Positions 1 to 64,000 of a stretch of DNA of 64,000 nt are shown in pieces. Numbering within the stretch: the first letter of the stretch is position 1; each line of letters begins with the position of its first letter. The position numbers were made by a program, and so were the translations under genes. Source of the stretch: Candidatus Nitrospira kreftii. GTDB lineage: Bacteria > Nitrospirota > Nitrospiria > Nitrospirales > Nitrospiraceae. The stretch lies in contig CP047423.1 in NCBI GenBank assembly GCA_014058405.1, positions 2,898,501 to 2,962,500 on the forward strand, given 5' to 3'. Below the pieces are notes generated by a model. It saw nothing but the letters and a program-made list of their open reading frames with translations, was not told the origin of the DNA and ran no database searches.

Positions 1-332
1 CATTTGCGCCGCGCTTCCCGTTTGAAATGTGGATTCTTCCCAAGCGCCATGCCGCCTACTTCGAGGACAGCCAAAAGTCGCAATTTGAGTTCCTCGCTCC
101 CATCCTTTCGGAATCACTCCGTCGCATGGACAAGGTATTGGCCCACCCTCCCTATAACTTCATCCTCCATAGTTCGCCCCTTCATGAAAAGACCGGCGAG
201 TACTATCACTGGCACCTCGAGATCATCCCCAAGCTCACCCAAGTCGCGGGCTTCGAGTGGGGGACAGGCTTCTATATCAATCCGGTATCACCCGAAGAAG
301 CCGCGAAGTTCCTTCGCGAGGTGGAGCTCTAG
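1..332 (+). CDS. galT: Galactose-1-phosphate uridylyltransferase family protein, C-terminal part (cut by left edge)
   Basis: The reading frame is open from base 3 to a TAG at 330-332, so only the last ~110 residues are present. It has the GalT C-terminal signature: a W-I-L-P-K-R-H motif near the start, then NFILHSSP and a YYHWHLEIIPKL block, matching the GalT C-terminal domain. The full gene at 57831-58856 carries the same blocks (WIMPKRH, NYIIHSAP, YYLWHIQILPRL), so the window holds two GalT paralogues. The family moves UMP between hexose-1-phosphate and UDP-hexose in the cytoplasm; here it may act as a more general nucleotide-sugar transferase, which is inference. The next gene (cca) begins at the base after the stop, so the two are probably translated together. 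Confidence 0.88.
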   Translation, partial: FAPRFPFEMWILPKRHAAYFEDSQKSQFEFLAPILSESLRRMDKVLAHPPYNFILHSSPLHEKTGEYYHWHLEIIPKLTQVAGFEWGTGFYINPVSPEEAAKFLREVEL

Positions 333-1718
333 ATGCCGGTCCGCTTTCGCATCGAAGACGCCTTACTTGCAGGCACACTTCGCAAGATCGAGCAGCTGGT
401 TCGCCGCAATGGCGGAAGAACCTGGCTGGTCGGCGGCTGTATCCGCGACTTGGTGCTCGGTCGACAGCCGCGCGATCTGGACCTCGAAGTCGCGGGTCTT
501 CTACCAGGACAACTCCACGCTCAACTGTCTGAACAGTTCTCCGTCCAATTCGTCGGGAAGGTCTTCGCGGTATTCAAGCTGCAAGGTCTGCCCATCGACA
601 TTTCCATCCCCTCTTGCATCCGTAGCGATCATGCCGCCTCGATCCCTGGTCTGATCCGACAGGCGGATCCGAGCATGTCGATCGACGAAGCCCTCGCCCG
701 ACGAGACTTCACCATCAATGCCATGGCCTGGGATCCGGACACGAGAGAGCTTCGCGACCCCTTCAATGGGCGTGATGACCTTACCGCGCGCATCTTGCGG
801 CATGTGTCGCCACAGTTTGCCGAAGATCCGCTGCGTGTCCTGCGCGGGATGCAGCTGTCCGCCCGCTTTGAATTAACCGCCGCGCCGGAAACCGTGGCGC
901 TGTGCCAAACCCTCTCACAGGAAAGTCGACCTCGTGAACGTCTTTGGGAGGAATGGAAAAAACTTCTTCTCCAAGGCTGCAAGCCGTCTATGGGGTTACG
1001 CTTCTTGCGCGACTGCGGCTGGCTTCGCTTCTATCCGGAGCTCGCAGCCCTTCAGGGTTGTCCACAAGATTCCGTTTGGCACCCGGAAGGCGATGTCTGG
1101 ATCCACACCCTGCACTGTTTGGACTGGTTCGCGACTGAGCGAACCAGTCATGATCAAGACGATTTGATCGTCGGATTGGGTGTGCTCTGTCATGACTTCG
1201 GCAAACCAGCCACCACGAAAGAGGATGATGGGCGCATCATCTCACGCGGGCATGAATCCGCAGGCGAGGACCCGACGAGATGCTTTCTGGAGCGACTGAC
1301 CAACCAGCAAGATATCATGGACGAGGTGATGCCCTTAGTCCTGTGCCATCTTCGCCCCCGCGCACTCTATGATGCAAAAGCGTCGGACAGCGCCGTCCGT
1401 CGGCTCGCAAGACAGGTCCAACGGCTCGATCGTTTGGTACGCGTGGCAAGGGCCGACCATGCAGGCCGTCCACCAAAGCCCTTTGATGGATTCCCGGCCG
1501 GCGAGTGGTTACTGAACCGCGCGAGGCAGCTGGAGGTTGAGCATCGGGCACCCGTTCCAATTCTCATGGGACGGCACTTAGTGGAATTGGGGGTTCAGCC
1601 TGGTCCTGAGATGGGTCGACTGCTTGATGAGTGCTATGAGGCCCAACTTGATGGAGAGTTTACGACGGTGCAGGAAGGCCTTCTTTACGCAAAAAGCAAG
1701 CTTTCCGCGCTCTGCTAA
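333..1718 (+). CDS. cca: CCA tRNA nucleotidyltransferase / poly(A) polymerase family with HD domain
   Basis: A 461-residue class II nucleotidyltransferase. Residues 33-52 hold the head-domain signature VGGCIRDL...RQPRDLDLE, in which D48 and D50 are the metal-binding pair. RRDFTINAMAWDP (about 123-135) is the next conserved motif and selects nucleotides. RHVSPQFAEDPLRVLR (about 156-171) is the neck region. An HD phosphohydrolase-type domain follows, with H258/H261 and C-H-D-F-G at 286-290. The enzyme adds or repairs the 3' CCA of tRNAs in the cytoplasm. The length suits the bacterial HD-containing form. The ATG follows the galT stop with no gap, suggesting translational coupling rather than a functional link. 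Poly(A) polymerase or A-adding specificity cannot be excluded from sequence alone. Confidence 0.9.
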   Translation: MPVRFRIEDALLAGTLRKIEQLVRRNGGRTWLVGGCIRDLVLGRQPRDLDLEVAGLLPGQLHAQLSEQFSVQFVGKVFAVFKLQGLPIDISIPSCIRSDHAASIPGLIRQADPSMSIDEALARRDFTINAMAWDPDTRELRDPFNGRDDLTARILRHVSPQFAEDPLRVLRGMQLSARFELTAAPETVALCQTLSQESRPRERLWEEWKKLLLQGCKPSMGLRFLRDCGWLRFYPELAALQGCPQDSVWHPEGDVWIHTLHCLDWFATERTSHDQDDLIVGLGVLCHDFGKPATTKEDDGRIISRGHESAGEDPTRCFLERLTNQQDIMDEVMPLVLCHLRPRALYDAKASDSAVRRLARQVQRLDRLVRVARADHAGRPPKPFDGFPAGEWLLNRARQLEVEHRAPVPILMGRHLVELGVQPGPEMGRLLDECYEAQLDGEFTTVQEGLLYAKSKLSALC

Positions 1719-1804
1719 CCGGCTCGCTGCTCTCGAAGCGTGAATTTCTCCCTCTCTCCAATCACTACTTGCCCTTAGATCTGCGGGTCGCTTATTATCC
1801 TCCC

Positions 1805-1999
1805 ATGCATGTGCAACTCAATCATCCTGTGCGCTCGATCGAAGTCAAAGGGCCGAAACGCGTCAAAGATCTACTCCGGGAATTAAATCTCGTCGTCGAA
1901 GCGCACTTGGTCATTCGTGGGGACGACTTGGTGACGGAAGATGAGATGCTGTCCGACCAGGATCAAGTCGAAATCAGGCCGGTCATCTCCGGCGGATAA
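1805..1999 (+). CDS. MoaD/ThiS-type sulfur carrier protein
   Basis: A 64-residue ubiquitin-fold protein ending in Gly-Gly (VISGG), the hallmark of sulfur carriers that are adenylated and thiocarboxylated at their C terminus. The fold pattern is visible: a beta strand at the start (MHVQLNHP), a RVKDLLRELNL helix, HLVIRGDDLV, then a DQDQVEIRPV strand before the GG. Such proteins serve thiamin, molybdopterin, cysteine or tRNA 2-thiolation pathways. The partner enzyme is not in the window, so the pathway is unknown. I chose the ATG at 1805 because family members start at this strand; a TTG at 1769 would add 12 residues without homology. No strong ribosome-binding site precedes either start. Confidence 0.8.
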   Translation: MHVQLNHPVRSIEVKGPKRVKDLLRELNLVVEAHLVIRGDDLVTEDEMLSDQDQVEIRPVISGG

Positions 2000-2006
2000 T
2001 CCGGGA

Positions 2007-2813
2007 TTACCGAATCGACATCACCAGCGTGCTATTCTCAACGCGAATGGCCTCAACCTGAGGAGGCAGCTGAAACTTGTCGCGATTCTGTGGGGACTGG
2101 AATAATCGCTGTACGACAAGCTTTAGTGTCGCGGACGGAATTGGAAGTGAGCCCAGCCTCCCGGCGGTAGGGATCAATCGGACATAACCCCCTCGGGTTT
2201 CAATCGTTCCATCAAGTTGCAACGAAATTTCCTTCCCGTAAAGCACAAAGAGTGAATAGGCTCTAAGTTGATTCCCCATAAGATGCATACGCACGTCCTT
2301 CAGTGCAGACTGCACCTCCTGCACCGTCGGCTCATGCCCGGCCGGGAATGGGATGCCGGCCTGCTGGGCTTGATGCGCAGAAGCGATGGCCAAATTCTCT
2401 CGCATCCACTGATTGAGCTCTGATTCGTCGAGCGACAAGGTATGGGGCATGCCGGTCTGCATCGCCATGCGGAAGTGATCCATTTTGTCTGTCAGTCGTT
2501 GTGTGGCTTGGGGGTCGGTCCGTATCGGCACTGGTGGGGTTTGGTGAAGGATCAAGAGCAGTATACCCACGGTGGTCGTGAGCGAGAGCCACGGCAGAAC
2601 TCGGAGCAGCCTGGCCAGCAATCCGGAAGTTTTGGGATGAGACTTGTCAAGCACGGGATCGCTCACTGTCTCAGGAGCAGATTTCGTGGGCGGTTTGAAC
2701 TTCGCAAAGATAATCCCGCAACGATGGCACTCCAGTCCCTCTTCCTGCTCAAATCCGCACTTCGGGCACGCCACAATTAGTTCGCGACGGGCGAAGGAAT
2801 CCTGGATTCGCAT
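2007..2813 (-). CDS. Zinc-ribbon, single-pass membrane protein of unknown function
   Basis: About 268 residues. The N terminus carries a CPKCGFEQ...CHRCGIIFAKF zinc ribbon (two CxxC pairs), a type common at the start of bacterial membrane proteins. A hydrophilic linker leads to one transmembrane helix (WLSLTTTVGILLLILH, about residues 93-110). The rest (~155 residues) has no motif I know and would be periplasmic; it contains a DESELNQWMREN segment and a beta-rich C terminus. The start could be ATG 2813, GTG 2822 or a GTG just before the first CPKCG; none has a clear ribosome-binding site. It ends seven bases from the convergent sulfur-carrier gene. I cannot name a function. Confidence 0.7.
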   Translation of the reverse strand: MRIQDSFARRELIVACPKCGFEQEEGLECHRCGIIFAKFKPPTKSAPETVSDPVLDKSHPKTSGLLARLLRVLPWLSLTTTVGILLLILHQTPPVPIRTDPQATQRLTDKMDHFRMAMQTGMPHTLSLDESELNQWMRENLAIASAHQAQQAGIPFPAGHEPTVQEVQSALKDVRMHLMGNQLRAYSLFVLYGKEISLQLDGTIETRGGYVRLIPTAGRLGSLPIPSATLKLVVQRLFQSPQNRDKFQLPPQVEAIRVENSTLVMSIR

Positions 2814-3035
2814 AGCGATCACTTTAGGCTAGAAGGGTTTGCCGCGCAAAGAATTCCAAGAAAAGGCCCGGCCAATCCGCAAGAAGAGTGATCGAGCAAG
2901 TAGCACCCAGTAGAATCGTTCTGCCCGCTTAATCGAAGCGTCCCGTGGGGAAAATCCTTCGCGCTTTCATGAGACATACTTTGTCACCTACTGATTACCA
3001 AGACTCTGTTTTTCATCTTGCAATTGGAACGGGCA

Positions 3036-3050
3036 TGGCACTACTCTTGC
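3036..3050 (+). promoter_or_regulatory. Candidate sigma-54 (-24/-12) promoter
   Basis: TGGCAC at 3036-3041, five bases, then TTGC at 3047-3050. This matches the sigma-54 consensus TGGCAC-N5-TTGC exactly, including the GG and GC pairs separated by ten bases. Initiation would fall near 3062, about 58 bases before the ATG of the KKGGH gene. The stretch 2814-3119 holds no gene. Confidence 0.6.
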
Positions 3051-3066
3051 CGCATGCACTCACCAC

Positions 3067-3084
3067 GTGCCAAATGAATGGCAC
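3067..3084 (+). promoter_or_regulatory. Perfect inverted repeat in the leader of the KKGGH gene
   Basis: GTGCCA at 3067-3072 and TGGCAC at 3079-3084 are exact inverted copies around a six-base loop, followed by an A/T-rich run. It lies between the predicted start of transcription and the ribosome-binding site, so it could be an operator or an mRNA stem-loop. Its right arm repeats the TGGCAC of the promoter above. Confidence 0.4.
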
Positions 3085-3119
3085 ATATTTTTATAAATTT
3101 CTTACAGGGAGTTTTCATA

Positions 3120-3356
3120 ATGAAGCGTTTGTTGATGGCAGTGGCAATCGCAATAACTTTTAACGCCCCAGCCTTCGCCGGTGAAGAGAAAAAGGAAGAC
3201 AAGAAGGGCGGACATGTCCTGTACAGCGATGACAAGAAGGAAGAGAAGAAGGGCGGTCACGCAACCTATAGCGACGACAAGAAAGAGGAGAAGAAGGGTG
3301 GCCATGCCGATACCTTCGGCGATGACAAGAAAGACGACCATAAGGGCGGCCACTAA
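3120..3356 (+). CDS. Small exported protein of KKGGH repeats
   Basis: A 78-residue protein. Residues 1-20 are a signal peptide (MKRL, hydrophobic core, cleavage after AFA). The mature part is four tandem units, each Asp/Glu/Lys-rich and ending in KKGGH or HKGGH, with the GGH motifs ending at residues 32, 47, 62 and 78 (spacing 15, 15, 16). The units are nearly identical in DNA too, so they arose by recent duplication. The mature chain is very charged, lacks Cys and ends in His, which would suit metal binding or an unfolded periplasmic role; this is inference and I know no named family. The ATG at 3120 has an AGGGAG ribosome-binding site and follows a sigma-54-type promoter. A strong terminator lies just downstream, so it is a one-gene unit. 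Confidence 0.8.
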   Translation: MKRLLMAVAIAITFNAPAFAGEEKKEDKKGGHVLYSDDKKEEKKGGHATYSDDKKEEKKGGHADTFGDDKKDDHKGGH

Positions 3357-3386
3357 TCCTAATCGTCGCTCTCGAATCTGATAGTC

Positions 3387-3419
3387 GTGGGGGCTTTCTA
3401 CCTTTATAGAAAGCCCCAC
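3387..3419 (+). terminator. Rho-independent terminator of the KKGGH gene
   Basis: Long stem-loop with GGGGCTTTCTA pairing to TAGAAAGCCCC around a CCTTTA loop, extended by GTG/CAC with one bulged G. The tail is only moderately T-rich (ACTTCATTTTCACTT). It lies 30 bases after the stop. Confidence 0.75.
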
Positions 3420-3475
3420 TTCATTTTCACTTCATTCCCAAGTCTACGAACAACCGACAAACAGGGGTTCCTCAC

Positions 3476-3505
3476 TTGACCCCCTCTCTCTGAGAACTGT
3501 ATAAC
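3476..3505 (+). promoter_or_regulatory. Sigma-70-type promoter for tRNA-Arg
   Basis: TTGACC at 3476-3481 and TATAAC at 3500-3505 with an 18-base spacer, close to consensus. Predicted initiation near 3512 gives a ~100-base leader before the tRNA at 3610. Confidence 0.55.
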
Positions 3506-3609
3506 AACTGCTTCCGGTCAGTGCTGAGAGGCAGTGTGGGCCTGAGCCGATCACCAAGTTCATCCTCCGGCTCGGAACCAGCACTCAAATCTCAGTCCTT
3601 CTTCAGTAT

Positions 3610-3685
3610 GCGCCCGTAGCTCAATGGATAGAGCATCTGACTACGGATCAGAAGGTTACAGGTTCAAGTCCTGTCGGGCGCACCA
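3610..3685 (+). tRNA. tRNA-Arg (anticodon ACG)
   Basis: A complete cloverleaf of 76 bases. The acceptor stem GCGCCCG (3610-3616) pairs with CGGGCGC (3675-3681). The anticodon stem TCTGA/TCAGA encloses the loop CTACGGA, giving anticodon ACG, which reads CGU and, after A-to-I editing, CGC and CGA. The T arm is ACAGG-TTCAAGT-CCTGT. The CCA is encoded (3683-3685). The last 19 bases are duplicated at 3805-3823. Confidence 0.97.
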
Positions 3686-3823
3686 AATCAAGCTCGCTCG
3701 TACCGCCGCCTTTTCATGGCCCTCTCGAATTGACGGCGGCGGATAAATACCTCCAGTGATTTGTTTCCCCTTCCCTCGCTAACGGCTCTGGGCCTATCCG
3801 ATTCAGTCCTGTCGGGCGCACCA
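3667..3823 (+). repeat. 19-bp direct repeat of the tRNA-Arg 3' end (att-like)
   Basis: The bases at 3667-3685 (end of the T arm, acceptor strand and CCA of tRNA-Arg) recur exactly at 3805-3823. Integrases that insert in tRNA genes leave such duplicates. Only 119 bases separate the copies and they hold no gene, so any element once bounded by them is lost, or the second copy marks the edge of the accessory strip that follows. Its origin is inference; the repeat itself is visible. Confidence 0.6.
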
Positions 3824-3889
3824 CAGAATCAATAACTTGTATCGTGTCGTACTTTGATCATTTTTCAATGGTTATAGTTGAAGACACCG

Positions 3890-4165
3890 CGTGGTGGCGA
3901 ACCCAAGGAGTGAGGCGAGAAAGAGAACGGGACGCAATCATGGAACCACCGTCAAGGCACTGGTGGCTGTTGCAGGTGACAAGACGCCGGACTAATTGAC
4001 TGAGCAATTCAGTGCCCATCCCACTCGGATTACCGAATGGAAGCAGCAATTGCTGGGCCGGGCTGCCGACGTGCTTGGCGGGTGAACGCCATCATCGGAC
4101 AGCCTAGATCTGAAGACCCTGCACGCGAAGATTGGGCAACTGAGCTGGAGAATGATTTTATAGAT
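3890..4165 (+). pseudogene. Remnant of an IS3-type orfA transposase
   Basis: No open frame survives, but one frame (in phase with base 3933) reads RNHGTTVKALVAVAGDKT, stop, LTEQFSAHPTRITEWKQQLL, GRAADVLGG, stop, then LDLKTLHAKIGQLS. This matches the N-terminal helix-turn-helix and leucine-zipper part of IS3-family OrfA proteins, where the corresponding text is of the type RNHDAAFKARVALEA...FGVHPTMIHQWKKALLEGAA. Two in-frame stops and the lack of any orfB afterwards make it a dead fragment. It lies just past the duplicated tRNA end, supporting past mobile-element activity here. Confidence 0.65.
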
Positions 4166-4167
4166 TC

Positions 4168-4187
4168 CCCCGCCTTTACAGGCGGGG
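4168..4187 (+). other. GC-rich hairpin after the IS3 remnant
   Basis: CCCCGCC (4168-4174) and GGCGGGG (4181-4187) pair around TTTACA. The flanking text GGGGACCTCCCGC can form a second pairing. It may be an old transposon end or a terminator; there is no T-run, so I do not call it a terminator. Confidence 0.4.
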
Positions 4188-4320
4188 ACCTCCCGCTGGA
4201 TTAGACTCAATGAAAGTATAGGCTATCGGGCGAAGACATTCGATTTGTGATCATCGGGATATTCAAGCGAGGTATTGAGTTTGTTTAGTAGAGCAATCAT
4301 AAGTGATCTATAATTTCAGC

Positions 4321-5034
4321 ATGAGAATAGTGGTCTTTCGAGTATTGTTGTCAATCTACTTGATGCAACTTGATACCGCTTTCGGCTTTGCGCCCAATCA
4401 ACAAGAGGCTTGCTGCCTTGCCATAGTTCAAAATAGGCCCTCTGAAGGGTCAGATTGCCGTCACTTGAATCTGACGCCTCAAGTTTGTGTTTCTGTCGTG
4501 GCTGGTTTCACTCGTGCGGCACAGCTTCATACCAAAAATTCGCAATCCATCCAGGACCCTGATGCCCAAAAAACGGGTAGAAATGAAAGCGGCGTGTCAC
4601 TCGGCACTCCTATCCCCTCGTCCAAGCCGTCATCGTTCTCAAAAAGCGACACGCGTGTAATTTTCGTTTTTGTTGCGTTGTGTTTTTTGGGAATTGTTCT
4701 CTTTTTCATGCGTAAGCGACTTCCTCCGTTGGGGTCGATATTCGCGGCGATGTTTCGAACAGCCATTGTATTGGTCAACGTGGGCGCATTGGTGTGGATC
4801 GCATCGATGGCTTCACTCAAGATTCTCTGTTCCATTGGTGATCAGTGTCGAACAACTACCGTAATGGTGGTATATTTGTTTCCCTCGGCACTAATCGGGA
4901 TGTTCTCAGGGTTCAGTTATCTGAAGTCAAGCTGGAGAAAACGAGGCGGACCTTGGACCAAGGATTTGGTAATGCTTAGCACCCTTGTCGCGATCATCTG
5001 TATGATCTATCTAATGCAAATGTCGATCCCCTAA
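4321..5034 (+). CDS. Hypothetical membrane protein, probably acquired
   Basis: 237 residues from the ATG at 4321 (an alternative start at 4303 adds six). The N terminus looks like a signal peptide or anchor (MRIVVFRVLLSIYLMQL). A polar, Cys-containing segment follows, then three or four hydrophobic helices in the C-terminal half (about residues 111-130, 145-165, 181-200 and 218-236). I recognise no family. The DNA is visibly richer in A+T than its neighbours (ATT, TTT, AAA and TTG codons are frequent), and it lies directly after the tRNA duplicate and the IS3 remnant. That supports horizontal arrival. Confidence 0.55.
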   Translation: MRIVVFRVLLSIYLMQLDTAFGFAPNQQEACCLAIVQNRPSEGSDCRHLNLTPQVCVSVVAGFTRAAQLHTKNSQSIQDPDAQKTGRNESGVSLGTPIPSSKPSSFSKSDTRVIFVFVALCFLGIVLFFMRKRLPPLGSIFAAMFRTAIVLVNVGALVWIASMASLKILCSIGDQCRTTTVMVVYLFPSALIGMFSGFSYLKSSWRKRGGPWTKDLVMLSTLVAIICMIYLMQMSIP

Positions 5035-5155
5035 TAGAAAAGCTATGGGTCGGACAGAAGTATTATCCCAACACCAGGGTCTGATCGCGCCTACCCACTG
5101 GCAGGCGGCGAGACCTTAGTCCAGACGTCTGACCTTGGCTGCTGTCTTCTGGCAC

Positions 5156-5506
5156 TCATTCGCGCTTTTTGTCCTGCCTCGCTTCGGAAGGTTCCGGTTC
5201 TCGGTTGCTAGCCTCCGGACTGGATTGTGACCCCAATTGATGCGGTCCACGACTGTCATCGGAAAGTGGCTCGGCATGCTCCGGTTCTCTTACCGCCCCC
5301 GTCCCAGACCCGCTGTGTTCGTTTCTGCCTGTCGTGTGTCCGGTCATTCCGCCGCGCTGTGTATACGTGGAACCATCCTCATTCTGAACGGTCCCTGTCC
5401 CGGTAGTGGATCGATGAGGATCGGAGGCCAATACCGCTCCGGCGCTAAGGCTCAAGCCCACCGCAAGCGCCAAGCTCAATAAAGTCTCATGCGATACCCG
5501 TTTCAT
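5156..5506 (-). CDS. Small exported hydrophilic protein of unknown function
   Basis: 116 residues from the ATG at 5506, which has an AAGGAG site seven bases upstream; longer frames from 5665 have no such support. Residues 1-28 form a signal peptide (MKRVSHETLLSLALAVGLSLS... ending AVLAS). The mature part is rich in Gly, Ser, Thr, Glu and Arg (STTGTGTVQNEDGSTYTQRG), lacks hydrophobic segments and is probably disordered in the periplasm. No known domain. Confidence 0.65.
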   Translation of the reverse strand: MKRVSHETLLSLALAVGLSLSAGAVLASDPHRSTTGTGTVQNEDGSTYTQRGGMTGHTTGRNEHSGSGTGAVREPEHAEPLSDDSRGPHQLGSQSSPEASNREPEPSEARQDKKRE

Positions 5507-6156
5507 GTCATTTCTCCTTTTTGTATATTCTTGCGCTGTCTGAATGAACAACATAAGGCAAATGCCCCCGTGTTCGCGCCAGGCAAAAGCCCTTGCATGC
5601 GGGTGATCAATTAAATGACACAATGTCCTGCGTGCGAATGACCCTTGCCTTAACCAATGGCTCACTGCCTGCTGACAGTCGAATCATTCGACCGCGGCGG
5701 AACTTCTTCAGCCATCAAGCGGTGTAATGTGGGCAACTTCCTGTATCCTCGATGCTGGCAAAATGTGCTCACTTACCAATGGGCTTTTCTTCGGCTCGTC
5801 GCAGATAATCGATTGCTCACACAACTTGCCCGGGATTCGCTGCATCGGTCAAAGTTTCTCTAGTACATACAGAAAATAAAGTCAGAGCAACTAGGGGGGA
5901 ACCTAGTTTTCATGCGTAGGGCCTTCGTGGTTTGCTCTGCACATGCCCGGTCACGCCCATAGTGACAGCGCACTGCTTGGTTCGAACCCTGCGCAACGGT
6001 GCTCTCCGGCCTCGGTTTCAGGCTAGCCTATCGTCTATTCTTTTGATAGGTGCTTGGCAATAGAGACCATGGCTGAGTCGATCGACGACTTACGTGGATC
6101 ATCCTGGGATTCTCGACACGATTTCGGGGAGCCTCGCGGATCGATCGGAGAGACAC
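5507..6156. other. Intergenic stretch without a convincing gene
   Basis: Only short frames occur (the longest, 5657-5863 on the plus strand, lacks codon structure and homology). The one visible signal is the paired region at 5883-5939, listed separately. Confidence 0.5.
5883..5939 (+). ncRNA. Possible structured RNA element
   Basis: CAGAGCAA at 5883-5890 and TTGCTCTG at 5932-5939 are perfect inverted copies that would close a 57-base structure. Inside, CTAGG (5891-5895) pairs with CCTAG (5902-5906) around GGGGAA, and a GGGCC-containing arm follows. Nested perfect pairing in a non-coding stretch suggests a small RNA or cis-acting element. It matches no riboswitch I can name, and chance pairing is possible. 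Confidence 0.3.
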
Positions 6157-6303
6157 ATGATGGAATGGACTTTGTTGAATGTGATAGCCGCACTGACAGT
6201 CGTCACAATGTGTGGGTACGTTTTGAGGTGGGCTCGACGGCGACGCTGGTCGGCGCATTCTCGAATCAGACGCCCGATTTTTCGCTTGACGATTCACCAT
6301 TAA
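6157..6303 (+). CDS. Possible small membrane protein
   Basis: 48 codons from ATG 6157, preceded by a GGAGAG site. The peptide has one clear transmembrane helix (LLNVIAALTVVTMCGYVL, residues 6-23) followed by an Arg-rich tail, the typical topology of small anchored proteins. No homology known to me; without expression data it remains a candidate. Confidence 0.35.
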   Translation: MMEWTLLNVIAALTVVTMCGYVLRWARRRRWSAHSRIRRPIFRLTIHH

Positions 6304-6386
6304 GAGGTTGGATTTCAAACGTGTATGATGCGAAGAATTGTTGATATGCCAGGAAGGTGACGAGGCTGGGCGCCAGAAAGGTATCA

Positions 6387-6587
6387 ATGAACACTAGCAA
6401 CGGAAACAAGAGTTCCTTACACAAGCCTGGGCATCAGGAATGCCAGGGTTGTGGTGAAACCGTGGATCTGCAACACCACAGCACCTCAGTAGAAATGCCA
6501 ACAGTTCCATACCCTTCAGACAAGGAGATGCTGGTCTGGCACCATGATTGTTACGAGTCCTTCCTGGAGGAAGGAGAAGAGTATTGA
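6387..6587 (+). CDS. Small hypothetical protein with a possible metal site
   Basis: 66 residues from ATG 6387, with AGAAAGG upstream (an in-frame start at 6357 is less well placed). It contains HQECQGCGE (CxxC) and, 37 residues on, HHDC, a spacing that could hold a zinc or other metal ion. The C terminus is acidic (EEGEEY). Probably cytoplasmic. No family recognised. Confidence 0.45.
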   Translation: MNTSNGNKSSLHKPGHQECQGCGETVDLQHHSTSVEMPTVPYPSDKEMLVWHHDCYESFLEEGEEY

Positions 6588-6721
6588 TCGAGTGGGTCCC
6601 ATCGCCCTTGATAGTAAGAACGGGACCACAACGCAGGACTCGCTCATTGTTGATCGTCCTTGCTCTTTCTGATTCCGGCTATGCGGCCTCTCCGCTTGGG
6701 TCGTTCTCATCAGATCCTGAT

Positions 6722-7429
6722 CTATAGATGCGCCATGTCATCTCGCTCGTCCGTCTCCTTCGCTTTCCGCCACCGCCGTTCCAACGCATCGCGCGCAATG
6801 TTTCGTCCGCCGAGCCCCACGGCAATCGCTAGAGCCAGGATGACACCACCGAATACGATGGAGAATGCCGCCACCACGATTTCCTTGGCGATGCCGAGCT
6901 GCGTCAAGACCATGGCTGCTGTGAAGAGAAAAATGCCCCAGCGCACCATGCCGGCGATGAATCGTGCTTCTTGAATCTGTGCGTTGACCGTCGCAATCAA
7001 CGTTGCTTCCGCCAAGAAGTTCCCGAGCAGAACGCCGACGAGGATCAAGAGCCCGGCCGCGATAACACTTGGCAAGTAGCCCACCAGTTGACCCATCAGG
7101 TCTGCCGTCGTTGGCAGCCCCAACGCATCCACACCCATGAATATGAAGATGACGAAGACGGTCCAGAAAGCCAGGCGACCCACGATCTGAGAGAACGGTT
7201 GCTTGAATCCTGCCTTTGCCAGCGATGCCTGCAATCCCCATCGCTCGCTCAGCACATCGGCGCGTGCCGCTCGCAGCAGATGTTGAAGGACCGCTTTCAT
7301 GGTCAGTCCGACGAGAATCCCAACTGCGATGAAGCTTACCAGAGCCATCAGCTTAGGAAAAAAGAGCGCCATCCGCATCATCATGTCGCGAAACGCTTCC
7401 ACTATCGCGTCGCCCCATACATTACTCAT
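6722..7429 (-). CDS. MS-channel-like membrane protein (CmpX/TM-helix family), copy 1
   Basis: 235 residues with about five hydrophobic helices (roughly 21-45, 83-104, 115-145, 155-180 and 185-210) and a basic, soluble C-terminal tail. The repeated glycine-rich helices (LPSVIAAGLLILVGVLLGN, FGGVILALAIAVGLGGRNIA) are typical of the 'conserved TM helix' family related to mechanosensitive channels; a canonical MscS beta domain is absent. It is the last gene of the glycogen/trehalose series. Its start lies eight bases inside the preceding glycosyltransferase, so the two are translationally coupled. A paralogue at 45962-46672 sits beside a paralogous glycosyltransferase. A role in solute release or osmotic sensing is inference from family and context. 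Confidence 0.8.
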   Translation of the reverse strand: MSNVWGDAIVEAFRDMMMRMALFFPKLMALVSFIAVGILVGLTMKAVLQHLLRAARADVLSERWGLQASLAKAGFKQPFSQIVGRLAFWTVFVIFIFMGVDALGLPTTADLMGQLVGYLPSVIAAGLLILVGVLLGNFLAEATLIATVNAQIQEARFIAGMVRWGIFLFTAAMVLTQLGIAKEIVVAAFSIVFGGVILALAIAVGLGGRNIARDALERRWRKAKETDERDDMAHL

Positions 7430-8708
7430 CGCTCCACCTCCATCGCTGAATCAGGTACGGCTTCATGGTTTCATATTCGACGGCCAACCGCTCCAGTTCC
7501 TCCTCCACCCGCTTCACGGGTTGCTCACGCGTCGTCAAGACCAGCGACGCGGTATAGCCAAGATAAAGGGGCGTCAAAGCCTTCAGGAGATGTTCGCGAT
7601 GCAACAGGCGGTCATGATAAGCCAACGCGAAGTCGTAGACGACTTGGACCCATAGGCTGGGAGGAAAACGAAAGCGGTCTGTGTCTTCAACACCGAGCTC
7701 CAAAACCTGTTGAAATGTCTCACCGGGTAGAATGATCTGCCACACCGGAAGCAAATCACGAAGCCCTTGGCGAAATCCGTTGATCATTCGCTCCACGTTG
7801 ATTGATCCGCTCGCTGCTCCCAATCCCATCAGAGGGCCGATCGTAGGGACGGTCGCCGAGTTCTTTACGGTCTCCCACTTCTCCTGATATCGCTCCATCA
7901 GATAAAAGAGACAGCCGACTGACTGCGCCACCAGGGCTGATAATTCGCCGATCGGCTTAGCCTGCTGCAGGCGCGGCCCCAGCCCAGCACGGCATATCTG
8001 AAGCGATTCGGCAACCGCGAGCGTCATCACCCATCCGTCGATTCCGAGGTGCGCGATCTCTTGGTCCCACGGCTGCGGCAATACCGCCGAACGAATCATG
8101 TTGGCCGAAAACGCATATGCCCCCCCCAAGTGATAGGGAATACGCTTCCCATAGAGGGCGGCTATCAACGGCGCGAGCAGGGTATTCGTCAATGTCCCGT
8201 CGTACCGGTTGCGCAGGAACCAAGGCAGGACGCAATCGACCCCTTTGCTGATAATCGGATCGAGAAGGAGCTCCGGCCAATGCTCGTCCACTGATTTCAC
8301 GTTACCATCGACGACCAAGCAGGCAGACGCGTTGAGCTTGTCAGTCAGGGTAGCGAGAATGCGGACGGCGGACTCCCGTCCTGGTACGCCGGACTCCGAT
8401 ACCAGCTTGTAAGATGAGGCCAGAATAGGATGATGGATTGTCCAGAGACGCGAACTCTCGCCGATACTCTGTTCGATGGCTTGGGCTGTCCCATCCTGCG
8501 AGCCCGCATCGCAATTGACGACGAGGATGCGCTGCTGTGGAAAGGAGCGGGCACAGCCTTCGATCATTGCACGTACCAGCGTGGGGGCCGTGACCTTATC
8601 GTTGAACGTGAGCAGCCCGATGACGATATCGGCCTGTTCAGCTTCCTCCAGCCGTGTGCGAACCGACTCCGGAAGAAACGAGTCTTCCACCGCTGCATCC
8701 CCCTCCAC
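7422..8708 (-). CDS. GT2/GpgS-like glycosyltransferase, copy 1 (degenerate DXD)
   Basis: 428 residues, starting at a GTG. The N-terminal half is a GT-A fold: IVIGLLTFND opens the nucleotide-binding strand, then ILVVNCDAGSQDGT. Where the family has its metal-binding DXD, this copy reads VVDGNVKS, so the second Asp is replaced by Asn. Its paralogue at 46712-48025 reads VVDSDLRS at the same place. Shared blocks include RYDGTLTN, the IPYHLGGAYAFS segment and LGIDGWVM. The family transfers sugar from a nucleotide sugar, here probably to a glycerate or sugar acceptor in compatible-solute synthesis (inference). It follows treT by 35 bases and overlaps the channel-like gene by eight. Confidence 0.75.
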   Translation of the reverse strand: MEGDAAVEDSFLPESVRTRLEEAEQADIVIGLLTFNDKVTAPTLVRAMIEGCARSFPQQRILVVNCDAGSQDGTAQAIEQSIGESSRLWTIHHPILASSYKLVSESGVPGRESAVRILATLTDKLNASACLVVDGNVKSVDEHWPELLLDPIISKGVDCVLPWFLRNRYDGTLTNTLLAPLIAALYGKRIPYHLGGAYAFSANMIRSAVLPQPWDQEIAHLGIDGWVMTLAVAESLQICRAGLGPRLQQAKPIGELSALVAQSVGCLFYLMERYQEKWETVKNSATVPTIGPLMGLGAASGSINVERMINGFRQGLRDLLPVWQIILPGETFQQVLELGVEDTDRFRFPPSLWVQVVYDFALAYHDRLLHREHLLKALTPLYLGYTASLVLTTREQPVKRVEEELERLAVEYETMKPYLIQRWRWSDE

Positions 8709-8743
8709 AGAACGTGAACGATTGTCTCAGATGACGAGCCGAG

Positions 8744-9943
8744 TCACTCGGTGCTGAGGATTTTCAGGATTGTGAAATAGTCACTCAAATGTCTCGTGAT
8801 CAGGAAGTTTCGCCTGACATGCTCCTTCGCCATCGCACCCATCCGACTCATCACGCCGGGGTTGCTCAGCAGATAGCGGATACGGAAGGCCGCCCCCTCG
8901 ACAGAATGAACGACGAATCCGGTCGCCTCATTCACGATTTGGGTGGACACTCCGCCGGCGGTTCCCCCGATGACCGGCTTTCCCTTCCACATCGCCTCAG
9001 ACACAGCCACTCCGAATCCTTCCTTGAGGGCCTTTTGGATGACAATCGTAGCGCCTCGCTGCAATGCGTTGATTTCGCGGTCGGCCTCCGGCGGCAACTG
9101 GAGGACGTGAATGTCCGGATCATTCTCGGCCGCCTGCTGGACCTCAGCCAGCACGGCCTCACCTTCCGGATCATGCAGCACACCGCTGCCGGCTAAGACA
9201 AGCTGACAATGGTGGTGTTTCTTTGCCATCCGGTAAGCGCGAATCATGCCGATCTGGTCCTTGAATCGGTCAAAGCGCGCGACTTGCAGGAGAATCGGTT
9301 TCCCTCGGGCGATTCCAAATTGATCAAGCACCTGCGTGATCTCGGCGCGTGAGAGCTCACGGTTCTTTTCCGTCAGTGGATCGATTGAGGGATAGAGCAG
9401 AAACTTCGGGATAGGCAGGCGCTGCGCAAATCCAGGCAGCGAAAAAACAGCCGCGTCATATTTCAACACATGTCGCCGAAACAAACTCCACACCGGTCGA
9501 TGAGGCAGTCCGGCATCCAGATGGCAACGCCAGACCCACTTGCCACCTTTACGATGATCGACGAGCGGAGCTGGTTGCGGGTCGTGAACAAAGACGAGGT
9601 CTGCATCAAGATTCAATACCTTGGCATTTCTGGCGTTGACGTCCAGATACGTCTGGTACATCTCATTGGTAATGGTTTCCTCACGCCCTTGCAAACCGTC
9701 AGTGATCCGGCGCGTGACATCGGTGAATTCCTGCGTGCCGGCAATGACTTCCCAACGCGCCTCGGTTCCCATTGCCTTCATGATGGGAACGATCCGCCTC
9801 AAGATTTCAGCCATCCCGCCGCCGTAGCGTACGGCGCTGATATGGAGAAACCTCTTGCCCTGTACCAGATGACTCAATCGATATAAGAAATCGATGGCCC
9901 CCTTCGGAGCCACCGCGCGATATTGCTCCAACTCTCTGATCAT
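8744..9943 (-). CDS. treT: Trehalose synthase TreT-type (GT4), copy 1
   Basis: 399 residues with a GT-B fold. Visible family marks: a glycine-rich acceptor loop (SAVRYGGGMAEIL, about 36-48), FVHDPQPAPL, WVWRCHLD, the second-domain opening PILLQVARFDRFKDQ, and the nucleotide-sugar site EGFGVAVSEAMWKGKPVIG in the C-terminal half. TreT joins NDP-glucose (ADP- or UDP-glucose) to free glucose, giving trehalose in one step. A second TreT lies at 56563-57816; the two share all these blocks. Located after treS and before a glycosyltransferase gene in the glycogen/trehalose series. Glucose as acceptor is assumed from the family; related GT4 enzymes make other disaccharides. Confidence 0.82.
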   Translation of the reverse strand: MIRELEQYRAVAPKGAIDFLYRLSHLVQGKRFLHISAVRYGGGMAEILRRIVPIMKAMGTEARWEVIAGTQEFTDVTRRITDGLQGREETITNEMYQTYLDVNARNAKVLNLDADLVFVHDPQPAPLVDHRKGGKWVWRCHLDAGLPHRPVWSLFRRHVLKYDAAVFSLPGFAQRLPIPKFLLYPSIDPLTEKNRELSRAEITQVLDQFGIARGKPILLQVARFDRFKDQIGMIRAYRMAKKHHHCQLVLAGSGVLHDPEGEAVLAEVQQAAENDPDIHVLQLPPEADREINALQRGATIVIQKALKEGFGVAVSEAMWKGKPVIGGTAGGVSTQIVNEATGFVVHSVEGAAFRIRYLLSNPGVMSRMGAMAKEHVRRNFLITRHLSDYFTILKILSTE

Positions 9944-10114
9944 TGACCTTGCTCCCCCGCCGATTCAGCAACCCTATTCATCGATGTCCGCAATGGTCCA
10001 CCGGATGCGTCCCAACTCTAGAGGCACACAGCAGCCTGACTGTGCCTATCACTGCTCAAACACAGAGGCCCCACGCGATCGGACACTCACATGGTGCGTC
10101 TCTTATGGGCTCTG

Positions 10115-11794
10115 TTACAGCGCCGTCAGTTCGATCCCATAGGGCTCCGACCCTGCCTGTTCCGGCTTGAGGTTCAGCCAGTAATACCCGTAGGGCGCCA
10201 GTGTCACTACATAGGGACGATCTGTCACCTGAGGAAATTGCGACTCGCCCAACAGTTCGACCGGCAGAGCGCCGACGAATTCTTTGAGGTCCAACTCCAC
10301 CGATTGTGCCGACCCGGCCAGGTTATGGACAAGCAGCAGCACAACGTTTTCGTGCCGTCTCACATACGCCAGAACCTTGTCATTCGTCGACTGTAGAAAC
10401 GTCATCGTTCCCCGCCCGAATGCGGGATACCGCCGGCGTGCGGCGATCATCCGCTTCATCCAATGCAACAGCGAATGGGGAATTTCTTTCTGGAACTCCA
10501 CGTTGATCGATTGGTAGCCATAGGTCGGATCCGCCACCAGCGGTAAATACAGGCGCGACGGATCGCACGTCGAGAATCCCGCATTCCGATCCATAGTCCA
10601 CTGCATGGGCGTTCTCACCCCATCCCGGTCCTTCAGTTGGATATTGTCTCCCATGCCGATTTCATCCCCGTAATAAATAATCGGGGTGCCGGGCATCGTG
10701 AAGACCAGACTGTTGAGCAGCTCGATCTTGCGCCGGTCGTTATCTAAGAGCGGTGCGAGACGCCGCGCAATGCCGATATTGCGCCTCATCTTCGGATCGC
10801 GAGCATATGTGTAATACATGTAGTCCCGCTCTTCACCTGAACACATCTCAAGCGTGAGCTCGTCGTGATTGCGGAGAAACAGGCACCACTGGCAATTCGG
10901 TGGGATCTCGGGCGTATGCGTAAACATGTCGATGATCGGATCGCGCGTCTCACTCCGCACACCCATATAGAGTCGGGGCATGAGCGGAAAGTGAAACGCC
11001 ATATGAAATTCATCCCCGTTTCCAAAATAAGGTCGCACATCGGATGGCCATTGATTTGCCTCGGCCAGCAATATGCGGTCTTGATAGGACTCATCAATGC
11101 GACGACGAATATCCTTCAAATAATCGTGCGTCTCCGGCAAGTTCTCACAAATCGTGCCTTCACGCTCAAATAGATACGGCACCGCATCGCACCGAAATCC
11201 ATCCAGTCCCTGATCAAGCCAAAACGCCATCGTATCGAGCATGGCTTGCCGGACTTCCGAGTTCGCATAATTCAAATCCGGCTGATGGCTGAAGAATCGA
11301 TGCCAGTAGAACGCTTTCGCCTCCGAATCCCATGTCCAATTTGATTTTTCAGTATCGATAAAGATGATTCGGGCTTTACCGTACTTGCGATCATTGTCGC
11401 TCCAGACATAGAAGTGGCGCTTGAGCGATTGAGGCGATTGCCGTGCTTCCTGAAACCACGGATGCTGATCGGAGGTGTGATTCAACACCAAATCGACGAT
11501 CACACGCATCCCTCGTCGGTGGGCTTCATCCAGAAAACGGCGTACGTCTTCTGTCGTACCGTATTGTTCAGCCACACTGCGGAAATCCGCCACATCGTAT
11601 CCGTCGTCCCGCAACGGTGAGGGATAAAAGGGGAGCAACCAGAGGCAGTCCACACCGAGCCATTGGAGGTAGTCCAGTTTTCCGATCAAGCCCTGGAAAT
11701 CACCGATGCCGTCCCCATTCCCGTCGGCAAAAGCCTTTACGTGGATCTCATAAAACACCGCGTCCTTGTACCAGAGAGGATCTGCGCTCAGCAT
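10115..11794 (-). CDS. treS: Trehalose synthase (maltose alpha-D-glucosyltransferase)
   Basis: 559 residues, a GH13 (beta/alpha)8 enzyme of the length usual for TreS without fused maltokinase. The N terminus is typical ([20 protein letters not shown]). Catalytic residues are readable: nucleophile D203 in [10 protein letters not shown], acid/base E245 in LLAEANQWP, and D311 in [19 protein letters not shown] is the usual TreS motif before the beta C-domain. It interconverts maltose and trehalose in the cytoplasm. The maltokinase and glgE genes lie upstream in the same series, so flux from trehalose to maltose-1-phosphate and glycogen is possible. Confidence 0.92.
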
Positions 11795-11814
11795 GGTCCG
11801 ATTGCCTACTCCTG

Positions 11815-12516
11815 CTATGTCCCGGCTGATTTCGCCAACTGCTCATCGCACATGGTCAGGACGTTCGATCGCAGTCGCTCCAGACTGCCGAGATAAGGAT
11901 TCAAGGCTTTCATCCGATCGGCCAGATCCGGCAACTTCAGACTGCTCCGGAACCAGGCAGAAAAATCGTTCTCTTCCCGCTGTAACCGCAAGTGCGCTTC
12001 GAATACATGGTAATAAATGGCGCTGGAATCGACGTCCGAAATAGCATCGCGGAACTCATGAAGTGTCTGCGCTTCTACACCGGTGGGCACCTCCAGAATG
12101 CGCGATCGATTGAAGTAGAACGGCGCCCCAAACCCCGTGCGCGGGACCGCCGTCATGCCGGAGAGGTGATCATCGATGAGGGAAATCAATTCTTCCCGAA
12201 GCGCTTCCAAACTCTGAAAATCGAACGGATCCACCACCGACAGTCGCTCGGCAAGAACATGATCCTGGACTTGCTGAGCCGCCCATTGGGCAAAGTCGTT
12301 CGGGTAGGTACGCTCAATGAACCGCGTCCGCAGAAAATAGCTGTGCGTATGGTAATACACCGAGTCGAGCGGAACTTCTTCCAGCATCTCCACCAACTGG
12401 CGTTCGTCCGCAGCCTGTTTCCCGAGAATCTCTTGAATTTCACTGCATCCGATGAATCGGAATACTGTATCGGCATGCGTCGTTGTCACAATTCCCCCTT
12501 CTTCATTCGGCAGCAT
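11815..12516 (-). CDS. DUF5752-like protein
   Basis: 233 residues, soluble, no signal peptide. The sequence has two similar halves: [14 protein letters not shown]...[14 protein letters not shown]...[11 protein letters not shown] and, later, [42 protein letters not shown]. Both pair a Y-Y-H motif with N-D-F-x-x-W, so it looks like an internal duplication. I associate this pattern with DUF5752, found near trehalose and glycogen genes, but no reaction is known to me. It begins two bases after the GH15 stop and ends 20 bases before treS, so it belongs to the operon. A GTG nine codons downstream, behind a G-rich run, is an alternative start. Confidence 0.7.
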
Positions 12517-12518
12517 AA

Positions 12519-14342
12519 CTAGACCGACACAGTCCGCGGCGAACTCAACGCTCGATCGAGATTGTACGCAGCACTGATCAGGCCGATGTGGGCGAACGCC
12601 TGGGGGAAATTCCCCAGATGCTCTCCCGTTACCGACAATTCTTCCGCATAGAGCCCGAGGTGATTGGCATAGCTCAAAATCTTTTCAAAGATTAGTCGCG
12701 CTTCTTCCAGACGACCCGCTCTCGTTAGAGCCTCGACTAACCAGAAGGAACAGAGAGTAAACGTCCCCTCTTGGCCGGACAAACCGTCGGGGGCGGCTTC
12801 TTCTGGGATGTACCGAAACACCAATGCGTCTGATACCAGGCTAGCCATGATCCGTTCAATCGTCGATTGCATGCGTGGATCTGTCGGCGAGAGGAAAAAT
12901 ACGAGTGGCAGAACCAACGCACTGGCGTCCAGCGCGTGGCCGCCGTATTCCTGCACAAAAGCCTGCCACTCTTGATCCCAACCATGGTGCATCACATCTC
13001 GATAGATGCAGTCTCGCACCTCTATCCACTTGGCGCGATCAGCAGGAAATCCCCGCTTGTCTGCGAGGCGAATGCCTCGGTCGAGAGCAACCCAGCACAT
13101 GACTTTCGAATAGACAAACTGCCTTTGCCCGCCCCGTACCTCCCATATCCCTTCGTCAGGTTGATCCCAATTGGCAGAGACATAGTCCAGCAGGCGAGAC
13201 AACCCGACCCAACTGTCATAGCTGATAGGTGACCCGTGCTTATTATAGAGATACGCGGCATCCATCAGCGCTCCGTACATATCGAGTTGGCGTTGTGATG
13301 CAGCGCCGTTGCCGATACGGACCGGTGACGATCGCTGATATCCTTCCCAATGAGTAAGGACGTCTTCTTGTGTGATTCGACGCCCATCAATGCCGTAGAG
13401 AACTTGCAGCGAGCCATCATGGTTTAACTCATGACAGCGGGCTTCAAGCCACTGCATGAATCGACCTGCCTCATTTGAGAAACCGAGGCGCAACAGTGCA
13501 TACAGAGTGAAGGCTGCATCTCGAATCCAGGTGTAGCGATAGTCCCAATTCCTTGCACCACCGATTGCTTCCGGCAAGCTGGTCGTCGGCGCGGCCACGA
13601 TCGCACCAGTCGGCGCGTAGGTCAGGAGCTTGAGCGTCAACGCTGAGCGTTGGACCATTTCTCGCCATCTCCCGGTGTACCGACATTGGCTCAACCATTT
13701 TCGCCAATAGGCCATAGTCTCCCGCAGCGCAGTTTCATCTGTTTGCGGCACATCAAGAACGCTCTCGGTCGTCTCCGACTCTAATTGTACGAGAAAGAAG
13801 GTGACTTGCTGCCCTTCTTCCAGGGTGAACTCTGCCTCCACAGTTTCCTGATTGGTGATGAGCGGCACAGGACTTACCAAACCAATCGTCAGTGAAGCCG
13901 AACGAAAGATCGCCCCTGCTGAGCGCAATGTCACCGTATGTTCATCCCGTCCAAAATTGAATGCGGGTTGGCACTCCAACCGAAACAGAATCTTCCCCCT
14001 GACGACCTTGACCATACGAATAATTTGATGTCGTGTCGGATGAACTCCCGGTTCATCGCCTTCGATGGGCATGAAATCCGTCAACTCACCCACACCGTCA
14101 TGATGCAGAAAGCGAGTCAACAGGACGTTGGTCTCCGGTAGATACAGTTGCTGTCGCTTCCCGTCATCAGGCGGTGCAATACTGAACCGTCCGCCCCGTC
14201 GCTCATCCAATAACGCGCCAAACAAGCTGGGCGAATCGAAGTGAGGGAAGCAACACCAATCGATCGATCCGTCCTTTCCCACCAATGCGACGGTGTGGAG
14301 GTCCCCAATCACCCCATAATCTCCGATCGGCTTATAGGCCAT
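12519..14342 (-). CDS. GH15 glycoside hydrolase (glucoamylase or trehalase type)
   Basis: 607 residues. The N-terminal beta domain opens with [20 protein letters not shown] and [20 protein letters not shown], the classic GH15 start. The (alpha/alpha)6 domain shows [20 protein letters not shown], then [16 protein letters not shown] (general acid Glu) and [15 protein letters not shown] (general base Glu) near the C terminus. GH15 members release glucose from alpha-glucans or, in an actinobacterial branch with this same N terminus, hydrolyse trehalose. The neighbours (mak upstream, treS downstream) fit either role. No signal peptide, so cytoplasmic. Confidence 0.85.
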
Positions 14343-14567
14343 ATCCGTCCTTCCTCAACGTCACACTAACAGAATGCTGACAAATCTCTCCAGCGGTGTT
14401 CTCGCGTCACATAGAGGCTCCACCTACCGAAGCGTATGCCTCGCCTCCGCGCTCGCTGCGGCCTTGCTGGACGGCCTTTTTGCGCATTCTAGAATGTAGA
14501 GCGCCACAGTTTGTCCTGTCATCTTGGAATGGTGCACGAAACAGAAACCAAGTTTTTCAGCAGACTG
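14343..14567. other. Gap between the maltokinase and GH15 genes
   Basis: 225 bases that break the otherwise tight minus-strand series. A GGCC-loop-GGCC stem followed by TTTTT (about 14462-14484, plus-strand sense) is the only structure seen. A promoter for the GH15-treS part could lie here, but I see no clear boxes. Confidence 0.3.
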
Positions 14568-16139
14568 CTAGACACTCTGAACCAAGCTCCTGATTCCTTG
14601 GAGCGGGATCGACAACCAATCCGGTCGATTTCTCATTTCATACCGCATTTCGTAGACGGCTTTATCAAGTTCGTACACGCGAATGACCCGGAGCGCCTCG
14701 TCCCAGGTCGCCGGAACAAAGACCGCCTCCCCCGGTCGAGCAACAGAACAGTAGCCGTCGAGAAAGGAGGCACGAACGGCGCCTTCCCATTCCGTCATCA
14801 ACTCAACATCCGTTGAAGACACCTCCGGGCGCTGTCTCAAGACGGCGTGAGTTGCATAATTGAATGAGCGCAGCATTCCTCCGACATCTTTTAATGGGCA
14901 GACCTTAGCGCGCCGCTCCTCAAGCGGCCTGGCAGGTTCTCCTTCGAAATCGATCACCATAAAACTATCGGTCGTTTTGAGCACTTGCCCGAGATGATAA
15001 TCTCCGTGGTGGCGGATCTTTACCGCCCTTGCTTGAGCCAAGAGCCGGAGGTCATCGAACCGGTCGCGGCAAGCCGTTTCCAGCCCAGTCACTTCGTCAC
15101 CCAGCAAACCGACCGCCGACTGCTGCGCCGGCTGAAGCGCGCGCAAATCGTGACAAACTTCTGTGAGCTGCTTCGTCATTCCGACTTTCCACTGATCGAC
15201 ATCGCGCAGTGTGATCGGTTCCGGACGAAAGGCCTCCGGTTCCTGCCGAGAAGCCAGTGCCACATGCACGCCAGCCGTGATCTCACCGAGCCGTCGAAAC
15301 TGGGCCAAGAGCGGATCGGAAATTGCCGCCACGGTGATCGCGAGGTTGTCTCCGCGGTCCATGACCACCTGACCGCCTTCATCCAAGAGTTTCCCGAGAT
15401 GAGCCAACGTATAGGACCATCCATCACCGACGTTCGGTACGAATCGCTGGAGCACCGCCACAGTCACCGGCTGCGCCTCATCCGTCATATCGCTGTCGTA
15501 CGTAATGATGCCGAGCAGAGCCGGCACATCACGACACGTTGTTTGCGTCGTCAGGAATTCCAGGACCTCGCTATCGGGATGGATGCCTGCGTCCAGCTTG
15601 CGGATCAATTTTATGATCGCCCGCCGGTCGAGGATCACCGACGTATTGCTCTGTTCAGCAGACAAGACCGTGGCTTCCCGCACAGGTGTTGCCAATTCCT
15701 CCCTCCCTTGCGGCACGGCACAGCCACTGAGACATCCGAGCTGCCCTGCCAGTTCCCGGCCTTGTGCCACCATCTCGTACAAACTAATCCAGGTTGCTGA
15801 ATCTTCGGCTGCATCGCAGACCCACTCATTGGCTGAAGCGCCTGTCAGCTCGACGATCGCCCTGCCATCGTCCTGATCCATCCGTGGCCGGATCGTCAAC
15901 GGCATCATATAGTGTTCCTTGGCGCCGCCTCGATACTCGACCGACGCCATCGCCAACATGCGGCGGTCGGCCCCATGAGACAGGTCGAACGCATCGGCAA
16001 CGCGTACATCCGTCAACGGCTTTCCCTTCCCAGCGAACCATCGCTGCCGCTGGAGATATTCGATCAGGAGGCGACGCCCCTGTCCGCTCAGCGCGACCAG
16101 AGCCTGTTGGATCCCTACTTGATGTTCGGCTTGCCCCAT
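14568..16139 (-). CDS. mak: Maltokinase (GlgE pathway)
   Basis: 523 residues from ATG 16139, which has GAGGG nine bases upstream and lies 11 bases after the glgE stop; a longer frame to 16190 would overlap glgE and is less likely. The N-terminal cap contains QRQRWFAGKGKPLTDVRVAD, the usual maltokinase opening. The kinase core has IRHHGDYHLGQVL (catalytic Asp, about residue 383) and MVIDFEGEPARPLEERR (metal-binding Asp, about 396), followed by SPLKDVGG-like CPLKDVGGMLRSFNYA. It phosphorylates maltose to maltose-1-phosphate, the substrate of GlgE encoded just upstream. TreS, the source of maltose, is encoded downstream. Confidence 0.9.
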   Translation of the reverse strand: MGQAEHQVGIQQALVALSGQGRRLLIEYLQRQRWFAGKGKPLTDVRVADAFDLSHGADRRMLAMASVEYRGGAKEHYMMPLTIRPRMDQDDGRAIVELTGASANEWVCDAAEDSATWISLYEMVAQGRELAGQLGCLSGCAVPQGREELATPVREATVLSAEQSNTSVILDRRAIIKLIRKLDAGIHPDSEVLEFLTTQTTCRDVPALLGIITYDSDMTDEAQPVTVAVLQRFVPNVGDGWSYTLAHLGKLLDEGGQVVMDRGDNLAITVAAISDPLLAQFRRLGEITAGVHVALASRQEPEAFRPEPITLRDVDQWKVGMTKQLTEVCHDLRALQPAQQSAVGLLGDEVTGLETACRDRFDDLRLLAQARAVKIRHHGDYHLGQVLKTTDSFMVIDFEGEPARPLEERRAKVCPLKDVGGMLRSFNYATHAVLRQRPEVSSTDVELMTEWEGAVRASFLDGYCSVARPGEAVFVPATWDEALRVIRVYELDKAVYEMRYEMRNRPDWLSIPLQGIRSLVQSV

Positions 16140-16150
16140 CGATTTCGCCC

Positions 16151-18151
16151 TCACGAAAAGAAATCGACTTCCTGCTCTCGATGCGTCCAACGCCGCACCA
16201 CGAAAATGGCGGCCGGCTCGTCCTGCGGATCCAATCGCACAATGTAGCGATCGCCGACCATAAGATCGCGCCGATCAGTGATCACATTGTGCAATTGATA
16301 GGTGTCTTCCGCTTTGATACCAAGCGCTTCAATCGGAATCCGAAGATGGGCTTCCTGATAGTGGAATGGACTGAGATTCACCGCCACGAGCACTGAGTTC
16401 CGCTTATCGGCCGTACTTTTTCCAAAGAACACAACCTGGTCGTTACTAGACTCATAGAATTCGAGATTCTCCAGTTCATGCAGTGCGGGATTGTCTCGCC
16501 TGATTCGATTGATCAACGTGACATAGTCGACGATGTGGCCTGGGCGATCCCAATCCCACACCTTAATCTCATATTTCTCCGAATCGAGATATTCCTCTCT
16601 CCCCGGCAGGGCTCGGTTTTCGCACAGCTCATACCCGCTGTAGATGCCGTACGAAGGTGATAACGTCGCCGCCAGTACCAACCGGAATTTGAAAGCCGGC
16701 CGGCCGCCTTGCTGAAGAATCTCCGGCAAAATGTCAGGCGTATTCGTGAAGAAGTTCGGCCGGAAATACTCCTTCATCTCGGTCTGGGACAACTCCGTCA
16801 TATACTCAGTCAATTCCTGCTTGAAGTTCCGCCAGGTGAAGTAGGTGTAGGATTGCGTAAACCCGGCTTTGGCCAGCGCCTTCATCATCTTCGGCTTGGT
16901 GAAGGCTTCGGAGAGAAACAGCACATCGGGATACTGCGCCTGCACCTCCCTGATCAGCCAGCCCCAAAAACTCACCGGCTTGGTATGTGGATTATCGACG
17001 CGGAAGATTCTCACGCCATGATTCGCCCAAAAGAGAATGACACGTTTCATCTCATTCCACAGTCCACGCCAATCCTGACAATAAAAATCAACGTTGAAGA
17101 TGTCCTGATATTTCTTGGGCGGATTCTCCGCGTACTTGATCGTGCCGTCCGGGCGGTGCGCAAACCACTCAGGATGTTCTTTCACATAGGGATGGTCCGG
17201 CGAGCAATTGATGGCAAAATCCAACGCGAGCTCCATCCCCTGAGCACGGACGGCCTTCTCGAACCGATCGAAATCTTCGATCGTACCTAGGCTCGGCTCC
17301 ACCGCGTCGTGGCCACCCCGCTCATTCCCAATCGCATAGGGACTGCCGGGATCGGTCGGAGCCGAGGTGAGGGAATTGTTTTTTCCTTTCCGGTTTGTCC
17401 GCCCGATCGGATGGATCGGAGTCAGATACAGCACATCGAACCCCATGGCCTTGATTGCCGGCAATCGCTTCTCACACTCTTGAAAGGTCGATCCTCTCTC
17501 AGGATTGGTCCCCTGAGAACGGGGAAATATTTCATACCAGGCCCCGAATCGCGCGCGGACTCGATCGACCACCAGCTCCAGCTCCCGATCGTACAGGGTC
17601 CAGGCAGTACGTTCCTGGTGCCGTTCCACAAGTTCGGAGAGTTCCTCATTGAGTGCCACCGTGAGTTGCGCCTCCTGCGTATCCGACGAACGCCATTGCG
17701 TGAGAAACGCTGCCAATCGGACTTTGTCCGGTTCCTCCGCGCGTTTCACCGCCTGCTCGACCAACGCTCGCCCTTCCAGAAGCTCGCTTTCAATACGCTC
17801 TCCCGCCTGGGATTTCTTGATCGCCTCTCGACGCCAGGATTCAAACGTGTTCGTGAAGGCCCCGATGGTATAGAGATAGCGCGTGTTTTCCTGAAGATCG
17901 AAATGGCCGACCCATCTGTCGTTATCGGTGTGCGACATCGCCGCCTCGTGCCATGACGTTTCTTTGATCGTCCGATATCGAAGCACAGCGGTCAGAACGT
18001 CGTGCCCTTCCTTGAAAATATCAGCAGACACACTCAGACGATCTCCGACTTCACGTTTGATCGAGTACCGTCCGCCGTTGATCTCGGGTTGTACCGCTTC
18101 GATGATGATCGGCGACCACGCTTCAGGCTTCGCTTTCGTCCTCAACCCCAC
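16151..18151 (-). CDS. glgE: Alpha-1,4-glucan:maltose-1-phosphate maltosyltransferase
   Basis: 666 residues from a GTG at 18151, chosen because AAAGGAGG stands nine bases before it; an upstream ATG (18217) would add 22 residues with no ribosome-binding site. The start then agrees with family openings (IIIEAVQPEINGGRYSIKRE). Domains: beta N domain, helical S domain, GH13_3 catalytic barrel, C domain. FRVDNPHTKPVSFWGW contains the nucleophile (about D386), LFLSEAFTKPKMM the acid/base (about E415), and PTDPGSPYAIG and YFRPNFFTNTPDILPE are GlgE-specific. It extends alpha-glucan with maltose from maltose-1-phosphate. Together with TreS, Mak and GlgB the whole GlgE route is in this window. Confidence 0.94.
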   Translation of the reverse strand: MGLRTKAKPEAWSPIIIEAVQPEINGGRYSIKREVGDRLSVSADIFKEGHDVLTAVLRYRTIKETSWHEAAMSHTDNDRWVGHFDLQENTRYLYTIGAFTNTFESWRREAIKKSQAGERIESELLEGRALVEQAVKRAEEPDKVRLAAFLTQWRSSDTQEAQLTVALNEELSELVERHQERTAWTLYDRELELVVDRVRARFGAWYEIFPRSQGTNPERGSTFQECEKRLPAIKAMGFDVLYLTPIHPIGRTNRKGKNNSLTSAPTDPGSPYAIGNERGGHDAVEPSLGTIEDFDRFEKAVRAQGMELALDFAINCSPDHPYVKEHPEWFAHRPDGTIKYAENPPKKYQDIFNVDFYCQDWRGLWNEMKRVILFWANHGVRIFRVDNPHTKPVSFWGWLIREVQAQYPDVLFLSEAFTKPKMMKALAKAGFTQSYTYFTWRNFKQELTEYMTELSQTEMKEYFRPNFFTNTPDILPEILQQGGRPAFKFRLVLAATLSPSYGIYSGYELCENRALPGREEYLDSEKYEIKVWDWDRPGHIVDYVTLINRIRRDNPALHELENLEFYESSNDQVVFFGKSTADKRNSVLVAVNLSPFHYQEAHLRIPIEALGIKAEDTYQLHNVITDRRDLMVGDRYIVRLDPQDEPAAIFVVRRWTHREQEVDFFS

Positions 18152-18287
18152 TTGTCGATACCTCCTTTCAAGTGGCTCAAGATGTTGGAGCGCGATTCGG
18201 CTCCTCGCTTTGAGCAACTGGATGTGTGATGTACCCCCAATACTCTCTCAGTGACGCCGGCCCCCTCCGACGCAACTGTCGAATCAT

Positions 18288-21200
18288 TCATGTCGCCCGT
18301 TCCATCAATGCGACCGGACACTCCATCAGAATCTCGGCGGCAGCAATGGCCTGGCGACCCTCGTCCGGGAGAGTCCCCGACCGTCTTCCGGTTAGAACGT
18401 TCCGGTAGAGTGATCCTTCCTTCCACGAAGGCATGGTCACCTTCGTGTCCCCCCAGACCCGCTCACCGACTGGAAGTTCGGTCGGATTCTCGATCACACC
18501 GGTCAACAGGCGCGGAACGACAACGACCGCGGCCTGGTCCCCATGAATACGTGCAAATGCGAAAAGATGTTCTCGCTTCGCCCCGGACACTTGGAGCGGG
18601 ACGTACTCCCCCTGTCTGAACAACTCGGCATGTTCTCGTCGGTACCACAATCCTTGTGTCGTAAGCCACAGTTTGATCCGTCCATCCGCTCGATGGGTCA
18701 GGAGATCTTTCAAAAGCTCCTGCCGAGCCTGCACCGAATCGGCGGCTTGCTTCACGGCGGCGAGGACCGTACGTCTTATTCCAAAATTCACAGGCCGCCG
18801 ATTGTCCGGGTCAACCAGATTGAAGTCCCAGAGTTCCGTTCCCTGATAGAAATCCGGCACGCCGGGAGCCATCATCTTGATCAGCAGCTGCGCAAGTGAG
18901 TTGTACATTCCGTACTGCGCAATTCTGCGCTGGAACGGGAGAAAATCATCAAGAAAGTCATTTGCTTCTGATCGGTTGAGCACCCCTGCCACAAATCGGC
19001 GCATGGCCTCTTCATACTCATGATCAGAATTAACCCAACTCGTGTGAACCTTCGCCTCTCTTATCGCTTTGTTCATGTAGTCCTGGATCCTCACGCAAAA
19101 CCCTTCGTAGCCCTGCGTATCGAGTTGAATCAGCGGCCAGGCGCCGATCAAAGTTTGGTAAAGGAGGTATTCATCATCCGCACTCGGCGCCGGCCCCTGC
19201 TCCGCAGAAACCTTCCACTTTCGATTCGCTTTGCTCCACTGAGTCACTCGCTGGCTCCAGAGCTTCGGCACCTCTGACAGCACCGAAATCCTCGTCCGTA
19301 CATCTTCCCCGCGTTTCGTATCATGCGTCGCGGTGGCCGACAAAGTGGCCGGCCATCGGCCCTGTCGCTCCTTCAACTGTTGGTGCGCCATCGTCGGTGT
19401 CGTGCCGAACTGCTGTGGGTCGGCACCCACTTCATTCAACGAGACGAGTCGGTGGTACCGGTAGAATGCCGTGTCCTCAATGCCTTTTGCCGTTACCGGA
19501 CTCGTCGTCTGTTGAAACTTCATGACGAACCGAAGCCGCTCGACATCGTGCGCCTCGCGCGAATCCGCTGCTTGCAAGAGAAGATCTCGAACAAATTCAA
19601 AGACCAATCCACTGAGCGCAGGATTACGACGTTTGGCCTTGGTCACGGCCTGCCAAATAAAGGCCCGATCTCGATCTAGTATCCCTTCGGGCGATGCCGT
19701 GATATACGTCCGGTAGACCGGGAAGCAGGCGATGATCTCTCGAATCGCATGCGTCAGACTATTGAGCGTATAGTCGCGGGATCGTCGATCCCGTTCCGAC
19801 AGGCGGTTCAGCTGGTGGCCCAGGACATTCAATTCGCTCGCCATCGAGGCGCTCATGATCAGCCGCTTGGATTGGTAGGCTAACTCCTCAAACGTGTCTT
19901 CCTTGCCGACAAAACGAGCATAGGCCGCCTCGATGGACCGCTCGTTCGCACGACTCACGAAAAGCCCGTTGATAAGCGCCAAGAAGTCGTACCCCGTGGT
20001 GCCATGAACCGGCCATGACTCGGGAATCCTTTCGTTGGCACCAAGAATCTTTTCGACGATCAGATACAGCGGTCTCGTTTCCGAGTCGGCAACCTCCGGC
20101 CATTCCTTTCTCGCCCATCCCTGGAGTTTCTGGAGATAGTCAGGCGGGTCATAGAGACCATCGACATGGTCGATCCGAAGGCCGGTCACCGCTCCCTCTC
20201 TCAGCAGTCGAAACACCAACTGATGCGATGCCTCGAAGACCTCGGGATTCTCCATCCGAAGAGCGGCGAGCTCGTTGATATCAAAAAACCTCCGGTAGTT
20301 GATCTCTTCAGCCGCGACCCGCCAGTCAGCCAGACGATAGGCTTGATCGTTCAACAGCGCGTCGAGCAGGTCGAAGCTGCGTGGGTCTCCCTTGGTCCCG
20401 TTAATCTGCCGAATGTTCTCGTCCAGGAAACTGCGGATGGCCGCATGACCCTCCATCAGGGCCGACAGACGGCGACGGATGATTTCCTTCTCCCGATAGC
20501 GCACGACGACCGCCTCCGGATCGAGGGCGTTGCGTGGGGGTAAATGCGTGAGGGCCGTGATGATACTCTGTAGTTCCATCACATGGGGACTGCCGGCTCC
20601 CTCTGCGTCAACGAATTCTTTGAGACGATGTGCCAGGATGAGGACGGACGCTTTGGGTGCCACTGGAAGACGATGTTCGTAGTAGCGGATGATGTATCGC
20701 CCGTCCTGATATTCTATCTGTAATTCTTGGTTTTCCAGCACGACGCCGTATTGATTGCCGAGGATCGGCAGGAGCACTTTGTTCCGCAGTTCGGCCTTGA
20801 GCGGGTCCCAATCGATATCAAAAAAGGACGCGTACGGTGAGATGGGTCCATTCTCGAGCACATCCTGCCACCATGCGTTGATTTGCTGGGTGATGCCCAT
20901 ATGATTCGGCACGACATCCAGCAGATGCCCCATACCACGTCGATGCAACTCATCGATCATCGCCCGATAGTCGTCTTCGCTTCCAAGCTCCGGATTCAGG
21001 GTCGTCGGATCGACCACGTCATATCCATGGAGACTACCGGGTACTGCCCTGAAATAGGGGGAGCAATAGAGATCCATGATGCCCAGGTCATCCAAATAGG
21101 GGATCAGTTGTGTCGCGTCTTGGAAGGTGAATGTGCGGTTAAGCTGAATGCGATACGTGGCGATTGGGATTCGTGGCATGGCGATGGGTGTCACGAGCAT
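18288..21200 (-). CDS. treY: Malto-oligosyltrehalose synthase
   Basis: 970 residues, a GH13 enzyme of the usual long TreY length. It opens with IPIATYRIQLNRTFTFQDA and ISPYASFFDIDW follows, both typical. Catalytic residues: GLRIDHVDGLYDP (nucleophile, about D343), LIVEKILGANERIPESW (acid/base, about E382), and TATHDTKRGEDVRTRI (about D628). The C terminus has FYQGTELWDFNLVDPDNRRP. It converts the reducing-end linkage of maltodextrins to alpha,alpha-1,1, and TreZ (37578-39455) then releases trehalose. treZ is 16 kb away rather than adjacent. An in-frame ATG at 21179 fits the conserved start equally well. Confidence 0.94.
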   Translation of the reverse strand: MLVTPIAMPRIPIATYRIQLNRTFTFQDATQLIPYLDDLGIMDLYCSPYFRAVPGSLHGYDVVDPTTLNPELGSEDDYRAMIDELHRRGMGHLLDVVPNHMGITQQINAWWQDVLENGPISPYASFFDIDWDPLKAELRNKVLLPILGNQYGVVLENQELQIEYQDGRYIIRYYEHRLPVAPKASVLILAHRLKEFVDAEGAGSPHVMELQSIITALTHLPPRNALDPEAVVVRYREKEIIRRRLSALMEGHAAIRSFLDENIRQINGTKGDPRSFDLLDALLNDQAYRLADWRVAAEEINYRRFFDINELAALRMENPEVFEASHQLVFRLLREGAVTGLRIDHVDGLYDPPDYLQKLQGWARKEWPEVADSETRPLYLIVEKILGANERIPESWPVHGTTGYDFLALINGLFVSRANERSIEAAYARFVGKEDTFEELAYQSKRLIMSASMASELNVLGHQLNRLSERDRRSRDYTLNSLTHAIREIIACFPVYRTYITASPEGILDRDRAFIWQAVTKAKRRNPALSGLVFEFVRDLLLQAADSREAHDVERLRFVMKFQQTTSPVTAKGIEDTAFYRYHRLVSLNEVGADPQQFGTTPTMAHQQLKERQGRWPATLSATATHDTKRGEDVRTRISVLSEVPKLWSQRVTQWSKANRKWKVSAEQGPAPSADDEYLLYQTLIGAWPLIQLDTQGYEGFCVRIQDYMNKAIREAKVHTSWVNSDHEYEEAMRRFVAGVLNRSEANDFLDDFLPFQRRIAQYGMYNSLAQLLIKMMAPGVPDFYQGTELWDFNLVDPDNRRPVNFGIRRTVLAAVKQAADSVQARQELLKDLLTHRADGRIKLWLTTQGLWYRREHAELFRQGEYVPLQVSGAKREHLFAFARIHGDQAAVVVVPRLLTGVIENPTELPVGERVWGDTKVTMPSWKEGSLYRNVLTGRRSGTLPDEGRQAIAAAEILMECPVALMERAT

Positions 21201-21266
21201 GTCCTACAACACGGTGGATCAACCCGGTCAACATTCGAACGCTCGAAAGTAATGGCACGCACACGG

Positions 21267-21917
21267 CTAGTCGGCGATCACGTGCGCGCTGGTGGATTTG
21301 GTGTTCCCCCAGTTCTCCTCGCTCCCTGCGTTCGCCTGCAGGACGCGCAATAACCGGCTTTCGGTTTGTCGATCGTGGTGTCCTATCAGTTGATCCGACT
21401 CGCGAACTCGTTTCCGGTCCTCCATCAATACATAGGTCAACTCCGCCAGGATCTTGTTCTGCGCCCGTACCTGCGCCCGCAACATTCGGACCTCGTGGAT
21501 GAGATCCGGCTCGCGTGTCACGGATTCCAGAGCGGGCGACGCAGCGATCTGTAGCCGCTCTTCGGACACTCGGGGTCCATGTCGAACCCATCCGACTGCC
21601 TTCGTCGTTCCTCCTCGAAGAGCGTGAGCCGTCGTACTCGCCCCCTGAAAGATAAAAGACACTCCACTTCCAAGAACTTTGGCGGCATTCCAACCCCGTT
21701 CTGTCGCTCTCCAAGACGTTCGGTGCAGCCACCCTGCGAATACGGCTGCTTGTTGGGAACAGGCCTGCACAACACGTTGTGCCCGTCCGTAGGATAAATG
21801 CACGCGAGTCCGCAGTGGAACCAGCTCCGACCCTACCGGCGTGAGTGACGGATCGGGACGCGCCACGATGGTCAACATCTTGACAGGCCTCGTCAGGCTC
21901 ATTCTTTTCTTGCTCAT
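21267..21917 (-). CDS. Hypothetical protein in the glycogen operon
   Basis: 216 residues. Its ATG overlaps the glgC stop by four bases (ATGA), which supports this frame over the longer overlapping frame 21139-22011. The N-terminal half is basic with moderately hydrophobic stretches (NAAKVLGSGVSFIFQGAS), and about residues 130-190 look like a coiled coil (LIHEVRMLRAQVRAQNKILAEL...). No enzyme motif. It could be a scaffold or granule-associated protein, as suggested only by its place between glgC and treY. Confidence 0.6.
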   Translation of the reverse strand: MSKKRMSLTRPVKMLTIVARPDPSLTPVGSELVPLRTRVHLSYGRAQRVVQACSQQAAVFAGWLHRTSWRATERGWNAAKVLGSGVSFIFQGASTTAHALRGGTTKAVGWVRHGPRVSEERLQIAASPALESVTREPDLIHEVRMLRAQVRAQNKILAELTYVLMEDRKRVRESDQLIGHHDRQTESRLLRVLQANAGSEENWGNTKSTSAHVIAD

Positions 21918-23179
21918 ACGCCTCCTCCCTGTAGGTCTTCCTTCCTTGGTCGATCATGGGGAATTCCACGGAACTGTCTGGGTAACACGACCAGGTTAGA
22001 CCGTGAGACATGATATCGTTTTCGATCCTGTGCCGGATTCAATCCCATTTCGGAACCGGCGGGAATCACGTTGAACCGGTCTGCAACCACTCGTCGAAGA
22101 TGTGATTTTGCGCCGACGATTGAACCGTCGAGGATGATGCACTCTTCGATCTTGGTGCCGGATTCAATGCGCACATTCCGACCGATGACAGAACGCCTGA
22201 TGTCAGCATCCAGAACCTGGCTCCCCTGCCCAATCATGGAATCCTCGACATAGGCTTTTGCCAAACTTGCGGTCGGTCCATCGAATGTGTCGGTGAGGAT
22301 GGGCCAGTCTCCATTTCGCAGGTCAAAAATCGGGCATTCTCCAAGAATATCCAGGTGGGCCTGCCAGTAGGTCTCCAACGTCCCGACATCCCGCCAATAT
22401 CCTCGTTCCTCATAGGGTTTCAATCCCGGGACGACGTTCTGCATGAAATTGTAGGCCACCACGTGGTTCTTTTTCATGATGGAGGGGATCACGTCTCGAC
22501 CAAAGTCGTGAGAGCCTCCCTTTCTGGCATCTTCGGACAGCACCTTCAAAAGGACATCCGTCTCGAAAATATAGTTGCCCATCGATGAAAAAGCATGCTC
22601 CGAATCACGGGGCATCGGTTTCGGATGTTTGGGTTTTTCCGCGAAACCCACGATACGATCATTCGCATCGGTCTCGATGATTCCGAAACCACGCGCAGCA
22701 TGGAGCGGGACCGGCCGTGCCGCGACTGTCACATCGGCCCGGCGTTCCTGATGAAATCGTACCATCTGTTCGATATCCATCCGGTAAATATGATCGGCGC
22801 CGAACACAGCCACCAGGTCCGGCGAAAAGTCTTCGATGAGATTCAGATTGTGAAAGACCGCATCGGCGGTGCCTTCGTACCAACCGCCGCCAGCTTTCAT
22901 CTGCGGTGGGACTACCGTAATGAATTGCCGCTTAATCCGTCCACCAATCCGCCACGCTCGTCGCAAATGCTCGATCAGCGACTGCGAACGGTACTGCACC
23001 AGCACATACATCGCCATGATGTCGGAGTTCAAGAAGTTGCTCAGCACGAAGTCGACGATGCGATACTTCCCTCCGAACGGCACCGCCGGTTTGCTGCGGA
23101 CTTCCGTCAGCGGCATGAGCCGTTCGCCTTTGCCTCCGGCCATCACGATCGCCAGCACACGCTTGCCTGCGCTGCTCAA
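21914..23179 (-). CDS. glgC: Glucose-1-phosphate adenylyltransferase
   Basis: 421 residues, starting at TTG 23179 behind AAGGAG (spacing eight). The nucleotide-binding loop MAGGKGERLMPLTEVRSKPA, FGGKYRIVDFVLSNFLNS and GTADAVFHNL are all present, as is GADHIYRMD (catalytic Asp region) and RGFGIIETD. A left-handed beta-helix C domain follows (SQVLDADIRRSVIGRNVRIE). It makes ADP-glucose from ATP and glucose-1-phosphate, the first committed step of glycogen synthesis and also a donor for TreT. No classical GlgA is in the window, so ADP-glucose may be used here by TreT, or a glgA lies elsewhere. It is first in the eleven-gene minus-strand series. Confidence 0.95.
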   Translation of the reverse strand: MSSAGKRVLAIVMAGGKGERLMPLTEVRSKPAVPFGGKYRIVDFVLSNFLNSDIMAMYVLVQYRSQSLIEHLRRAWRIGGRIKRQFITVVPPQMKAGGGWYEGTADAVFHNLNLIEDFSPDLVAVFGADHIYRMDIEQMVRFHQERRADVTVAARPVPLHAARGFGIIETDANDRIVGFAEKPKHPKPMPRDSEHAFSSMGNYIFETDVLLKVLSEDARKGGSHDFGRDVIPSIMKKNHVVAYNFMQNVVPGLKPYEERGYWRDVGTLETYWQAHLDILGECPIFDLRNGDWPILTDTFDGPTASLAKAYVEDSMIGQGSQVLDADIRRSVIGRNVRIESGTKIEECIILDGSIVGAKSHLRRVVADRFNVIPAGSEMGLNPAQDRKRYHVSRSNLVVLPRQFRGIPHDRPRKEDLQGGGV

Positions 23180-23546
23180 CTCACGTTCTCCTTCACCATT
23201 CAGCGCAACCTACCCATCGCAGCCTCTCGTTCTTCATGATGCTCGCCTCCGAACAGCTCCGATATACGCGGAATCGCAAAGCGACATTGAAAATCGTTGT
23301 TCTACCACCGGCCCGCTAATGGCTCTCATGAACGCCTGCAGGGTGCGGTATTGAGCCTTCCCCCCCTCAGTTTCTTCAAACAAATCCTTCAATGATCGCA
23401 ATCGTTCGAAGGTTCATACGGATCGCGATCCGTGTCCCCATACTGCCCCTTCCACATTCTTTCCGCAAGCAGCTTCTCCCTCCGGAAGCTATTCTGACGT
23501 CATCACCTGAGAAACGTTTCTTAGATCCTGCGATACGGGAGCAATT
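23180..23546. other. Upstream region of the glgC series
   Basis: 367 bases with no credible gene, between the TetR gene and glgC (both minus strand). It should hold the promoter of the long operon. I see no confident -35/-10 pair and no obvious palindromic TetR operator by eye. Confidence 0.35.
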
Positions 23547-24221
23547 TCAATTCGCCGAATGATTGCCTGTTCCGGACCGGGATCCATTACCTGCCTTCAG
23601 CAGTGGCTGGAGGCTTCGATCGAGCACGTCTATAAAATGTCGGCGCCTGCGCCCGGTCGATTCTTGGCCTTCAAACAAGACATCATAGGTCAAGACTCCC
23701 GATGTATAGGCCGCCATCGCCCTCGCAATGTCTCGCGCACTGTCAGGCTGATCATCCTTCATAGCCGGTTTGATGAGTTGGGTAAGCCGGTCTAGGTGGG
23801 CGTTGTAAATTGCCCGCAAGTCATTCGCCACACCGACCTGAAGCTGCATCAGTCCCCTGACCTGGTGAAAAAAGAGCAAATACTCTGGGCAATTTACAAA
23901 GAAGTCTACGCGTGCCTCAATGGCCGCCGATAGAATCTTCGGTCCTGTCGGGACCTTCTGAACGGCCTGCTCCGTCTTAGACAGCAATGTATCCAATCCC
24001 TCTCTGAGTAATGCGCAAATGATCGCTTCTTTGGAATCAAAATATTTATAGAAGGTCCCTTTACCCTGGTCGGCCAATTCCGTGATGTCTTCGATCTTCG
24101 CCCAATAGATTCCCTTTTCGGAAAACAGTCGCCGTGCGACTTCCAAGAGCCGCCTGTTTGTCCGTGCTTTTCGTCGCTCGACCCGTGAGAGCGACGCCTC
24201 GGCCTGTGCTAGTGTGTTCAT
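23547..24221 (-). CDS. TetR-family transcriptional regulator
   Basis: 224 residues from ATG 24221 (GGAGG upstream; an extension to 24284 lacks support). The N-terminal helix-turn-helix is clear: RRLLEVARRLFSEKGIYWAK, IEDITELADQGKGTFYKYFD, SKEAIICALL. The C-terminal ligand domain is typical in length with no named ligand. The gene follows the CBM48 gene by 19 bases and stands just before glgC, so it is a good candidate regulator of the storage genes; that link is inference. Confidence 0.88.
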   Translation of the reverse strand: MNTLAQAEASLSRVERRKARTNRRLLEVARRLFSEKGIYWAKIEDITELADQGKGTFYKYFDSKEAIICALLREGLDTLLSKTEQAVQKVPTGPKILSAAIEARVDFFVNCPEYLLFFHQVRGLMQLQVGVANDLRAIYNAHLDRLTQLIKPAMKDDQPDSARDIARAMAAYTSGVLTYDVLFEGQESTGRRRRHFIDVLDRSLQPLLKAGNGSRSGTGNHSAN

Positions 24222-24240
24222 CGCTGTCCCCTTCACCTCC

Positions 24241-24600
24241 CTATGCGGTAGGACCAAAACTCTCGTCGGCATTGATCCCGACATTGCGTATGGAATTGAA
24301 GGTACCGTGTTCGTTCAGGACTCGTTGGAGATTGAGCGGATCCTCTTCCCATCGCTCCCCGTTGATCACGAATTTGTATTGGTAGGTACCTGGAGCCAAC
24401 ATGACCTTGACCTTCCACAGGCCACCAGCGTCCCGTTTCATCGGCTTGCTCTCCAGGTTCCACTGATTGAAGTCTCCCACCAAGGCCACGACTTGGGCCG
24501 AAGGATCGAAATACTCAAACAAGACCGATTCTTTCTTGGGTCCCTTCTGTGTGCGACTCCGTCGAGGCGAAGAAGACTTTTTCTTCCCTGGCTCTTTCAT
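24241..24600 (-). CDS. Stand-alone CBM48 glycogen-binding domain protein
   Basis: 119 residues. After a basic, Ser/Lys-rich tail (about 20 residues), the rest is one CBM48/AMPK-beta-type E-set domain: VLFEYFDPSAQVVALVGDFN, QWNLESKPMKRD, GLWKVKVMLAPGTYQYKFVI, NGERWEEDP. The Trp and Lys residues that line the glucan site in AMPK beta are in place (W in NQW, W in GLWKV, K in YKFV). No catalytic domain is attached. It could tether a partner to glycogen or sense glucan. It is 19 bases upstream of the TetR gene, suggesting a sensor-regulator pair (inference). Confidence 0.87.
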   Translation of the reverse strand: MKEPGKKKSSSPRRSRTQKGPKKESVLFEYFDPSAQVVALVGDFNQWNLESKPMKRDAGGLWKVKVMLAPGTYQYKFVINGERWEEDPLNLQRVLNEHGTFNSIRNVGINADESFGPTA

Positions 24601-24709
24601 TCATTCCTCCTTAGAAACCATGAACTGCGCTCGCATTCTTCACCGGAGTGAATACCGCACTCTTGGCAATACTGGACTGAAACATTTCATTGTTCGTCAT
24701 GATCGATCG

Positions 24710-25684
24710 TTATGCAACCCCCACCAGGTCAACCGGAAACGCCGGAGCCTTCCCAATTCTGCGTAGGCTCTGGGCGATCCGTTTTGGTCTCCCCCAGTCG
24801 CTCCAGACCACGTCTTTGACGTCCAACACAGATACCTTGTGAAACACGTGCTCCAGAAAGTCCATAGAGAAGTTTCCTTGTGGCATGGTTTCATACAAAC
24901 TCTCCAGGACCTGCGATTCCTTTGATTCGCCGACGGCCAGCATGAAAGTTTCAAAAAGGCCCATCATTGACGGCAGGACTTTCGTTCCCAGTTTCCAGAG
25001 GGTTTCGACTTTCGCGACGATGATCATGGTGTTCCACAGCACCTGTCCTTCCACGAATGTCTTCGCCACATGTCGTTCCGGTTTCTCAACAAACCGTCCG
25101 ACGTGCCACAAGGAATGGGCTCCGTACCCACCGACATAGCGAGCCACCTGGATGTAACCATAATCCAGATCGACCCCATCCGGCTGGATGCCTAAGAGAA
25201 TCAGTCGATCTTCAAGTAAATCGATCGCACGGACTGCATGCCTAACCGCCTCAACCAATTGCTTTTCGGGGTGGACGAAGTGGTCGGATGGGTAGATTGC
25301 TACGGTGGCGTCAGGATCTGCTGCTCGTACATAGGTGAGAGGAAGAAAGACTCCCGGGGCCGTATCACAGTTCGCCGGTTGCACCACGAGCAATCCCCCT
25401 TTGCCAGCCAACTGACTGCGAGCGGTCTCCTCTTGGCTCGCACCGACGACGGTCACCCGCTGAGTAGGAGCCGCAAGTAGGTCAGCTCGGTCCACAGTAT
25501 GTTGAAGCATAGACCTGGTGCCCGTAAATGTGCAATATTGTTTGGGGCGCTCCTCTCCGAGCCACTGCTTGATCATCGGAGCCAATCTCGTTCCCTCTCC
25601 GCCAGCCAGAACTATCGACCAGAGGTGAGGAATGATATCCACATCGTTTCGCATATTCCATTTTTCTGGAGTTCGGATGGTCAT
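24710..25684 (-). CDS. Mannose-1-phosphate guanylyltransferase-type nucleotidyltransferase
   Basis: 324 residues, ATG 25684 behind AAGGAGG. The nucleotide loop is LAGGEGTRLAPMIKQWLGEE with RPKQYCTF, then VQPANCDTAPGVFLPLTYV, AIYPSDHFV (metal Asp) and VEKPER. This is the ManC/GMP-type pattern, but the C-terminal phosphomannose isomerase domain is missing, so it is the short, single-function form. It would make GDP-mannose or another NDP-hexose from the hexose-1-phosphate. GDP-mannose could feed mannosyl- or glucosylglycerate-type synthesis in the same region; the true substrate is uncertain. Confidence 0.8.
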   Translation of the reverse strand: MTIRTPEKWNMRNDVDIIPHLWSIVLAGGEGTRLAPMIKQWLGEERPKQYCTFTGTRSMLQHTVDRADLLAAPTQRVTVVGASQEETARSQLAGKGGLLVVQPANCDTAPGVFLPLTYVRAADPDATVAIYPSDHFVHPEKQLVEAVRHAVRAIDLLEDRLILLGIQPDGVDLDYGYIQVARYVGGYGAHSLWHVGRFVEKPERHVAKTFVEGQVLWNTMIIVAKVETLWKLGTKVLPSMMGLFETFMLAVGESKESQVLESLYETMPQGNFSMDFLEHVFHKVSVLDVKDVVWSDWGRPKRIAQSLRRIGKAPAFPVDLVGVA

Positions 25685-25864
25685 TCGTTTCCTCCTTCGA
25701 TCAGGTCCTCCGGTTACGTCTAACCTCTCTTCTTACACCCCGCAGTACAGTTCCAGATCTCGGCGTCCTCCCATGAGAGCGCGTCCGCAGCCCCTCGAAG
25801 CGAACCTCGTATCATGGGTTCCTGACAACACAACACGGTTCTTTACTCACCAGCGCTCACTTGC

Positions 25865-26986
25865 TCACTGTTTTGTCGGCACCAGCACGATCTCAACCCG
25901 GCGGTTTTGGGCCTGACCGGATGGGGTGTCATTGTCCGCGATGGGCTTGCTTTCCCCATACCCTTTGATGTCCATCCGCTCTGCCGCAATCCCTCCGTCG
26001 AGAAGAATCTTTTGCACCGATTGGGCCCGCGACTCAGAGAGGGACAGGTTATACTCGTTCGACCCAATCGAATCGGTATGGCCTTCGATGAGTAGATTTT
26101 GATTCGGCACAGCCGCCAGAGCCTTCGCGATTTTTGTCAGCTGCATTTGCATCGCCGGCTTGACGTCTGCCTTGTTAAAGTTGAAATAGATGTTCCCGGG
26201 CAAGGTGACGATCACTCCACGGGCGTCCTCACGCACCTTCGCCAGGCGTGACAACGTACTAGTCAGCTCCGCGCGTGACTTTTCGTGCTCCGCACGAAGT
26301 CGAGCAAGCTCATGTTCTGCCTGTTCTGCACGGGCCTGCTCAGCCGCCAGCGCCGCGAGCTTTTCTTGCTCCTCGCGAAGCCGAATGGCCTCAGCCTCGG
26401 CACGGGCCTGCTCGGCCGCCAGCGCGAGTTTCTCCTGTTGCTCGGCCGCCAGCGCGAGTTTTCTCTGCTCTTCGCGAAGCCGGGCAGCCTCCTGCTCAGC
26501 GCGGGCCCGCTCAGCCGCCAGCTTTTCTTTGGCAGCAAGCAGCGCCTGTTCTTGCTCTTTGGCCAAAGCCTTCACCCGTCCAAGTTCCGCTTCTTGCCCT
26601 TTTTTCCTAAGCATGAGAATCTCAGCGTCGCGTAGGGCAATCGCATTGCGGGTCTTCCTGTCATTTTCACGACGGATGGTTTCCTCGGCTGCCTGAGCTT
26701 CCGCTGCATGCTGTGCTTTCCGCGCCTCAGCTTCGGCCAGCCGTGCCTGGTGGAGAATGGCCGATGCATCATGGTCCTTTTCCCAGGACTTGTTGGCGAC
26801 GTCTAAGTTTGCAGCAGCAGAATCATAGGTTCGTGTCGCGCGTTTGTCCGCATTCGCCGACTTGGCATCTTGGAGAGCAAGCCGTGCATCGACAAGCTCT
26901 TTCGGCGGTGGGCCGGGAGCCGCGCAAGCCGCGACCGTCAAGACACCCAAGAGAATGGAACTGAGACTCACCCTTCTGTTTCGCAT
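25865..26986 (-). CDS. OmpA-family lipoprotein with long coiled coil
   Basis: 373 residues from ATG 26986 (AAGGAGA, spacing five). The signal peptide ends in a lipobox (VLTVAACAAP; Cys at about residue 21). A DUF4398-like helical part follows (DARLALQDAKSANAD...), then about 120 residues of Ala/Glu/Arg-rich coiled coil with repeated AEQARAE and RLREEQ units, visible as repeats in the DNA at 26330-26530. The C-terminal OmpA domain (about 255-373) has the peptidoglycan-binding block NLLIEGHTDSIGSNEYNLSL and SESRAQSV. It probably links the outer membrane to peptidoglycan. It lies 72 bases after the related short lipoprotein gene. Confidence 0.88.
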   Translation of the reverse strand: MRNRRVSLSSILLGVLTVAACAAPGPPPKELVDARLALQDAKSANADKRATRTYDSAAANLDVANKSWEKDHDASAILHQARLAEAEARKAQHAAEAQAAEETIRRENDRKTRNAIALRDAEILMLRKKGQEAELGRVKALAKEQEQALLAAKEKLAAERARAEQEAARLREEQRKLALAAEQQEKLALAAEQARAEAEAIRLREEQEKLAALAAEQARAEQAEHELARLRAEHEKSRAELTSTLSRLAKVREDARGVIVTLPGNIYFNFNKADVKPAMQMQLTKIAKALAAVPNQNLLIEGHTDSIGSNEYNLSLSESRAQSVQKILLDGGIAAERMDIKGYGESKPIADNDTPSGQAQNRRVEIVLVPTKQ

Positions 26987-27058
26987 AGCATCTCCTTTTT
27001 TCGCTTGGTTCTTCATTCCTCAGGCCTCTCGTTCATCAGACTCCATCGCCAGCCCAGG

Positions 27059-27445
27059 TTATGGAGTCTGCAATTGTTTCTGCAGTGATTTGGCTTGAAC
27101 CTCAATCTCATCTGCTTGCTGACGCACCACAGCCGCCTCGCCCTTCTTCTGTTCCGCTTGAGCCCGCACTCGTGCGGCTTCGGCGTATGTCGTCGTCTCA
27201 AGGAGACGCTCGCGTGCCGCCGTGTGATCGCCCTTCCCGGAAGCCTGCTGGGCAGCGCCGAGAGCCTGCCTGGCTTTCTGGAGAAGATCAGGAGCGCGCT
27301 CGAACGCACCTGCTGATTCAGCGCTCCGGATCGTGGCTTCAGTTTCCGCCAGTTGCGCTGGGGTCACTGGGGAGACTTTCGACGCACAGCCGATAGCAAT
27401 GCACGATATTGCGATAATCAGGGTTGGCCCAATCACATTCCTCAT
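27059..27445 (-). CDS. DUF4398-type lipoprotein
   Basis: 128 residues from ATG 27445, with AAGGAG six bases upstream. Lipobox IAIGCASK puts the lipidated Cys at residue 20. The mature part is helical and Ala/Glu/Gln-rich (ATIRSAESAGAFERAPDLLQ, KARQALGAAQQASGKGDHTA), the DUF4398 pattern that also opens the OmpA protein encoded just downstream. The two may interact in the envelope. No enzymatic motif. Confidence 0.8.
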   Translation of the reverse strand: MRNVIGPTLIIAISCIAIGCASKVSPVTPAQLAETEATIRSAESAGAFERAPDLLQKARQALGAAQQASGKGDHTAARERLLETTTYAEAARVRAQAEQKKGEAAVVRQQADEIEVQAKSLQKQLQTP

Positions 27446-27652
27446 ACAGAACTCCTTTTCGTCTTGTGGGATTTCCCTCTCCCCAAACTGCACTTGTTGG
27501 TTTTCATTCTGCAAACTCCAAGCACCAAACATTTGGACACCCCTCACCCACTACCATTTTGAACGTTGACCGTACCGACCAAGCCCTTTTGATCTATTGG
27601 ATCAGTGGGACGGACAGCACTCTCCTCCTTCAGCGCTTCCCTCCCAGTCACA

Positions 27653-27868
27653 TCACACAGCAGTCAAACGTTCCCACGTGCGGCGATCCCTCGTCTGCCC
27701 CTGATAGGGTTTTGCCGGCACCTCAATCCGATGCGTGAGCACCACAGGGTCAACAACTTCGCCGCAATTGATACAGCGCCACCCCTCGAACAGGACACGG
27801 CCTGTATCATCTCTCAAATCGACGAACGAATCGCGAATCATGCACCCTTTGCAACGTTCGCACCTCAT
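27653..27868 (-). CDS. Small zinc-ribbon protein
   Basis: 71 residues. I prefer ATG 27868 because AAGGAGG is six bases away; the ATG at 27874 abuts the site. Two CxxC pairs (CERCKGC and CINCGE, about 27 residues apart) form a zinc ribbon around DLRDDTGRVLFEGWR. The C terminus is basic. Cytoplasmic; function unknown. Confidence 0.7.
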   Translation of the reverse strand: MRCERCKGCMIRDSFVDLRDDTGRVLFEGWRCINCGEVVDPVVLTHRIEVPAKPYQGQTRDRRTWERLTAV

Positions 27869-27926
27869 GACCATCCTCCTTCAAGCCTTCCAGTTCCCGA
27901 CAGCAGGTCGTCATTCCCTGCTCACC

Positions 27927-28190
27927 TCAGGTGTTGACAAAGTTGCGGCCTCGTTCAATGACCTTCTGGAACTTCTCGGTCGCCTGCTCTTTTGCACTAT
28001 GGATCTTTTCGGTCGCCTCCTCTGTCATGTCTCCAGCTCGATCACGGACATCTTCGGCGAAATCTGCGATTCGACGACGAGTTCGAGTCCCCGATTGTGG
28101 GGCATAGAGCAATGCGGCCGTTCCTCCAACCACGCACCCCGCTAAAAATGACAGCCCTACTCCCATCAATCCACAACGTCCGTCTGTCAT
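27927..28190 (-). CDS. YtxH-type small membrane protein
   Basis: 87 residues. One N-terminal transmembrane helix with small residues (GLSFLAGCVVGGTAALLYAP) is followed by the family's QSGTRTRRRI and a long amphipathic helix (AEDVRDRAGDMTEEATEKIH, SAKEQATEKFQKVIERG). YtxH-like proteins are general-stress envelope proteins of unknown mechanism. Its ATG overlaps the previous stop (ATGA), so it is the third gene of a coupled set. Confidence 0.82.
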   Translation of the reverse strand: MTDGRCGLMGVGLSFLAGCVVGGTAALLYAPQSGTRTRRRIADFAEDVRDRAGDMTEEATEKIHSAKEQATEKFQKVIERGRNFVNT

Positions 28191-28405
28191 GCTGCACCTC
28201 CCTTTCTGTGTAATGAAGTGTTACTGTGATTGACCTCACCCATTCTTGCCTTCATTAGTGGAGCACACCGCCTGAGATACAAGTGAGACGATGCTCCACG
28301 CTTCAGCAACATTTGGGCGGCCGGTTGAGAGATCCTTCGCCATACACGACCGATTCGCCCCTCATGACGTCTGACCTGTCTGATGAGTCCGCGCATCGTC
28401 CTCAT
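28187..28405 (-). CDS. Small basic hypothetical protein, translationally coupled
   Basis: 72 residues from ATG 28405, overlapping the PilZ-like stop by four bases and itself ending in an ATGA overlap with the YtxH gene. The sequence is Arg-rich with no motif I know (MRTMRGLIRQVRRHEGRIGR). The double overlap is the main evidence that it is real. Confidence 0.5.
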   Translation of the reverse strand: MRTMRGLIRQVRRHEGRIGRVWRRISQPAAQMLLKRGASSHLYLRRCAPLMKARMGEVNHSNTSLHRKGGAA

Positions 28406-28893
28406 ACACCCTCCTTTGGCCCGCTCAGAGTGTCCGGACCAAGCAATTGCGGCCACTGCTGCTGGAAGAGAACGCCGAACCCCGCTTCGTTCTTAAATTC
28501 GTCGTCCTGCGGACAGTGCCAAATGACCTTTCCTTGAATGAGCTCTTGCCCCACCGAATCCTCCTCTCCTGGGACAAGGCTGATGGTGATGTCCGAACCA
28601 ATGGGCGCCATCCAGGTCGATTCAACAAACATCGTTGGTTTCCCGATATACGGCGTTGTTCCCTCATGGCAATTTCCATCCTGATCCCAAACCAAGAGCT
28701 TCCAAGGTTGCTTCCTATCTCCTCGCTGGCCCTCTTCGCTCCCGGAGGCTCGGTCACTCTTGACCCTCTCTGTGAGTACCGGGTTGGAACCTGACGCACC
28801 AACTGCCTTCTCTTCTAACTTTCGGCGGTCACCATGTCTTCTCTCTTGATGATCGCCGCTTGCTCCGACCGCCGCCATCAACACCGGATTCAC
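28402..28893 (-). CDS. PilZ-like domain protein
   Basis: About 160 residues. The start is ambiguous: GTG 28893 touches the AGGAGG, GTG 28884 is spaced eight bases from it. The N-terminal third is charged and low in complexity (HQERRHGDRRKLEEK). The C-terminal ~100 residues look like a divergent PilZ barrel: MFVESTWMAPIGSDITISLV, then GKVIWHCPQDDEFKNEAGFG and VLFQQQW. PilZ proteins bind cyclic di-GMP through RxxxR and a D/NxSxxG motif; the second motif is not clear here, so nucleotide binding is doubtful. First of three overlapping genes. Confidence 0.55.
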   Translation of the reverse strand: MNPVLMAAVGASGDHQERRHGDRRKLEEKAVGASGSNPVLTERVKSDRASGSEEGQRGDRKQPWKLLVWDQDGNCHEGTTPYIGKPTMFVESTWMAPIGSDITISLVPGEEDSVGQELIQGKVIWHCPQDDEFKNEAGFGVLFQQQWPQLLGPDTLSGPKEGV

Positions 28894-29502
28894 CTCCTAT
28901 TATCAGAGCAGGTCAATCATGACTGAATATTCATAAATGACTATGTAGTCACTTCTAACATTTATCGCTACTCCCGTCAAGCTATTCCGACGCATATCTG
29001 TCAAAATCTCCTTGAGTCGCTCCCGTCGACTGCTACGCCAACACTCTGAGACCTCAATGCCCTGCATGACGATAAGAACCGCCAATTCCGAGATCGTCCC
29101 GTTCCGGCCCTCAGGGTTGACCGTAGGTGCTTCGACGCTCTTGTGGCTTCTTGGGGCAAGGTACGCGCTCACACTGTGGAAAACGCAGCATTTTTTCGAT
29201 AATCCATGACTCCTTGCTCGGACAATACAACCAATGTGCCATCTATCCCTCGAACCATATTGGCCTGACTCCTGCTACGAGAAAATGACAACGAACTCGT
29301 GTCACCAGATGGACCATCGAGGCAGTCAGAAGCACGCACGACGTGCTCGTGGCACACGAAGGGAAAGAAATCCACCCGCAAAGAGGGATGGACTCCGGAG
29401 TCTTGGACGAGTTCAGGGTCGGCGACTATGCCGAAGTCTATACGCCACCAGTGGAACACTTCATAGCGATCCGCCTAACCCACTTCGCGAGGATATGGCA
29501 CA
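28894..29502. other. 609-base stretch without a convincing gene
   Basis: Two minus-strand frames (28903-29172, GTG start; 29169-29459) overlap by four bases but lack ribosome-binding sites and familiar motifs. On the plus strand, a frame in phase with 29343 reads VTRWTIEAVRSTHDVLVAHE and GVLDEFRVGDYAEVYTPP after an in-frame stop; it resembles a small secreted beta-rich domain and could be a decayed gene. None is strong enough to call. Confidence 0.35.
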
Positions 29503-29784
29503 ATGACTTCTCTGTTGGTGGCACTCAGTTTGGCGATTCTCATCGCCCTCTTCGCCCTACAAAACACCTTTCCCGTAACGGTTCAGTTTCTCTTCTGGGA
29601 GTACCAAACCTCATTGGTCCTGGTGATTCTCGGTTCGACCGCCATTGGCGCTGCTCTAAGCGCCATCGCCTCAATAGGGGCACGCTGGCGCCATGGGAGA
29701 GAAACTCGTTTGCTGACCGCGGCCTTGCAAGAGGAACGAAAGCGGATTGCCGACCTGGAACGGCGAGTCCGCAACATGCGGTAA
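29503..29784 (+). CDS. LapA-like (DUF1049) membrane protein
   Basis: 93 residues, ATG 29503 with GAGGA upstream. Two transmembrane helices with the LapA motif between them (LFALQNTFPVTVQFLFWEYQ, then SLVLVILGSTAIGAALSAIA), followed by a cytoplasmic coiled-coil tail (LLTAALQEERKRIADLERRV). Members act in lipopolysaccharide assembly or envelope organisation. Stands alone on the plus strand, convergent with the BrkB-type gene. Confidence 0.85.
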   Translation: MTSLLVALSLAILIALFALQNTFPVTVQFLFWEYQTSLVLVILGSTAIGAALSAIASIGARWRHGRETRLLTAALQEERKRIADLERRVRNMR

Positions 29785-29862
29785 CTTCGAGGCCTTACCC
29801 TCTCATTTTCAGGCGATTACGGTTGCGTCTCGACACCGAACGATCCGCCTCAGCGCCGGAGG

Positions 29863-30732
29863 TCATGTAGGCGAGCCTTTATCTCGCGCATCCGATCTCG
29901 TTGCGCAAAACCAAGCGACTTCGGCTCCAAGTATGAACACGAGCGAGGCGTAGTACAGCCACATAAAGAAGAACATCAGGCCGCCCAAGGTGCCATACAA
30001 GACAAGGGAGGCTTGGGCCATGGATACATACCAGGCAAAGCCCCAGCGCGCCAATTGAAACAACAGCGTCGCGCTCAAGGCGCCGATCAGCAGCGCTTCG
30101 GGCGGCAGCGTGATTGCCGGAGCGACACGGTACAGCACGTAGAACAACGCGACCATCGCAACGAATCCCAGAACCCGGTCCAACACCGTCAAGGCGGGCG
30201 CGAATACCGGCGCCAATGATGGATATTCCTCCGCGAGCGTCCACGCAATCGTCACGAACGATGTATTGATAATGACGCCCAGCAGTAACGCTGCGACAAG
30301 CAGAGTGATGAGGAGATCGATCCCGACCCCTCGGATGAACGTACGAGACTGCTGGGCACGAAACACCTGATTGAGCACGATTCGGACGGACCCGAAGAGA
30401 AAGCTGCTAAACACCACAAATGACACGACTCCAGCCACACCCAGTAGGCCGCGGCTGGCCACGACCGCGGCCATGCTGTCCGCCATCGCCTGCTGTGACT
30501 GGGGAAGAAACGACTGCAAGACCGATTTGACTTCGTTCATCGCGCGCTCAGAGTCCAACACGGTGTACCCGAGCAGTGAGACCATCAGCAGTGAAAGCGG
30601 GATGAAGTAGAGCAGAAGATTGAAGGCCAGCGCACTCGTGTAAAAGAACCCATTGTCCGCTAAGAACTTCTCCGCGACAGACTGCAGAAACGTCCAGGCA
30701 TGACCGAACCACTGGCGCCACGTTCGGCTCAG
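29863..30732 (-). CDS. YihY/BrkB-family membrane protein (start codon unusual)
   Basis: About 289 residues. Six hydrophobic helices and the family signature FFYTSALAFNLLLYFIPLSL, GLLGVAGVVSFVVFSSFLFG, FRAQQSRTFIRG and LYGTLGGLMFFFMWLYYASL identify the YihY/BrkB family, often annotated 'ribonuclease BN-like' but of unsettled function. The frame is open far into the preceding AI-2E-type gene, yet contains no ATG, GTG or TTG near the true N terminus. The only candidate at the gene boundary is a CTG at 30732 overlapping the upstream TGA. The listed start assumes this coupled CTG; it is the main uncertainty. Confidence 0.8.
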   Translation of the reverse strand: MSRTWRQWFGHAWTFLQSVAEKFLADNGFFYTSALAFNLLLYFIPLSLLMVSLLGYTVLDSERAMNEVKSVLQSFLPQSQQAMADSMAAVVASRGLLGVAGVVSFVVFSSFLFGSVRIVLNQVFRAQQSRTFIRGVGIDLLITLLVAALLLGVIINTSFVTIAWTLAEEYPSLAPVFAPALTVLDRVLGFVAMVALFYVLYRVAPAITLPPEALLIGALSATLLFQLARWGFAWYVSMAQASLVLYGTLGGLMFFFMWLYYASLVFILGAEVAWFCATRSDARDKGSPT

Positions 30733-31820
30733 GACTCGATGCTTCGCAACACCACACCCGATCGTTCGGCTCGATAGCTCTCCAGAAGAGCAAAACTGAT
30801 GGCAACGACTAGGGGACCAGCCACGATGCCCACCAATCCAAAAAACTGGATGCCACCCAATACCGCGAAGAACGTCAGCAGCGTGTGCAATTTCGAGGCT
30901 TCTCCGACGACGATGGTCCGAACCACGTAATCGAGGACGGCAATGACGACCCCCGAGACACAGAGGATGGCTCCGGCTGCATAGTCGCCCTGAATAAACG
31001 AGTACAGTGCTACCGGGAGCCATACGATCCCGGCTCCGACCAGAGGCAAGTAAGCTAGTATGCCCATCACCGCGCCCCACAGCAGAGGGACTGGCATCCC
31101 GGCAAACCAAAACGCGAGGCCGCCCACGATGCCTTCAAGCGCGGCCACGAGCGTATTGCCGAGGACGGCGCCCCTCATCACCTCACCAAATCGATGGACC
31201 ACCAACTGTTGGTGCGGTTCGTCGAGAGGCAGAATATCTTTCAGCCAATCGACTATCCCTTTGCCGTCACGGAAGAAATAGAACGTGCAGAGCAGAATAA
31301 TGGCGAGCTCCATCAAGGCGACAAGCACATTCTTCGCAAACTGCGTCAATTGCTCTACCAGCGAGCTACCGAGTTGAGCCAAATTTTCCACCAGCACAGA
31401 GCGTAAATCGGTACCGGTCATCCTCTGGAACTCCTGGAGCTGTTCCAAGATCGCCGTCACCCAGGGATGCACGCGCCATTGCTCCATCACATCCAGTCCC
31501 TGTTCCAGGGTAGACACGACCGTCAAGTAAGTCCTGGCCAATTCTTTTCCGATCAAGAACGACAAATATGCGAGGGGGAGAATCAGCCCGATCGTCACCG
31601 CCACACTCATTACCAACGCACTGAGCGATCGTCGATCACCGGTCAGCTTCACGATTCTGCAATACTGTGGATAGAGTCCGTACGAAAGGACGGCGGACCA
31701 GATGAGTGCGGAGAAATAAGGACGAAAGGTGGCGAAGAGCAGGTATCCCAAGCCGACCAGAAAAACAAGTGTGACGAGACGAGCGGTTGAGTCGAGAGTC
31801 TTATTACCCTCTTCATCCAT
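30729..31820 (-). CDS. AI-2E family transporter (PerM/YdiK type)
   Basis: 363 residues with about eight transmembrane helices in the family's 2+1+5 layout: two at the N terminus (about 13-45), one near 65-90, a long amphipathic periplasmic or cytoplasmic part with repeated LEQL/VEQLTQFAKN, and five from about 150 on. GGLAFWFAGMPVPLLWGAVM, GIVGGL and GAGIVWLPVALYSF are characteristic. Named after the autoinducer-2 exporter TqsA, but many members export other small molecules or Na+ for protons. It overlaps the BrkB-type gene by four bases, so the two are one unit. Confidence 0.87.
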   Translation of the reverse strand: MDEEGNKTLDSTARLVTLVFLVGLGYLLFATFRPYFSALIWSAVLSYGLYPQYCRIVKLTGDRRSLSALVMSVAVTIGLILPLAYLSFLIGKELARTYLTVVSTLEQGLDVMEQWRVHPWVTAILEQLQEFQRMTGTDLRSVLVENLAQLGSSLVEQLTQFAKNVLVALMELAIILLCTFYFFRDGKGIVDWLKDILPLDEPHQQLVVHRFGEVMRGAVLGNTLVAALEGIVGGLAFWFAGMPVPLLWGAVMGILAYLPLVGAGIVWLPVALYSFIQGDYAAGAILCVSGVVIAVLDYVVRTIVVGEASKLHTLLTFFAVLGGIQFFGLVGIVAGPLVVAISFALLESYRAERSGVVLRSIES

Positions 31821-32226
31821 GAGAATGACTCCCGGTCGTGTTCTGCGACGCTGGCTCCTGGGAAGACCCCGTTCTTCAGCCTTGAGGTCTTTGAGACCTG
31901 ACTGTCTGTCCCATCATAGGTACCTGATCGAGCTTCGTCCAGTCTTCCCACGTGCGACCGTGAAGACCGGCTTTGATCCGCCACGACGGAAAGGCGTGCT
32001 CATCCGGAACGTTGGAAGGAGCGACCCCGAATCGGATCGGCAGTTGGCGGAGGCGACCACTAGACAAGGTAGCTCCCCCGTGCTTCTGCCTTCGTCGAGC
32101 GTTTCGCCGCATCGGCGCAACTCGCCGCAATTGCTTGTTCGGATGTACTTTTTTTCTCCCCCCCCCTTTCATAGCACGGGCGATCTGCTTAGGATAGGCT
32201 GAATCGAAGACAAGGAGGATCATTCT
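31821..32226. other. Divergent control region before glgB
   Basis: 406 bases between the AI-2E-type gene (minus) and glgB (plus). A T-run followed by a nine-C run lies at about 32151-32167. A strong AAGGAGG precedes glgB. A minus-strand frame (31876-32271) crosses the glgB start and has no supporting signals. No promoter is clear enough to call. Confidence 0.4.
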
Positions 32227-34428
32227 ATGGTGCAGCACGAACAGATCGAACGACTCGTCAACGCCGAGCATTGGAATCCTCGTGAACTACTCGGCCCCCA
32301 TCGCATTTCTGTGAATGGGTCGGACTCGCTCGTGATTCGAACCTTTGCGCCGGACGCCAGCGAGACACAAGTGATTCTAGATACTCCCGGCCGCAAGCGG
32401 ATAGAAATGAACCGCATTCATGAATCAGGATTGTTTGAGGCGATCCTGGACGCGCCGAAGGGAACACTGAAATATCGACTCCGGGTCACCGATTCTCAAG
32501 GAACCGTCACGGAACACCACGATCCCTATGCTTTCCCTCTTTTGATCAGCGACCATGATCTGCTCCTGTTTGCGGAGGGAAATCTTTTCAAAAGCTACGA
32601 GAAACTGGGCGCTCATCTCACAACCGTCGACGGGATTATCGGTATTCATTTCGTCGTCTGGGCCCCGAACGCCATGCGAGTCAGCGTCGTCGGCGCCTTC
32701 AACGACTGGGACGGCCGGTGCCATCAGATGATGAGTCGGGGGTCGACCGGGATCTGGGAATTGTTCGTCCCCGACGTTCCCGAAGGAACACTCTACAAAT
32801 ACGAAATCCGCTCTCGCCATGTCGACGCACCCTTCACCAAGGCTGATCCGTACGCATTCTCAGCGGAACTGCGGCCTCGCACAGCATCAATCGTTCGAAA
32901 CCTTTCCGGCTATCGATGGAACGACCAAGCGTGGATGGACGCCCGCGCTGCGCGTGATCCGCTTACCGCACCCATGTCCATCTATGAGGTCCATCTGGGA
33001 TCCTGGATGCGGGTACCTGAGGAGGAGAACCGCTGGCTCACATACCGCGAATTGGCCGATAAACTCATTCACTACGTCAAATACATGGGCTATACCCACA
33101 TTGAACTGATGCCGGTCACCGAACATCCGTTCGACGGATCGTGGGGCTATCAAGCCACCGGTTACTATGCCGCCACGAGTCGGTTCGGCACACCTGAAGA
33201 TTTCATGGCGTTCGTCGATGCCGCGCATCAAGCGGGAATCGGCATCATCATGGACTGGGCGCCGGCGCACTTCCCTGACGATGCGTATGGGTTGGCCTGG
33301 TTCGATGGCACACACCTATATGACCACGAGGATCCGCGGCTTGGCTATCATCCGGAATGGAAGAGTCGCATCTTTAACTACGGCCGCGTGGAAGTCAAAA
33401 ATTTTCTCCAGAACAGTGCGCTCTTCTGGTTGGACAAATATCATATCGACGGTCTTCGTGTGGACGCGGTGGCGTCGATGTTGTATCTGGACTATGGGAG
33501 AAAAGCTGGCGAGTGGATCCCCAACCAGTTCGGCGGAAACGAAAACTTGGCGGCTGTCTCCTTTCTCAAAGAATTGAATGTGCTTGTCCATCAGGAGCAT
33601 CCCGGCGCGGTCACAATCGCTGAAGAATCCACGGCCTGGCCGGGCGTTTCAAAGCCGACCTACACGGGGGGATTGGGATTTACCTTCAAATGGAACATGG
33701 GCTGGATGCATGACATGCTGGACTATTTCGGAAAGGACGCCATCCATCGTAAATATCACCAGAATCAAATTACATTTGGATTGCTCTATGCGTTCCATGA
33801 AAACTTCGTTCTCGTGCTGTCCCACGACGAAGTCGTGCACGGGAAGAAGGCACTGCTCGACAAGATGCCGGGAGATCTCTGGCAACGCTTTGCGAACCTG
33901 CGCGCCCTCTATGGCTACATGTACAGTCATCCCGGGAAGAACATGCTCTTTATGGGAGGGGAATTCGGCCAGTGGTGGGAGTGGAACCATGACGACAGCC
34001 TTCAGTGGCATCTCTGCCAGCATGAATCGCACGCTGGCCTGCAACGATACGTCCGGGATCTCAACTGGCTCTATCGGAACGAACCTGCGCTGCACCAGGT
34101 CGATTACGACTGGACCGGATTCCAGTGGATCGACATCAATGACACGGAGAATTCCGTCATCTCATTTCTCCGCAAGGCCAGAGACCCGAACAATCAAATC
34201 GTCTGCGTATGCAACTTCACGCCGGTTCCACGCTATAGATACCGAATTGGCGTGCCCTCCTTGGGACACTATCGTGAGCTATTGAACAGCGACGCTGAAA
34301 TATATGGTGGGAGCAACATAGGCAACGAGGGCGGAGTGATGGCCGAGCCGATTTCCGCTCATGGTTTTCCAAGCTCGATCGTGCTGACCCTGCCTCCTCT
34401 CTCTGTCTTGTACTTCAAAGCGGGATGA
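32227..34428 (+). CDS. glgB: 1,4-alpha-glucan branching enzyme
   Basis: 733 residues, ATG 32227 behind AAGGAGG. Two N-terminal E-set domains (WNPRELLGPHRIS...; then a CBM48 with VSVVGAFNDWDGRCHQM), the GH13_9 barrel and a C-terminal beta domain. Catalytic motifs: GLRVDAVASMLYLDYGRKAG (nucleophile near 413), IAEESTAWPGVSKP (acid/base near 466) and LSHDEVVHGK (near 532). GSWGYQATGYYAATSRFGTP is a branching-enzyme mark. It forms alpha-1,6 branches in glucan made by GlgE or GlgA. The gene is separate from the glgC series, with its own promoter region. Confidence 0.96.
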   Translation: MVQHEQIERLVNAEHWNPRELLGPHRISVNGSDSLVIRTFAPDASETQVILDTPGRKRIEMNRIHESGLFEAILDAPKGTLKYRLRVTDSQGTVTEHHDPYAFPLLISDHDLLLFAEGNLFKSYEKLGAHLTTVDGIIGIHFVVWAPNAMRVSVVGAFNDWDGRCHQMMSRGSTGIWELFVPDVPEGTLYKYEIRSRHVDAPFTKADPYAFSAELRPRTASIVRNLSGYRWNDQAWMDARAARDPLTAPMSIYEVHLGSWMRVPEEENRWLTYRELADKLIHYVKYMGYTHIELMPVTEHPFDGSWGYQATGYYAATSRFGTPEDFMAFVDAAHQAGIGIIMDWAPAHFPDDAYGLAWFDGTHLYDHEDPRLGYHPEWKSRIFNYGRVEVKNFLQNSALFWLDKYHIDGLRVDAVASMLYLDYGRKAGEWIPNQFGGNENLAAVSFLKELNVLVHQEHPGAVTIAEESTAWPGVSKPTYTGGLGFTFKWNMGWMHDMLDYFGKDAIHRKYHQNQITFGLLYAFHENFVLVLSHDEVVHGKKALLDKMPGDLWQRFANLRALYGYMYSHPGKNMLFMGGEFGQWWEWNHDDSLQWHLCQHESHAGLQRYVRDLNWLYRNEPALHQVDYDWTGFQWIDINDTENSVISFLRKARDPNNQIVCVCNFTPVPRYRYRIGVPSLGHYRELLNSDAEIYGGSNIGNEGGVMAEPISAHGFPSSIVLTLPPLSVLYFKAG

Positions 34429-34434
34429 CTCCCC

Positions 34435-35496
34435 TTAGTCACCGATCCGGCTGGGAACCGGAGTCGTCCTATCGGACGGGGTCACGTACGGGCGCCATCG
34501 CAAGCCAAGGTCGAGGATGCGTTGCAGCAATGCAGGATAGGGTAGTGCTGCGCCTGCTGCCGAACGAGCAAAATCCTCGGTCGTCGCGATGTGCGGATTC
34601 GGGTTTGCCTCCAGCACATAGACCAGTCCATCAAGATCAAGTCGGAAATCGATCCTCGCATACCCGCTGAGTCCAAGACTGCGATAGACACGCTTTGCAA
34701 GAGTCTGCAGAACCTGTCGTTGCGATTCCGTCAGGTCGCCCGCTGCGGTGGAACAGACACCGTATTTCTGCTGGTAGACTCGGCTCCACTTCACCCGAGC
34801 TGTGGCGATTTTTCTGGTCTCTTCCGGCAATCGACTCATATCGAGCTCCCAGACCGGAAAGACTTGCAGCCGTTGATTGCCCATCGCACCGACATACAGT
34901 TCACGTCCTTCGACATACCGTTCCACCAGCGCGCCTGTGCCGACGCTTTGGTGGATGAACTTGACTCGGTCTTGCAGCTTGTCGTCATCCTCCACGATCG
35001 AAGCCTGAGAAATGCCCAGGGAGGCTTCCTCTGAAACGGATTTCACGATTAAGGGAAATGATAACTCCTTGGGCCGCTTGATCGATCGACCGAGAGGAAC
35101 GGTGATGAACTCCGGAATTGGGATGCGGTGGTAATAGAGAATTTTTTTGGCCAAACCCTTATCGCGGGCCAACATCAATCCCCTGGGGTTACAGCCTGTA
35201 TACGGCACCTTCAGCAATTCGAGGTAGGACACCACGTTCTGATCATAGATGGCCACCCCGCTAAATTCTTCCAGTAGATTGAACGCAATGTGAGGTTTCC
35301 ATTCATCCACGGCCTGACGGATCACGGCGAGTTCGTGCTGGACACCCAGCGGACGCACCTCGTGCCCGATCTCGCGGAGCGTGTTGACGACTTCGTATTC
35401 GGTCCTCCATTCAACTGTGTTGAGATCAATCCCCTCCACCGTACCCGGCGGAACGAGGTCTTCATGGACCAGGACGAGGACGCGTAACGGCTTCAT
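34435..35496 (-). CDS. ATP-grasp ligase related to D-Ala-D-Ala ligase
   Basis: 353 residues. N domain opens with LRVLVLVHEDLVPPG; HIAFNLLEEFSGVAIYDQNV and VPYTGCNPRGLMLARDKGLA match the D-Ala-D-Ala ligase pattern (GC..R....DK). FPLIVKSVSEEASLGISQAS is the phosphate loop, ALVERYVEGRELYVGAMGN carries the adenine and substrate contacts, and YVLEANPNPHIATTEDF has the metal-binding Glu and Asn. Being outside a murein cluster and divergent in the substrate part, it may join other amino acids or peptides. It overlaps the upstream metallopeptidase gene by four bases. Confidence 0.85.
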   Translation of the reverse strand: MKPLRVLVLVHEDLVPPGTVEGIDLNTVEWRTEYEVVNTLREIGHEVRPLGVQHELAVIRQAVDEWKPHIAFNLLEEFSGVAIYDQNVVSYLELLKVPYTGCNPRGLMLARDKGLAKKILYYHRIPIPEFITVPLGRSIKRPKELSFPLIVKSVSEEASLGISQASIVEDDDKLQDRVKFIHQSVGTGALVERYVEGRELYVGAMGNQRLQVFPVWELDMSRLPEETRKIATARVKWSRVYQQKYGVCSTAAGDLTESQRQVLQTLAKRVYRSLGLSGYARIDFRLDLDGLVYVLEANPNPHIATTEDFARSAAGAALPYPALLQRILDLGLRWRPYVTPSDRTTPVPSRIGD

Positions 35497-36596
35497 AACG
35501 CCACCCGATGATGACCGCTGTGCAAATAGTTCATCGTTTGAACTGTCAGAAGAATCGTGAGATCGAGTGTCGCCTTCCCCTCCGAAATGGCTAGCCTAAG
35601 ACGTTGCTCGCGACAACGTGTGACGATGTCCTCAAATACACGGTCGATCGTATACTGATACTCTCCGGTCCAGGCTGCCACATCCCGACAGACATCACGG
35701 CGAATGCGCGCCAAAAACTGTACCGCCGAGATATTCACACGATGCTCGGGTGCAGAAGAAAAGATCCGCCGCAAGTCACGATCATAGAACGTCGGATGAG
35801 GCGTCCCGTAGTGCCCACGCTTCTGTTCGTAATGTTTCCGCAAAGTCCGGCGAAGCCGGGGCAACGAATCCACATGTTGCTTGGTCGTCACCAACGGTCG
35901 GGCATCGACCAACGAGGCCATCAACTGGTCCATGTATTCCAATTTCTTCAATGCCGGCCAATCGGTATACCGTTCCCGCCACAGCGACTGTGGATTCAGC
36001 CACACTGCAAAGGTCTCTGCAAAATCTTCGTCCGGATGGCTTTGGGCGTACCACATGTCGAGGTGCAGGACATAGCTCTTGCTGTATGGTTTTGGTGTAT
36101 AGAACTTAGGATAGGGTTGAGTCGACATTCCGAACATCGCCTGCCGGTCTCGACGACGACGAATACCATACGCGTTTTCCAAGGCATGTCCGGCCTCGTG
36201 CCGAAGAATGCGCATACACCATTCGGGCGTTCCACCTTCTACTTCCAGCATCTGCGCCAGTTCCAGTTGAGCCAACCGTGGATGTGCGAGATAAAAGGGA
36301 ACGGCAATGCCGGGGACTCCATCCGGAGTGAACCACTCGTTGGAGAGCCAGAAATGGGGGCGAAAGAGGAGGCCTCGATCGCCCAGTTCTCGGTACAGCC
36401 GAGCAATTTGCTCGGTGAGCTGACTCTGTTCCACGCTAAGATCAAGGTCGCAGAAACGTAGATCGAGGAGTTTCTCATCAGACCAATTGACCCAGGCTGG
36501 CTCCTGCGACGAACGATGCCGATGTCTCTCCTGGTTGGAGCATGGTTCACGATGCGAGCCTGCTCTCGCCGCGCCTATCACGCGAAACCCTTTCAA
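35493..36596 (-). CDS. Putative zinc metallopeptidase (HEAGH)
   Basis: 367 residues. The active-site motif ILRHEAGHALENAYG (about 130-144) supplies two His ligands and the catalytic Glu, and the acidic HPDEDFAETFAVWLNP motif about 60 residues on likely gives the third ligand. There is no signal peptide or membrane helix, so it is cytoplasmic. I place it in the putative zinc-binding metallopeptidase family often seen beside ATP-grasp ligases. It starts at a TTG that overlaps the MscS stop (TTGA) and ends in an overlap with the ATP-grasp gene. The first ~35 residues are not conserved-looking, so the true start may be internal. Confidence 0.75.
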   Translation of the reverse strand: MKGFRVIGAARAGSHREPCSNQERHRHRSSQEPAWVNWSDEKLLDLRFCDLDLSVEQSQLTEQIARLYRELGDRGLLFRPHFWLSNEWFTPDGVPGIAVPFYLAHPRLAQLELAQMLEVEGGTPEWCMRILRHEAGHALENAYGIRRRRDRQAMFGMSTQPYPKFYTPKPYSKSYVLHLDMWYAQSHPDEDFAETFAVWLNPQSLWRERYTDWPALKKLEYMDQLMASLVDARPLVTTKQHVDSLPRLRRTLRKHYEQKRGHYGTPHPTFYDRDLRRIFSSAPEHRVNISAVQFLARIRRDVCRDVAAWTGEYQYTIDRVFEDIVTRCREQRLRLAISEGKATLDLTILLTVQTMNYLHSGHHRVAL

Positions 36597-37507
36597 TTTG
36601 ATGTTGGCTGGGCTGATTGCAGTCCCGCCACATACAGCGGAGGCGGTGTTCCTTGTTTCGGCTCCCCCCAGTAAATCGTTTGATGTGGGAACGGGATTTC
36701 GATCCCTTTCGCATCGAAGGTCTTCTTAATCCGACGATTCATCTCCCGTCCCACCCGCCATTGTTTGATCGGCCGAGTTTTGATCCGACACTTGATGATC
36801 ACGGCCGACTCGGCGAATTGATCCACCCCCAACATTTCCAACGGCTCCAGAATATCCTCTGAAAACTGAGGGTCTTGGCGGAGTTCATCCCCGATGTCGC
36901 GCAGAACCGCCATGACTTCGTCGACATCTTCTCGGTATGCGATACCGACTTCGAAGAGGTAGAAGGCATAGACTTTTGTCATGTTCTTCACCTTATCGAT
37001 GACTCCATTCGGTACCACATGCACGTTTCCAGATAGATCCCGAAGGGTCACTGTCCGAAGTTTCACCTCTTCGACTACCCCTCCGACTCCCGCAATCTCC
37101 ACCACATCGCCGACTCCGATCGAATCTTCGAGAAGGATGAAGAACCCCGTAATCACATCCTTCACCAAACTTTGGGCGCCAAAGCCAACGGCCAATCCCC
37201 CAAGACCGGCTGCCGCCAGGATTGGTTTCAGATCGACTCCGACCTCCGACAACATCATCATGCCTCCCACGGTCAAAATCGCCACGCGAGCCACGTCACG
37301 AATAACATGAGTCAGAGTCGTGGCCCGTTTCACCTGCGACTCGGTCGGCAACGTTCCTTCATACACTTTCTGAAATCGATCCATCGCCCGTCTGACGATC
37401 GCGAGTCCCACAATCATCATGACGGCGATGATCAGGACTCGCAAACCCGACGTCGTCGACCAACCGACCCATCGATCGATGAACCCCGTCACATACGATT
37501 CCACCAT
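36593..37507 (-). CDS. MscS-type small-conductance mechanosensitive channel
   Basis: 304 residues, ATG 37507 behind GGAGGG. N-terminal helices (VLIIAVMMIVGLAIVRRAM; ILTVGGMMMLSEVGVDLKPI), then the pore helix and beta domain signature ILAAAGLGGLAVGFGAQSLV, KDVITGFFILLEDSIGVGD and VHVVPNGVIDKVKNM. The alpha/beta C domain ends with IPFPHQTIYWGEP. It opens under membrane tension and releases solutes on hypo-osmotic shock. First gene of a trio with the metallopeptidase and ATP-grasp ligase, all overlapping. Confidence 0.92.
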   Translation of the reverse strand: MVESYVTGFIDRWVGWSTTSGLRVLIIAVMMIVGLAIVRRAMDRFQKVYEGTLPTESQVKRATTLTHVIRDVARVAILTVGGMMMLSEVGVDLKPILAAAGLGGLAVGFGAQSLVKDVITGFFILLEDSIGVGDVVEIAGVGGVVEEVKLRTVTLRDLSGNVHVVPNGVIDKVKNMTKVYAFYLFEVGIAYREDVDEVMAVLRDIGDELRQDPQFSEDILEPLEMLGVDQFAESAVIIKCRIKTRPIKQWRVGREMNRRIKKTFDAKGIEIPFPHQTIYWGEPKQGTPPPLYVAGLQSAQPTSN

Positions 37508-37577
37508 GCATCCCTCCTCACGTTAAGACTTCTCACCCCGAGTAAACTCCACGCCCGATCTTACGCGTCGTTCTCCG

Positions 37578-39455
37578 CTACGAAGCCAGGAATACGGCTG
37601 TACCATAGGCCGGAATCGATAACGAAATTCCTTGAGGCGAGACAACGAGATGTGTTGGCATCGAACCTTGACCACTCCCACCGAATGCTTTATCCATGGA
37701 GTCAAGCCGTCGCAGCCATGTGCCGTGCGGCTCGAATAATCGTATCGTTACCGGCGACGTATTGAATCCACAGACTACCAGCGAGGCCTCATGGTCTTGC
37801 GTCCAACGATGCACCATCAAAACCTGCTCATTCTCGAACGCCCAAACACGATGACTCCGAGCCGTGCCGTCTCCTGCACCCAATGATGATTCCGTTCTCC
37901 TCAACCGGATCAACGCCTTGGTCCATCGCAACAGTTCTGCCTGCCGATCGGTGAGATTGTCCCGACGCAACCGACTTCGCTCGAAGGTCCCCGAGTCCTG
38001 GGGATCCGGAATGTCTTCCGGATTCCAGCCGAAATGCGCAAATTCCCGCTGACGGCCTTGCCGAACCGCTTCGATCAAATCAGGATCACCATGCTCGATG
38101 AAGTATTGGAATGGCGCTGTTTCACCATATTCTTCACCCATGAATAACAAGGGAATATTGGGAGACAGTAATACGAGAGCCCGGATTGCCTTCAGCGCAT
38201 CCCATGGAAGTTGGGTACTCAGCCGATCTCCGACCGCGCGATTGCCGATTTGATCGTGATTCTGGGAAAACACCACGAACTGAGATGGACGGCAATGCTG
38301 AGACGAATTCCCATGCCGTCGGCGGCGGTATGCGGAGTAGCGAGCGTCGTAGACGAACCCATCACGAACCGCGGTGGCCAGATCAGTCAGCCCATGAAAA
38401 TCTGCATAGTACCCCTTCTGCTCGCCCGTCAGGACGACGCGCAAGGCATGATGGAAATCGTCATTCCATTGGCCGTCGAGTCCATATCCCCCGACCGAAG
38501 GAGGATCGATTACGCGTGTATCGTTCAAATCGCTTTCCGCGATAACGTTCACCTGCCGACCAAGAAGTCGGGCCTGAGCATGGACCGCATATGCGATGTC
38601 CTTGAGAACATGCTGAGCGCTAAAGTCGAAGATGCCATGGATCGCGTCCAACCTGAGCCCATCGATGTGGTATTCGGTCACCCAATACAATGCGTTGTCG
38701 ACGACGTATCGCCGAACTTCGTCGCTGTCTGGCCCATCGTAATTGATGGCTGACCCCCATGGGGTCCTGTATCGATCCGTAAAATAGGGACCAAACTCAC
38801 CGAGATAGTTCCCTTCTGGCCCCAAGTGGTTGTACACCACATCAAGAATCACGGCGAGTCCGGCCGCATGGCAGGCATCGACAAGCCGTTTCATGCCATC
38901 AGGGCCGCCATAACTCGACTGCGGAGCGAAGGGGTGAACGCCATCGTAACCCCAGTTGCGCCGGCCTGGAAATTCCGCGACCGGCATGAGCTCAATGGCC
39001 GTAATCCCGACGGTATCCCTGAGATAGGACAGATGCGGGATGATCGCATCGAAGGTGCCATCCTCCGTGAACGTTCCAACATGCAGTTCGTACACAATGA
39101 ATTTGTCCAATGACATCCCCTGCCAGTCCGTATCCGTCCACTGAAATGAGGTCGGATCAACCACAACGGATGGGCCGTGGACACCATCGGATTGGAAACG
39201 AGAGGCGGGGTCAGGTCGTTCGTTTACTCCATCCAGTACATACTGGTAACGGGCGCGCGGGACGATTCCGCTCACAATAATTTCAAAATACCCCTGTCCG
39301 TCTCGCTGCATAGGCCCCACGACTCGATCTTGGTCGATCAGTTTCACGGCCACGGACTCGGCATACGGCGCCCAGACACGGAATTTCACATTGTCAGTAG
39401 ATATTGGAATGGCACCGATGTCGAGCAACCATCCCTGTGGTTGTGTCATACTCAT
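37578..39455 (-). CDS. treZ: Malto-oligosyltrehalose trehalohydrolase
   Basis: 625 residues from ATG 39455 (GGAGGA upstream); the frame is open to 39644, but the family begins near GWLLDIGAIPISTDNVKFRV. N-terminal E-set domain, then GH13 barrel. Motifs: WGYDGVHPFAPQSSYGGPDG, GLRLDAIHGIFD (nucleophile, about 267), VIAESDLNDTRV (acid/base, about 303), FSQNHDQIGNRAVG (about 402), and FMGEEYGETAPFQYF. It cleaves the linkage next to the terminal trehalose formed by TreY. Divergent from glgX with a 146-base control region between. Confidence 0.94.
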   Translation of the reverse strand: MSMTQPQGWLLDIGAIPISTDNVKFRVWAPYAESVAVKLIDQDRVVGPMQRDGQGYFEIIVSGIVPRARYQYVLDGVNERPDPASRFQSDGVHGPSVVVDPTSFQWTDTDWQGMSLDKFIVYELHVGTFTEDGTFDAIIPHLSYLRDTVGITAIELMPVAEFPGRRNWGYDGVHPFAPQSSYGGPDGMKRLVDACHAAGLAVILDVVYNHLGPEGNYLGEFGPYFTDRYRTPWGSAINYDGPDSDEVRRYVVDNALYWVTEYHIDGLRLDAIHGIFDFSAQHVLKDIAYAVHAQARLLGRQVNVIAESDLNDTRVIDPPSVGGYGLDGQWNDDFHHALRVVLTGEQKGYYADFHGLTDLATAVRDGFVYDARYSAYRRRRHGNSSQHCRPSQFVVFSQNHDQIGNRAVGDRLSTQLPWDALKAIRALVLLSPNIPLLFMGEEYGETAPFQYFIEHGDPDLIEAVRQGRQREFAHFGWNPEDIPDPQDSGTFERSRLRRDNLTDRQAELLRWTKALIRLRRTESSLGAGDGTARSHRVWAFENEQVLMVHRWTQDHEASLVVCGFNTSPVTIRLFEPHGTWLRRLDSMDKAFGGSGQGSMPTHLVVSPQGISLSIPAYGTAVFLAS

Positions 39456-39530
39456 ATTCTTCCGTCCTCCTCCCACCCCATTGTGCAGAATTTTTCGGCC
39501 GTAACCAAGTCCACAAAATACTTTAAGGCC

Positions 39531-39559
39531 TTGCGCAATCGGATCCCCCATTTTATAAA
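39531..39559 (+). promoter_or_regulatory. Sigma-70-type promoter for glgX
   Basis: TTGCGC at 39531-39536 and TATAAA at 39554-39559, spacer exactly 17 bases. Initiation near 39566 gives a short leader ending in the AGGAGGAG site just before the glgX ATG. It lies in the divergent gap with treZ. Confidence 0.6.
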
Positions 39560-39601
39560 GGATAGTCTTATGACAAAGAGTCAATCTAACAGGAGGAGAG
39601 G

Positions 39602-41737
39602 ATGAGAGTTTGGCCAGGACACCCGTATCCACTAGGTGCGACATGGGACGGGGAAGGGGTGAACTTTGCCCTCTTTTCAGAACATGCCACAGCTGTTGAG
39701 CTATGTCTGTTCGATGGACCTGAATCTACCAAAGAATCCCATCATGTCCGCATCGAAGAACGGACCGATCAAGTCTGGCACGCGTACATTCACGGTCTCT
39801 GGCCTGGCCAACACTATGGCTATCGAGTGCACGGACCCTACGCTCCACAAGAAGGCCATCGATTCAATCATCACAAACTGCTGATCGATCCCTATGCCAA
39901 ATCCATCGCGGGCACGGTTGAGTGGTCGGACGCCATGTTCGGCTATCGAATCGGAGACCAGAAGGCGGATCTCTCTTTCGATACGCGTGATAATGCAGCC
40001 AATATTCCAAAATGTGTGGTCGTCGATCAGGCCTTCACCTGGGGAGGAGACCGTCAACTGAAAACTCCATGGGATCGCACCGTCATTTACGAAGTGCACG
40101 TCAAGGGATTCACGGCGCGCCACCCTGAAGTGCCCGATCATATGCGAGGCACCTATTCCGGCCTCACCACGCCGGCGGTCATCGACCATTTGCTGGAGCT
40201 AGGAGTCACCGCCATTGAGTTGCTACCGGTCCATCATTTTGTGCGGGACAAGCACCTGGCCGATCGAAGCCTGACCAACTACTGGGGTTACAATACGATC
40301 GGCTTCTTAGCTCCGGATATCCGCTACGCCGTGTCGCCGGTCCGTGGGCGGCATGTCCGGGAGTTCAAGACCATGGTCAAGACACTTCATAGCGCAGGCA
40401 TTGAGGTGATCTTGGACGTCGTCTACAACCATACAGCCGAAGGCAACCAGCTCGGCCCGACCCTCTCGTTCAAAGGGATCGACAATGCCGCCTATTACCG
40501 GTTGGTCGACAACGACAAACGCTATTACATGGACTACACCGGCTGCGGAAACACGCTCAATGTCACGCATCCACGGACGCTTCAACTCATCATGGATAGT
40601 CTTCGGTATTGGGTGACAGAAATGCATGTGGACGGCTTTCGGTTCGACCTGGCCTCCACCCTCGCCAGAGAATTGCATGCCGTCGACCGATTGAGCGCTT
40701 TCTTTGACATCCTGCATCAAGACCCTATCCTCTCACAGACCTACCTAATTGCGGAACCGTGGGACGTCGGAGAGGGCGGATATCAGGTCGGCAATTTTCC
40801 CGTGGGCTGGGCTGAATGGAACGGCAAGTATCGGGATACAATTCGCCGGTACGTGAAGGGAGATGGCGGCCAAATGGCGGAGCTTGCCTATCGCCTGACC
40901 GGCAGCAGCGACCTCTACAGCATGAGCGGGCGCAGACCCTTTGCCAGCATCAACTTCATCACAGCGCACGACGGATTCACACTCCACGACCTCGTGTCCT
41001 ACAACGACAAGCACAACGAAGCCAACGGAGAAAACAATCAAGACGGCACAAACGACAATGATAGCTGGAACTGTGGCGTGGAAGGTCCAACCAACGATCC
41101 CGCGATTCTCGAGTTGCGAGAGCGCCAGAAACGGAATTTCCTGACGCTCCTGTTTCTCTCCCAAGGTGTTCCGATGCTCAGCGGTGGCGACGAGATCGGA
41201 CGGACGCAAAAGGGCAATAACAACGCGTATTGCCAGGATAATGAGATCAGCTGGTTCGACTGGAACCTCGATCATGCGCAATCCAATTTACTGGCGTTCG
41301 TCAGACAGCTCATCGCCTTTCGCAAAAAGCATCCAGTCCTTCGCCGACGTCGTTTTTTTCAGGGACGCCATATTAGGGGATCCGAAGTCAAAGATCTCTC
41401 GTGGTTTCGGCCAGACGGCAAGGAGATGACCGACGAAGACTGGAATGCGGGGTACTCCAAATCACTCGCCCTCCGGCTGGCTGGCGATGCCATCGCCGAG
41501 AGAGATCAGAAGGGACGCCCAATCGTCGACGACACGCTGTTGGTACTCCTCAATGCCCACCATACCCCCCTCGCGTTCACCTTGCCGGCTCATAGACGGG
41601 GGATCCGGTGGCATGCAGTGGTGGACACCTCGCTCTCAGGGGAAAACGAAAAGCAAGTCAGTGCGTTCAAAGGAGGCGAGCAGTACGAAATGGAAGCTCG
41701 ATCGATCGCCGTGCTGCGTCTGAACGGAAAGCACTAA
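39602..41737 (+). CDS. glgX: Glycogen debranching enzyme (isoamylase type)
   Basis: 711 residues, ATG 39602 with AGGAGGAG. Opens with [20 protein letters not shown] (CBM48-type domain), typical of GlgX. The GH13_11 barrel shows [35 protein letters not shown] (nucleophile near 349), [19 protein letters not shown] (acid/base near 385) and [17 protein letters not shown] (near 457), and [12 protein letters not shown] follows. It hydrolyses alpha-1,6 branches of glycogen, giving linear maltodextrins that TreY/TreZ can convert to trehalose. Confidence 0.96.
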
Positions 41738-41778
41738 GGGCTTGGCACCTTCCGCGGGAGCCCACACTTCCAAGAAAA

Positions 41779-42885
41779 CTACGACGACCCCAGCCGTAGC
41801 CCTGTCGTCGGATCAAATAGGTGAAGAGTCGCGCGTGGCGCTGAGACTGCGACACGCTCCCCGATCTTCGGGACAAACCCGGCTTGTGCAGAACCGATTA
41901 TGGTGACGACCTCGTCATGATCATTGAGCTCCGCCGTTACCCACAAGGTTGGCCCCGAAGGTTCGGTTAGGCGAACAATACCGAATCCGGCACCTTCAGC
42001 TCCTGTATCGTTTGCCGGACTCACCACGATGTCTTCCGGTCTGAGGCCGACGGTCAGAGTCTGCCCTTGGTTGACTGTTGGTGCATCCGGAGGCCGTGTG
42101 AGATACAACGGTCCAGCTTGGATGCTGTCGTTTCTGAGCCTCGCTGAGAGCAAATTCATCGGCGGATACCCCATGAAGCCTGCCACGAAGAGATTGGCGG
42201 GAGTGGCATAGATGTCATGAGGCCGACCGACCTGCTGAATCCGTCCCTGGTTGAGCGCCGCAAGCCGATCGCCTAAGGTCATGGCTTCTGTTTGATCGTG
42301 GGTCACATAGACCGTCGTGACCTTCAGTTCCTTGTGAAGTCGGAGCAACTCCGCGCGCATGGAGGCGCGCAATTGTGCATCGAGATTCGACAGTGGTTCG
42401 TCCAGCAGAAACAGTCTCGGCTTCCTGATGAGCGCCCGTCCCAAGGCGACCCGTTGCCGTTGGCCACCGGAGATTTCGCGTGGCCGCCGATTGAGCAATG
42501 CTGACAAGCCAAGGAATCCTGCCACCCGTTGCACTTCTTCCTCTATGCGCTTCCGCTCGAGGCGCTTTGCGCGGGGAGCAACGCTCAGTGGGAAGGCCAT
42601 GTTTTCGCGCACAGTCATGTGGGGATACAGGGCATAGCTTTGAAAAACCAACGCCACGTCACGTTCGCGCGGCTCTAGGTCGGTCACATCGCTGCCGTCG
42701 AACAAAATACGACCGGCAGTCGGCTGGTCGAGACCGGCAAGGAGACTCAACAGCGTAGATTTGCCGCACCCGGAGGGACCCACGAGCACGAAGAACTCGC
42801 CGTCATGCACCGTCAACGTGAGTGGAGGGAGGATGGTCTTTTGCCCGATGCGTTTCTCGATAAGCTCGATCCGGACTTCGGCCAT
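41779..42885 (-). CDS. Sugar ABC transporter ATP-binding protein (MalK/UgpC type)
   Basis: 368 residues. Walker A GPSGCGKST (about 36-44), Q loop LVFQSYALYPHMTVRENM, signature ISGGQRQRVALGRALIRKPR, Walker B LFLLDEPLSNLDAQLRASMR, switch His in VYVTHDQTEAMTLGDR. A C-terminal TOBE/OB part of ~130 residues (GLRPEDIVV...) marks the carbohydrate CUT1 class. Last gene of the seven-gene operon, four bases after the second permease. Confidence 0.93.
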   Translation of the reverse strand: MAEVRIELIEKRIGQKTILPPLTLTVHDGEFFVLVGPSGCGKSTLLSLLAGLDQPTAGRILFDGSDVTDLEPRERDVALVFQSYALYPHMTVRENMAFPLSVAPRAKRLERKRIEEEVQRVAGFLGLSALLNRRPREISGGQRQRVALGRALIRKPRLFLLDEPLSNLDAQLRASMRAELLRLHKELKVTTVYVTHDQTEAMTLGDRLAALNQGRIQQVGRPHDIYATPANLFVAGFMGYPPMNLLSARLRNDSIQAGPLYLTRPPDAPTVNQGQTLTVGLRPEDIVVSPANDTGAEGAGFGIVRLTEPSGPTLWVTAELNDHDEVVTIIGSAQAGFVPKIGERVAVSAPRATLHLFDPTTGLRLGSS

Positions 42886-42889
42886 TTCC

Positions 42890-43753
42890 CTATCCTTTCA
42901 CGCTGCCGGCCGTCAGCCCGGCAATGATGTGGCGTTGAAACGCCAGGGCAAGAGCGGCAACCGGCAACGTAACCACCAGAGAGGCCGCCGCCAAATCGCC
43001 CCAAGGAATTTCATACAGTCCAGGGAATAGGGCAACCGCCACCGGCGCGGTGCGAGTGGTATCACTGGCCGTCAGCGTCAGGGCGAACATGAACTCATTC
43101 CACGAATAAATGAAGACCAACAGCGCGGCAACAGCGAGTCCCGGTCGCGCGAGGGGCAACATAACGGTCAGCAAGGCCTGTAATGGTGTGCAGCCATCGA
43201 TCCGCGCAGCCTGATAGAGCTCCTTGGGAAGCTGCTGAAAGAAACTCGTCAACAACCACACGGCGAGCGGCAGCGAATAGACCGCATGGGTCAGTCCCAC
43301 TGCGACAAGAGTATCCCTTAACCCGAACTCCCGCATCAGGAGATATAAAGGACTGATAACGGCGATAGGTGGGAACATCGATGTGACGAGCGCCACCCCT
43401 AATATCACCGACTTACCGGCAATCGGTAGCCGTGCGAGGGCAAACGCACAGAATGCACCAACCACAATGGCGGTCACCGTCGCACTTGCCGCCACGACCA
43501 TGCTGTTCGCAAGCGACCGTGGCAATGAAGACTGAAGCAGGACCCGATCATAGTGAACGCTGGTCACGCGCTCCGGGATGAGTGGCGGCAGACGCACGAG
43601 ATCCTGATCAGGCTTGAGCGATGTGACCGCCTGCCAGAGCACCGGCCCGAGACAAAACAACCCGACAAAAAGTAAGACACATGCAGTAAAGCCATGGGTG
43701 CGGATCCAGATCATCATCGTGAAGCCAGCCTGATCGTCATGGCCACGCATCAT
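42890..43753 (-). CDS. Sugar ABC transporter permease (MalG type)
   Basis: 287 residues with six helices. The coupling-helix (EAA) motif is ELYQAARIDGCTPLQALLTV MLPLARPG-like, near residues 180-205. The N terminus (HGFTACVLLFVGLFCLGPVL) and the segment LKPDQDLVRLPPLIPERVT are typical of CUT1 MalG/SugB proteins. The start overlaps the MalF-type stop by four bases. With its partners it forms the inner-membrane channel of the importer. Confidence 0.9.
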   Translation of the reverse strand: MMRGHDDQAGFTMMIWIRTHGFTACVLLFVGLFCLGPVLWQAVTSLKPDQDLVRLPPLIPERVTSVHYDRVLLQSSLPRSLANSMVVAASATVTAIVVGAFCAFALARLPIAGKSVILGVALVTSMFPPIAVISPLYLLMREFGLRDTLVAVGLTHAVYSLPLAVWLLTSFFQQLPKELYQAARIDGCTPLQALLTVMLPLARPGLAVAALLVFIYSWNEFMFALTLTASDTTRTAPVAVALFPGLYEIPWGDLAAASLVVTLPVAALALAFQRHIIAGLTAGSVKG

Positions 43754-44688
43754 GCGCTCTCCTGAACATGCCTGCGTAACAGCAACAAATACAACAGAGA
43801 CAGGACGGCGGCGAGCACAAACATCGCCGTTGCCAGGGCAGATCCATATCCAAACTGCAATGTTTGGAACAGCGTCTTGTATGCATAGATCGACAGTGTC
43901 TCAGTGCTGTTGCCTGGTCCTCCGCCGGTCAACACGAAGACCGCGTCAAACACCCGGACCGCATCCATCGTGCGGAATACAAGCACGATGACCACGACCG
44001 GCATCAACAGCGGCAACGTAATCCGTCGAAACTGCTCCCAAGTTCCCGCCCCATCTGCCCGCGCGGCAGCGTAGAGCTCCTGCGGAACGGTCTTTAACCC
44101 GGCCAGCAGAAGCAATGCCGCGAACGGCGTTGTTTTCCAGACGTCCATGACGACGGCGGCATGAATCGCCCAATCGGGATCCGCCAGCCAATCGATACGA
44201 CCGCCCGTCATGCCAGCCGCAGAGAGCAAATAATTGAGCAGGCCGAAGTCGGGCTGGTAGAGCCAGGCCCAGATCTGCGCGGACACCACGGTCGGGATGG
44301 CCCAAGGCAGGATGATCATGACGTGGGCCCATCGCAGTCCCCCGCCCCCTCCGTCCGACAAGCGGTTCAAGAGCAGCGCAAACCCGAAACCCAACAATAG
44401 CTCCGCCGAAACTGACAAAACCGTGAAGTAGAGGGTCGTTCGGCAAGCGGCCCAGAACCGGTCGTCTCCCCACAATTGGAGATAGTTTCGAACGCCGACG
44501 AATTCGTCGATTCCAAAGATCGGCAACTGCTGACGCAGACTGAGCCACAAGGCCGCTGCAATCGGTGCGAGTGCGATCAGACCCACCAACAAGAAGGCAG
44601 GACTGGCAAACAGGTAGCCCCATGCTCGCTCGGACAGATGGATCATCCCACTCCGTTTCTTGATCTCAGCGAACGAACGATCGATCAT
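43750..44688 (-). CDS. Sugar ABC transporter permease (MalF type)
   Basis: 312 residues with six helices; the first is AYLFASPAFLLVGL-like (WGYLFASPAFLLVGLIALAP), typical of MalF/SugA. The EAA motif lies in ELYAAARADGAGTWEQFRRI. The helix pair VRVFDAVFVLTGGGPGNSTE and TLSIYAYKTLFQTLQFGYGS is the usual C-terminal signature. The start overlaps the binding-protein stop (ATGA). Confidence 0.9.
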   Translation of the reverse strand: MIDRSFAEIKKRSGMIHLSERAWGYLFASPAFLLVGLIALAPIAAALWLSLRQQLPIFGIDEFVGVRNYLQLWGDDRFWAACRTTLYFTVLSVSAELLLGFGFALLLNRLSDGGGGGLRWAHVMIILPWAIPTVVSAQIWAWLYQPDFGLLNYLLSAAGMTGGRIDWLADPDWAIHAAVVMDVWKTTPFAALLLLAGLKTVPQELYAAARADGAGTWEQFRRITLPLLMPVVVIVLVFRTMDAVRVFDAVFVLTGGGPGNSTETLSIYAYKTLFQTLQFGYGSALATAMFVLAAVLSLLYLLLLRRHVQESA

Positions 44689-45962
44689 GATCGCCCCATC
44701 CTTGCGGGAGAGGTCTGTTCTCCCATGATCTGATCGACACGGCGTCTGATGACATCAAGGGCCTCGGCAGGCGACCTCCGTCCAACGACCACTGCGCTGA
44801 CTTCCGGCTGCACGGCCTGAGACACTAACAGATAATACGGCGTCACCGGACGAGGCTTCGCGTCCAATAAAATCGGATAAAGATTCTTTAAGAGAGGGCG
44901 GACTTTAAGCAAGGACTCGTCGGTATATAGGGCTTGGCGCACCGGATTGTACCCCAATTCCATCGCGATCTTGCGTTGCGTATTCGGAGAGGTCAAGAAG
45001 CTGATCAGATCCCTGACGACCTCTTGATGGGTGGAACTGCTCGGTACGGCGAGCATCCACCCTCCCAACACCGGCGCACTGCTAAATCCGGGAAAGGCGG
45101 GAAGCGGGACGATGCCGATTTTACCGCGAACCGGCGAGCCCTCTTGCTGAAGCAGGGACCAGGCATAGGGCCAATTTCTCATGAACAGGGCATGCCCCTC
45201 GCCGAACATCCAGCGAGTCGACTCTTCATCGGCCATGCTCGTGGAGAGCGGAGTAATTCCATGCGTCGCAATCATCTCACGCAAGAACCGTAAGCCGTAT
45301 TCGGCACGGTCACGATCACCAACCCAGAGATCCGTCCCGTTACTCCGAAGCACCTCTAGCGCGACACACATCAAACCTTCATATTGTTTCCCTTGCCAGA
45401 CGAAACCAGCCAAAGCGGAGTCCCGCTCCGCCTTTAACACCAACTTAGCCATATGGGCGAGTTCAAGCCACGTGCGAGGCGGTTCAAGACCATGGCGATC
45501 CAACAAATCACGCCGGTAATAGAGGACACCGGCATCCACATACCAGGGCACGGCGTACAGACGCCCTTGGAACGTCGCTGCCTCAATCGGCCCGGGAAAG
45601 AACTCACCCTGCTCGGCCGGAGTCAGGACCTCGTCCAACGGCGCAATCCATCCTGCCTTGGCGAATTCCTGCGCCCAGATCGTGTCGATCGCAAGAAGAT
45701 CGAACGGAGCTTTCCCTCCATCCAAATTCATCGCGTAATACTGATGCTGTCGATCCGAATCGGACGGTAAGAGCTCTTCTCGAACCAGGATACCCGGATG
45801 GCGTTGCTCAAAATCACGGAGCAGGTCGGACAGCACCCGTCCCTCACCCGATAGTTTCCCATGCTTGAAGACCAAGACCGTCGGTACGCGATCAGTCCCT
45901 TCTCCGGTCTGTGTGCACCCGAGCATCGTTGCCACCCAGAGCAGGAGAAAAGCGCCGATCAT
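44685..45962 (-). CDS. Sugar ABC transporter substrate-binding lipoprotein
   Basis: 425 residues from ATG 45962, which shares one base with the stop of the channel-like gene (TGATG); the longer frame to 46181 would run through that gene. A lipobox, VATMLGCTQ, places the lipidated Cys near residue 17. Family features of group 1 (MalE/LpqY) proteins: VLVFKHGKLSGEGRVLSDLL, FDLLAIDTIWAQEFAKAGWI, LYAVPWYVDAGVLYYRRDLL. The ligand may be trehalose, glucosylglycerate or a related disaccharide, judged only by the operon; recapture of leaked solute would fit. Confidence 0.88.
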   Translation of the reverse strand: MIGAFLLLWVATMLGCTQTGEGTDRVPTVLVFKHGKLSGEGRVLSDLLRDFEQRHPGILVREELLPSDSDRQHQYYAMNLDGGKAPFDLLAIDTIWAQEFAKAGWIAPLDEVLTPAEQGEFFPGPIEAATFQGRLYAVPWYVDAGVLYYRRDLLDRHGLEPPRTWLELAHMAKLVLKAERDSALAGFVWQGKQYEGLMCVALEVLRSNGTDLWVGDRDRAEYGLRFLREMIATHGITPLSTSMADEESTRWMFGEGHALFMRNWPYAWSLLQQEGSPVRGKIGIVPLPAFPGFSSAPVLGGWMLAVPSSSTHQEVVRDLISFLTSPNTQRKIAMELGYNPVRQALYTDESLLKVRPLLKNLYPILLDAKPRPVTPYYLLVSQAVQPEVSAVVVGRRSPAEALDVIRRRVDQIMGEQTSPARMGRS

Positions 45963-46672
45963 CACAGATGTCGCAGATCGTCCGGAGCGCGATCGCGTCC
46001 TCGATTCCAGAACGTCCGCTCCAGATAGTCTTTCGCTAAATCCTTGGCCCCGAGACCGAACGCCAAGCAGGTGGCGAACACAATGCCTCCAAAGGTAATC
46101 CCGAATCCCACAACCACCACGCTCGCAGCAATACCCAACTCCTCCGCCGCCATCGCCAGTGCAAAGAGTTGGATACCCCAACGCGACATGTTCGCGAACA
46201 GCCGGGCCGGGGGAAGCCCGGCATTCACCCCTGCGATCAACACACCCTGCGCAATGAAATTGGAGAGCAGGTATCCAGTGACCAATATCAGCCCTGCGAC
46301 CAACACGTGTGGAATGTATGCTAAGAGCGAATTAGCAAACTGGTTGATCGGTTGGAGGTTCAGCGCGCCCAGGCCGGCGATCACTGCGAATGCGACAACC
46401 CCCCAATAGACGAACCGGCCGATGAGATAGGAGGGATCAGCCTTCACGCCACCACGCAACAGCGCAGCGTTGATTTCAAGTCGATCACACAGTTGGTCAA
46501 GACGCACCACGCGCAACAATCGTTCGACCAGATGGCCCAACGCTCGAGCCGCCAACAGGCCAACGCCGACGATGATGAGCATGGCCAACACATTCGGCAA
46601 CACGGCCAAGACTTGCTGGCCAAGTTGCGCCAACGGCGCGAGTAGTGCAGTTTGGAAAAAATCCGTCATCAT
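45962..46672 (-). CDS. MS-channel-like membrane protein (CmpX/TM-helix family), copy 2
   Basis: 236 residues with the same build as the protein at 6722-7429: about five glycine-rich helices (PNVLAMLIIVGVGLLAARAL, YIPHVLVAGLILVTGYLLSN, GFGITFGGIVFATCLAFGLG) and a short basic tail ending RHL in place of AHL. No MscS beta domain. It follows the glycosyltransferase paralogue by 39 bases and shares one base with the binding-protein start. The repeated pairing of this channel-like gene with the same glycosyltransferase type suggests a joint role in managing compatible solutes (inference). Confidence 0.8.
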   Translation of the reverse strand: MMTDFFQTALLAPLAQLGQQVLAVLPNVLAMLIIVGVGLLAARALGHLVERLLRVVRLDQLCDRLEINAALLRGGVKADPSYLIGRFVYWGVVAFAVIAGLGALNLQPINQFANSLLAYIPHVLVAGLILVTGYLLSNFIAQGVLIAGVNAGLPPARLFANMSRWGIQLFALAMAAEELGIAASVVVVGFGITFGGIVFATCLAFGLGAKDLAKDYLERTFWNRGRDRAPDDLRHL

Positions 46673-46711
46673 AACTCACCTCCTCCCCCATTTCGCCGCC
46701 GGCATCCGACC

Positions 46712-48025
46712 TCATGCTTTCGGCTCAGGGTTCCACCGTTCGACCAAATAAGACTTCTTCGACTCGAAGACTTCACATAATTGCTCGACTCGCCCTTCCG
46801 CTTCCTTTGTCGTGAGCCCCTGCGTTTCCAACACAAAAGTTGCCGTTCGTCCAAGATAGAGCGGCGTCAGGGCTTTCAGCAAATGTTCTCGGGGCATGCG
46901 ATATTCCCGGTACGCCAGTGCGGCCTCATAGACCACACGAACCCATAGTTCATCGGAAATCCGAAATTCGGAAGGGGACGCTCCTCCCACGATTGTGAGT
47001 TCCGCCACGATCTCCTTGCCCAGTGCCTGTTCCCAGATGGGAGCCAGATCCGCCAATCCCTGTCGAAAGACTGCAATCATGCGTTCGACGTTGACGTTGA
47101 CCGGCTCAACCCCGACTTCGTATTGGAAACCGAACAGTTTGACTGCCTTCGATCCTTGCACACTCGACCAAACCCCATGGTGTGACTCCATCAAGGCGAA
47201 CACCGCTCCCAACACTTGCATGAGCATGGCGGCCAAATCGGCGGCTGGATCCTTAGGATTATGAATTTTGGCACCAAGAAAACTTTGGCAGACCCGGGCA
47301 CCGCTCGCGATGGCCTCCGTCGTCATCCAAATATCGATCCCAAATCGCGCAACATCCGACTCCCAGACGTGTTGATCAAGGTAATGCTCGGACAAATGTC
47401 CCGCAAATCCAAAATCACCCCCGATCGGCTGTCTAATCCGTTGACCGTAGAGCGTCCTGGTCAGGGGATAGACGATACTGTTCGTAATCGTGCCGTCATA
47501 CTTATGGCGCAGATAATAAGGAGCCACATAGTCATAGTGGTCATCGAGAATGGGGCGTATCAACAGCTCAATCCATTCCGGTGTGATGCTCCGCAGGTCT
47601 GAATCGACGACGGCGCAAGCCTTGGCGTTCAGCCGCCGCGCGATCTCGAAGATCGTACGGAACGCGCTCCCCTTACCGGGAATCCCATGATAGGGAGTGA
47701 TGATCTTCTGAAGCTGGCTTTGCTGATCGCTGATGAGCAACGCATCGAAATCGACCACCGCCCTTGAAACCGCCTCAGGGGTCCCATCTGAGGACCCCCC
47801 GTCGGAATTCACCAACACGGCTCGATGTTCGGGGAAATACTTCGCCAGACCGACACTCACGGCCCGAACCACGTGCTCAATAGTATCGGCGTTGTTGTAA
47901 CTGGGAATACCCACGAGTACATCGACATCGCCGATGATACCCAGGCGGGCCTCGGTTTCGGCCGTCAAGGCAACGGACGGTTTGCTCACTTGGACGCTTG
48001 GCGCGGTTCTCTCGTCGGGTCCCAC
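46712..48025 (-). CDS. GT2/GpgS-like glycosyltransferase, copy 2
   Basis: 437 residues. GT-A fold opening VDVLVGIPSYNNADTIEHVV, AVLVNSDGGSSDGTPEAV, GIPGKGSAFRTIFEIA and an intact metal motif in AVVDSDLRSITPEW. Shared with copy 1: HKYDGTITNSIVYPL, RQPIGGDFGFA and ARFGIDIWMTTEA. GpgS-type enzymes transfer glucose to 3-phosphoglycerate; this copy may act on glycerate-based or further glycosylated acceptors. Its start lies 40 bases inside the GpgS-like gene upstream, so an internal start cannot be excluded. It belongs to the solute operon with channel and ABC genes. Confidence 0.78.
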   Translation of the reverse strand: MGPDERTAPSVQVSKPSVALTAETEARLGIIGDVDVLVGIPSYNNADTIEHVVRAVSVGLAKYFPEHRAVLVNSDGGSSDGTPEAVSRAVVDFDALLISDQQSQLQKIITPYHGIPGKGSAFRTIFEIARRLNAKACAVVDSDLRSITPEWIELLIRPILDDHYDYVAPYYLRHKYDGTITNSIVYPLTRTLYGQRIRQPIGGDFGFAGHLSEHYLDQHVWESDVARFGIDIWMTTEAIASGARVCQSFLGAKIHNPKDPAADLAAMLMQVLGAVFALMESHHGVWSSVQGSKAVKLFGFQYEVGVEPVNVNVERMIAVFRQGLADLAPIWEQALGKEIVAELTIVGGASPSEFRISDELWVRVVYEAALAYREYRMPREHLLKALTPLYLGRTATFVLETQGLTTKEAEGRVEQLCEVFESKKSYLVERWNPEPKA

Positions 48026-49230
48026 TGATGATCCTCCTCCACGGCTCGAACGAGACGGTCGAAGACGTCCGGAACCGCTGCCGCTACCCGGCTCCAGTTA
48101 GAAATCATCGGCACCCCCAGCGGATCTTTTTGAAAGACCTCCGACGCCAGTTTGATGCCTTTGAGAAAAGTTTCGACGGCGGTCCGTTCCGCGTGTCGAT
48201 CGAACTTCAAGCTGTTGATGGCCGCGCTGTCCTCGTACCGACGGATGGCTTCTTCAGCGATGCGAAGATAGGTGGCTCGCAATGTCTTGAGCTCCGGATC
48301 GCCGAGCACCAGACCTTCGCTGGCAAGGTGGCGGAACAAAGACTTCGTGATGTCCACAGTCATCTTGAGCAATCCCTTTTCAGGATCGTCCGAAGACAGC
48401 GCCTGATGTTTGTGCTCGTACGCGTCTGCGATATCAGCCTGACACACACGGCGCAAAGCGCAGTTGCGATACACTTCCGCCAGGATACCGATTTCCAATC
48501 CCCAATCTCCTGGGATACGATTGACCCAGGCCAGGTCGCGAACCATCGCAAATTCCCCTGCCAGCGGATAACGAAAACTGTCCAAGAAGGTCAAGAGGGG
48601 GTGACTCCCAACGAGTTGTTGCAAAGACCGAATGACCGGGGTCACGAACAACCTGGTGACTCGACCATGCAACTGGTCCGTGACGCGGCTGTAATACCCT
48701 TTACAAAATTCATAGCCGAGATTGGGGTTGCCCAGCGGATAACAGAGCCGGGCAAGGTATTCACGGTGATAACTCACGATATCGCAATCATGCAACACAA
48801 TGACCTGACTTTGGTGGCGAGCCAGCACATAGCCGAACGCGAGCCAGCACGATTGTCCCTTTCCAGGCAATCCGATATCGACCTCTCGTTCAACTAACGT
48901 CTTGAGGATGTCTTGAACCGGAGCGCCGTCTACCCACACAAGTCGCACGTGTTGCGGAAGAACCTTAAAATAATCTTTCGCCCGCCGAAACTCGAGGGCC
49001 GATGCATGTCCGAGCGCAACGACGATTTCGTTCAGGTATGTCACCCGCTTCAGTTCATCGACGATTCCGGAAAGGGCCGGACCTTCGAGTTCTGAATAGA
49101 GGCACGGTAGGACCAAGGCGATCGGATTAACATGGCGATATTGTTCGAGCTCTTGCTCCAACCGCTCTACGTTCGGTGAACCGAGGCGATGCAGAACACT
49201 GACCACCCCGTTCTGGAAGAAATCCGACAT
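47986..49230 (-). CDS. gpgS: Glucosyl-3-phosphoglycerate synthase-type glycosyltransferase (GT81)
   Basis: 414 residues. IALVLPCLYSELEGPALSGI opens the fold; GLPGKGQSCWLAFGYVLARH and VIVLHDCDIVSYHREYL contain the donor-binding Lys and the DXD (D-C-D). SFRYPLAGEFAMVRDLAWV and DWGLEIGILAEVYRN are strongly typical of GpgS. The enzyme moves glucose from NDP-glucose to 3-phosphoglycerate; the phosphatase encoded divergently at 49454 would then give glucosylglycerate, a compatible solute. The related mannosyl reaction is an alternative. First gene of the seven-gene operon. Confidence 0.8.
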   Translation of the reverse strand: MSDFFQNGVVSVLHRLGSPNVERLEQELEQYRHVNPIALVLPCLYSELEGPALSGIVDELKRVTYLNEIVVALGHASALEFRRAKDYFKVLPQHVRLVWVDGAPVQDILKTLVEREVDIGLPGKGQSCWLAFGYVLARHQSQVIVLHDCDIVSYHREYLARLCYPLGNPNLGYEFCKGYYSRVTDQLHGRVTRLFVTPVIRSLQQLVGSHPLLTFLDSFRYPLAGEFAMVRDLAWVNRIPGDWGLEIGILAEVYRNCALRRVCQADIADAYEHKHQALSSDDPEKGLLKMTVDITKSLFRHLASEGLVLGDPELKTLRATYLRIAEEAIRRYEDSAAINSLKFDRHAERTAVETFLKGIKLASEVFQKDPLGVPMISNWSRVAAAVPDVFDRLVRAVEEDHQWDPTREPRQASK

Positions 49231-49453
49231 GATGACGCTCCCTCACATTCAGCTCAGTTGGGGCTTCCCTATCTCAGCGTCGCCTCCGCCACGGCCAGAT
49301 CTGCCCCAGCATCGCACAGATGAGAGATTAATCCCAGATGGAATTTCATGAATTGTTGCATCGTCCTATATAGTTCATTGCGCTCCCCTTCATACAGAAA
49401 AGCACTCCCGGCAGCCACCTTTCACAAGCTCTTGGGTTCATTTAGGATTGGCA

Positions 49454-50344
49454 ATGGCGTACTCTGTTGAGGACCCATCAGGAGCAATCATGCCCTCGCC
49501 AAGACTGAGCACCATCGCCGAAGCCCCAAACACCATGGTCGTCTTCACAGATTTGGACGGCACCCTCCTCGACGGCTCAACCTACTCGTTCGATGCCGCC
49601 CGAGAAGCGTTGGATGCGCTTCGTGCGCGTTCGATACCCATTGTCGTGGTCTCGAGCAAGACACGGGCGGAGATTGAACCGCTCCGTTCTCGCCTCTGCA
49701 ATGAACACCCCTTCATCGTGGAGAACGGAGGCGCAGTGTTCGTTCCATCGAACTACTTCCCATTTCAGCTCAAGGCTGCAACCATCCACGACCAGTATCA
49801 TATTGTGGGCCTAGGCACCTCCTACCCTCGGCTTCGCCGAGCCTTGAAAGAGATTGAACAAGAACTCGAGGTCGAACTGAGAGGATATGGTGATATGCCT
49901 GTCGAGGAGGTCGTGATACGGACAGGGCTTTCTCGGCAAGAAGCAGAATTGGCCAAACAGCGGGACTATGATGAGCCGTTCGTCGTAGAAAACGAGCACT
50001 GCACACTAGAAGCCCTCGCCCAGGCCATCACAACCCGTGGCCTGCGTTGGACCAAGGGCGATCGCTTCCATCACCTGATGGGTGTCCAGGATAAAGGGCA
50101 AGCCGTGCGATACCTCATCGAGTGCTACCATCGTCAGGTTGACCGTCATCGTGACCGACTCATCACCGTGGGCATCGGCAACAGCCTGAACGACCTCCCG
50201 ATGCTTAAAGCAGTAGATCGTCCTGTCCTCGTCCAACAATCCGACGGCTCATATGAACAGGATATCAAGCTCCCTGGACTTATCCTTGCCCCAGGACCAG
50301 GCCCCATCGGTTGGAATCGGGCCGTGCTATCGTTGTTGGCATGA
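49454..50344 (+). CDS. HAD phosphatase of the mannosyl/glucosyl-3-phosphoglycerate phosphatase type
   Basis: 296 residues from ATG 49454 (TTAGGA upstream; a TTG at 49448 is possible). HAD motif I is VVFTDLDGTLLDGSTYSFDA, motif II IVVVSSKTRAE, motif III Lys in WTKGDRFHHLMG and motif IV GIGNSLNDLPML. FIVENGGAVFVPSNYF and the C2B cap fit the MPGP branch of HAD-IIB. It would remove phosphate from the product of the GpgS-like synthase encoded divergently, completing a two-step synthesis of glucosyl- or mannosylglycerate. The 223-base gap between them should carry both promoters. Confidence 0.87.
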   Translation: MAYSVEDPSGAIMPSPRLSTIAEAPNTMVVFTDLDGTLLDGSTYSFDAAREALDALRARSIPIVVVSSKTRAEIEPLRSRLCNEHPFIVENGGAVFVPSNYFPFQLKAATIHDQYHIVGLGTSYPRLRRALKEIEQELEVELRGYGDMPVEEVVIRTGLSRQEAELAKQRDYDEPFVVENEHCTLEALAQAITTRGLRWTKGDRFHHLMGVQDKGQAVRYLIECYHRQVDRHRDRLITVGIGNSLNDLPMLKAVDRPVLVQQSDGSYEQDIKLPGLILAPGPGPIGWNRAVLSLLA

Positions 50345-50488
50345 AACCGCTGAGACATGCGGATCGGAGGCAAGACTCGTTGCATCAGAAACTGTTCGCT
50401 TGCTCCTGATCGTAAACGGCACTCTGTTCCCTTGCGGAGTCATTCCGACCTGCCTTGCCGGTCTGCGCGATGGTCCCTTTAGCCGGCG

Positions 50489-51442
50489 TCACTGGCCTGC
50501 ATCGATACGCTGTTTTTCCAACGTCGGGACGATTTGGCTCTGCACGTCCTCTGTAATCGTGTACCGGACGTAGGCATTCTCAACCATCTGATTGGCATAG
50601 AGCCGCCCACTCGGCGCCTCGACTTTCAAAGCGACGGTCGTCTGCTTGTTTGGTTCAATCGTGACCGTTTGCTCGATGTCGTCCCTGATATAGGGATGCC
50701 AGACCTTTACGGTATAGGTGCCAGGCGGGACATCGGTGAGGTCGAATCGCCCCTCCTCATCGGCAATCGCAAAATATGGATGGTCGGCAACCAACGCCCA
50801 GCTTTCCATATAGGCATGAAACCCGCACTGCATCGTGAAGACCTTTCGACCTTTCGTCATCTTGACCGATTGCACTATCGGCGTCCCTTCATAGTGCTTG
50901 TGAAAATGTGCGCTCAATCCGGCTTCGCGAGGATATCGCTTGCTGATCGGTAACGGAACGTTGAACAAGACACGCGGTCCTAGATGGGAGGTTTCATAGG
51001 CCTGGATATCGTGCATGGCAGGGTCCATATTCACGACGACCACATCGTGGAGATCGCGGACGAGATTGATGAACGGCCTGAAGAGGCAGTCGACGGCTTC
51101 GATCTTCGGAGGCTGGTACGCTCCGAACGGTTTCCCCTTGTCGATTCCGTCGAGAAACACAACGACTCGCCGAAACTCGCCCTTCGGCCCAATGTCGAAG
51201 GGCTGGAGCAATCTCCAGCCCTTCCCATCGGAAATTCGCCCACAGTAGATCGCATCCGGCAAAGTCGTCAGGTTGTACCCTTTGGGCATCGGGACTTTGC
51301 CGTCAAGGTTGACGGTCCCTGAGAGTGAGCCGCTCTCGGGCAAGGAAATCTCTTGATAGGCTTCACTGTGTGGTACCGACACAAGGCTCAGCGCATAGGC
51401 ACATGCGATGATCAGAATTTGGCGCACAACCGTTCTCATCAC
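50489..51442 (-). CDS. Exported cupredoxin / carboxypeptidase-regulatory domain protein
   Basis: 317 residues with a signal peptide (LIIACAYALSLVSVPHSEAY). The middle part has HDIQAYE and, later, the likely copper loop MQCGFHAYMESW (C-x2-H-x2-M), the pattern of type 1 copper proteins. It runs into a carboxypeptidase regulatory-like beta domain: HPYFAIADEEGRFDLTDVPP, GTYTVKVWHPYIRD. Periplasmic. Similar proteins occur near respiratory or methylamine-type genes; here the neighbour is another cupredoxin-like lipoprotein 39 bases downstream. A redox or copper-carrier role is inference. Confidence 0.75.
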   Translation of the reverse strand: MMRTVVRQILIIACAYALSLVSVPHSEAYQEISLPESGSLSGTVNLDGKVPMPKGYNLTTLPDAIYCGRISDGKGWRLLQPFDIGPKGEFRRVVVFLDGIDKGKPFGAYQPPKIEAVDCLFRPFINLVRDLHDVVVVNMDPAMHDIQAYETSHLGPRVLFNVPLPISKRYPREAGLSAHFHKHYEGTPIVQSVKMTKGRKVFTMQCGFHAYMESWALVADHPYFAIADEEGRFDLTDVPPGTYTVKVWHPYIRDDIEQTVTIEPNKQTTVALKVEAPSGRLYANQMVENAYVRYTITEDVQSQIVPTLEKQRIDAGQ

Positions 51443-51481
51443 TGCCTCCTTAGCATGAGGTTATCAATAAACCTTTGACCA

Positions 51482-51904
51482 TCATGCCGCCTCATCGAGA
51501 TGAATAATTGCCGTGGGACTCATCGAACGGAAGGGGTCTGTAATATCTGTCCAGATGTTATACTGGACCGTTCGAGCCCGTAAAAAACAGACACTGACAT
51601 AACCTCCAGCAGGAATGACGACGACGTCCTTAATCGCTCCGAACCATGTTTTAAAACCCTTGTCGCAACCCACTTCCGCGATCGGCTTGACGCCCAGCAT
51701 CCCGAGATGAATCGGAACTGCGAGTTGGTTATGCCACCGGATTTCTTCTCCGACGGCAGCGTACAATTCGAAGGGTGCAATGGAGTCCTTACCGCTGATC
51801 TGGATGTCGTGAACACGGGGCGGAATGTCTACCCTTGAGATCTTGGTGCAGCCGGCTAGCACGAAGATGCATAGAATACAGCCTACGCCTATATGTTTCA
51901 GCAT
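51482..51904 (-). CDS. Cupredoxin-like lipoprotein
   Basis: 140 residues from ATG 51904. Lipobox VLAGCTK gives the lipidated Cys near residue 19. The mature part resembles a small cupredoxin barrel (AAVGEEIRWHNQLAVPIHLG; VIPAGGYVSVCFLRARTVQY; NIWTDITD). A Cys and several His are present, but the usual C-terminal C-H-M loop is not, so copper binding is uncertain. It precedes the exported cupredoxin-type gene by 39 bases on the same strand, probably in one operon. Confidence 0.6.
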   Translation of the reverse strand: MLKHIGVGCILCIFVLAGCTKISRVDIPPRVHDIQISGKDSIAPFELYAAVGEEIRWHNQLAVPIHLGMLGVKPIAEVGCDKGFKTWFGAIKDVVVIPAGGYVSVCFLRARTVQYNIWTDITDPFRSMSPTAIIHLDEAA

Positions 51905-52409
51905 GATGATTGTCCTTGAATCCACGTATGGGGTCTGAACAAGTGAGAGGTAACCACACCATCAGGCTCGCCGCCTGTACCCTGCGGCTCCTTCTCAGCC
52001 GCGTATCTACGCGACAGTATTTGATTACGAAATCGATACCCGCTTCACAAGTAGCACCTCAGGGAGCTTGCGGGGGATCATAGCCATGCCGATAGGAATG
52101 TCTCTGAAACACGTTAGTCCCAAGAGAAAAGATCCAATGAGGCATTCGATCGCTTTCAACTTTTACGAAACGGCGATCCATCACGCTTCGCCGCCATCGT
52201 CCGCACATTTCACGTATCTTCTTATAGTGTCGGCTACCCGCTTATGCAACACCCTATAATATCCTAGCAGATCACTCAGCTCATCCAGAGAGCCTGTTCG
52301 GAACGATCACATAAGCCAAGCCCGTTGTGTAGTTTCTGAAGTACTCTGCGGCTTAGCCGGTTGCCACGTTACGGTAGACCCTATCAACTGCGTTGACTAT
52401 CTTGATCTG
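51905..52409. other. Intergenic stretch without a gene
   Basis: 505 bases with only short frames (the longest, 52068-52259, is unconvincing). The promoter of the cupredoxin pair should lie at its left end. I see no strong repeat, terminator or promoter. Confidence 0.45.
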
Positions 52410-55235
52410 CTATGTACGTCGCCACCATTTGACCGCTTCCATGATGACAAAGGGCAATATACCCGTTGCCCCCATCAATACCCAATCCTCGACCGGCAGT
52501 GGGACAACCTTGAAGATCGGCGCAGCGGCCGGAACGGTCAACAGGGCCACCTGGATACCGAGCGAGAGCATGAAGGCAAGGAGCAGGGGTCGATTCGTTC
52601 CGAAGCCCACTTGAAATAGCGACCATCGGTCGCTTCGGCAGTTGAACGCATGCACCAACTGGTTGATCACCAACACCGTAAACGCGACGGTTCTCGCTTG
52701 TTCGACATCTTGATGAAGACCGTACAGACTATACGAGAAGGCCCCCAAGGCAATGGCGCTCAACATCAGCCCCTCGAAGCCGATTGCAGCCAAGCTCCCT
52801 CTGTCCAACAACCGTGCCTCCGGACTTCTCGGTCGGCGCTTCATCAAGTCCGGGGCCTTTGGATCGACCGCCAAGGCCAAGGCAGGAAAGCCATCCGTCA
52901 CCAGGTTCATCCAAAGAATCTGAATCGGGAGCAGCGGAAGCGGTAACCCCAACAGCGTAGCGAAGAGCATCACCAGTACCTCGCTCACGTTGCACGACAG
53001 TAAGAAATGTACCGCTTTCCGGATATTGTCGAAAATCCCCCGGCCCTCTTCCACAGCCGCCGCAATCGAGGCAAAATTATCATCCGTCACCACCATGTCG
53101 GCGGCTTCTTTTGTGACGTCGGTTCCTGTGATCCCCATCGCGACACCGATGTCGGCTGCCTTCACTGCCGGAGCATCGTTCACGCCGTCTCCCGTCATGG
53201 CCACCACCGCGCCGGTAGACTTCCACGCCTTGACGATACGCAGCTTGTGTTCCGCCGTAACCCTCGCATAGACCGCCACCTGCTCTATAGCCCGGACCAA
53301 TTCGTCATCGGACAAGCGATCCAGTTCCGACCCGGACAACGACTGTATCGGCTCCTTCACCCCTCTCAATTCTTCTGCGATCGCCGTAGCCGTATCCTTG
53401 TGATCTCCCGTAATCATGACCGTCCTAATGCCGGCAGCATGGCAGGCTTGCACGGCGATTTTCGCCTCCGGTCTCAACGGATCTTTCATGGCCGCAAGGC
53501 CCAAAAAGACCAGTTGTTGCTCGAGTTCCGACGAATGATAGGACTCAGGTTTGCGTGCCAGCCGACGCTGCCCAAGGCCCAGCACACGCAACGCGTGATG
53601 CGCGAATTGCGCATTAGCGTCAAGGACCGAGGCACGGGTTGAATCCGACAGAGGTTCGATCGTCTCGTTCGGTCCCAGGCGATGGGTGCATCGGCCAAGG
53701 AGGACATCCGGTGCACCTTTCACATAGGCAACCGGCCCGTCCGACGACTGCCGCACAATCGTCATCATCTTCCGCTCAGGATCGAACGGAACCTCTCCAA
53801 GAAACTGGTGGGTCGGTTCAAGTTCTTCCATACGAAGGCCGGCCTTCGCGGCCGCAACCAGGAGGGCCCCCTCCGTCGGATCACCGATCACCTGCCAAGT
53901 GCCTTCTCTCTCCTTCACTGTAGCGCCATTACAGAGCACGGCGGCTGTCAGGAGCTTACACACCTCCGCCGTGAGGGGTGAGGCGTGAGGGATAAAGGCT
54001 ACGGAGTTATCAGAGGTCACCCCTTCTCCGTGAACCATTGACCATAGATTCGTACGGTCGTCCGAAGGCGCTTCACGCTTCACGTCTAACGCTTCACGAA
54101 TTTCACCCACCGGCTCGTACCCTTCACCGGTCACATCAAATACCTTTTCTCCCACGAAAAGCTTGGTCACCGTCATTTCGTTCTTCGTGAGTGTGCCGGT
54201 TTTATCGGAGCAAATAACGGTAGCCGACCCGAGCGTTTCGACCGCCGGCAACTTGCGAATGAGAGCATTGCGCCGCACCATTCGCGTGACACCCAGGGCG
54301 AGGGTGATCGTCACCACAGCCGGGAGTCCCTCCGGAACGGCGGCTACCGCAAGACTGACGGAGGTGAGAAACATGGTCATCGCCGGTTCTCCGCGCAGGT
54401 AGCCCAAGACAAAGACGACACTGACGACACCCAACGCCAGCCATAATAAGGTGTAGCCGAATTGCTCGAGCCGCTGCTGAAGTGGCGTTTCGGCGCGCTC
54501 CGCTTCAGCGGCCTTTTGAATCATGGCGGCGATGTGTCCCAGTTCTGTTTCGAGCCCCGTGGCCGTCACTAGCGCACGGGCTTTACCCGACACAGCAACC
54601 GTGCCCATAAAGACCATATTGGATCGCTCAGCCAGCGGCACGTCTGATCGATCGATGGCCTGAGCCCCCTTCTCTACCGGCGTGGATTCACCCGTGAGCG
54701 AGGCTTCCTGGGTGTGGAAGTTTGTCGTATACACCAGCCTGGCATCTGCCGGAATTCGATCTCCGGCCTCAAGGAGCACGACATCGCCGGAGACGACCTC
54801 ACGCGCCGGAATCACTCGCAGCGTGCCATCACGGACCACCCGGGCTGTCGCAACCGACATTTTTCGTAGCGCTGCCAACGACCGCTCGGCCCGGAACTCC
54901 TGAACAAACCCAAGAACTCCATTGACCAACACAATCGTCAAGATAGCCGCCGCATCAAGCCAATCTTCTAAGAGACCGGAGATGACCGCTGCCCCAATCA
55001 GCACCCACACAATGACACTGGTGAACTGAGACAGGAATAATGAGAGAAGGGAAGGGGGGGGGCTTTCAGGCAGTTCGTTGGCACCTTGCCTATCCAGCCG
55101 TTGCCGGGCTTCCTCGGCAGCCAGACCATGCTCCGGATCGGCTTTCACCTGTCGAGCCAAGTCTTCTGTTGAAAACCGCCACATCCCGATGTTCTGTCGC
55201 TCTTCTCTTGCAGTTGTGGTGATTGGTGCATTCAC
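52410..55235 (-). CDS. P-type Ca2+-transporting ATPase (type IIA)
   Basis: 941 residues from a GTG at 55235 that overlaps the antiporter stop by four bases (GTGA). TGES motif in EASLTGEST, phosphorylation site [13 protein letters not shown] (near 341), nucleotide domain [11 protein letters not shown], hinge [20 protein letters not shown]. The ion sites match SERCA: Glu in [12 protein letters not shown] (M4), Asn and Glu in SCNVSEV (M5), and Asn, Thr, Asp in [14 protein letters not shown] (M6). Ca2+ export is therefore likely; Na+ or Mn2+ is possible. Ten helices fit the length. Coupled to the CaCA antiporter gene. Confidence 0.92.
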
Positions 55236-56257
55236 TGGAACAACAGCCAAAGCCCGAGACAGTAGCCTAGGATAATGGCCAAGCTGTCCGGTTCGATCAG
55301 GAGATATCGTTTCTCAACACGATAGATGATCCCCATCAATGCCACGCTCATCATGAGGATGCCCCACAATGCGGTCAACGCATGGGCGTCCGACACGGCA
55401 TTGAAGAGCGGCTCGCTCTGATAGGCCACGTCTACGAAAAAGAAAGCGGCCATGTTAAAGGCGTTGCTGCCGAACAGGTTGCCGACGGCGAGGTCGAACG
55501 CGCCCAACCGAACCGCAGCTATCGCGGTCACGAGTTCGGGAAGCGAAGTCGTAATGGCCACGAGCGACGTGCCGATAAACGTGGCGGATACACCGGACTG
55601 CTCGGCAATTTGATTCGCCGAACTCGCGAGAAACGGCGCTGCGATCAGGAGAGCGACTGCCCCGAGTCCGAACCCGACGGCAGCCCGTTTTAACCCTTCG
55701 CGCTTGGTCGGTCCCCTCTCCTCCTCACTTACTTGGCCTTCGACGACTTTTTCTTGCTCACGCTGACGGCGCTTAACGGACTCCTGCCTAAAAATGACGC
55801 GCATACCGAGGATATAGAACAGCAGCAACACCATACTGCCCAATCCGATGCCGCCATGTTTGACATCTTGCCCCAGGAGGATGAAAAAGGCCGCCAGCCC
55901 TGTCAAGAACATCGCCAACCCCGCGCTCAGGGCATGTTCGAAGGCCGCCTGCTGCCACACCCGCTTCTGCCGATGCATCAAATCGATGAGTCCGAGCGTC
56001 AGCATATTCGTCATGCAGGCACCGAACAAATCACCGGCCGCGAGGTCCGGCGCATCGAGAAGACTTGCGCTGACGGTCGTGAATACTTCTGGTAGCGACG
56101 TGGCTCCCGCCATCAGCACAACCCCGATCCAGAGCCCCCCCAGGCCGGTCAGATCCGCGATCTGGTCCCCATAGCGGGACAGTTTCGTGCCAGCGTAGAC
56201 AATGACTGCCGCGCTCGCCAAGAAGACCGCCCAGGCGGTGAACATCGAGCCTACCAT
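55232..56257 (-). CDS. CaCA-family cation:proton antiporter
   Basis: 341 residues in two inverted halves of about five helices. Each half has the alpha-repeat: VVLMAGATSLPEVFTTVSAS with DLFGACMTNML, and LVAITTSLPELVTAIAAVRL with NLFGSNAFNMA. A charged loop (about 153-180) splits them. It exchanges Ca2+ (or Na+/K+) for protons. The start could be ATG 56257 or the ATG at 56245. It overlaps the P-type ATPase gene, forming an ion-export pair. Confidence 0.9.
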   Translation of the reverse strand: MVGSMFTAWAVFLASAAVIVYAGTKLSRYGDQIADLTGLGGLWIGVVLMAGATSLPEVFTTVSASLLDAPDLAAGDLFGACMTNMLTLGLIDLMHRQKRVWQQAAFEHALSAGLAMFLTGLAAFFILLGQDVKHGGIGLGSMVLLLFYILGMRVIFRQESVKRRQREQEKVVEGQVSEEERGPTKREGLKRAAVGFGLGAVALLIAAPFLASSANQIAEQSGVSATFIGTSLVAITTSLPELVTAIAAVRLGAFDLAVGNLFGSNAFNMAAFFFVDVAYQSEPLFNAVSDAHALTALWGILMMSVALMGIIYRVEKRYLLIEPDSLAIILGYCLGLWLLFQ

Positions 56258-56309
56258 CCTCTTTTTCGCCTCTCATCAGGCTGTTCCGACCCGGTTTCAT
56301 CCCGCTGGA

Positions 56310-56479
56310 TCATCGTGAACGGTGTTTCTCAAGGTCCAGCACGGCCATCGTCGTTCTGATGACCGCGTCGGGGCTCAAGGACATGCTCTCGATCCCCTGC
56401 TCGACGAGCACGGTACGTCTTCAATACCCAGCTTTTCAAACCATTTCACCAGCTCAATACTCTGTGTGACTCTGCCCAT
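56310..56479 (-). pseudogene. Frameshifted remnant, end of a PEP synthase-like gene
   Basis: Reading the minus strand, one frame (56417 down to the TGA at 56312-56310) encodes RTVLVEQGIESMSLSPDAVI and RTTMAVLDLEKHRSR, which matches the C terminus of phosphoenolpyruvate synthase (of the type VE.GIDSISLNPDTV). Just upstream, in another frame, an ATG at 56479 behind AAGGAG starts MGRVTQSIELVKWFEKLGIE and soon hits a stop. The two look like one short decayed gene joined by a frameshift. The rest of the PEP synthase is absent. Confidence 0.5.
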
Positions 56480-56562
56480 GGGTGCTCCTTCCTTGGATCC
56501 TTTAATCGATCATGTAGACAGCCCACTCCCTTATGCAATGGCTGTTAAGACATCATGGAATA

Positions 56563-57816
56563 TCAGCCGACCAGTTGCTTGACCAATCGCAGCTCATCGC
56601 GAACCAATCGAGGCAGAAGGAAGTTCTTGCGCACATGTTCGCGGCCAGCCCGTCCAAACGAGCCCCGTTCACCGGGATGGCGCAACAGATGGACGATGCG
56701 TTCGGCACAGGATTCGATGCTCTGGACTAGGTTTGCCTCGAACCCTTCCGGGTACTGCATCGGAATCCCTCCGGCCTGTCCCGCAACGACGGCCTTTTCT
56801 TTCCAAAAGGCCTCCGACACGACGAGTCCAAACCCCTCGCGCAACGATTTCTGTATGACGACATCGCAGCCTCTCTGAAACACATTGACTTCCATACTGC
56901 CGACGCCTGCCAGGTTTGTAAAAACGAACATGCTCGTATCACCTGACGCTTCCTCCTCCACACGGTCGAGCAGTTCCCACCCCTCCGGATCGTCTCCGGC
57001 CATCGCGCCGATCAAGGCCAGCTGCACGTCGGGAACCTCCTTCTTTACCAATCGGTACGCCTCGATAACGCCCAGCGGATCTTTCCAGGGATCGAATCGC
57101 GACACCTGCACAATCAGGGGCTTGCCCGGATCGACGCCGGAATCTGCGATGGCGCGACGGCACAGATCCTGGGAAAGATCCATGTTCTTCGTCGCCAACG
57201 GGTCGATGGCCGGCGCGATAAAGGCGGCGCGTTGGGCTCTGAGACCCGGCAAGAGGAACTCGGACATCGTGAAGACCACGGCATCATATTCCTCGAGATA
57301 CGGCAGCAGGAATCTGCTGACCTGTTTGTCCGGCGAGGAACTATCAATGTGGCACCGCCAGATCCACTTCGCATGGCGGGAGCCGGTGAAGTGCCGTAAC
57401 GCCGCCGGTTGGGGATCGTGCACGATGTAGACGTCGTAGTCGTTGCCCAACGCCTCCGCACTGCGTTCGTTCACCTCTAAATACAGCTTCTGTTCTTCCT
57501 CGCCCAAGGCATAATGTCCACCCTGCAACGCGTTGTGAAAAGCCTTTGTGACGGTAAAGAATTCCGGTTGGCCATGGATCAAGCGCCAGTCGGCTGAAAC
57601 GCCCAATGCCTGCAGCATCGGCAGGTACCGGGAAAGAAGTTCAGCGACGCCTCCGCCGAAGGCCGTCGAGTTGAGGTGGCAAATCCGCACATCTTTCAGC
57701 TCATGCGCAAGCTGCAGCAGCTCCTCACTCAATTCATCGCTGATCAGCATGCGGTAGCGCTGAACATTGGCCAGCATGGCCCCACACCGGCGACTCACTG
57801 AAATCTTCGGAAGCAT
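56563..57816 (-). CDS. treT: Trehalose synthase TreT-type (GT4), copy 2
   Basis: 417 residues from ATG 57816 with AAAGG upstream. Same family blocks as copy 1: HLNSTAFGGGVAELLSRYLP, VYIVHDPQPAALRHFTG, WIWRCHIDSS, LIVQVSRFDPWKDPLGVIEA and EGFGLVVSEAFWKEKAVVAG. It closely follows a complete galT (14 bases), so nucleotide-sugar supply and use are encoded together. It probably forms trehalose from NDP-glucose and glucose. The reason for two copies is unknown; donor preference or regulation may differ. Confidence 0.84.
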   Translation of the reverse strand: MLPKISVSRRCGAMLANVQRYRMLISDELSEELLQLAHELKDVRICHLNSTAFGGGVAELLSRYLPMLQALGVSADWRLIHGQPEFFTVTKAFHNALQGGHYALGEEEQKLYLEVNERSAEALGNDYDVYIVHDPQPAALRHFTGSRHAKWIWRCHIDSSSPDKQVSRFLLPYLEEYDAVVFTMSEFLLPGLRAQRAAFIAPAIDPLATKNMDLSQDLCRRAIADSGVDPGKPLIVQVSRFDPWKDPLGVIEAYRLVKKEVPDVQLALIGAMAGDDPEGWELLDRVEEEASGDTSMFVFTNLAGVGSMEVNVFQRGCDVVIQKSLREGFGLVVSEAFWKEKAVVAGQAGGIPMQYPEGFEANLVQSIESCAERIVHLLRHPGERGSFGRAGREHVRKNFLLPRLVRDELRLVKQLVG

Positions 57817-57830
57817 CGTTGCACCTTTCG

Positions 57831-58856
57831 TCAAGCGGATGTACTAGCCGCCGAGGCCTCTTCTTGTTCTCTGATTACGGCTGCCGACTGTTCAGGCAGC
57901 ATGGTCGAAATGTAAATGCCGGATCCCAGCTCGAATCCGGCGATAGTCGCCAGCCGCGGAAGAATCTGGATGTGCCAGAGATAGTAGTCCTTGTTCTCGT
58001 CTTCGATCGGTGCGCTGTGGATGATGTAGTTGAAATCCGGATCGCCCAGCCGGTCGTACAAGGCCCGCAGCGTTCGACGCAACACCGGCGCCAATTCACG
58101 GAGATCCTCCTCGCTCACCTGTCCGAACGACGGTTGATGCCGCTTGGGCATGATCCAGGTCTCGAACGCCACCCGGGAGGCGAAGGGATGGAAGACCAAA
58201 AACCGATCTGTTTCCATGACAACCCGGTTCTTCACCCGCCGTTCTTCCTCTGCGATATCGCAATACAAGCACCGACCGGTGTCGTCGTAGTGAGCGACGG
58301 CGACCTCGTATTTCCGGCGCAACAACATCGGCGGGACCGGCGTTGCAACCAGTTGCGAATGCGGATGCGCGAGCGACGTCCCGGCCGCTTCGCCATGGTT
58401 CTTGAAAATGATGATGTATTTGAGACGCAGGTCTTCTTTCAACGCCCGAAATCGCGCCTGATAGGCGAGCAGAATATCGGCCACTTCATGGTCCGTCATC
58501 AGTGGCATAGTTCTGTCGTGAGCGGGCGTCTCAATGATCACCTCGTACATCCCTACTCCGTCCATTTCACGGAACAAAGGTCCCGTTTCTCGTCGTTCCA
58601 GCTGACCCGTTGCTCCAAGCGCCGGATATTTGTTCGAGGTCACGCGCACGGCCCAGCCGGTTCCACTCCCACCCGGTAGTCTGAAGACCTCATCAGGCGT
58701 AGCCGCTTCATGACCGGGACAAAATGGACAGGGACCGCTCTCAGTTGGTTGTGGGCGAGCACGGGCATGCTGGTTATATTCGTGCGGGCGTCTTTCCCGT
58801 TCCGCCGCAATGATGACCCATTCCTTTGTCGTCGGATCTTGCCGAATGATGGACAT
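57831..58856 (-). CDS. galT: Galactose-1-phosphate uridylyltransferase family protein, complete
   Basis: 341 residues from ATG 58856; the frame stays open to 59099 through the YHS gene, which rules out longer starts. N half: CPFCPGHE (zinc site), VTSNKYPAL. C half: nucleophile motif SLAHPHSQLVATPV (His-Pro-His), CLYCDI, WIMPKRH and YYLWHIQILPRLA. It forms a uridylyl-His intermediate. No galK or galE is in the window, and the gene sits in an operon YHS-galT-treT, so it may serve NDP-glucose metabolism rather than galactose (inference). A paralogue's end is at the left edge. Confidence 0.93.
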   Translation of the reverse strand: MSIIRQDPTTKEWVIIAAERERRPHEYNQHARARPQPTESGPCPFCPGHEAATPDEVFRLPGGSGTGWAVRVTSNKYPALGATGQLERRETGPLFREMDGVGMYEVIIETPAHDRTMPLMTDHEVADILLAYQARFRALKEDLRLKYIIIFKNHGEAAGTSLAHPHSQLVATPVPPMLLRRKYEVAVAHYDDTGRCLYCDIAEEERRVKNRVVMETDRFLVFHPFASRVAFETWIMPKRHQPSFGQVSEEDLRELAPVLRRTLRALYDRLGDPDFNYIIHSAPIEDENKDYYLWHIQILPRLATIAGFELGSGIYISTMLPEQSAAVIREQEEASAASTSA

Positions 58857-58863
58857 ATTCAAG

Positions 58864-59049
58864 TTACCTGTCCGATTGGAGCTTCCGGCCCAGAAGGTCG
58901 GTCTGCTTCGACACGTACCGTCCGGGATCTTTCTCAAACGCCTCCTGGCAGACTGGAGCGCAAAAATAATACGTTTTACCTTCATAGGTGCTTTGCGCCG
59001 CCGCCGTTTGCTCATCCACATCCATCTGACAGACAGGATCTTTTTGCAT
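58864..59049 (-). CDS. YHS-domain protein
   Basis: 61 residues, ATG 59049 behind AAGGAG. The YHS pattern is complete: KDPVCQMDVDEQTAAAQSTY, EGKTYYFCAPVCQEAFEKDP, GRYV. Such domains bind metals (two Cys in the FCAPVC segment) and are often attached to copper or heavy-metal proteins. It starts the operon with galT, seven bases upstream of that gene. Confidence 0.87.
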   Translation of the reverse strand: MQKDPVCQMDVDEQTAAAQSTYEGKTYYFCAPVCQEAFEKDPGRYVSKQTDLLGRKLQSDR

Positions 59050-59262
59050 GGTGGTCTCCTTTTCTCAGCCGCATGATTATCGTCGACGCGGCACACCAAA
59101 ATTGCTCAGCCTCAACACATCGATTTCTTCAGTACTCTCCTCTTACCGGAGAGCGTTGCGTCGCCGCAGATCTCCCACTCCGTCACGAGCGGACACCGAA
59201 ACACACACTCGCGTGCACGACCATGCCGTTTGAATGAAAATAACGCTTTCATGACTGAGCCC

Positions 59263-60156
59263 TCATGAGGCTGGGCGGCGTCCCTTGCATGTCAGCGCCT
59301 CGAAGCCGGATGTGACATCGAACAGTTCCTCATCGATACCGCTCTGGCGCAAACGATGGAATGTCCCGTTGAGATGCTCCAGCAATTCGTCGATATTTTT
59401 GTCGGCGCGCTGCATCGCCGCCAGGCGGCTCGCACTCTCGCTTGCGAGGGATTCGGCACAGGCCCGAAAGAGGGAGACGAAAAGATATTCGCGGATGAGC
59501 ACTCGCAAGGTCGCGGTGCCACGACCGATGACCTCGGGCAAGTTTCCCGTCGGCCAAGGAAGTTCCGCCGACTGGCGTCGCCAGGCTTCGTCCAGCGGTA
59601 GAAGTCGCTGACTAACCGGGGCATACACCGCCCCGGCCGTGGGGCGGTTGTAGAAGAGATGAAGTTCGGTGAGAGCACCCTGGCTGTGGTGAGTCTCGCT
59701 CTCGACGAGAATCTGCCCGACGAGCGGAGTGATGGCTTTGATGGAGTTCGGCACAGCGAAGAGTCCAACCGGCGGCAGCCCCGCATCAGACAGGCGCCCG
59801 TGCACACGTTCGCCGACCGCCCAGATCTGCGGTTTGCCGGAAAGAGCGGTCAGGGTTTCTAATGCAAAATCGCCCACCACATCATTGAACTGTCCCACCA
59901 GCCCCTGATCGGAACCGAATACAACCGCACCGACGGAGGCTTCGCTACGTTCTGCCAACAACCCCTCCGGACCGCTTTCCCGGAAACACACACTCAACCC
60001 CAGCTCCACAGTCCGATAGTAGTCGGCCAATGCGCGCACTGATTGCTCGTATTGGCCGATACTCGATCCGGCCAGGGCTTTCATTGTGCGGACCACGGAC
60101 TGGAGATCGCCGGCACTGTTGATCTTGCGGCGCAGGCTCGCCGTCGTCTCGCTCAT
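59263..60156 (-). CDS. atpG: N-type ATP synthase gamma subunit
   Basis: 297 residues. The N-terminal helix ([35 protein letters not shown]) and C-terminal block ([20 protein letters not shown]) are those of F1 gamma, which forms the rotating stalk. The middle is divergent, as in N-ATPases. The start overlaps atpA by four bases, and it is the last gene of the operon. Confidence 0.87.
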
Positions 60157-61790
60157 GACTTCTCCTCGGCCGATGCCTTTGGCTTCGGTGTAGTCGCCGG
60201 CTCGGGCTTCGGCCTGGCGTGCACATCAGAGGTGGGTTTGTCTTTGGGCTCAGGTTTTGATCCCGGCTTAGGCTGGAAACGGACGAGTGAACGGCGAGCG
60301 ATCTCGATGATCGTGTCACGATCCTTGTCGCTCAATTTTTCAGCGGTATCGATTCGCGCGCTTACTTCCGCCGGAATGTTCGCCGCCGCCTCGTGTAAGG
60401 CGTGCTCGGCGTCCGTCATCTGGTCGATCGGCACCGGATCGAAGAGTTTCGCGGTCAACGCCAGTAGCACAGCGATTTGTGCAGCCACGGATACCGGGGA
60501 GAATTCCGGCTGTTTGAGACAGGCACGAATACGCCGCCCATGCTCGATGATCGTGCGGGTGTCTTCATCCAGCCTGGCGCCGAACCTGGCAAAAGTCTCG
60601 AGCTCCTCGAACTGCGCGTAGGCGAGCTTGAGATCGCCTGCCACGGCACGGTAGGCTGCGCGTTGCGCTTTACCGCCGACGCGCGAGACGGATTTACCGA
60701 CATCGACCGCGGGCAGTACGCCTAATTCGAACAGCGACGGTGAGAGATAAATTTGCCCGTCCGTGATGGAAATGAGGTTGGTTGGAATGTAGGCGGAAAT
60801 GTCCTGCGCTTCAGTTTCGATAATAGGCAGCGCGGTCAGTGATCCCCCACCGAGTTCCGGGCGCAAGTGCGTGGCCCGTTCGAGCAGCCGCGCGTGGAGG
60901 TAGAAGATGTCGCCGGGAAACGCCTCGCGGCCGGGCGGGCGACGCAGCAGCAAAGACAGCTCGCGATAGGCGCGCGCATGATGGGTGAGGTCGTCGTACA
61001 CGATCAGCACATCTCGGCCTTGCGACATGAAATGCTCCGCAATGCTGGTTGCGGCGTACGGAGCGATGTAGGCGAGGCCGGGGGGATCGTTGCCTTCGGT
61101 TACGACGACAATGGTATAATCCATCGCGCCTTGCTCTCGCAGGGTGGAGATCACCTTGGCCACGCCGGACGCGCGCTGGCCAATGGCGCAATATACGCAG
61201 AGCACATTTTGGTCGCGTTGATTGAGAATCGTATCGAGCGCGATCGTGGTCTTGCCTGTCTGTCGGTCGCCGACGATTAGTTCGCGCTGGCCGCGCCCGA
61301 TGGGGATGAGCGCATCGATGACCTTGATACCAGTTTGCAACGGTACGGTGACGGGGGCTCGGTCCATGATCGGCGGTGCAGTGCGCTCGATAGGTAGGCG
61401 CCCGCTGGTCACCACCGGGCCCTTGCCGTCCAGAGGCCGGCCCAATGGATTAATAATGCGTCCGATCAATGCGCTTCCCACCGGCACGTCCATCACGTGC
61501 TCCCTGCGTTCGACTTCATCGCCCGTATGTAACTGCCAGTAGTCGCCCAACAGAACCACGCCGATTTCGTCTTCATCGACGTTGAATGCAATGCCATACA
61601 CATCTCCGGCAAACCTCAGCACCTCCTCAAAACCCACGCCGGGGAGGCCGGAGACCTTTGCGATGCCCGTGGCGATACTCGTAATCGTACCGATTTCTCG
61701 CGGCCTCAGTTGGGGCACGAATGCATCCCGCACCTGGCTGATTCCAGTCAGCGCGCGGTCGAACACGTTCTGAAGGCTCTCGGGTTCCAT
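60153..61790 (-). CDS. atpA: N-type ATP synthase alpha subunit
   Basis: 545 residues. Walker A is GDRQTGKTT (about 174-182), Walker B lies in [20 protein letters not shown], followed by [33 protein letters not shown] and the VGGKAQ region are typical of alpha, which carries the non-catalytic nucleotide sites. After the normal end (about residue 500) comes a tail of ~40 residues rich in Pro and Lys ([20 protein letters not shown]...), which ordinary alpha subunits lack. Two bases separate it from atpF. Confidence 0.93.
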
Positions 61791-61792
61791 GT

Positions 61793-62614
61793 TTAGTGGC
61801 TCTGTGTTAGTGGCTGAGGTTCTTCGGATTGAGGTTCGGCCTTGGCCTGAGACGTATCCTTCTTTGTCAGCAATTCGCCGACGCCTTTTTCAAGCGACAA
61901 GAGATAATCTGCGATGCTCCATGCCAGTTTGTGGCCATTCGTGGTGAGTTCGATTCCGCTGATCAAATCAGGCGCGGTCTCAAACCGGACGGAGATTTCA
62001 GCCGAGAAGGCCTCATTGAGTGCCTGTTGTATTGCCGCGCGTTCCTCCGCAGGTAGGTCAAAGGCGCTGCGCACGCGTGCGGGATTCGCTGATGTTGTGA
62101 GGGCCGCCGCGAGGCCTGACTTCGACTCCCCGTCCATCCCTTGCAAGCGGCGAATGAACACCTCTCCTATGCGCTCTTCCAGACTGGTCGTGGCGAGATC
62201 CGTCAACACCTTTCGCGCAATGGCAAACACTTCTTGCTGGGTCCGGCGACTGATGGCTTGATTGAGGTGATGCGCATCGTTTCTCAACGTTTCCTGTCGC
62301 TTGGCACTTAAGGCGTCGGCCGCCTGACGTGCTTCGTCGAGGAGCCGCTGACCTTCCGCCTTCGCATCCTCCGTTGCCTGGTTCAAGAGTGCCGCGCGCT
62401 GCCGGACAAACTCCTCATTCTTGTGTTGAAACTCGTCACGCTGCGTTTGGGCTTCAGTTTGTTTCGCGGCGGCATCGGCGAGTTCAGCAAGGATACGCTT
62501 CTCCCGCTCGTCGAGGGCATGGAGAATAGGATTGTATAGAAAGCGCCTCATCAACCACACCAAGATGAGAAAGTTGAGCGCCTGCGCAATGACGGTGAAC
62601 CAATCGATCAGCAT
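61793..62614 (-). CDS. atpF: N-type ATP synthase b subunit with delta-like C-terminal region
   Basis: 273 residues. One N-terminal membrane helix ([20 protein letters not shown]) and a long stator helix ([20 protein letters not shown]...), as in b subunits. From about residue 150 the sequence continues for another ~115 residues with [20 protein letters not shown] and [20 protein letters not shown], which resembles the C-terminal end of delta. Since N-ATPase operons lack a separate delta gene, this part probably fills that role. Confidence 0.85.
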
Positions 62615-62617
62615 CGG

Positions 62618-62899
62618 TTACTTTCCCGCGGCTTGGGCGATGACGTGATTCCAGAACGGGTTGGCGAACAGGAGAATCATCGAGACCACGAAGCAGTAGA
62701 TGGCCGTCGACTCGATCATCGCCAGGCCGACGAATAAGGTCCGGGTGATGGTCGCGGAGGCATCTGGTTGCTGGGCCAGCGAAGTCAGCGCGCTCGAGAC
62801 CGCCCTCCCCTCGCCTAATGCAGGACCTATCGCGCCGAAGCTGGTGGTAATGCCTGCAGTCACAATTGATGCCACCGCAATAATCGTCAAACTATCCAT
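62618..62899 (-). CDS. atpE: N-type ATP synthase c subunit (Na+-type motif)
   Basis: 93 residues from ATG 62899 (AAGGAG, spacing eight); the frame opens at 62935 without support. Two helices. The ion site reads PALGEGRA in helix 1 (E30) and IESTAIY in helix 2 (E63, S64, T65, Y68). The E-S-T-x-x-Y set is that of Na+-translocating c rings, and the extra Glu in helix 1 is seen in N-ATPases. It indicates Na+ coupling, most likely ATP-driven export. Confidence 0.92.
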   Translation of the reverse strand: MDSLTIIAVASIVTAGITTSFGAIGPALGEGRAVSSALTSLAQQPDASATITRTLFVGLAMIESTAIYCFVVSMILLFANPFWNHVIAQAAGK

Positions 62900-62931
62900 C
62901 CATATCTCCTTTTGTTGTCGGAGTTCATCGT

Positions 62932-63627
62932 TCAATGTTTTGCATCTGGTTCAGGCCTGGGCCTCCTGGCTCGCGTGGCGGCGGCGATGTACACCGCCGC
63001 CAGGATGCTGAAGATGTAGGCCTGTACCATGCCGGTGAGCAGACCGAGCGCCGTCATGGCAATCGGAAAGATAAAGGGCGTAATAGTCAGCAGGATACCG
63101 ATAATCATGGCTCCGCTCATCATGTTGCCGAACAGACGAACGGCCAAGGCCAGCGTGCGCGAAAGCTCGCCGATGATGTTGAACGGAAGCATGATAGCTG
63201 TGGGCTGTGCGTAGGACTTGAGATATCCGCCTACGCCTTGCTCCTCAATGCCGAACAACGGTACGGCCACGAACACACACAATGCCAGCGCCGTGGTGGT
63301 CGAGAGCGAGCCTGTCGGCGGTTCATAGCCGGGGATCACGGTGCCAAGGCTGGCTGCCGCGACGAATAGGAAGAGCGTACCCAAAAAGGGGAGATATTTC
63401 TCTGGGTGGCGGAGGCCAACCTCTTCGATTTGTTTCTCGATAGCGGTCACGATAATTTCCAAGAAATTCTGCCAGCGGGAACGTCGCAGGCCAGTGGACA
63501 GTTTGCGCGTAATGAGTTCTGAACCGACTACCAGCACGAACATCAGCCCCCACGTCAACACAATCGTGGCGTTGAGTTTGAAAAACCCATATTGCCAGAA
63601 GATGATCTCGTCGGGACTAAGACGCAT
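62932..63627 (-). CDS. atpB: N-type ATP synthase a subunit
   Basis: 231 residues, ATG 63627 behind AAGGAGG. Five or six helices; the essential Arg is in the GELSRTLALAVRLFGNMMSG block (about 150-170), with LTGMVQAYIFSILAAVYIAA in the last helix. It forms the half-channels beside the c ring. The start lies 11 bases inside atpR. Confidence 0.92.
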   Translation of the reverse strand: MRLSPDEIIFWQYGFFKLNATIVLTWGLMFVLVVGSELITRKLSTGLRRSRWQNFLEIIVTAIEKQIEEVGLRHPEKYLPFLGTLFLFVAAASLGTVIPGYEPPTGSLSTTTALALCVFVAVPLFGIEEQGVGGYLKSYAQPTAIMLPFNIIGELSRTLALAVRLFGNMMSGAMIIGILLTITPFIFPIAMTALGLLTGMVQAYIFSILAAVYIAAATRARRPRPEPDAKH

Positions 63628-63931
63628 GACCGGCCTCCTTCGCTGAGGAATTGTGGTGCGCGACCGGGGGGCCGGTAAACCGCGTCACAATGAAATGCGC
63701 GATGACAAATCCAAGGAGACACAGCAGCAACCGCTCCCAGTGGCCGGCCGCAACAACATAAAATCCACCGAGGACGACACCAGTCCGCAACAGCAAGCTT
63801 CCCAGAAACCACAGCGCTGGACGTTTTGTAGAAATACCCTGCCGTACCGTCCACCAAAGGCCGCCAAAGAACAGGGTCCCTAGCAAAACGCCCGCTATCA
63901 ATGCATCCATCAGGCTCACTGCTTCATTCAT
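63617..63931 (-). CDS. atpR: N-ATPase subunit AtpR
   Basis: 104 residues from ATG 63931 (GAGGAG, spacing seven); the frame extends to 63976 with no support. Three hydrophobic segments: VSLMDALIAGVLLGTLFFGG, ALWFLGSLLLRTGVVLGGFY (with the membrane Arg characteristic of AtpR) and LLLCLLGFVIAHFIVTR. AtpR is found only in N-ATPase operons, where it is thought to interact with the c ring. The overlap with atpB and the upstream gene implies coupled translation. Confidence 0.85.
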   Translation of the reverse strand: MNEAVSLMDALIAGVLLGTLFFGGLWWTVRQGISTKRPALWFLGSLLLRTGVVLGGFYVVAAGHWERLLLCLLGFVIAHFIVTRFTGPPVAHHNSSAKEAGHAS

Positions 63932-64000
63932 GGTTATTCTCCTCTTGCTCGCGTATTTCTCTGCCTTCCTTTGCAACCCAATGCCACGCGATGGAACAGC
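63924..64000 (-). CDS. atpQ: Probable N-ATPase subunit AtpQ, C-terminal end (cut by right edge)
   Basis: On the minus strand the frame starting at 63998 reads WHWVAKEGREIREQEENNHE and stops at 63926-63924, eight bases inside atpR. A charged tail after a Trp-containing membrane end would suit AtpQ (AtpI-like), which precedes atpR in N-ATPase operons. Only ~25 residues are visible, so the call rests mainly on gene order. Confidence 0.5.
   Translation of the reverse strand, partial: CSIAWHWVAKEGREIREQEENNHE

Follow-up and report, generated by a model that had tools for sequence, protein, structure and literature searches.

Why does a gene for a glycosyltransferase-like protein lie directly upstream of a gene for a channel-like protein at two places in the window (the whole stretch of 64,000 nucleotides from Candidatus Nitrospira kreftii analysed here), and do the two proteins work together? 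An earlier note on this DNA had described two paralogous gene pairs of like order, overlapping or tightly spaced. This was borne out, and all four open reading frames (ORFs) were found:

7422–8708, minus strand: GTa, the transferase of copy 1; a degenerate homolog of glycosyltransferases of the GT81/GT78 fold, recognized by its ORF and its identity to GTb
6722–7429, minus strand: TMa, the membrane protein of copy 1; MscS-like transmembrane protein with a PF05552 helix, no beta domain and the C-terminus DDMAHL
46712–48025, minus strand: GTb, the transferase of copy 2; intact glycosyltransferase with the motifs PGKG, DSD and GAKIH, its nearest predicted fold being that of mannosylglycerate synthase
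45962–46672, minus strand: TMb, the membrane protein of copy 2; MscS-like transmembrane protein with two PF05552 helices and the C-terminus DDLRHL

In pairwise alignments, TMa and TMb were 36% identical over 236 amino acids (E 1e-51), and GTa and GTb 37% over 414 amino acids (E 1e-101). Both copies had the transferase first and the membrane protein second, with an overlap of 8 bp in copy 1 and a gap of 39 bp in copy 2. GTa may start at a GTG codon at 8690, which is better spaced behind GGAGGGGG than the start at 8708. Copy 1 and copy 2 each fell within a separate multi-genome clade, both in the transferase tree and in the membrane protein tree. The copies therefore did not arise by recent local duplication, and a recent tandem origin of the pair was ruled out, since they belong to different old clades of both trees. 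Of the proposal that the pairing was kept after a duplication, the paralogy of the pairs stood, but the copies are not recent local duplicates.

The pairing of transferase and membrane protein (TM) genes was far more frequent than expected by chance. Across 148 Nitrospirota genomes, a TM gene lay directly downstream of the transferase at 64 of 65 GTb-like loci, the single miss lying at a contig end, and more distant transferase loci of the phylum had it in this position in 13 of 16 cases. Conversely, 78 of 83 close TM homologs in these genomes were encoded behind a transferase, as were 0 of 13 weaker TM relatives in the Nitrospirota. Several of the misses were due to contig ends. Each of the 67 genomes that had the transferase had the TM as well; of the 81 without the transferase, 2 held the TM, both incomplete. 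In a species-level collection, the pair was present in 80 of the 80 closest loci, a count biased to near kin because these loci are the closest homologs. Paired loci included records named Zixibacteria, Acidobacteria, Aminicenantes, KSB1, Gallionellales and Geobacteraceae; with phyla past these named records tallied by group, the pairing spanned at least five phyla. Results were mixed in the Acidobacteriota and in the phylum to which the Geobacteraceae record belongs: close homologs had their partner, and a clade of intact transferases was without a TM. The intact transferases lacking a TM comprised 30 homologs and formed one clade. The class of the Gallionellales match contained almost no further members of this transferase family, and no transferase–TM fusion was found among all loci. 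The earlier note had made a link between the two families depend on their adjacency outside this lineage; adjacency held there, with one clade of intact transferases lacking the partner. The pairing is a widespread conserved two-protein module.

PF05552, a conserved transmembrane helix of mechanosensitive channels, was the sole domain matched in TMa and TMb. The cytosolic beta domain PF00924 was absent from 6722–7429 and 45962–46672 in the domain search, and the chain ended approximately 20 residues past the third transmembrane helix (TM3), which was Gly/Ala-rich. In a structural model of moderate confidence (pLDDT 80, pTM 0.54), the C-terminal half (residues 106–230) superposed on residues 14–141 of nine MscS entries with Z-scores of 9.2–10.6; the top nine rows of the comparison were all MscS, although helical bundles with Z below about 13 can match by chance. 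With moderate confidence, the modelled protein thus superposes on the MscS transmembrane helices through the pore-lining TM3. The window also encodes a complete MscS homolog with a beta domain (36593–37507; PF00924, PF21082, PF21088) near a D-Ala-D-Ala ligase-like gene.

Partnered TMs ended in [DE][DE]-Phi-x-His-Phi. Of 61 such TMs left after thinning, 57 had His as the penultimate residue, versus 0 of 20 unpartnered ones. The 10–20 residues between TM3 and this tail were variable. On the transferase side, the C-terminal helical domain carried the motif R-[EDG]-H-L-L-x-[AS]-L-x-P-L-Y, with His381 in 131 of 136 TM-associated homologs versus 1 of 30 TM-less homologs. The unpartnered TMs occupied one side of one branch of the TM tree. 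Neither the tail nor His381 was counted as statistically independent evidence of docking; because each reflects one evolutionary change, the two correlations suggest docking but do not prove it. Upstream of five unpartnered TMs (L185, L189, L190, L193 and L196), no hidden transferase was found. Two of these, the tail-less homologs L190 and L193 from Acidobacteriota, lay near GH15-family genes, with no transferase detected.

The transferases had been likened to the glucosyl-3-phosphoglycerate synthase GpgS, and neither is that enzyme. GTb matched the family models Glycos_transf_2 and, weakly, GpgS, and the same search matched no family to GTa. With the GpgS equivalog model NF010496 (cut-off 262), GTb scored 44.5 bits, below the cut-off, and GTa gave no match. 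This cut-off and the occurrence of GpgS as a separate or fused protein ruled out that the transferase is GpgS itself; in the window, the GpgS-type gene is the one upstream, at 47986–49230. A search of the PDB with the single sequence gave no match, whereas a profile of the transferase family had GpgS as best relatives (E 7e-9). The AlphaFold model of GTb (pLDDT 85) superposed on the mannosylglycerate synthase MgS (GT78; PDB 2bo4, 2bo7) over its full length including the C-terminal helical domain (Z 35.2, 354 residues), and on GpgS (GT81) over the glycosyltransferase domain (Z 20.7). GTb differs from MgS in sequence (18% identity) and in being paired with a membrane protein. The Pfam model MGS_GT (PF21969, cut-off 27 bits) did not match the GTb of the window, and the GTb part of a fusion protein (L233) just reached the cut-off with 27.3. 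GTb shares the PGKG, DxD and His motifs with GpgS, but the Arg of the GpgS acceptor motif GRVT is a Thr in GTb, and a separate GpgS gene adjoins GTb or is fused to it. L233 joined a GpgS domain (411.7 bits with NF010496) and a GTb domain in one protein, with a TM encoded behind it; two more genomes had this architecture (L234, L235). The fusion ties GTb to a sugar–glycerate pathway. Such pathways have known second glycosyltransferases, Ggs and MggA, and GTb may either add a second sugar or act directly on glycerate.

Copy 2 is surrounded by the following genes:

47986–49230, minus strand: GpgS-type glucosyl-3-phosphoglycerate synthase (355.9 bits with NF040724, below the model's cut-off of 700)
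49448–50344, plus strand: HAD-IIB phosphatase of the mannosyl-3-phosphoglycerate phosphatase family (TIGR01486, 239.8 bits, cut-off 164.75), divergent from the copy 2 operon
44685–45962, minus strand: ABC solute-binding protein (PF01547, 5.6e-35)
41779–44688, minus strand: two ABC permeases and one ATPase, extending the copy 2 operon; adjoining genes overlap or are separated by 4 bp

The GpgS-type gene overlapped the start of GTb by 40 bp, and its position upstream of GTb was kept in relatives. The likely start of the solute-binding protein is the ATG at 45962, which overlaps the stop of TMb (TGATG); the TTG at 46181 proposed by the ORF finder is probably too far upstream. The gene order of the copy 2 operon with its ABC genes was conserved at loci L009–L013 and L015, and the order GpgS, transferase, TM and phosphatase was present in operons of relatives. 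Copy 2 sits in a putative glucosylglycerate operon with GpgS, phosphatase and ABC importer. The genome of the window held a third membrane paralog (G000:C1:1512545-1513249) in a GpgS–TM–phosphatase cluster without a transferase. This third locus (L006:7722-10520), with GpgS, a TM with the C-terminus ENLRHL, a phosphatase and no transferase, was also present in another genome (G102; L221, L223), and two further TMs adjoined GpgS without GTb. The transferase is therefore not the sole neighbour of the TM.

Copy 1 is part of a trehalose cluster:

8744–9943, minus strand: TreT-like trehalose synthase, upstream of GTa (PF21269, 7.6e-46; 354 bits with NF041139, below the model's cut-off of 775)
10115–18217, minus strand: rest of the copy 1 cluster, comprising a TreS/alpha-amylase family protein, DUF5752, GH15, maltokinase and GlgE

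The same gene set flanked GTa and its TM in relatives. The window from 8744 to 41737 forms a trehalose/glycogen island of approximately 33 kb with TreT, TreS-like, GH15, maltokinase, GlgE, GlgB, isoamylase-type and more GH13 proteins, which suggests several parallel trehalose and alpha-glucan routes.

The copies also differed at the catalytic columns, read against the GpgS residues Lys114, Asp134, Asp136 and His258, whose roles are known (PMC2581804). The set was intact in GTb (K118, D141, D143 and H255), whereas GTa had R, D, N and Q in these columns, with the motifs PGRE, DGN and RLQ. With the catalytic Lys, the second Asp of the DxD motif and the metal-binding His all replaced, GTa is predicted to be catalytically inactive. 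Among non-identical homologs, the catalytic residues were intact in 138 and altered in 28. All 28 degenerate transferases had a TM, and the TM-less transferases were all intact. TreS, Mak or GlgE was encoded near 20 of the 28; the other 8 were short Acidobacteriota loci with no listed neighbour. Catalytic loss occurred at no fewer than three independent points of the transferase tree, and the TM was always kept. Against its nearest relatives, GTa showed dN/dS values of 0.13–0.21; values of 0.07–0.21 together with intact frames indicated purifying selection and ruled out a decaying pseudogene. Degenerate groups were closer to GTb over the C-terminal domain (identity 0.49, 0.38) than over the N-terminal, catalytic half (0.35, 0.16), whereas intact TM-paired transferases showed the reverse (0.45 C-terminal versus 0.69 N-terminal). 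By these identities, conservation shifts from the catalytic half to the C-terminal domain in degenerate transferases, and we conclude from the sequences that the copy 1 transferase is probably retained for something besides ordinary catalysis.

Some GT-A enzymes lack a DxD motif, and GTa may have a metal-independent activity. The pairs could then reflect plain operon co-inheritance of two osmoprotective proteins that make no contact, GTa being a diverged enzyme with such an activity. Common function suffices for adjacency, as is known from channels encoded within ectoine gene clusters (cited in PMC13342039). Plain co-inheritance is nevertheless an unlikely explanation: it fails to predict a TM beside every degenerate transferase while the TM-less ones are all intact, a conserved extreme C-terminus behind a variable linker, or the shift of conservation to the C-terminal domain.

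The earlier note was aware of no such system in the literature, but precedents have been published. In the msc-gt-tpsp operon of Thermoproteus tenax, the 197-aa MSC resembles only the transmembrane part of MscS, and the GT alone has no trehalose-6-phosphate synthase activity but activates the synthase by complex formation; in its authors' model, synthesis takes place under stress and the MSC serves for release (PMC3634074). As in copy 1, an MSC without a beta domain is encoded beside a GT in a trehalose cluster, the MSCs being likened here by description. The T. tenax GT, however, belongs to family GT4 (GT-B fold) and its enzyme is the fused TPSP, described as unique to Thermoproteus and Pyrobaculum, whereas the transferases of the window have a predicted GT81/GT78-like GT-A fold. 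GTa is not a GT4-family protein (it aligns to GTb, of predicted GT-A fold), and no TPSP was seen in the copy 1 cluster. Also unlike the T. tenax operon, the Nitrospira-type pair occurs with TreT/TreS/GlgE/Mak or GpgS and in several bacterial phyla. By analogy, the module appears to resemble the T. tenax system in outline, with a different transferase fold and pathway. For ectoine, too, MscS-type channels have been reported within biosynthesis clusters (Czech 2022, as cited in PMC13342039), so that a mechanosensitive-channel gene lies among genes for making an osmolyte, a likeness drawn from that citation. CmpX of Pseudomonas aeruginosa is an MscS-related mechanosensitive channel homolog, likened by description, and the passage of PMC10965496 on it mentions no glycosyltransferase partner. 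'EctM' (PMC5924519) was discarded as a precedent, being a BCCT transporter and not a channel. Judged against the open-licence literature, the pseudo-transferase and the tail are the new features.

The T. tenax system also bears on whether the TM conducts at all. As a membrane anchor or tension sensor and not an efflux valve, it could switch GTb, and via GTa the trehalose enzymes, on and off. The adjacency and tail data fit this equally, PF05552 without a beta domain leaves conduction unproven, and the GT partner in T. tenax is an activator acting through complex formation (PMC3634074). Against a mere anchor or sensor, the C-terminal half of the TM superposes on the MscS pore helices with the Gly/Ala-rich third helix kept, and the T. 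tenax MSC inhibits growth of Escherichia coli, which osmolarity partly relieves, as expected of a channel (PMC3634074). We consider a sensor without efflux possible though rather doubtful.

Transferase and membrane protein acting as one complex is suggested by copy 1, because its transferase has lost catalytic residues, yet the pairing and the conserved channel tail remain. That the two proteins work together, as proposed earlier, was well supported: the genes adjoin in at least five phyla, the partner is retained where catalysis has been lost, and the C-terminal tail is conserved. The more specific proposal, solute synthesis coupled to tension-gated release, agrees with copy 2, where a putative channel is encoded in a glucosylglycerate operon that also has an ABC importer; it does not fit copy 1 as it was worded, because GTa no longer has the Lys, the metal-binding His or the second Asp of its DxD motif and is predicted to be inactive. 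We infer that the TM is MscS-like, with a pore-type third helix and a flexible C-terminal tail but without the cytosolic beta domain, and that this tail docks on the transferase, which would thereby provide the membrane protein with its cytosolic body. Active GTb of copy 2, together with GpgS and the phosphatase, would produce a glycosylated glycerate osmolyte, either glucosylglycerate or a derivative with two sugars; the channel would let it out on hypo-osmotic shock, and the operon's own ABC importer would take it up again. Catalytically dead GTa of copy 1 would be an adaptor or regulator joining the channel to the trehalose and alpha-glucan enzymes, a role modelled on the T. tenax GT, the activator of trehalose synthase in the msc-gt-tpsp operon. 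We hold the chances of this whole scheme, with docking tail, osmolyte-making copy 2 and adaptor copy 1, to be about even. A channel that carries a separate transferase-fold cytosolic body on a His tail, with a dead transferase as regulatory subunit in trehalose clusters, is put forward more tentatively, with the balance somewhat against it.

The making of osmolytes and their emergency release have mostly been treated separately, and the module would unite both in one conserved gene pair, found in several phyla and among them in Nitrospira, an abundant nitrite oxidiser. It offers a concrete, testable contact between the channel tail and the C-terminal domain of the transferase fold. Repeated catalytic loss with the channel partner kept is a natural experiment that sets enzyme function apart from that of the partner. 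The idea of a glycosyltransferase-like protein as regulator, known from T. tenax, is thereby extended to bacteria. If the proposed scheme is true, osmolyte synthesis and release would be one physical machine.

Follow-up and report, generated by a model that had tools for sequence, protein, structure and literature searches.

The window, a 64,000-nucleotide stretch of the Candidatus Nitrospira kreftii genome, features a run of genes on the minus strand that begins with treY (malto-oligosyltrehalose synthase, 18288..21200; above the cut-off of TIGR02401) and glgE (maltosyltransferase, 16151..18217), followed by a maltokinase-like gene (14568..16190) with a Mak_N_cap domain and a TreS_Cterm match of 368.9 bits, just below the cut-off of 375.05. 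A GH15/trehalase-like gene (12519..14342; PF00723 and TREH_N) lies directly upstream of the gene under study, a 233-residue ORF with a Pfam match to DUF5752 (PF19027, OrfY-like; 12516-11815). The spacing given in an earlier, sequence-only reading of this DNA is exact: two nucleotides separate the GH15 stop at 12519 from the DUF5752 gene, and twenty lie between the latter and the treS start at 11794. treS (10115..11794; TIGR02456, above its cut-off) sits between DUF5752 and treT in this lineage. The GT4 gene treT (8744..9943) matches PF21269 (E 7.6e-46) and Glycos_transf_1, and is followed by a gene without a Pfam family (7422..8708) and a gene for an MscS-like transmembrane protein (6722..7429; PF05552 only, with no beta-domain match), these last two overlapping by 8 nt. 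A glgC-like nucleotidyltransferase gene (21914..23179, minus strand; NTP_transferase and a GLGC-type beta-helix), approximately 0.7 kb upstream of treY on the same strand, is only a putative member of the operon. The AlphaFold2 (AF2) model of the 7422-8708 product (pLDDT 83.7) has mannosylglycerate synthase as its closest structure (2BO7; E 7e-11, TM 0.63), so this protein is possibly another osmolyte glycosyltransferase.

The DUF5752-like protein recognized earlier matches PF19027 over profile positions 3-207 of 208 (E 7.2e-68; 228.5 bits, the gathering cut-off being 23), and its closest relatives are from Nitrospira. Judged by this match it is a full-length, high-scoring and ordinary member, and by itself adds nothing new to the family. 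Approximately the first 10 residues are unconserved and of low confidence in the structural model, so translation may begin a little farther in. The sequence-only reading also described two similar halves sharing two motifs. Both motifs indeed occur twice, Y-Y-H as Y54-Y55-H56 and Y168-Y169-H170, and N-D-F-x-x-W as N73-D-F-A-Q-W78 and N183-D-F-S-A-W188, and alignment shows the halves to be statistically related, with controls far below. Within the window protein the half-against-half Smith-Waterman score is 102, and the maximum among 2000 shuffles is 54. HHalign of half-profiles built from 108 distinct relatives gave a score of 138.6 (probability 99.7, E 3.8e-26, 100 columns); scores did not exceed 20.0 for 14 blocks of 105 columns taken from seven other families, or 18.3 for 30 column-shuffled copies of half 2. 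The block and column-shuffle controls rule out a chance likeness; the internal duplication is real and the halves are homologous.

Half-domain 1 (12157..12471, minus strand; residues 16-120) comprises an F-x-F strand, H56, N73-D74-F75-x-x-W78, E90 and R107, and half-domain 2 (11830..12129, minus strand; residues 130-229) comprises an F-x-F strand, H170, R177, D184-F185-x-x-W188, E213 and R216. Across the 108 relatives, the pairs F19/F133, F21/F135, H56/H170, D74/D184, F75/F185, W78/W188 and R107/R216 are 94-100% conserved in both halves. The halves differ at the asparagine of the second motif, N73 being 96% conserved and position 183 variable (D in 39%), and E90 (half 1) and R177 (half 2) are examples of residues conserved on one side alone.

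The genomic context of DUF5752 was surveyed by scanning 295 Nitrospirota genomes with PF19027 and with PF21269, the family of the TreT N-terminal domain. treT lies downstream on the same strand for 101 of 103 full-length DUF5752 genes, a set that leaves aside 21 partial matches (half-domain proteins and fragments). The gap is shorter than 400 nt in 73 of these 101 loci and approximately 1.8-2.3 kb, the spacing of one gene, in the other 28; the intervening gene is treS in the Nitrospirota loci that were read. Both families occur in 98 genomes, full-length DUF5752 alone in none, TreT alone in 13 and neither in 184. One of the two exceptions (G121:C13) has DUF5752 at the end of its 66,936-nt contig. 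The other (G263:C43, locus L108) has DUF5752 followed directly by otsA-otsB with no treT; the same genome also carries a second DUF5752 that does have a treT. Omnitrophota repeat the pattern: DUF5752 was detected in 59 of 145 genomes, and for 56 of the 60 matches a same-strand treT follows, in 55 cases within 400 nt, a count made without 12 weaker TreT rows that lie mostly in giant frames. The remaining four matches all touch contig ends, and in two of these genomes (G394 and G405, DUF5752 at a contig end) the genome search returned no TreT match. TreT-like matches inside very long frames, up to 37,731 codons, were seen in G393:C3, G428:C33 and other Omnitrophota contigs.

Taken over both phyla, 157 of 163 DUF5752 matches precede a same-strand treT. 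Of the other six, five lie at contig ends, and G263:C43 is the sole real exception. treT also follows DUF5752 in single loci from Auribacterota, Latescibacterota, Methylomirabilota, Clostridia and WOR-3. Among control genomes, Sulfolobus acidocaldarius matches both families and Thermotoga maritima TreT only. The ends of the two genes often overlap (e.g. -4 nt), and all 20 of the Omnitrophota neighborhoods fetched have treT directly after DUF5752, with otsA nearby in 18, otsB in 17, an mscS-type gene in nine, and otsA, otsB and mscS together in eight. In a set of 86 distinct loci flanked on each side by 4 kb or more, all 86 have a same-strand treT no farther than 5 kb away, and 74 have another trehalose-pathway gene (otsA, otsB, treS or treY). 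This set is non-random, as it includes loci found with the window protein and excludes G263:C43, whose flank is too short.

The link to sugar genes proposed from the window is therefore found elsewhere, in the 101 of 103 and 56 of 60 loci given above. The sequence-only reading had suggested a trehalose or glycogen role from the adjacency to GH15 and treS; of these the trehalose role is favored, and the glycogen role is rejected because the neighbors elsewhere are mostly otsA and otsB. The constant partner is also a different one from those first named, namely the TreT encoded at 8744-9943. GH15, whose cluster was found in 12 loci, was rejected as a constant partner, being a lineage-specific neighbor; TreS was rejected on the same ground, though where present its divergence fits that of DUF5752 as well as TreT's does.

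The window contains two TreT genes. That at 8744-9943 is predicted from its sequence to encode TreT, comprising the N-terminal domain and a GT4 core with E-x7-E, and falls within a DUF5752-linked clade. The second, at 56563-57834 on the minus strand, has no DUF5752 and by sequence is closest to 2X6Q, in the DUF-less clade; genes for a cation exchanger and a GalT-like protein are among its neighbors. Of 153 TreTs placed in a tree, 130 were scored by script as DUF5752-linked, and 20 DUF-less Nitrospirota TreTs form a separate, fully supported side. The remaining three (L105, L109 and L234), which the script scored as DUF-less, are artefacts, two having DUF5752 upstream of an over-long ORF start and one lying at a contig edge, and were counted as linked in later trees and in the conservation comparison. 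The 20 were drawn from 27 DUF-less Nitrospirota TreTs, the others being the one in the window, three near-identical by score and three fragments. A second tree, which included solved TreTs and a random sample of 45 linked sequences, placed 6ZJ4 on the linked side (96/92) and 2X6Q on the DUF-less side; the window TreT matches both nearly end to end (E 2e-117 and 2e-100, respectively). A third tree used 18 of the 19 DUF-less Omnitrophota rows with a random sample of 40 linked TreTs, and 16 of the 18 fell outside the linked clade; the two inside are both at contig edges. E308 and E316, the E-x7-E of the GT4 core, are at least 98% conserved across 131 linked and 20 DUF-less TreTs. Both clades keep the conserved core, these two residues included, so DUF5752 is no stand-in for a dead enzyme. 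The trees divide TreT into a clade with a partner gene and the others, a division that bears on TreT enzymes studied alone: the structures of the Thermoproteus uzoniensis and Pyrococcus horikoshii TreTs are solved, the former with ligands and, in the accessible part of that report, apparently without a partner (PMC11046441), and the T. tenax TreT was analyzed as an enzyme, again apparently without a partner in the text available (PMC7688234). We infer that 6ZJ4 is the T. uzoniensis TreT, and 2X6Q is taken to be that of P. horikoshii.

Pairwise distances were then compared between DUF5752 and its neighbors, with length limits applied in the OtsA, OtsB, MscS and TreS comparisons. Among 49 loci with all three genes, the distance-matrix correlation is 0.92 for DUF-TreT, 0.64 for DUF-OtsA and 0.65 for TreT-OtsA. 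The 29 loci that also carry otsB gave 0.93 for DUF-TreT and 0.69 for DUF-OtsB, and the 28 loci with mscS gave 0.96 for DUF-TreT and 0.47 for DUF-MscS. For the 38 loci with treS the values are 0.91 (DUF-TreT) and 0.90 (DUF-TreS), and over 135 loci the correlation for DUF-TreT is only 0.85. Matched divergence therefore sets TreT apart from OtsA, OtsB and MscS, but not from TreS.

A small acidic protein whose gene precedes that of one TreT clade, often overlapping it, and which co-diverges with it, is most readily explained as a TreT subunit or as a regulator dedicated to TreT. On balance, we favor the interpretation that DUF5752 serves one TreT clade as a dedicated partner and is probably a subunit with a regulatory or scaffolding function. 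Encoded just before treT, or before treS-treT, it would bind the TreT of the linked clade and thereby might alter how active the enzyme is or where it resides; the association of DUF5752 with MscS-type channels, as a neighboring gene or fused behind the beta-domain, could tie trehalose synthesis to the osmotic state. A DUF of unknown function thus gains a concrete and testable partner. The linkage to treT also fits a pathway-specific regulator, which counts against the partner interpretation, as do the TreS correlation close to that of TreT, the lower DUF-TreT value over 135 loci, the 32 well-flanked loci where a channel gene did not turn up, the exception G263:C43, the two Omnitrophota genomes lacking a TreT match and the archaeal TreTs studied apparently without a partner. 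So too do two occurrences of the domain without an evident trehalose link. The first is a protein ending in a single DUF5752 half, a form found in 14 related proteins; the profile of this terminal half aligns with half 1 (E 2e-13) and with half 2 (E 1e-15), and the half is thus a free module as well. In one of these proteins, encoded in the window's own genome (L139 4288-6021, minus strand, 577 aa; C1:218802 region), Pfam recognizes a HAD phosphatase, a HerA-type ATPase and the C-terminal DUF5752 half, and the 13 relatives come from other loci. The second is a reported Cren7-URI-OrfY fusion (PMC5906684, as far as the accessible text of that work goes).

The conserved residues raise the question of catalysis. 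All 108 sequences have H56, H170 and D184, conservation of D74 reaches 94%, and the OrfY-like superfamily has been termed an uncharacterized enzymatic domain (PMC5906684, in the portion available), so that DUF5752 might catalyze a reaction on trehalose, a glucan or a sugar phosphate, the conserved histidine and aspartate of each half then lying in active sites. We regard this as unlikely, since the two halves, OrfY and the single-half module all retain largely the same residues, a pattern in keeping with a structural role, and since an enzyme leaves unexplained why the gene accompanies one TreT clade and not the other.

The fold was predicted with AF2; the AF2 alignments of this analysis, A1 and A2, contain 24 and 15 relatives, respectively, rather than all those known. 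In the model (pLDDT 87.8, pTM 0.80) each half features a strand region followed by helices. Foldseek returned a single significant match, 4CSO (E 2e-14, TM 0.78), the structure of OrfY from Thermoproteus tenax. VIA-align superposed the model on 4CSO with Z 22.0, an rmsd of 2.8 and 23% identity over 215 residues; the next entry has Z 4.4, and rows at that level and below were disregarded as weak. The predicted structure superposes across both halves, and on this model the window protein has the OrfY fold. The two proteins are also related by sequence (phmmer E 5e-17) and share an identical two-half H...N-D-F-x-x-W layout, whereas E90, D96, Y168 and R177, 91-99% conserved among the bacterial sequences, are missing from OrfY as aligned here.

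4CSO was deposited as 'ORFY PROTEIN, TRANSCRIPTION FACTOR', and regulators are often located in the operon that they control, so DUF5752 could be a transcription factor for the trehalose operon. The structure was reportedly solved by a group studying T. tenax trehalose metabolism. We consider this role improbable. DUF5752 domains are acidic (median pI 5.1, range 4.7-8.9; median net charge -12), and 105 of the 108 distinct domains are negatively charged, which makes DNA binding less likely, though charge is no test of binding. Foldseek returned no significant DNA-binding fold, only 4CSO, and its weak rows exclude nothing. The position upstream of treT in both phyla is more rigid than a regulator would predict, and fusion of DUF5752 to a membrane channel in eight genomes is a further argument against this role. 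These results speak against the 'transcription factor' name carried by the sole solved structure that was found. Among the papers searched, none naming DUF5752, or OrfY together with trehalose or Thermoproteus tenax, was found.

In those eight genomes an MscS channel is continued by a full DUF5752. Pfam analysis of one such fusion detects the beta-domain and then DUF5752, leaving the MscS C-terminal domain unmatched, and genome G241 holds a ninth candidate by frame length. The TreTs adjoining the eight fusions form one clade, so a single fusion event suffices. Of the 86 well-flanked loci, 54 have a channel gene or a fusion no more than 5 kb away. These observations favor an alternative in which DUF5752 senses solutes and thereby gates MscS-type channels, its adjacency to treT reflecting merely a shared osmotic regulon. 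We regard this as improbable: 32 of the 86 loci showed no channel gene within 5 kb, while treT is present at all 86, and in the 28 loci with mscS divergence tracks TreT and not MscS.

A channel and a GT of trehalose synthesis have been brought together before, in the one paper found that, judged by title, addresses the subject. In T. tenax, a GT activates trehalose-phosphate synthase through complex formation, and its gene shares an operon with that of a channel; the authors suggest that the system responds jointly to osmotic conditions, describe the GT as closest to PimA, and claim the arrangement to be unique to Thermoproteus and Pyrobaculum (PMC3634074, in the part of that paper available). 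As described there, the msc-gt-tpsp complex resembles the present loci in bringing together channel-like, GT4 and trehalose-phosphate pathway genes, with an accessory protein that activates the synthase. The Omnitrophota clusters differ in possessing DUF5752 and TreT with separate otsA and otsB, and the window in having treS, treY and glgE instead. Two genes of the T. tenax type are present in the window, the channel-like MscS-TM gene (6722-7429) and the GT4 gene treT (8744-9943); trehalose-phosphate synthase and phosphatase genes are absent from the window cluster, and otsA and otsB lie elsewhere in the genome (C1:641381 and C1:642935). By analogy, the Omnitrophota clusters of mscS, otsA, otsB, DUF5752 and treT look like a bacterial counterpart of the T. 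tenax operon with an added component. More speculatively, DUF5752 may link the MscS channel to TreT, holding or releasing the enzyme, such that osmolyte synthesis and release are switched by one membrane-tension signal in a widespread device; this extension of the partner interpretation is tentative and, on present evidence, doubtful. The MscS fusions nonetheless make a channel-coupled osmolyte synthase, an idea from one archaeal operon, testable in bacteria.

The present analysis extends the Pfam entry for DUF5752 by the linkage to TreT, the channel fusions and the single-half module. No account of the DUF5752-TreT partnership, the MscS fusion or the modular half was found in the papers searched, which include few from subscription journals, so that orfY may have been remarked on before.

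Some of the clusters contain further genes. In one Omnitrophota cluster an extra, weakly TreT-like gene lies between otsA and otsB (L215 4282-5481, plus strand; E 5e-17). At another locus OtsA features approximately 270 extra N-terminal residues (L077 5155-7425, minus strand) with a weak match to sCache_3_2 (E 0.001, below the cut-off), and is perhaps a membrane-anchored, sensing trehalose-phosphate synthase. The same locus encodes a protein weakly resembling glucosyl-/mannosyl-3-phosphoglycerate synthases (L077 10739-11944) near a putative glycerate kinase, recognized by eye (11978-13363), a pair that hints at another osmolyte pathway beside the DUF5752-treT cluster.
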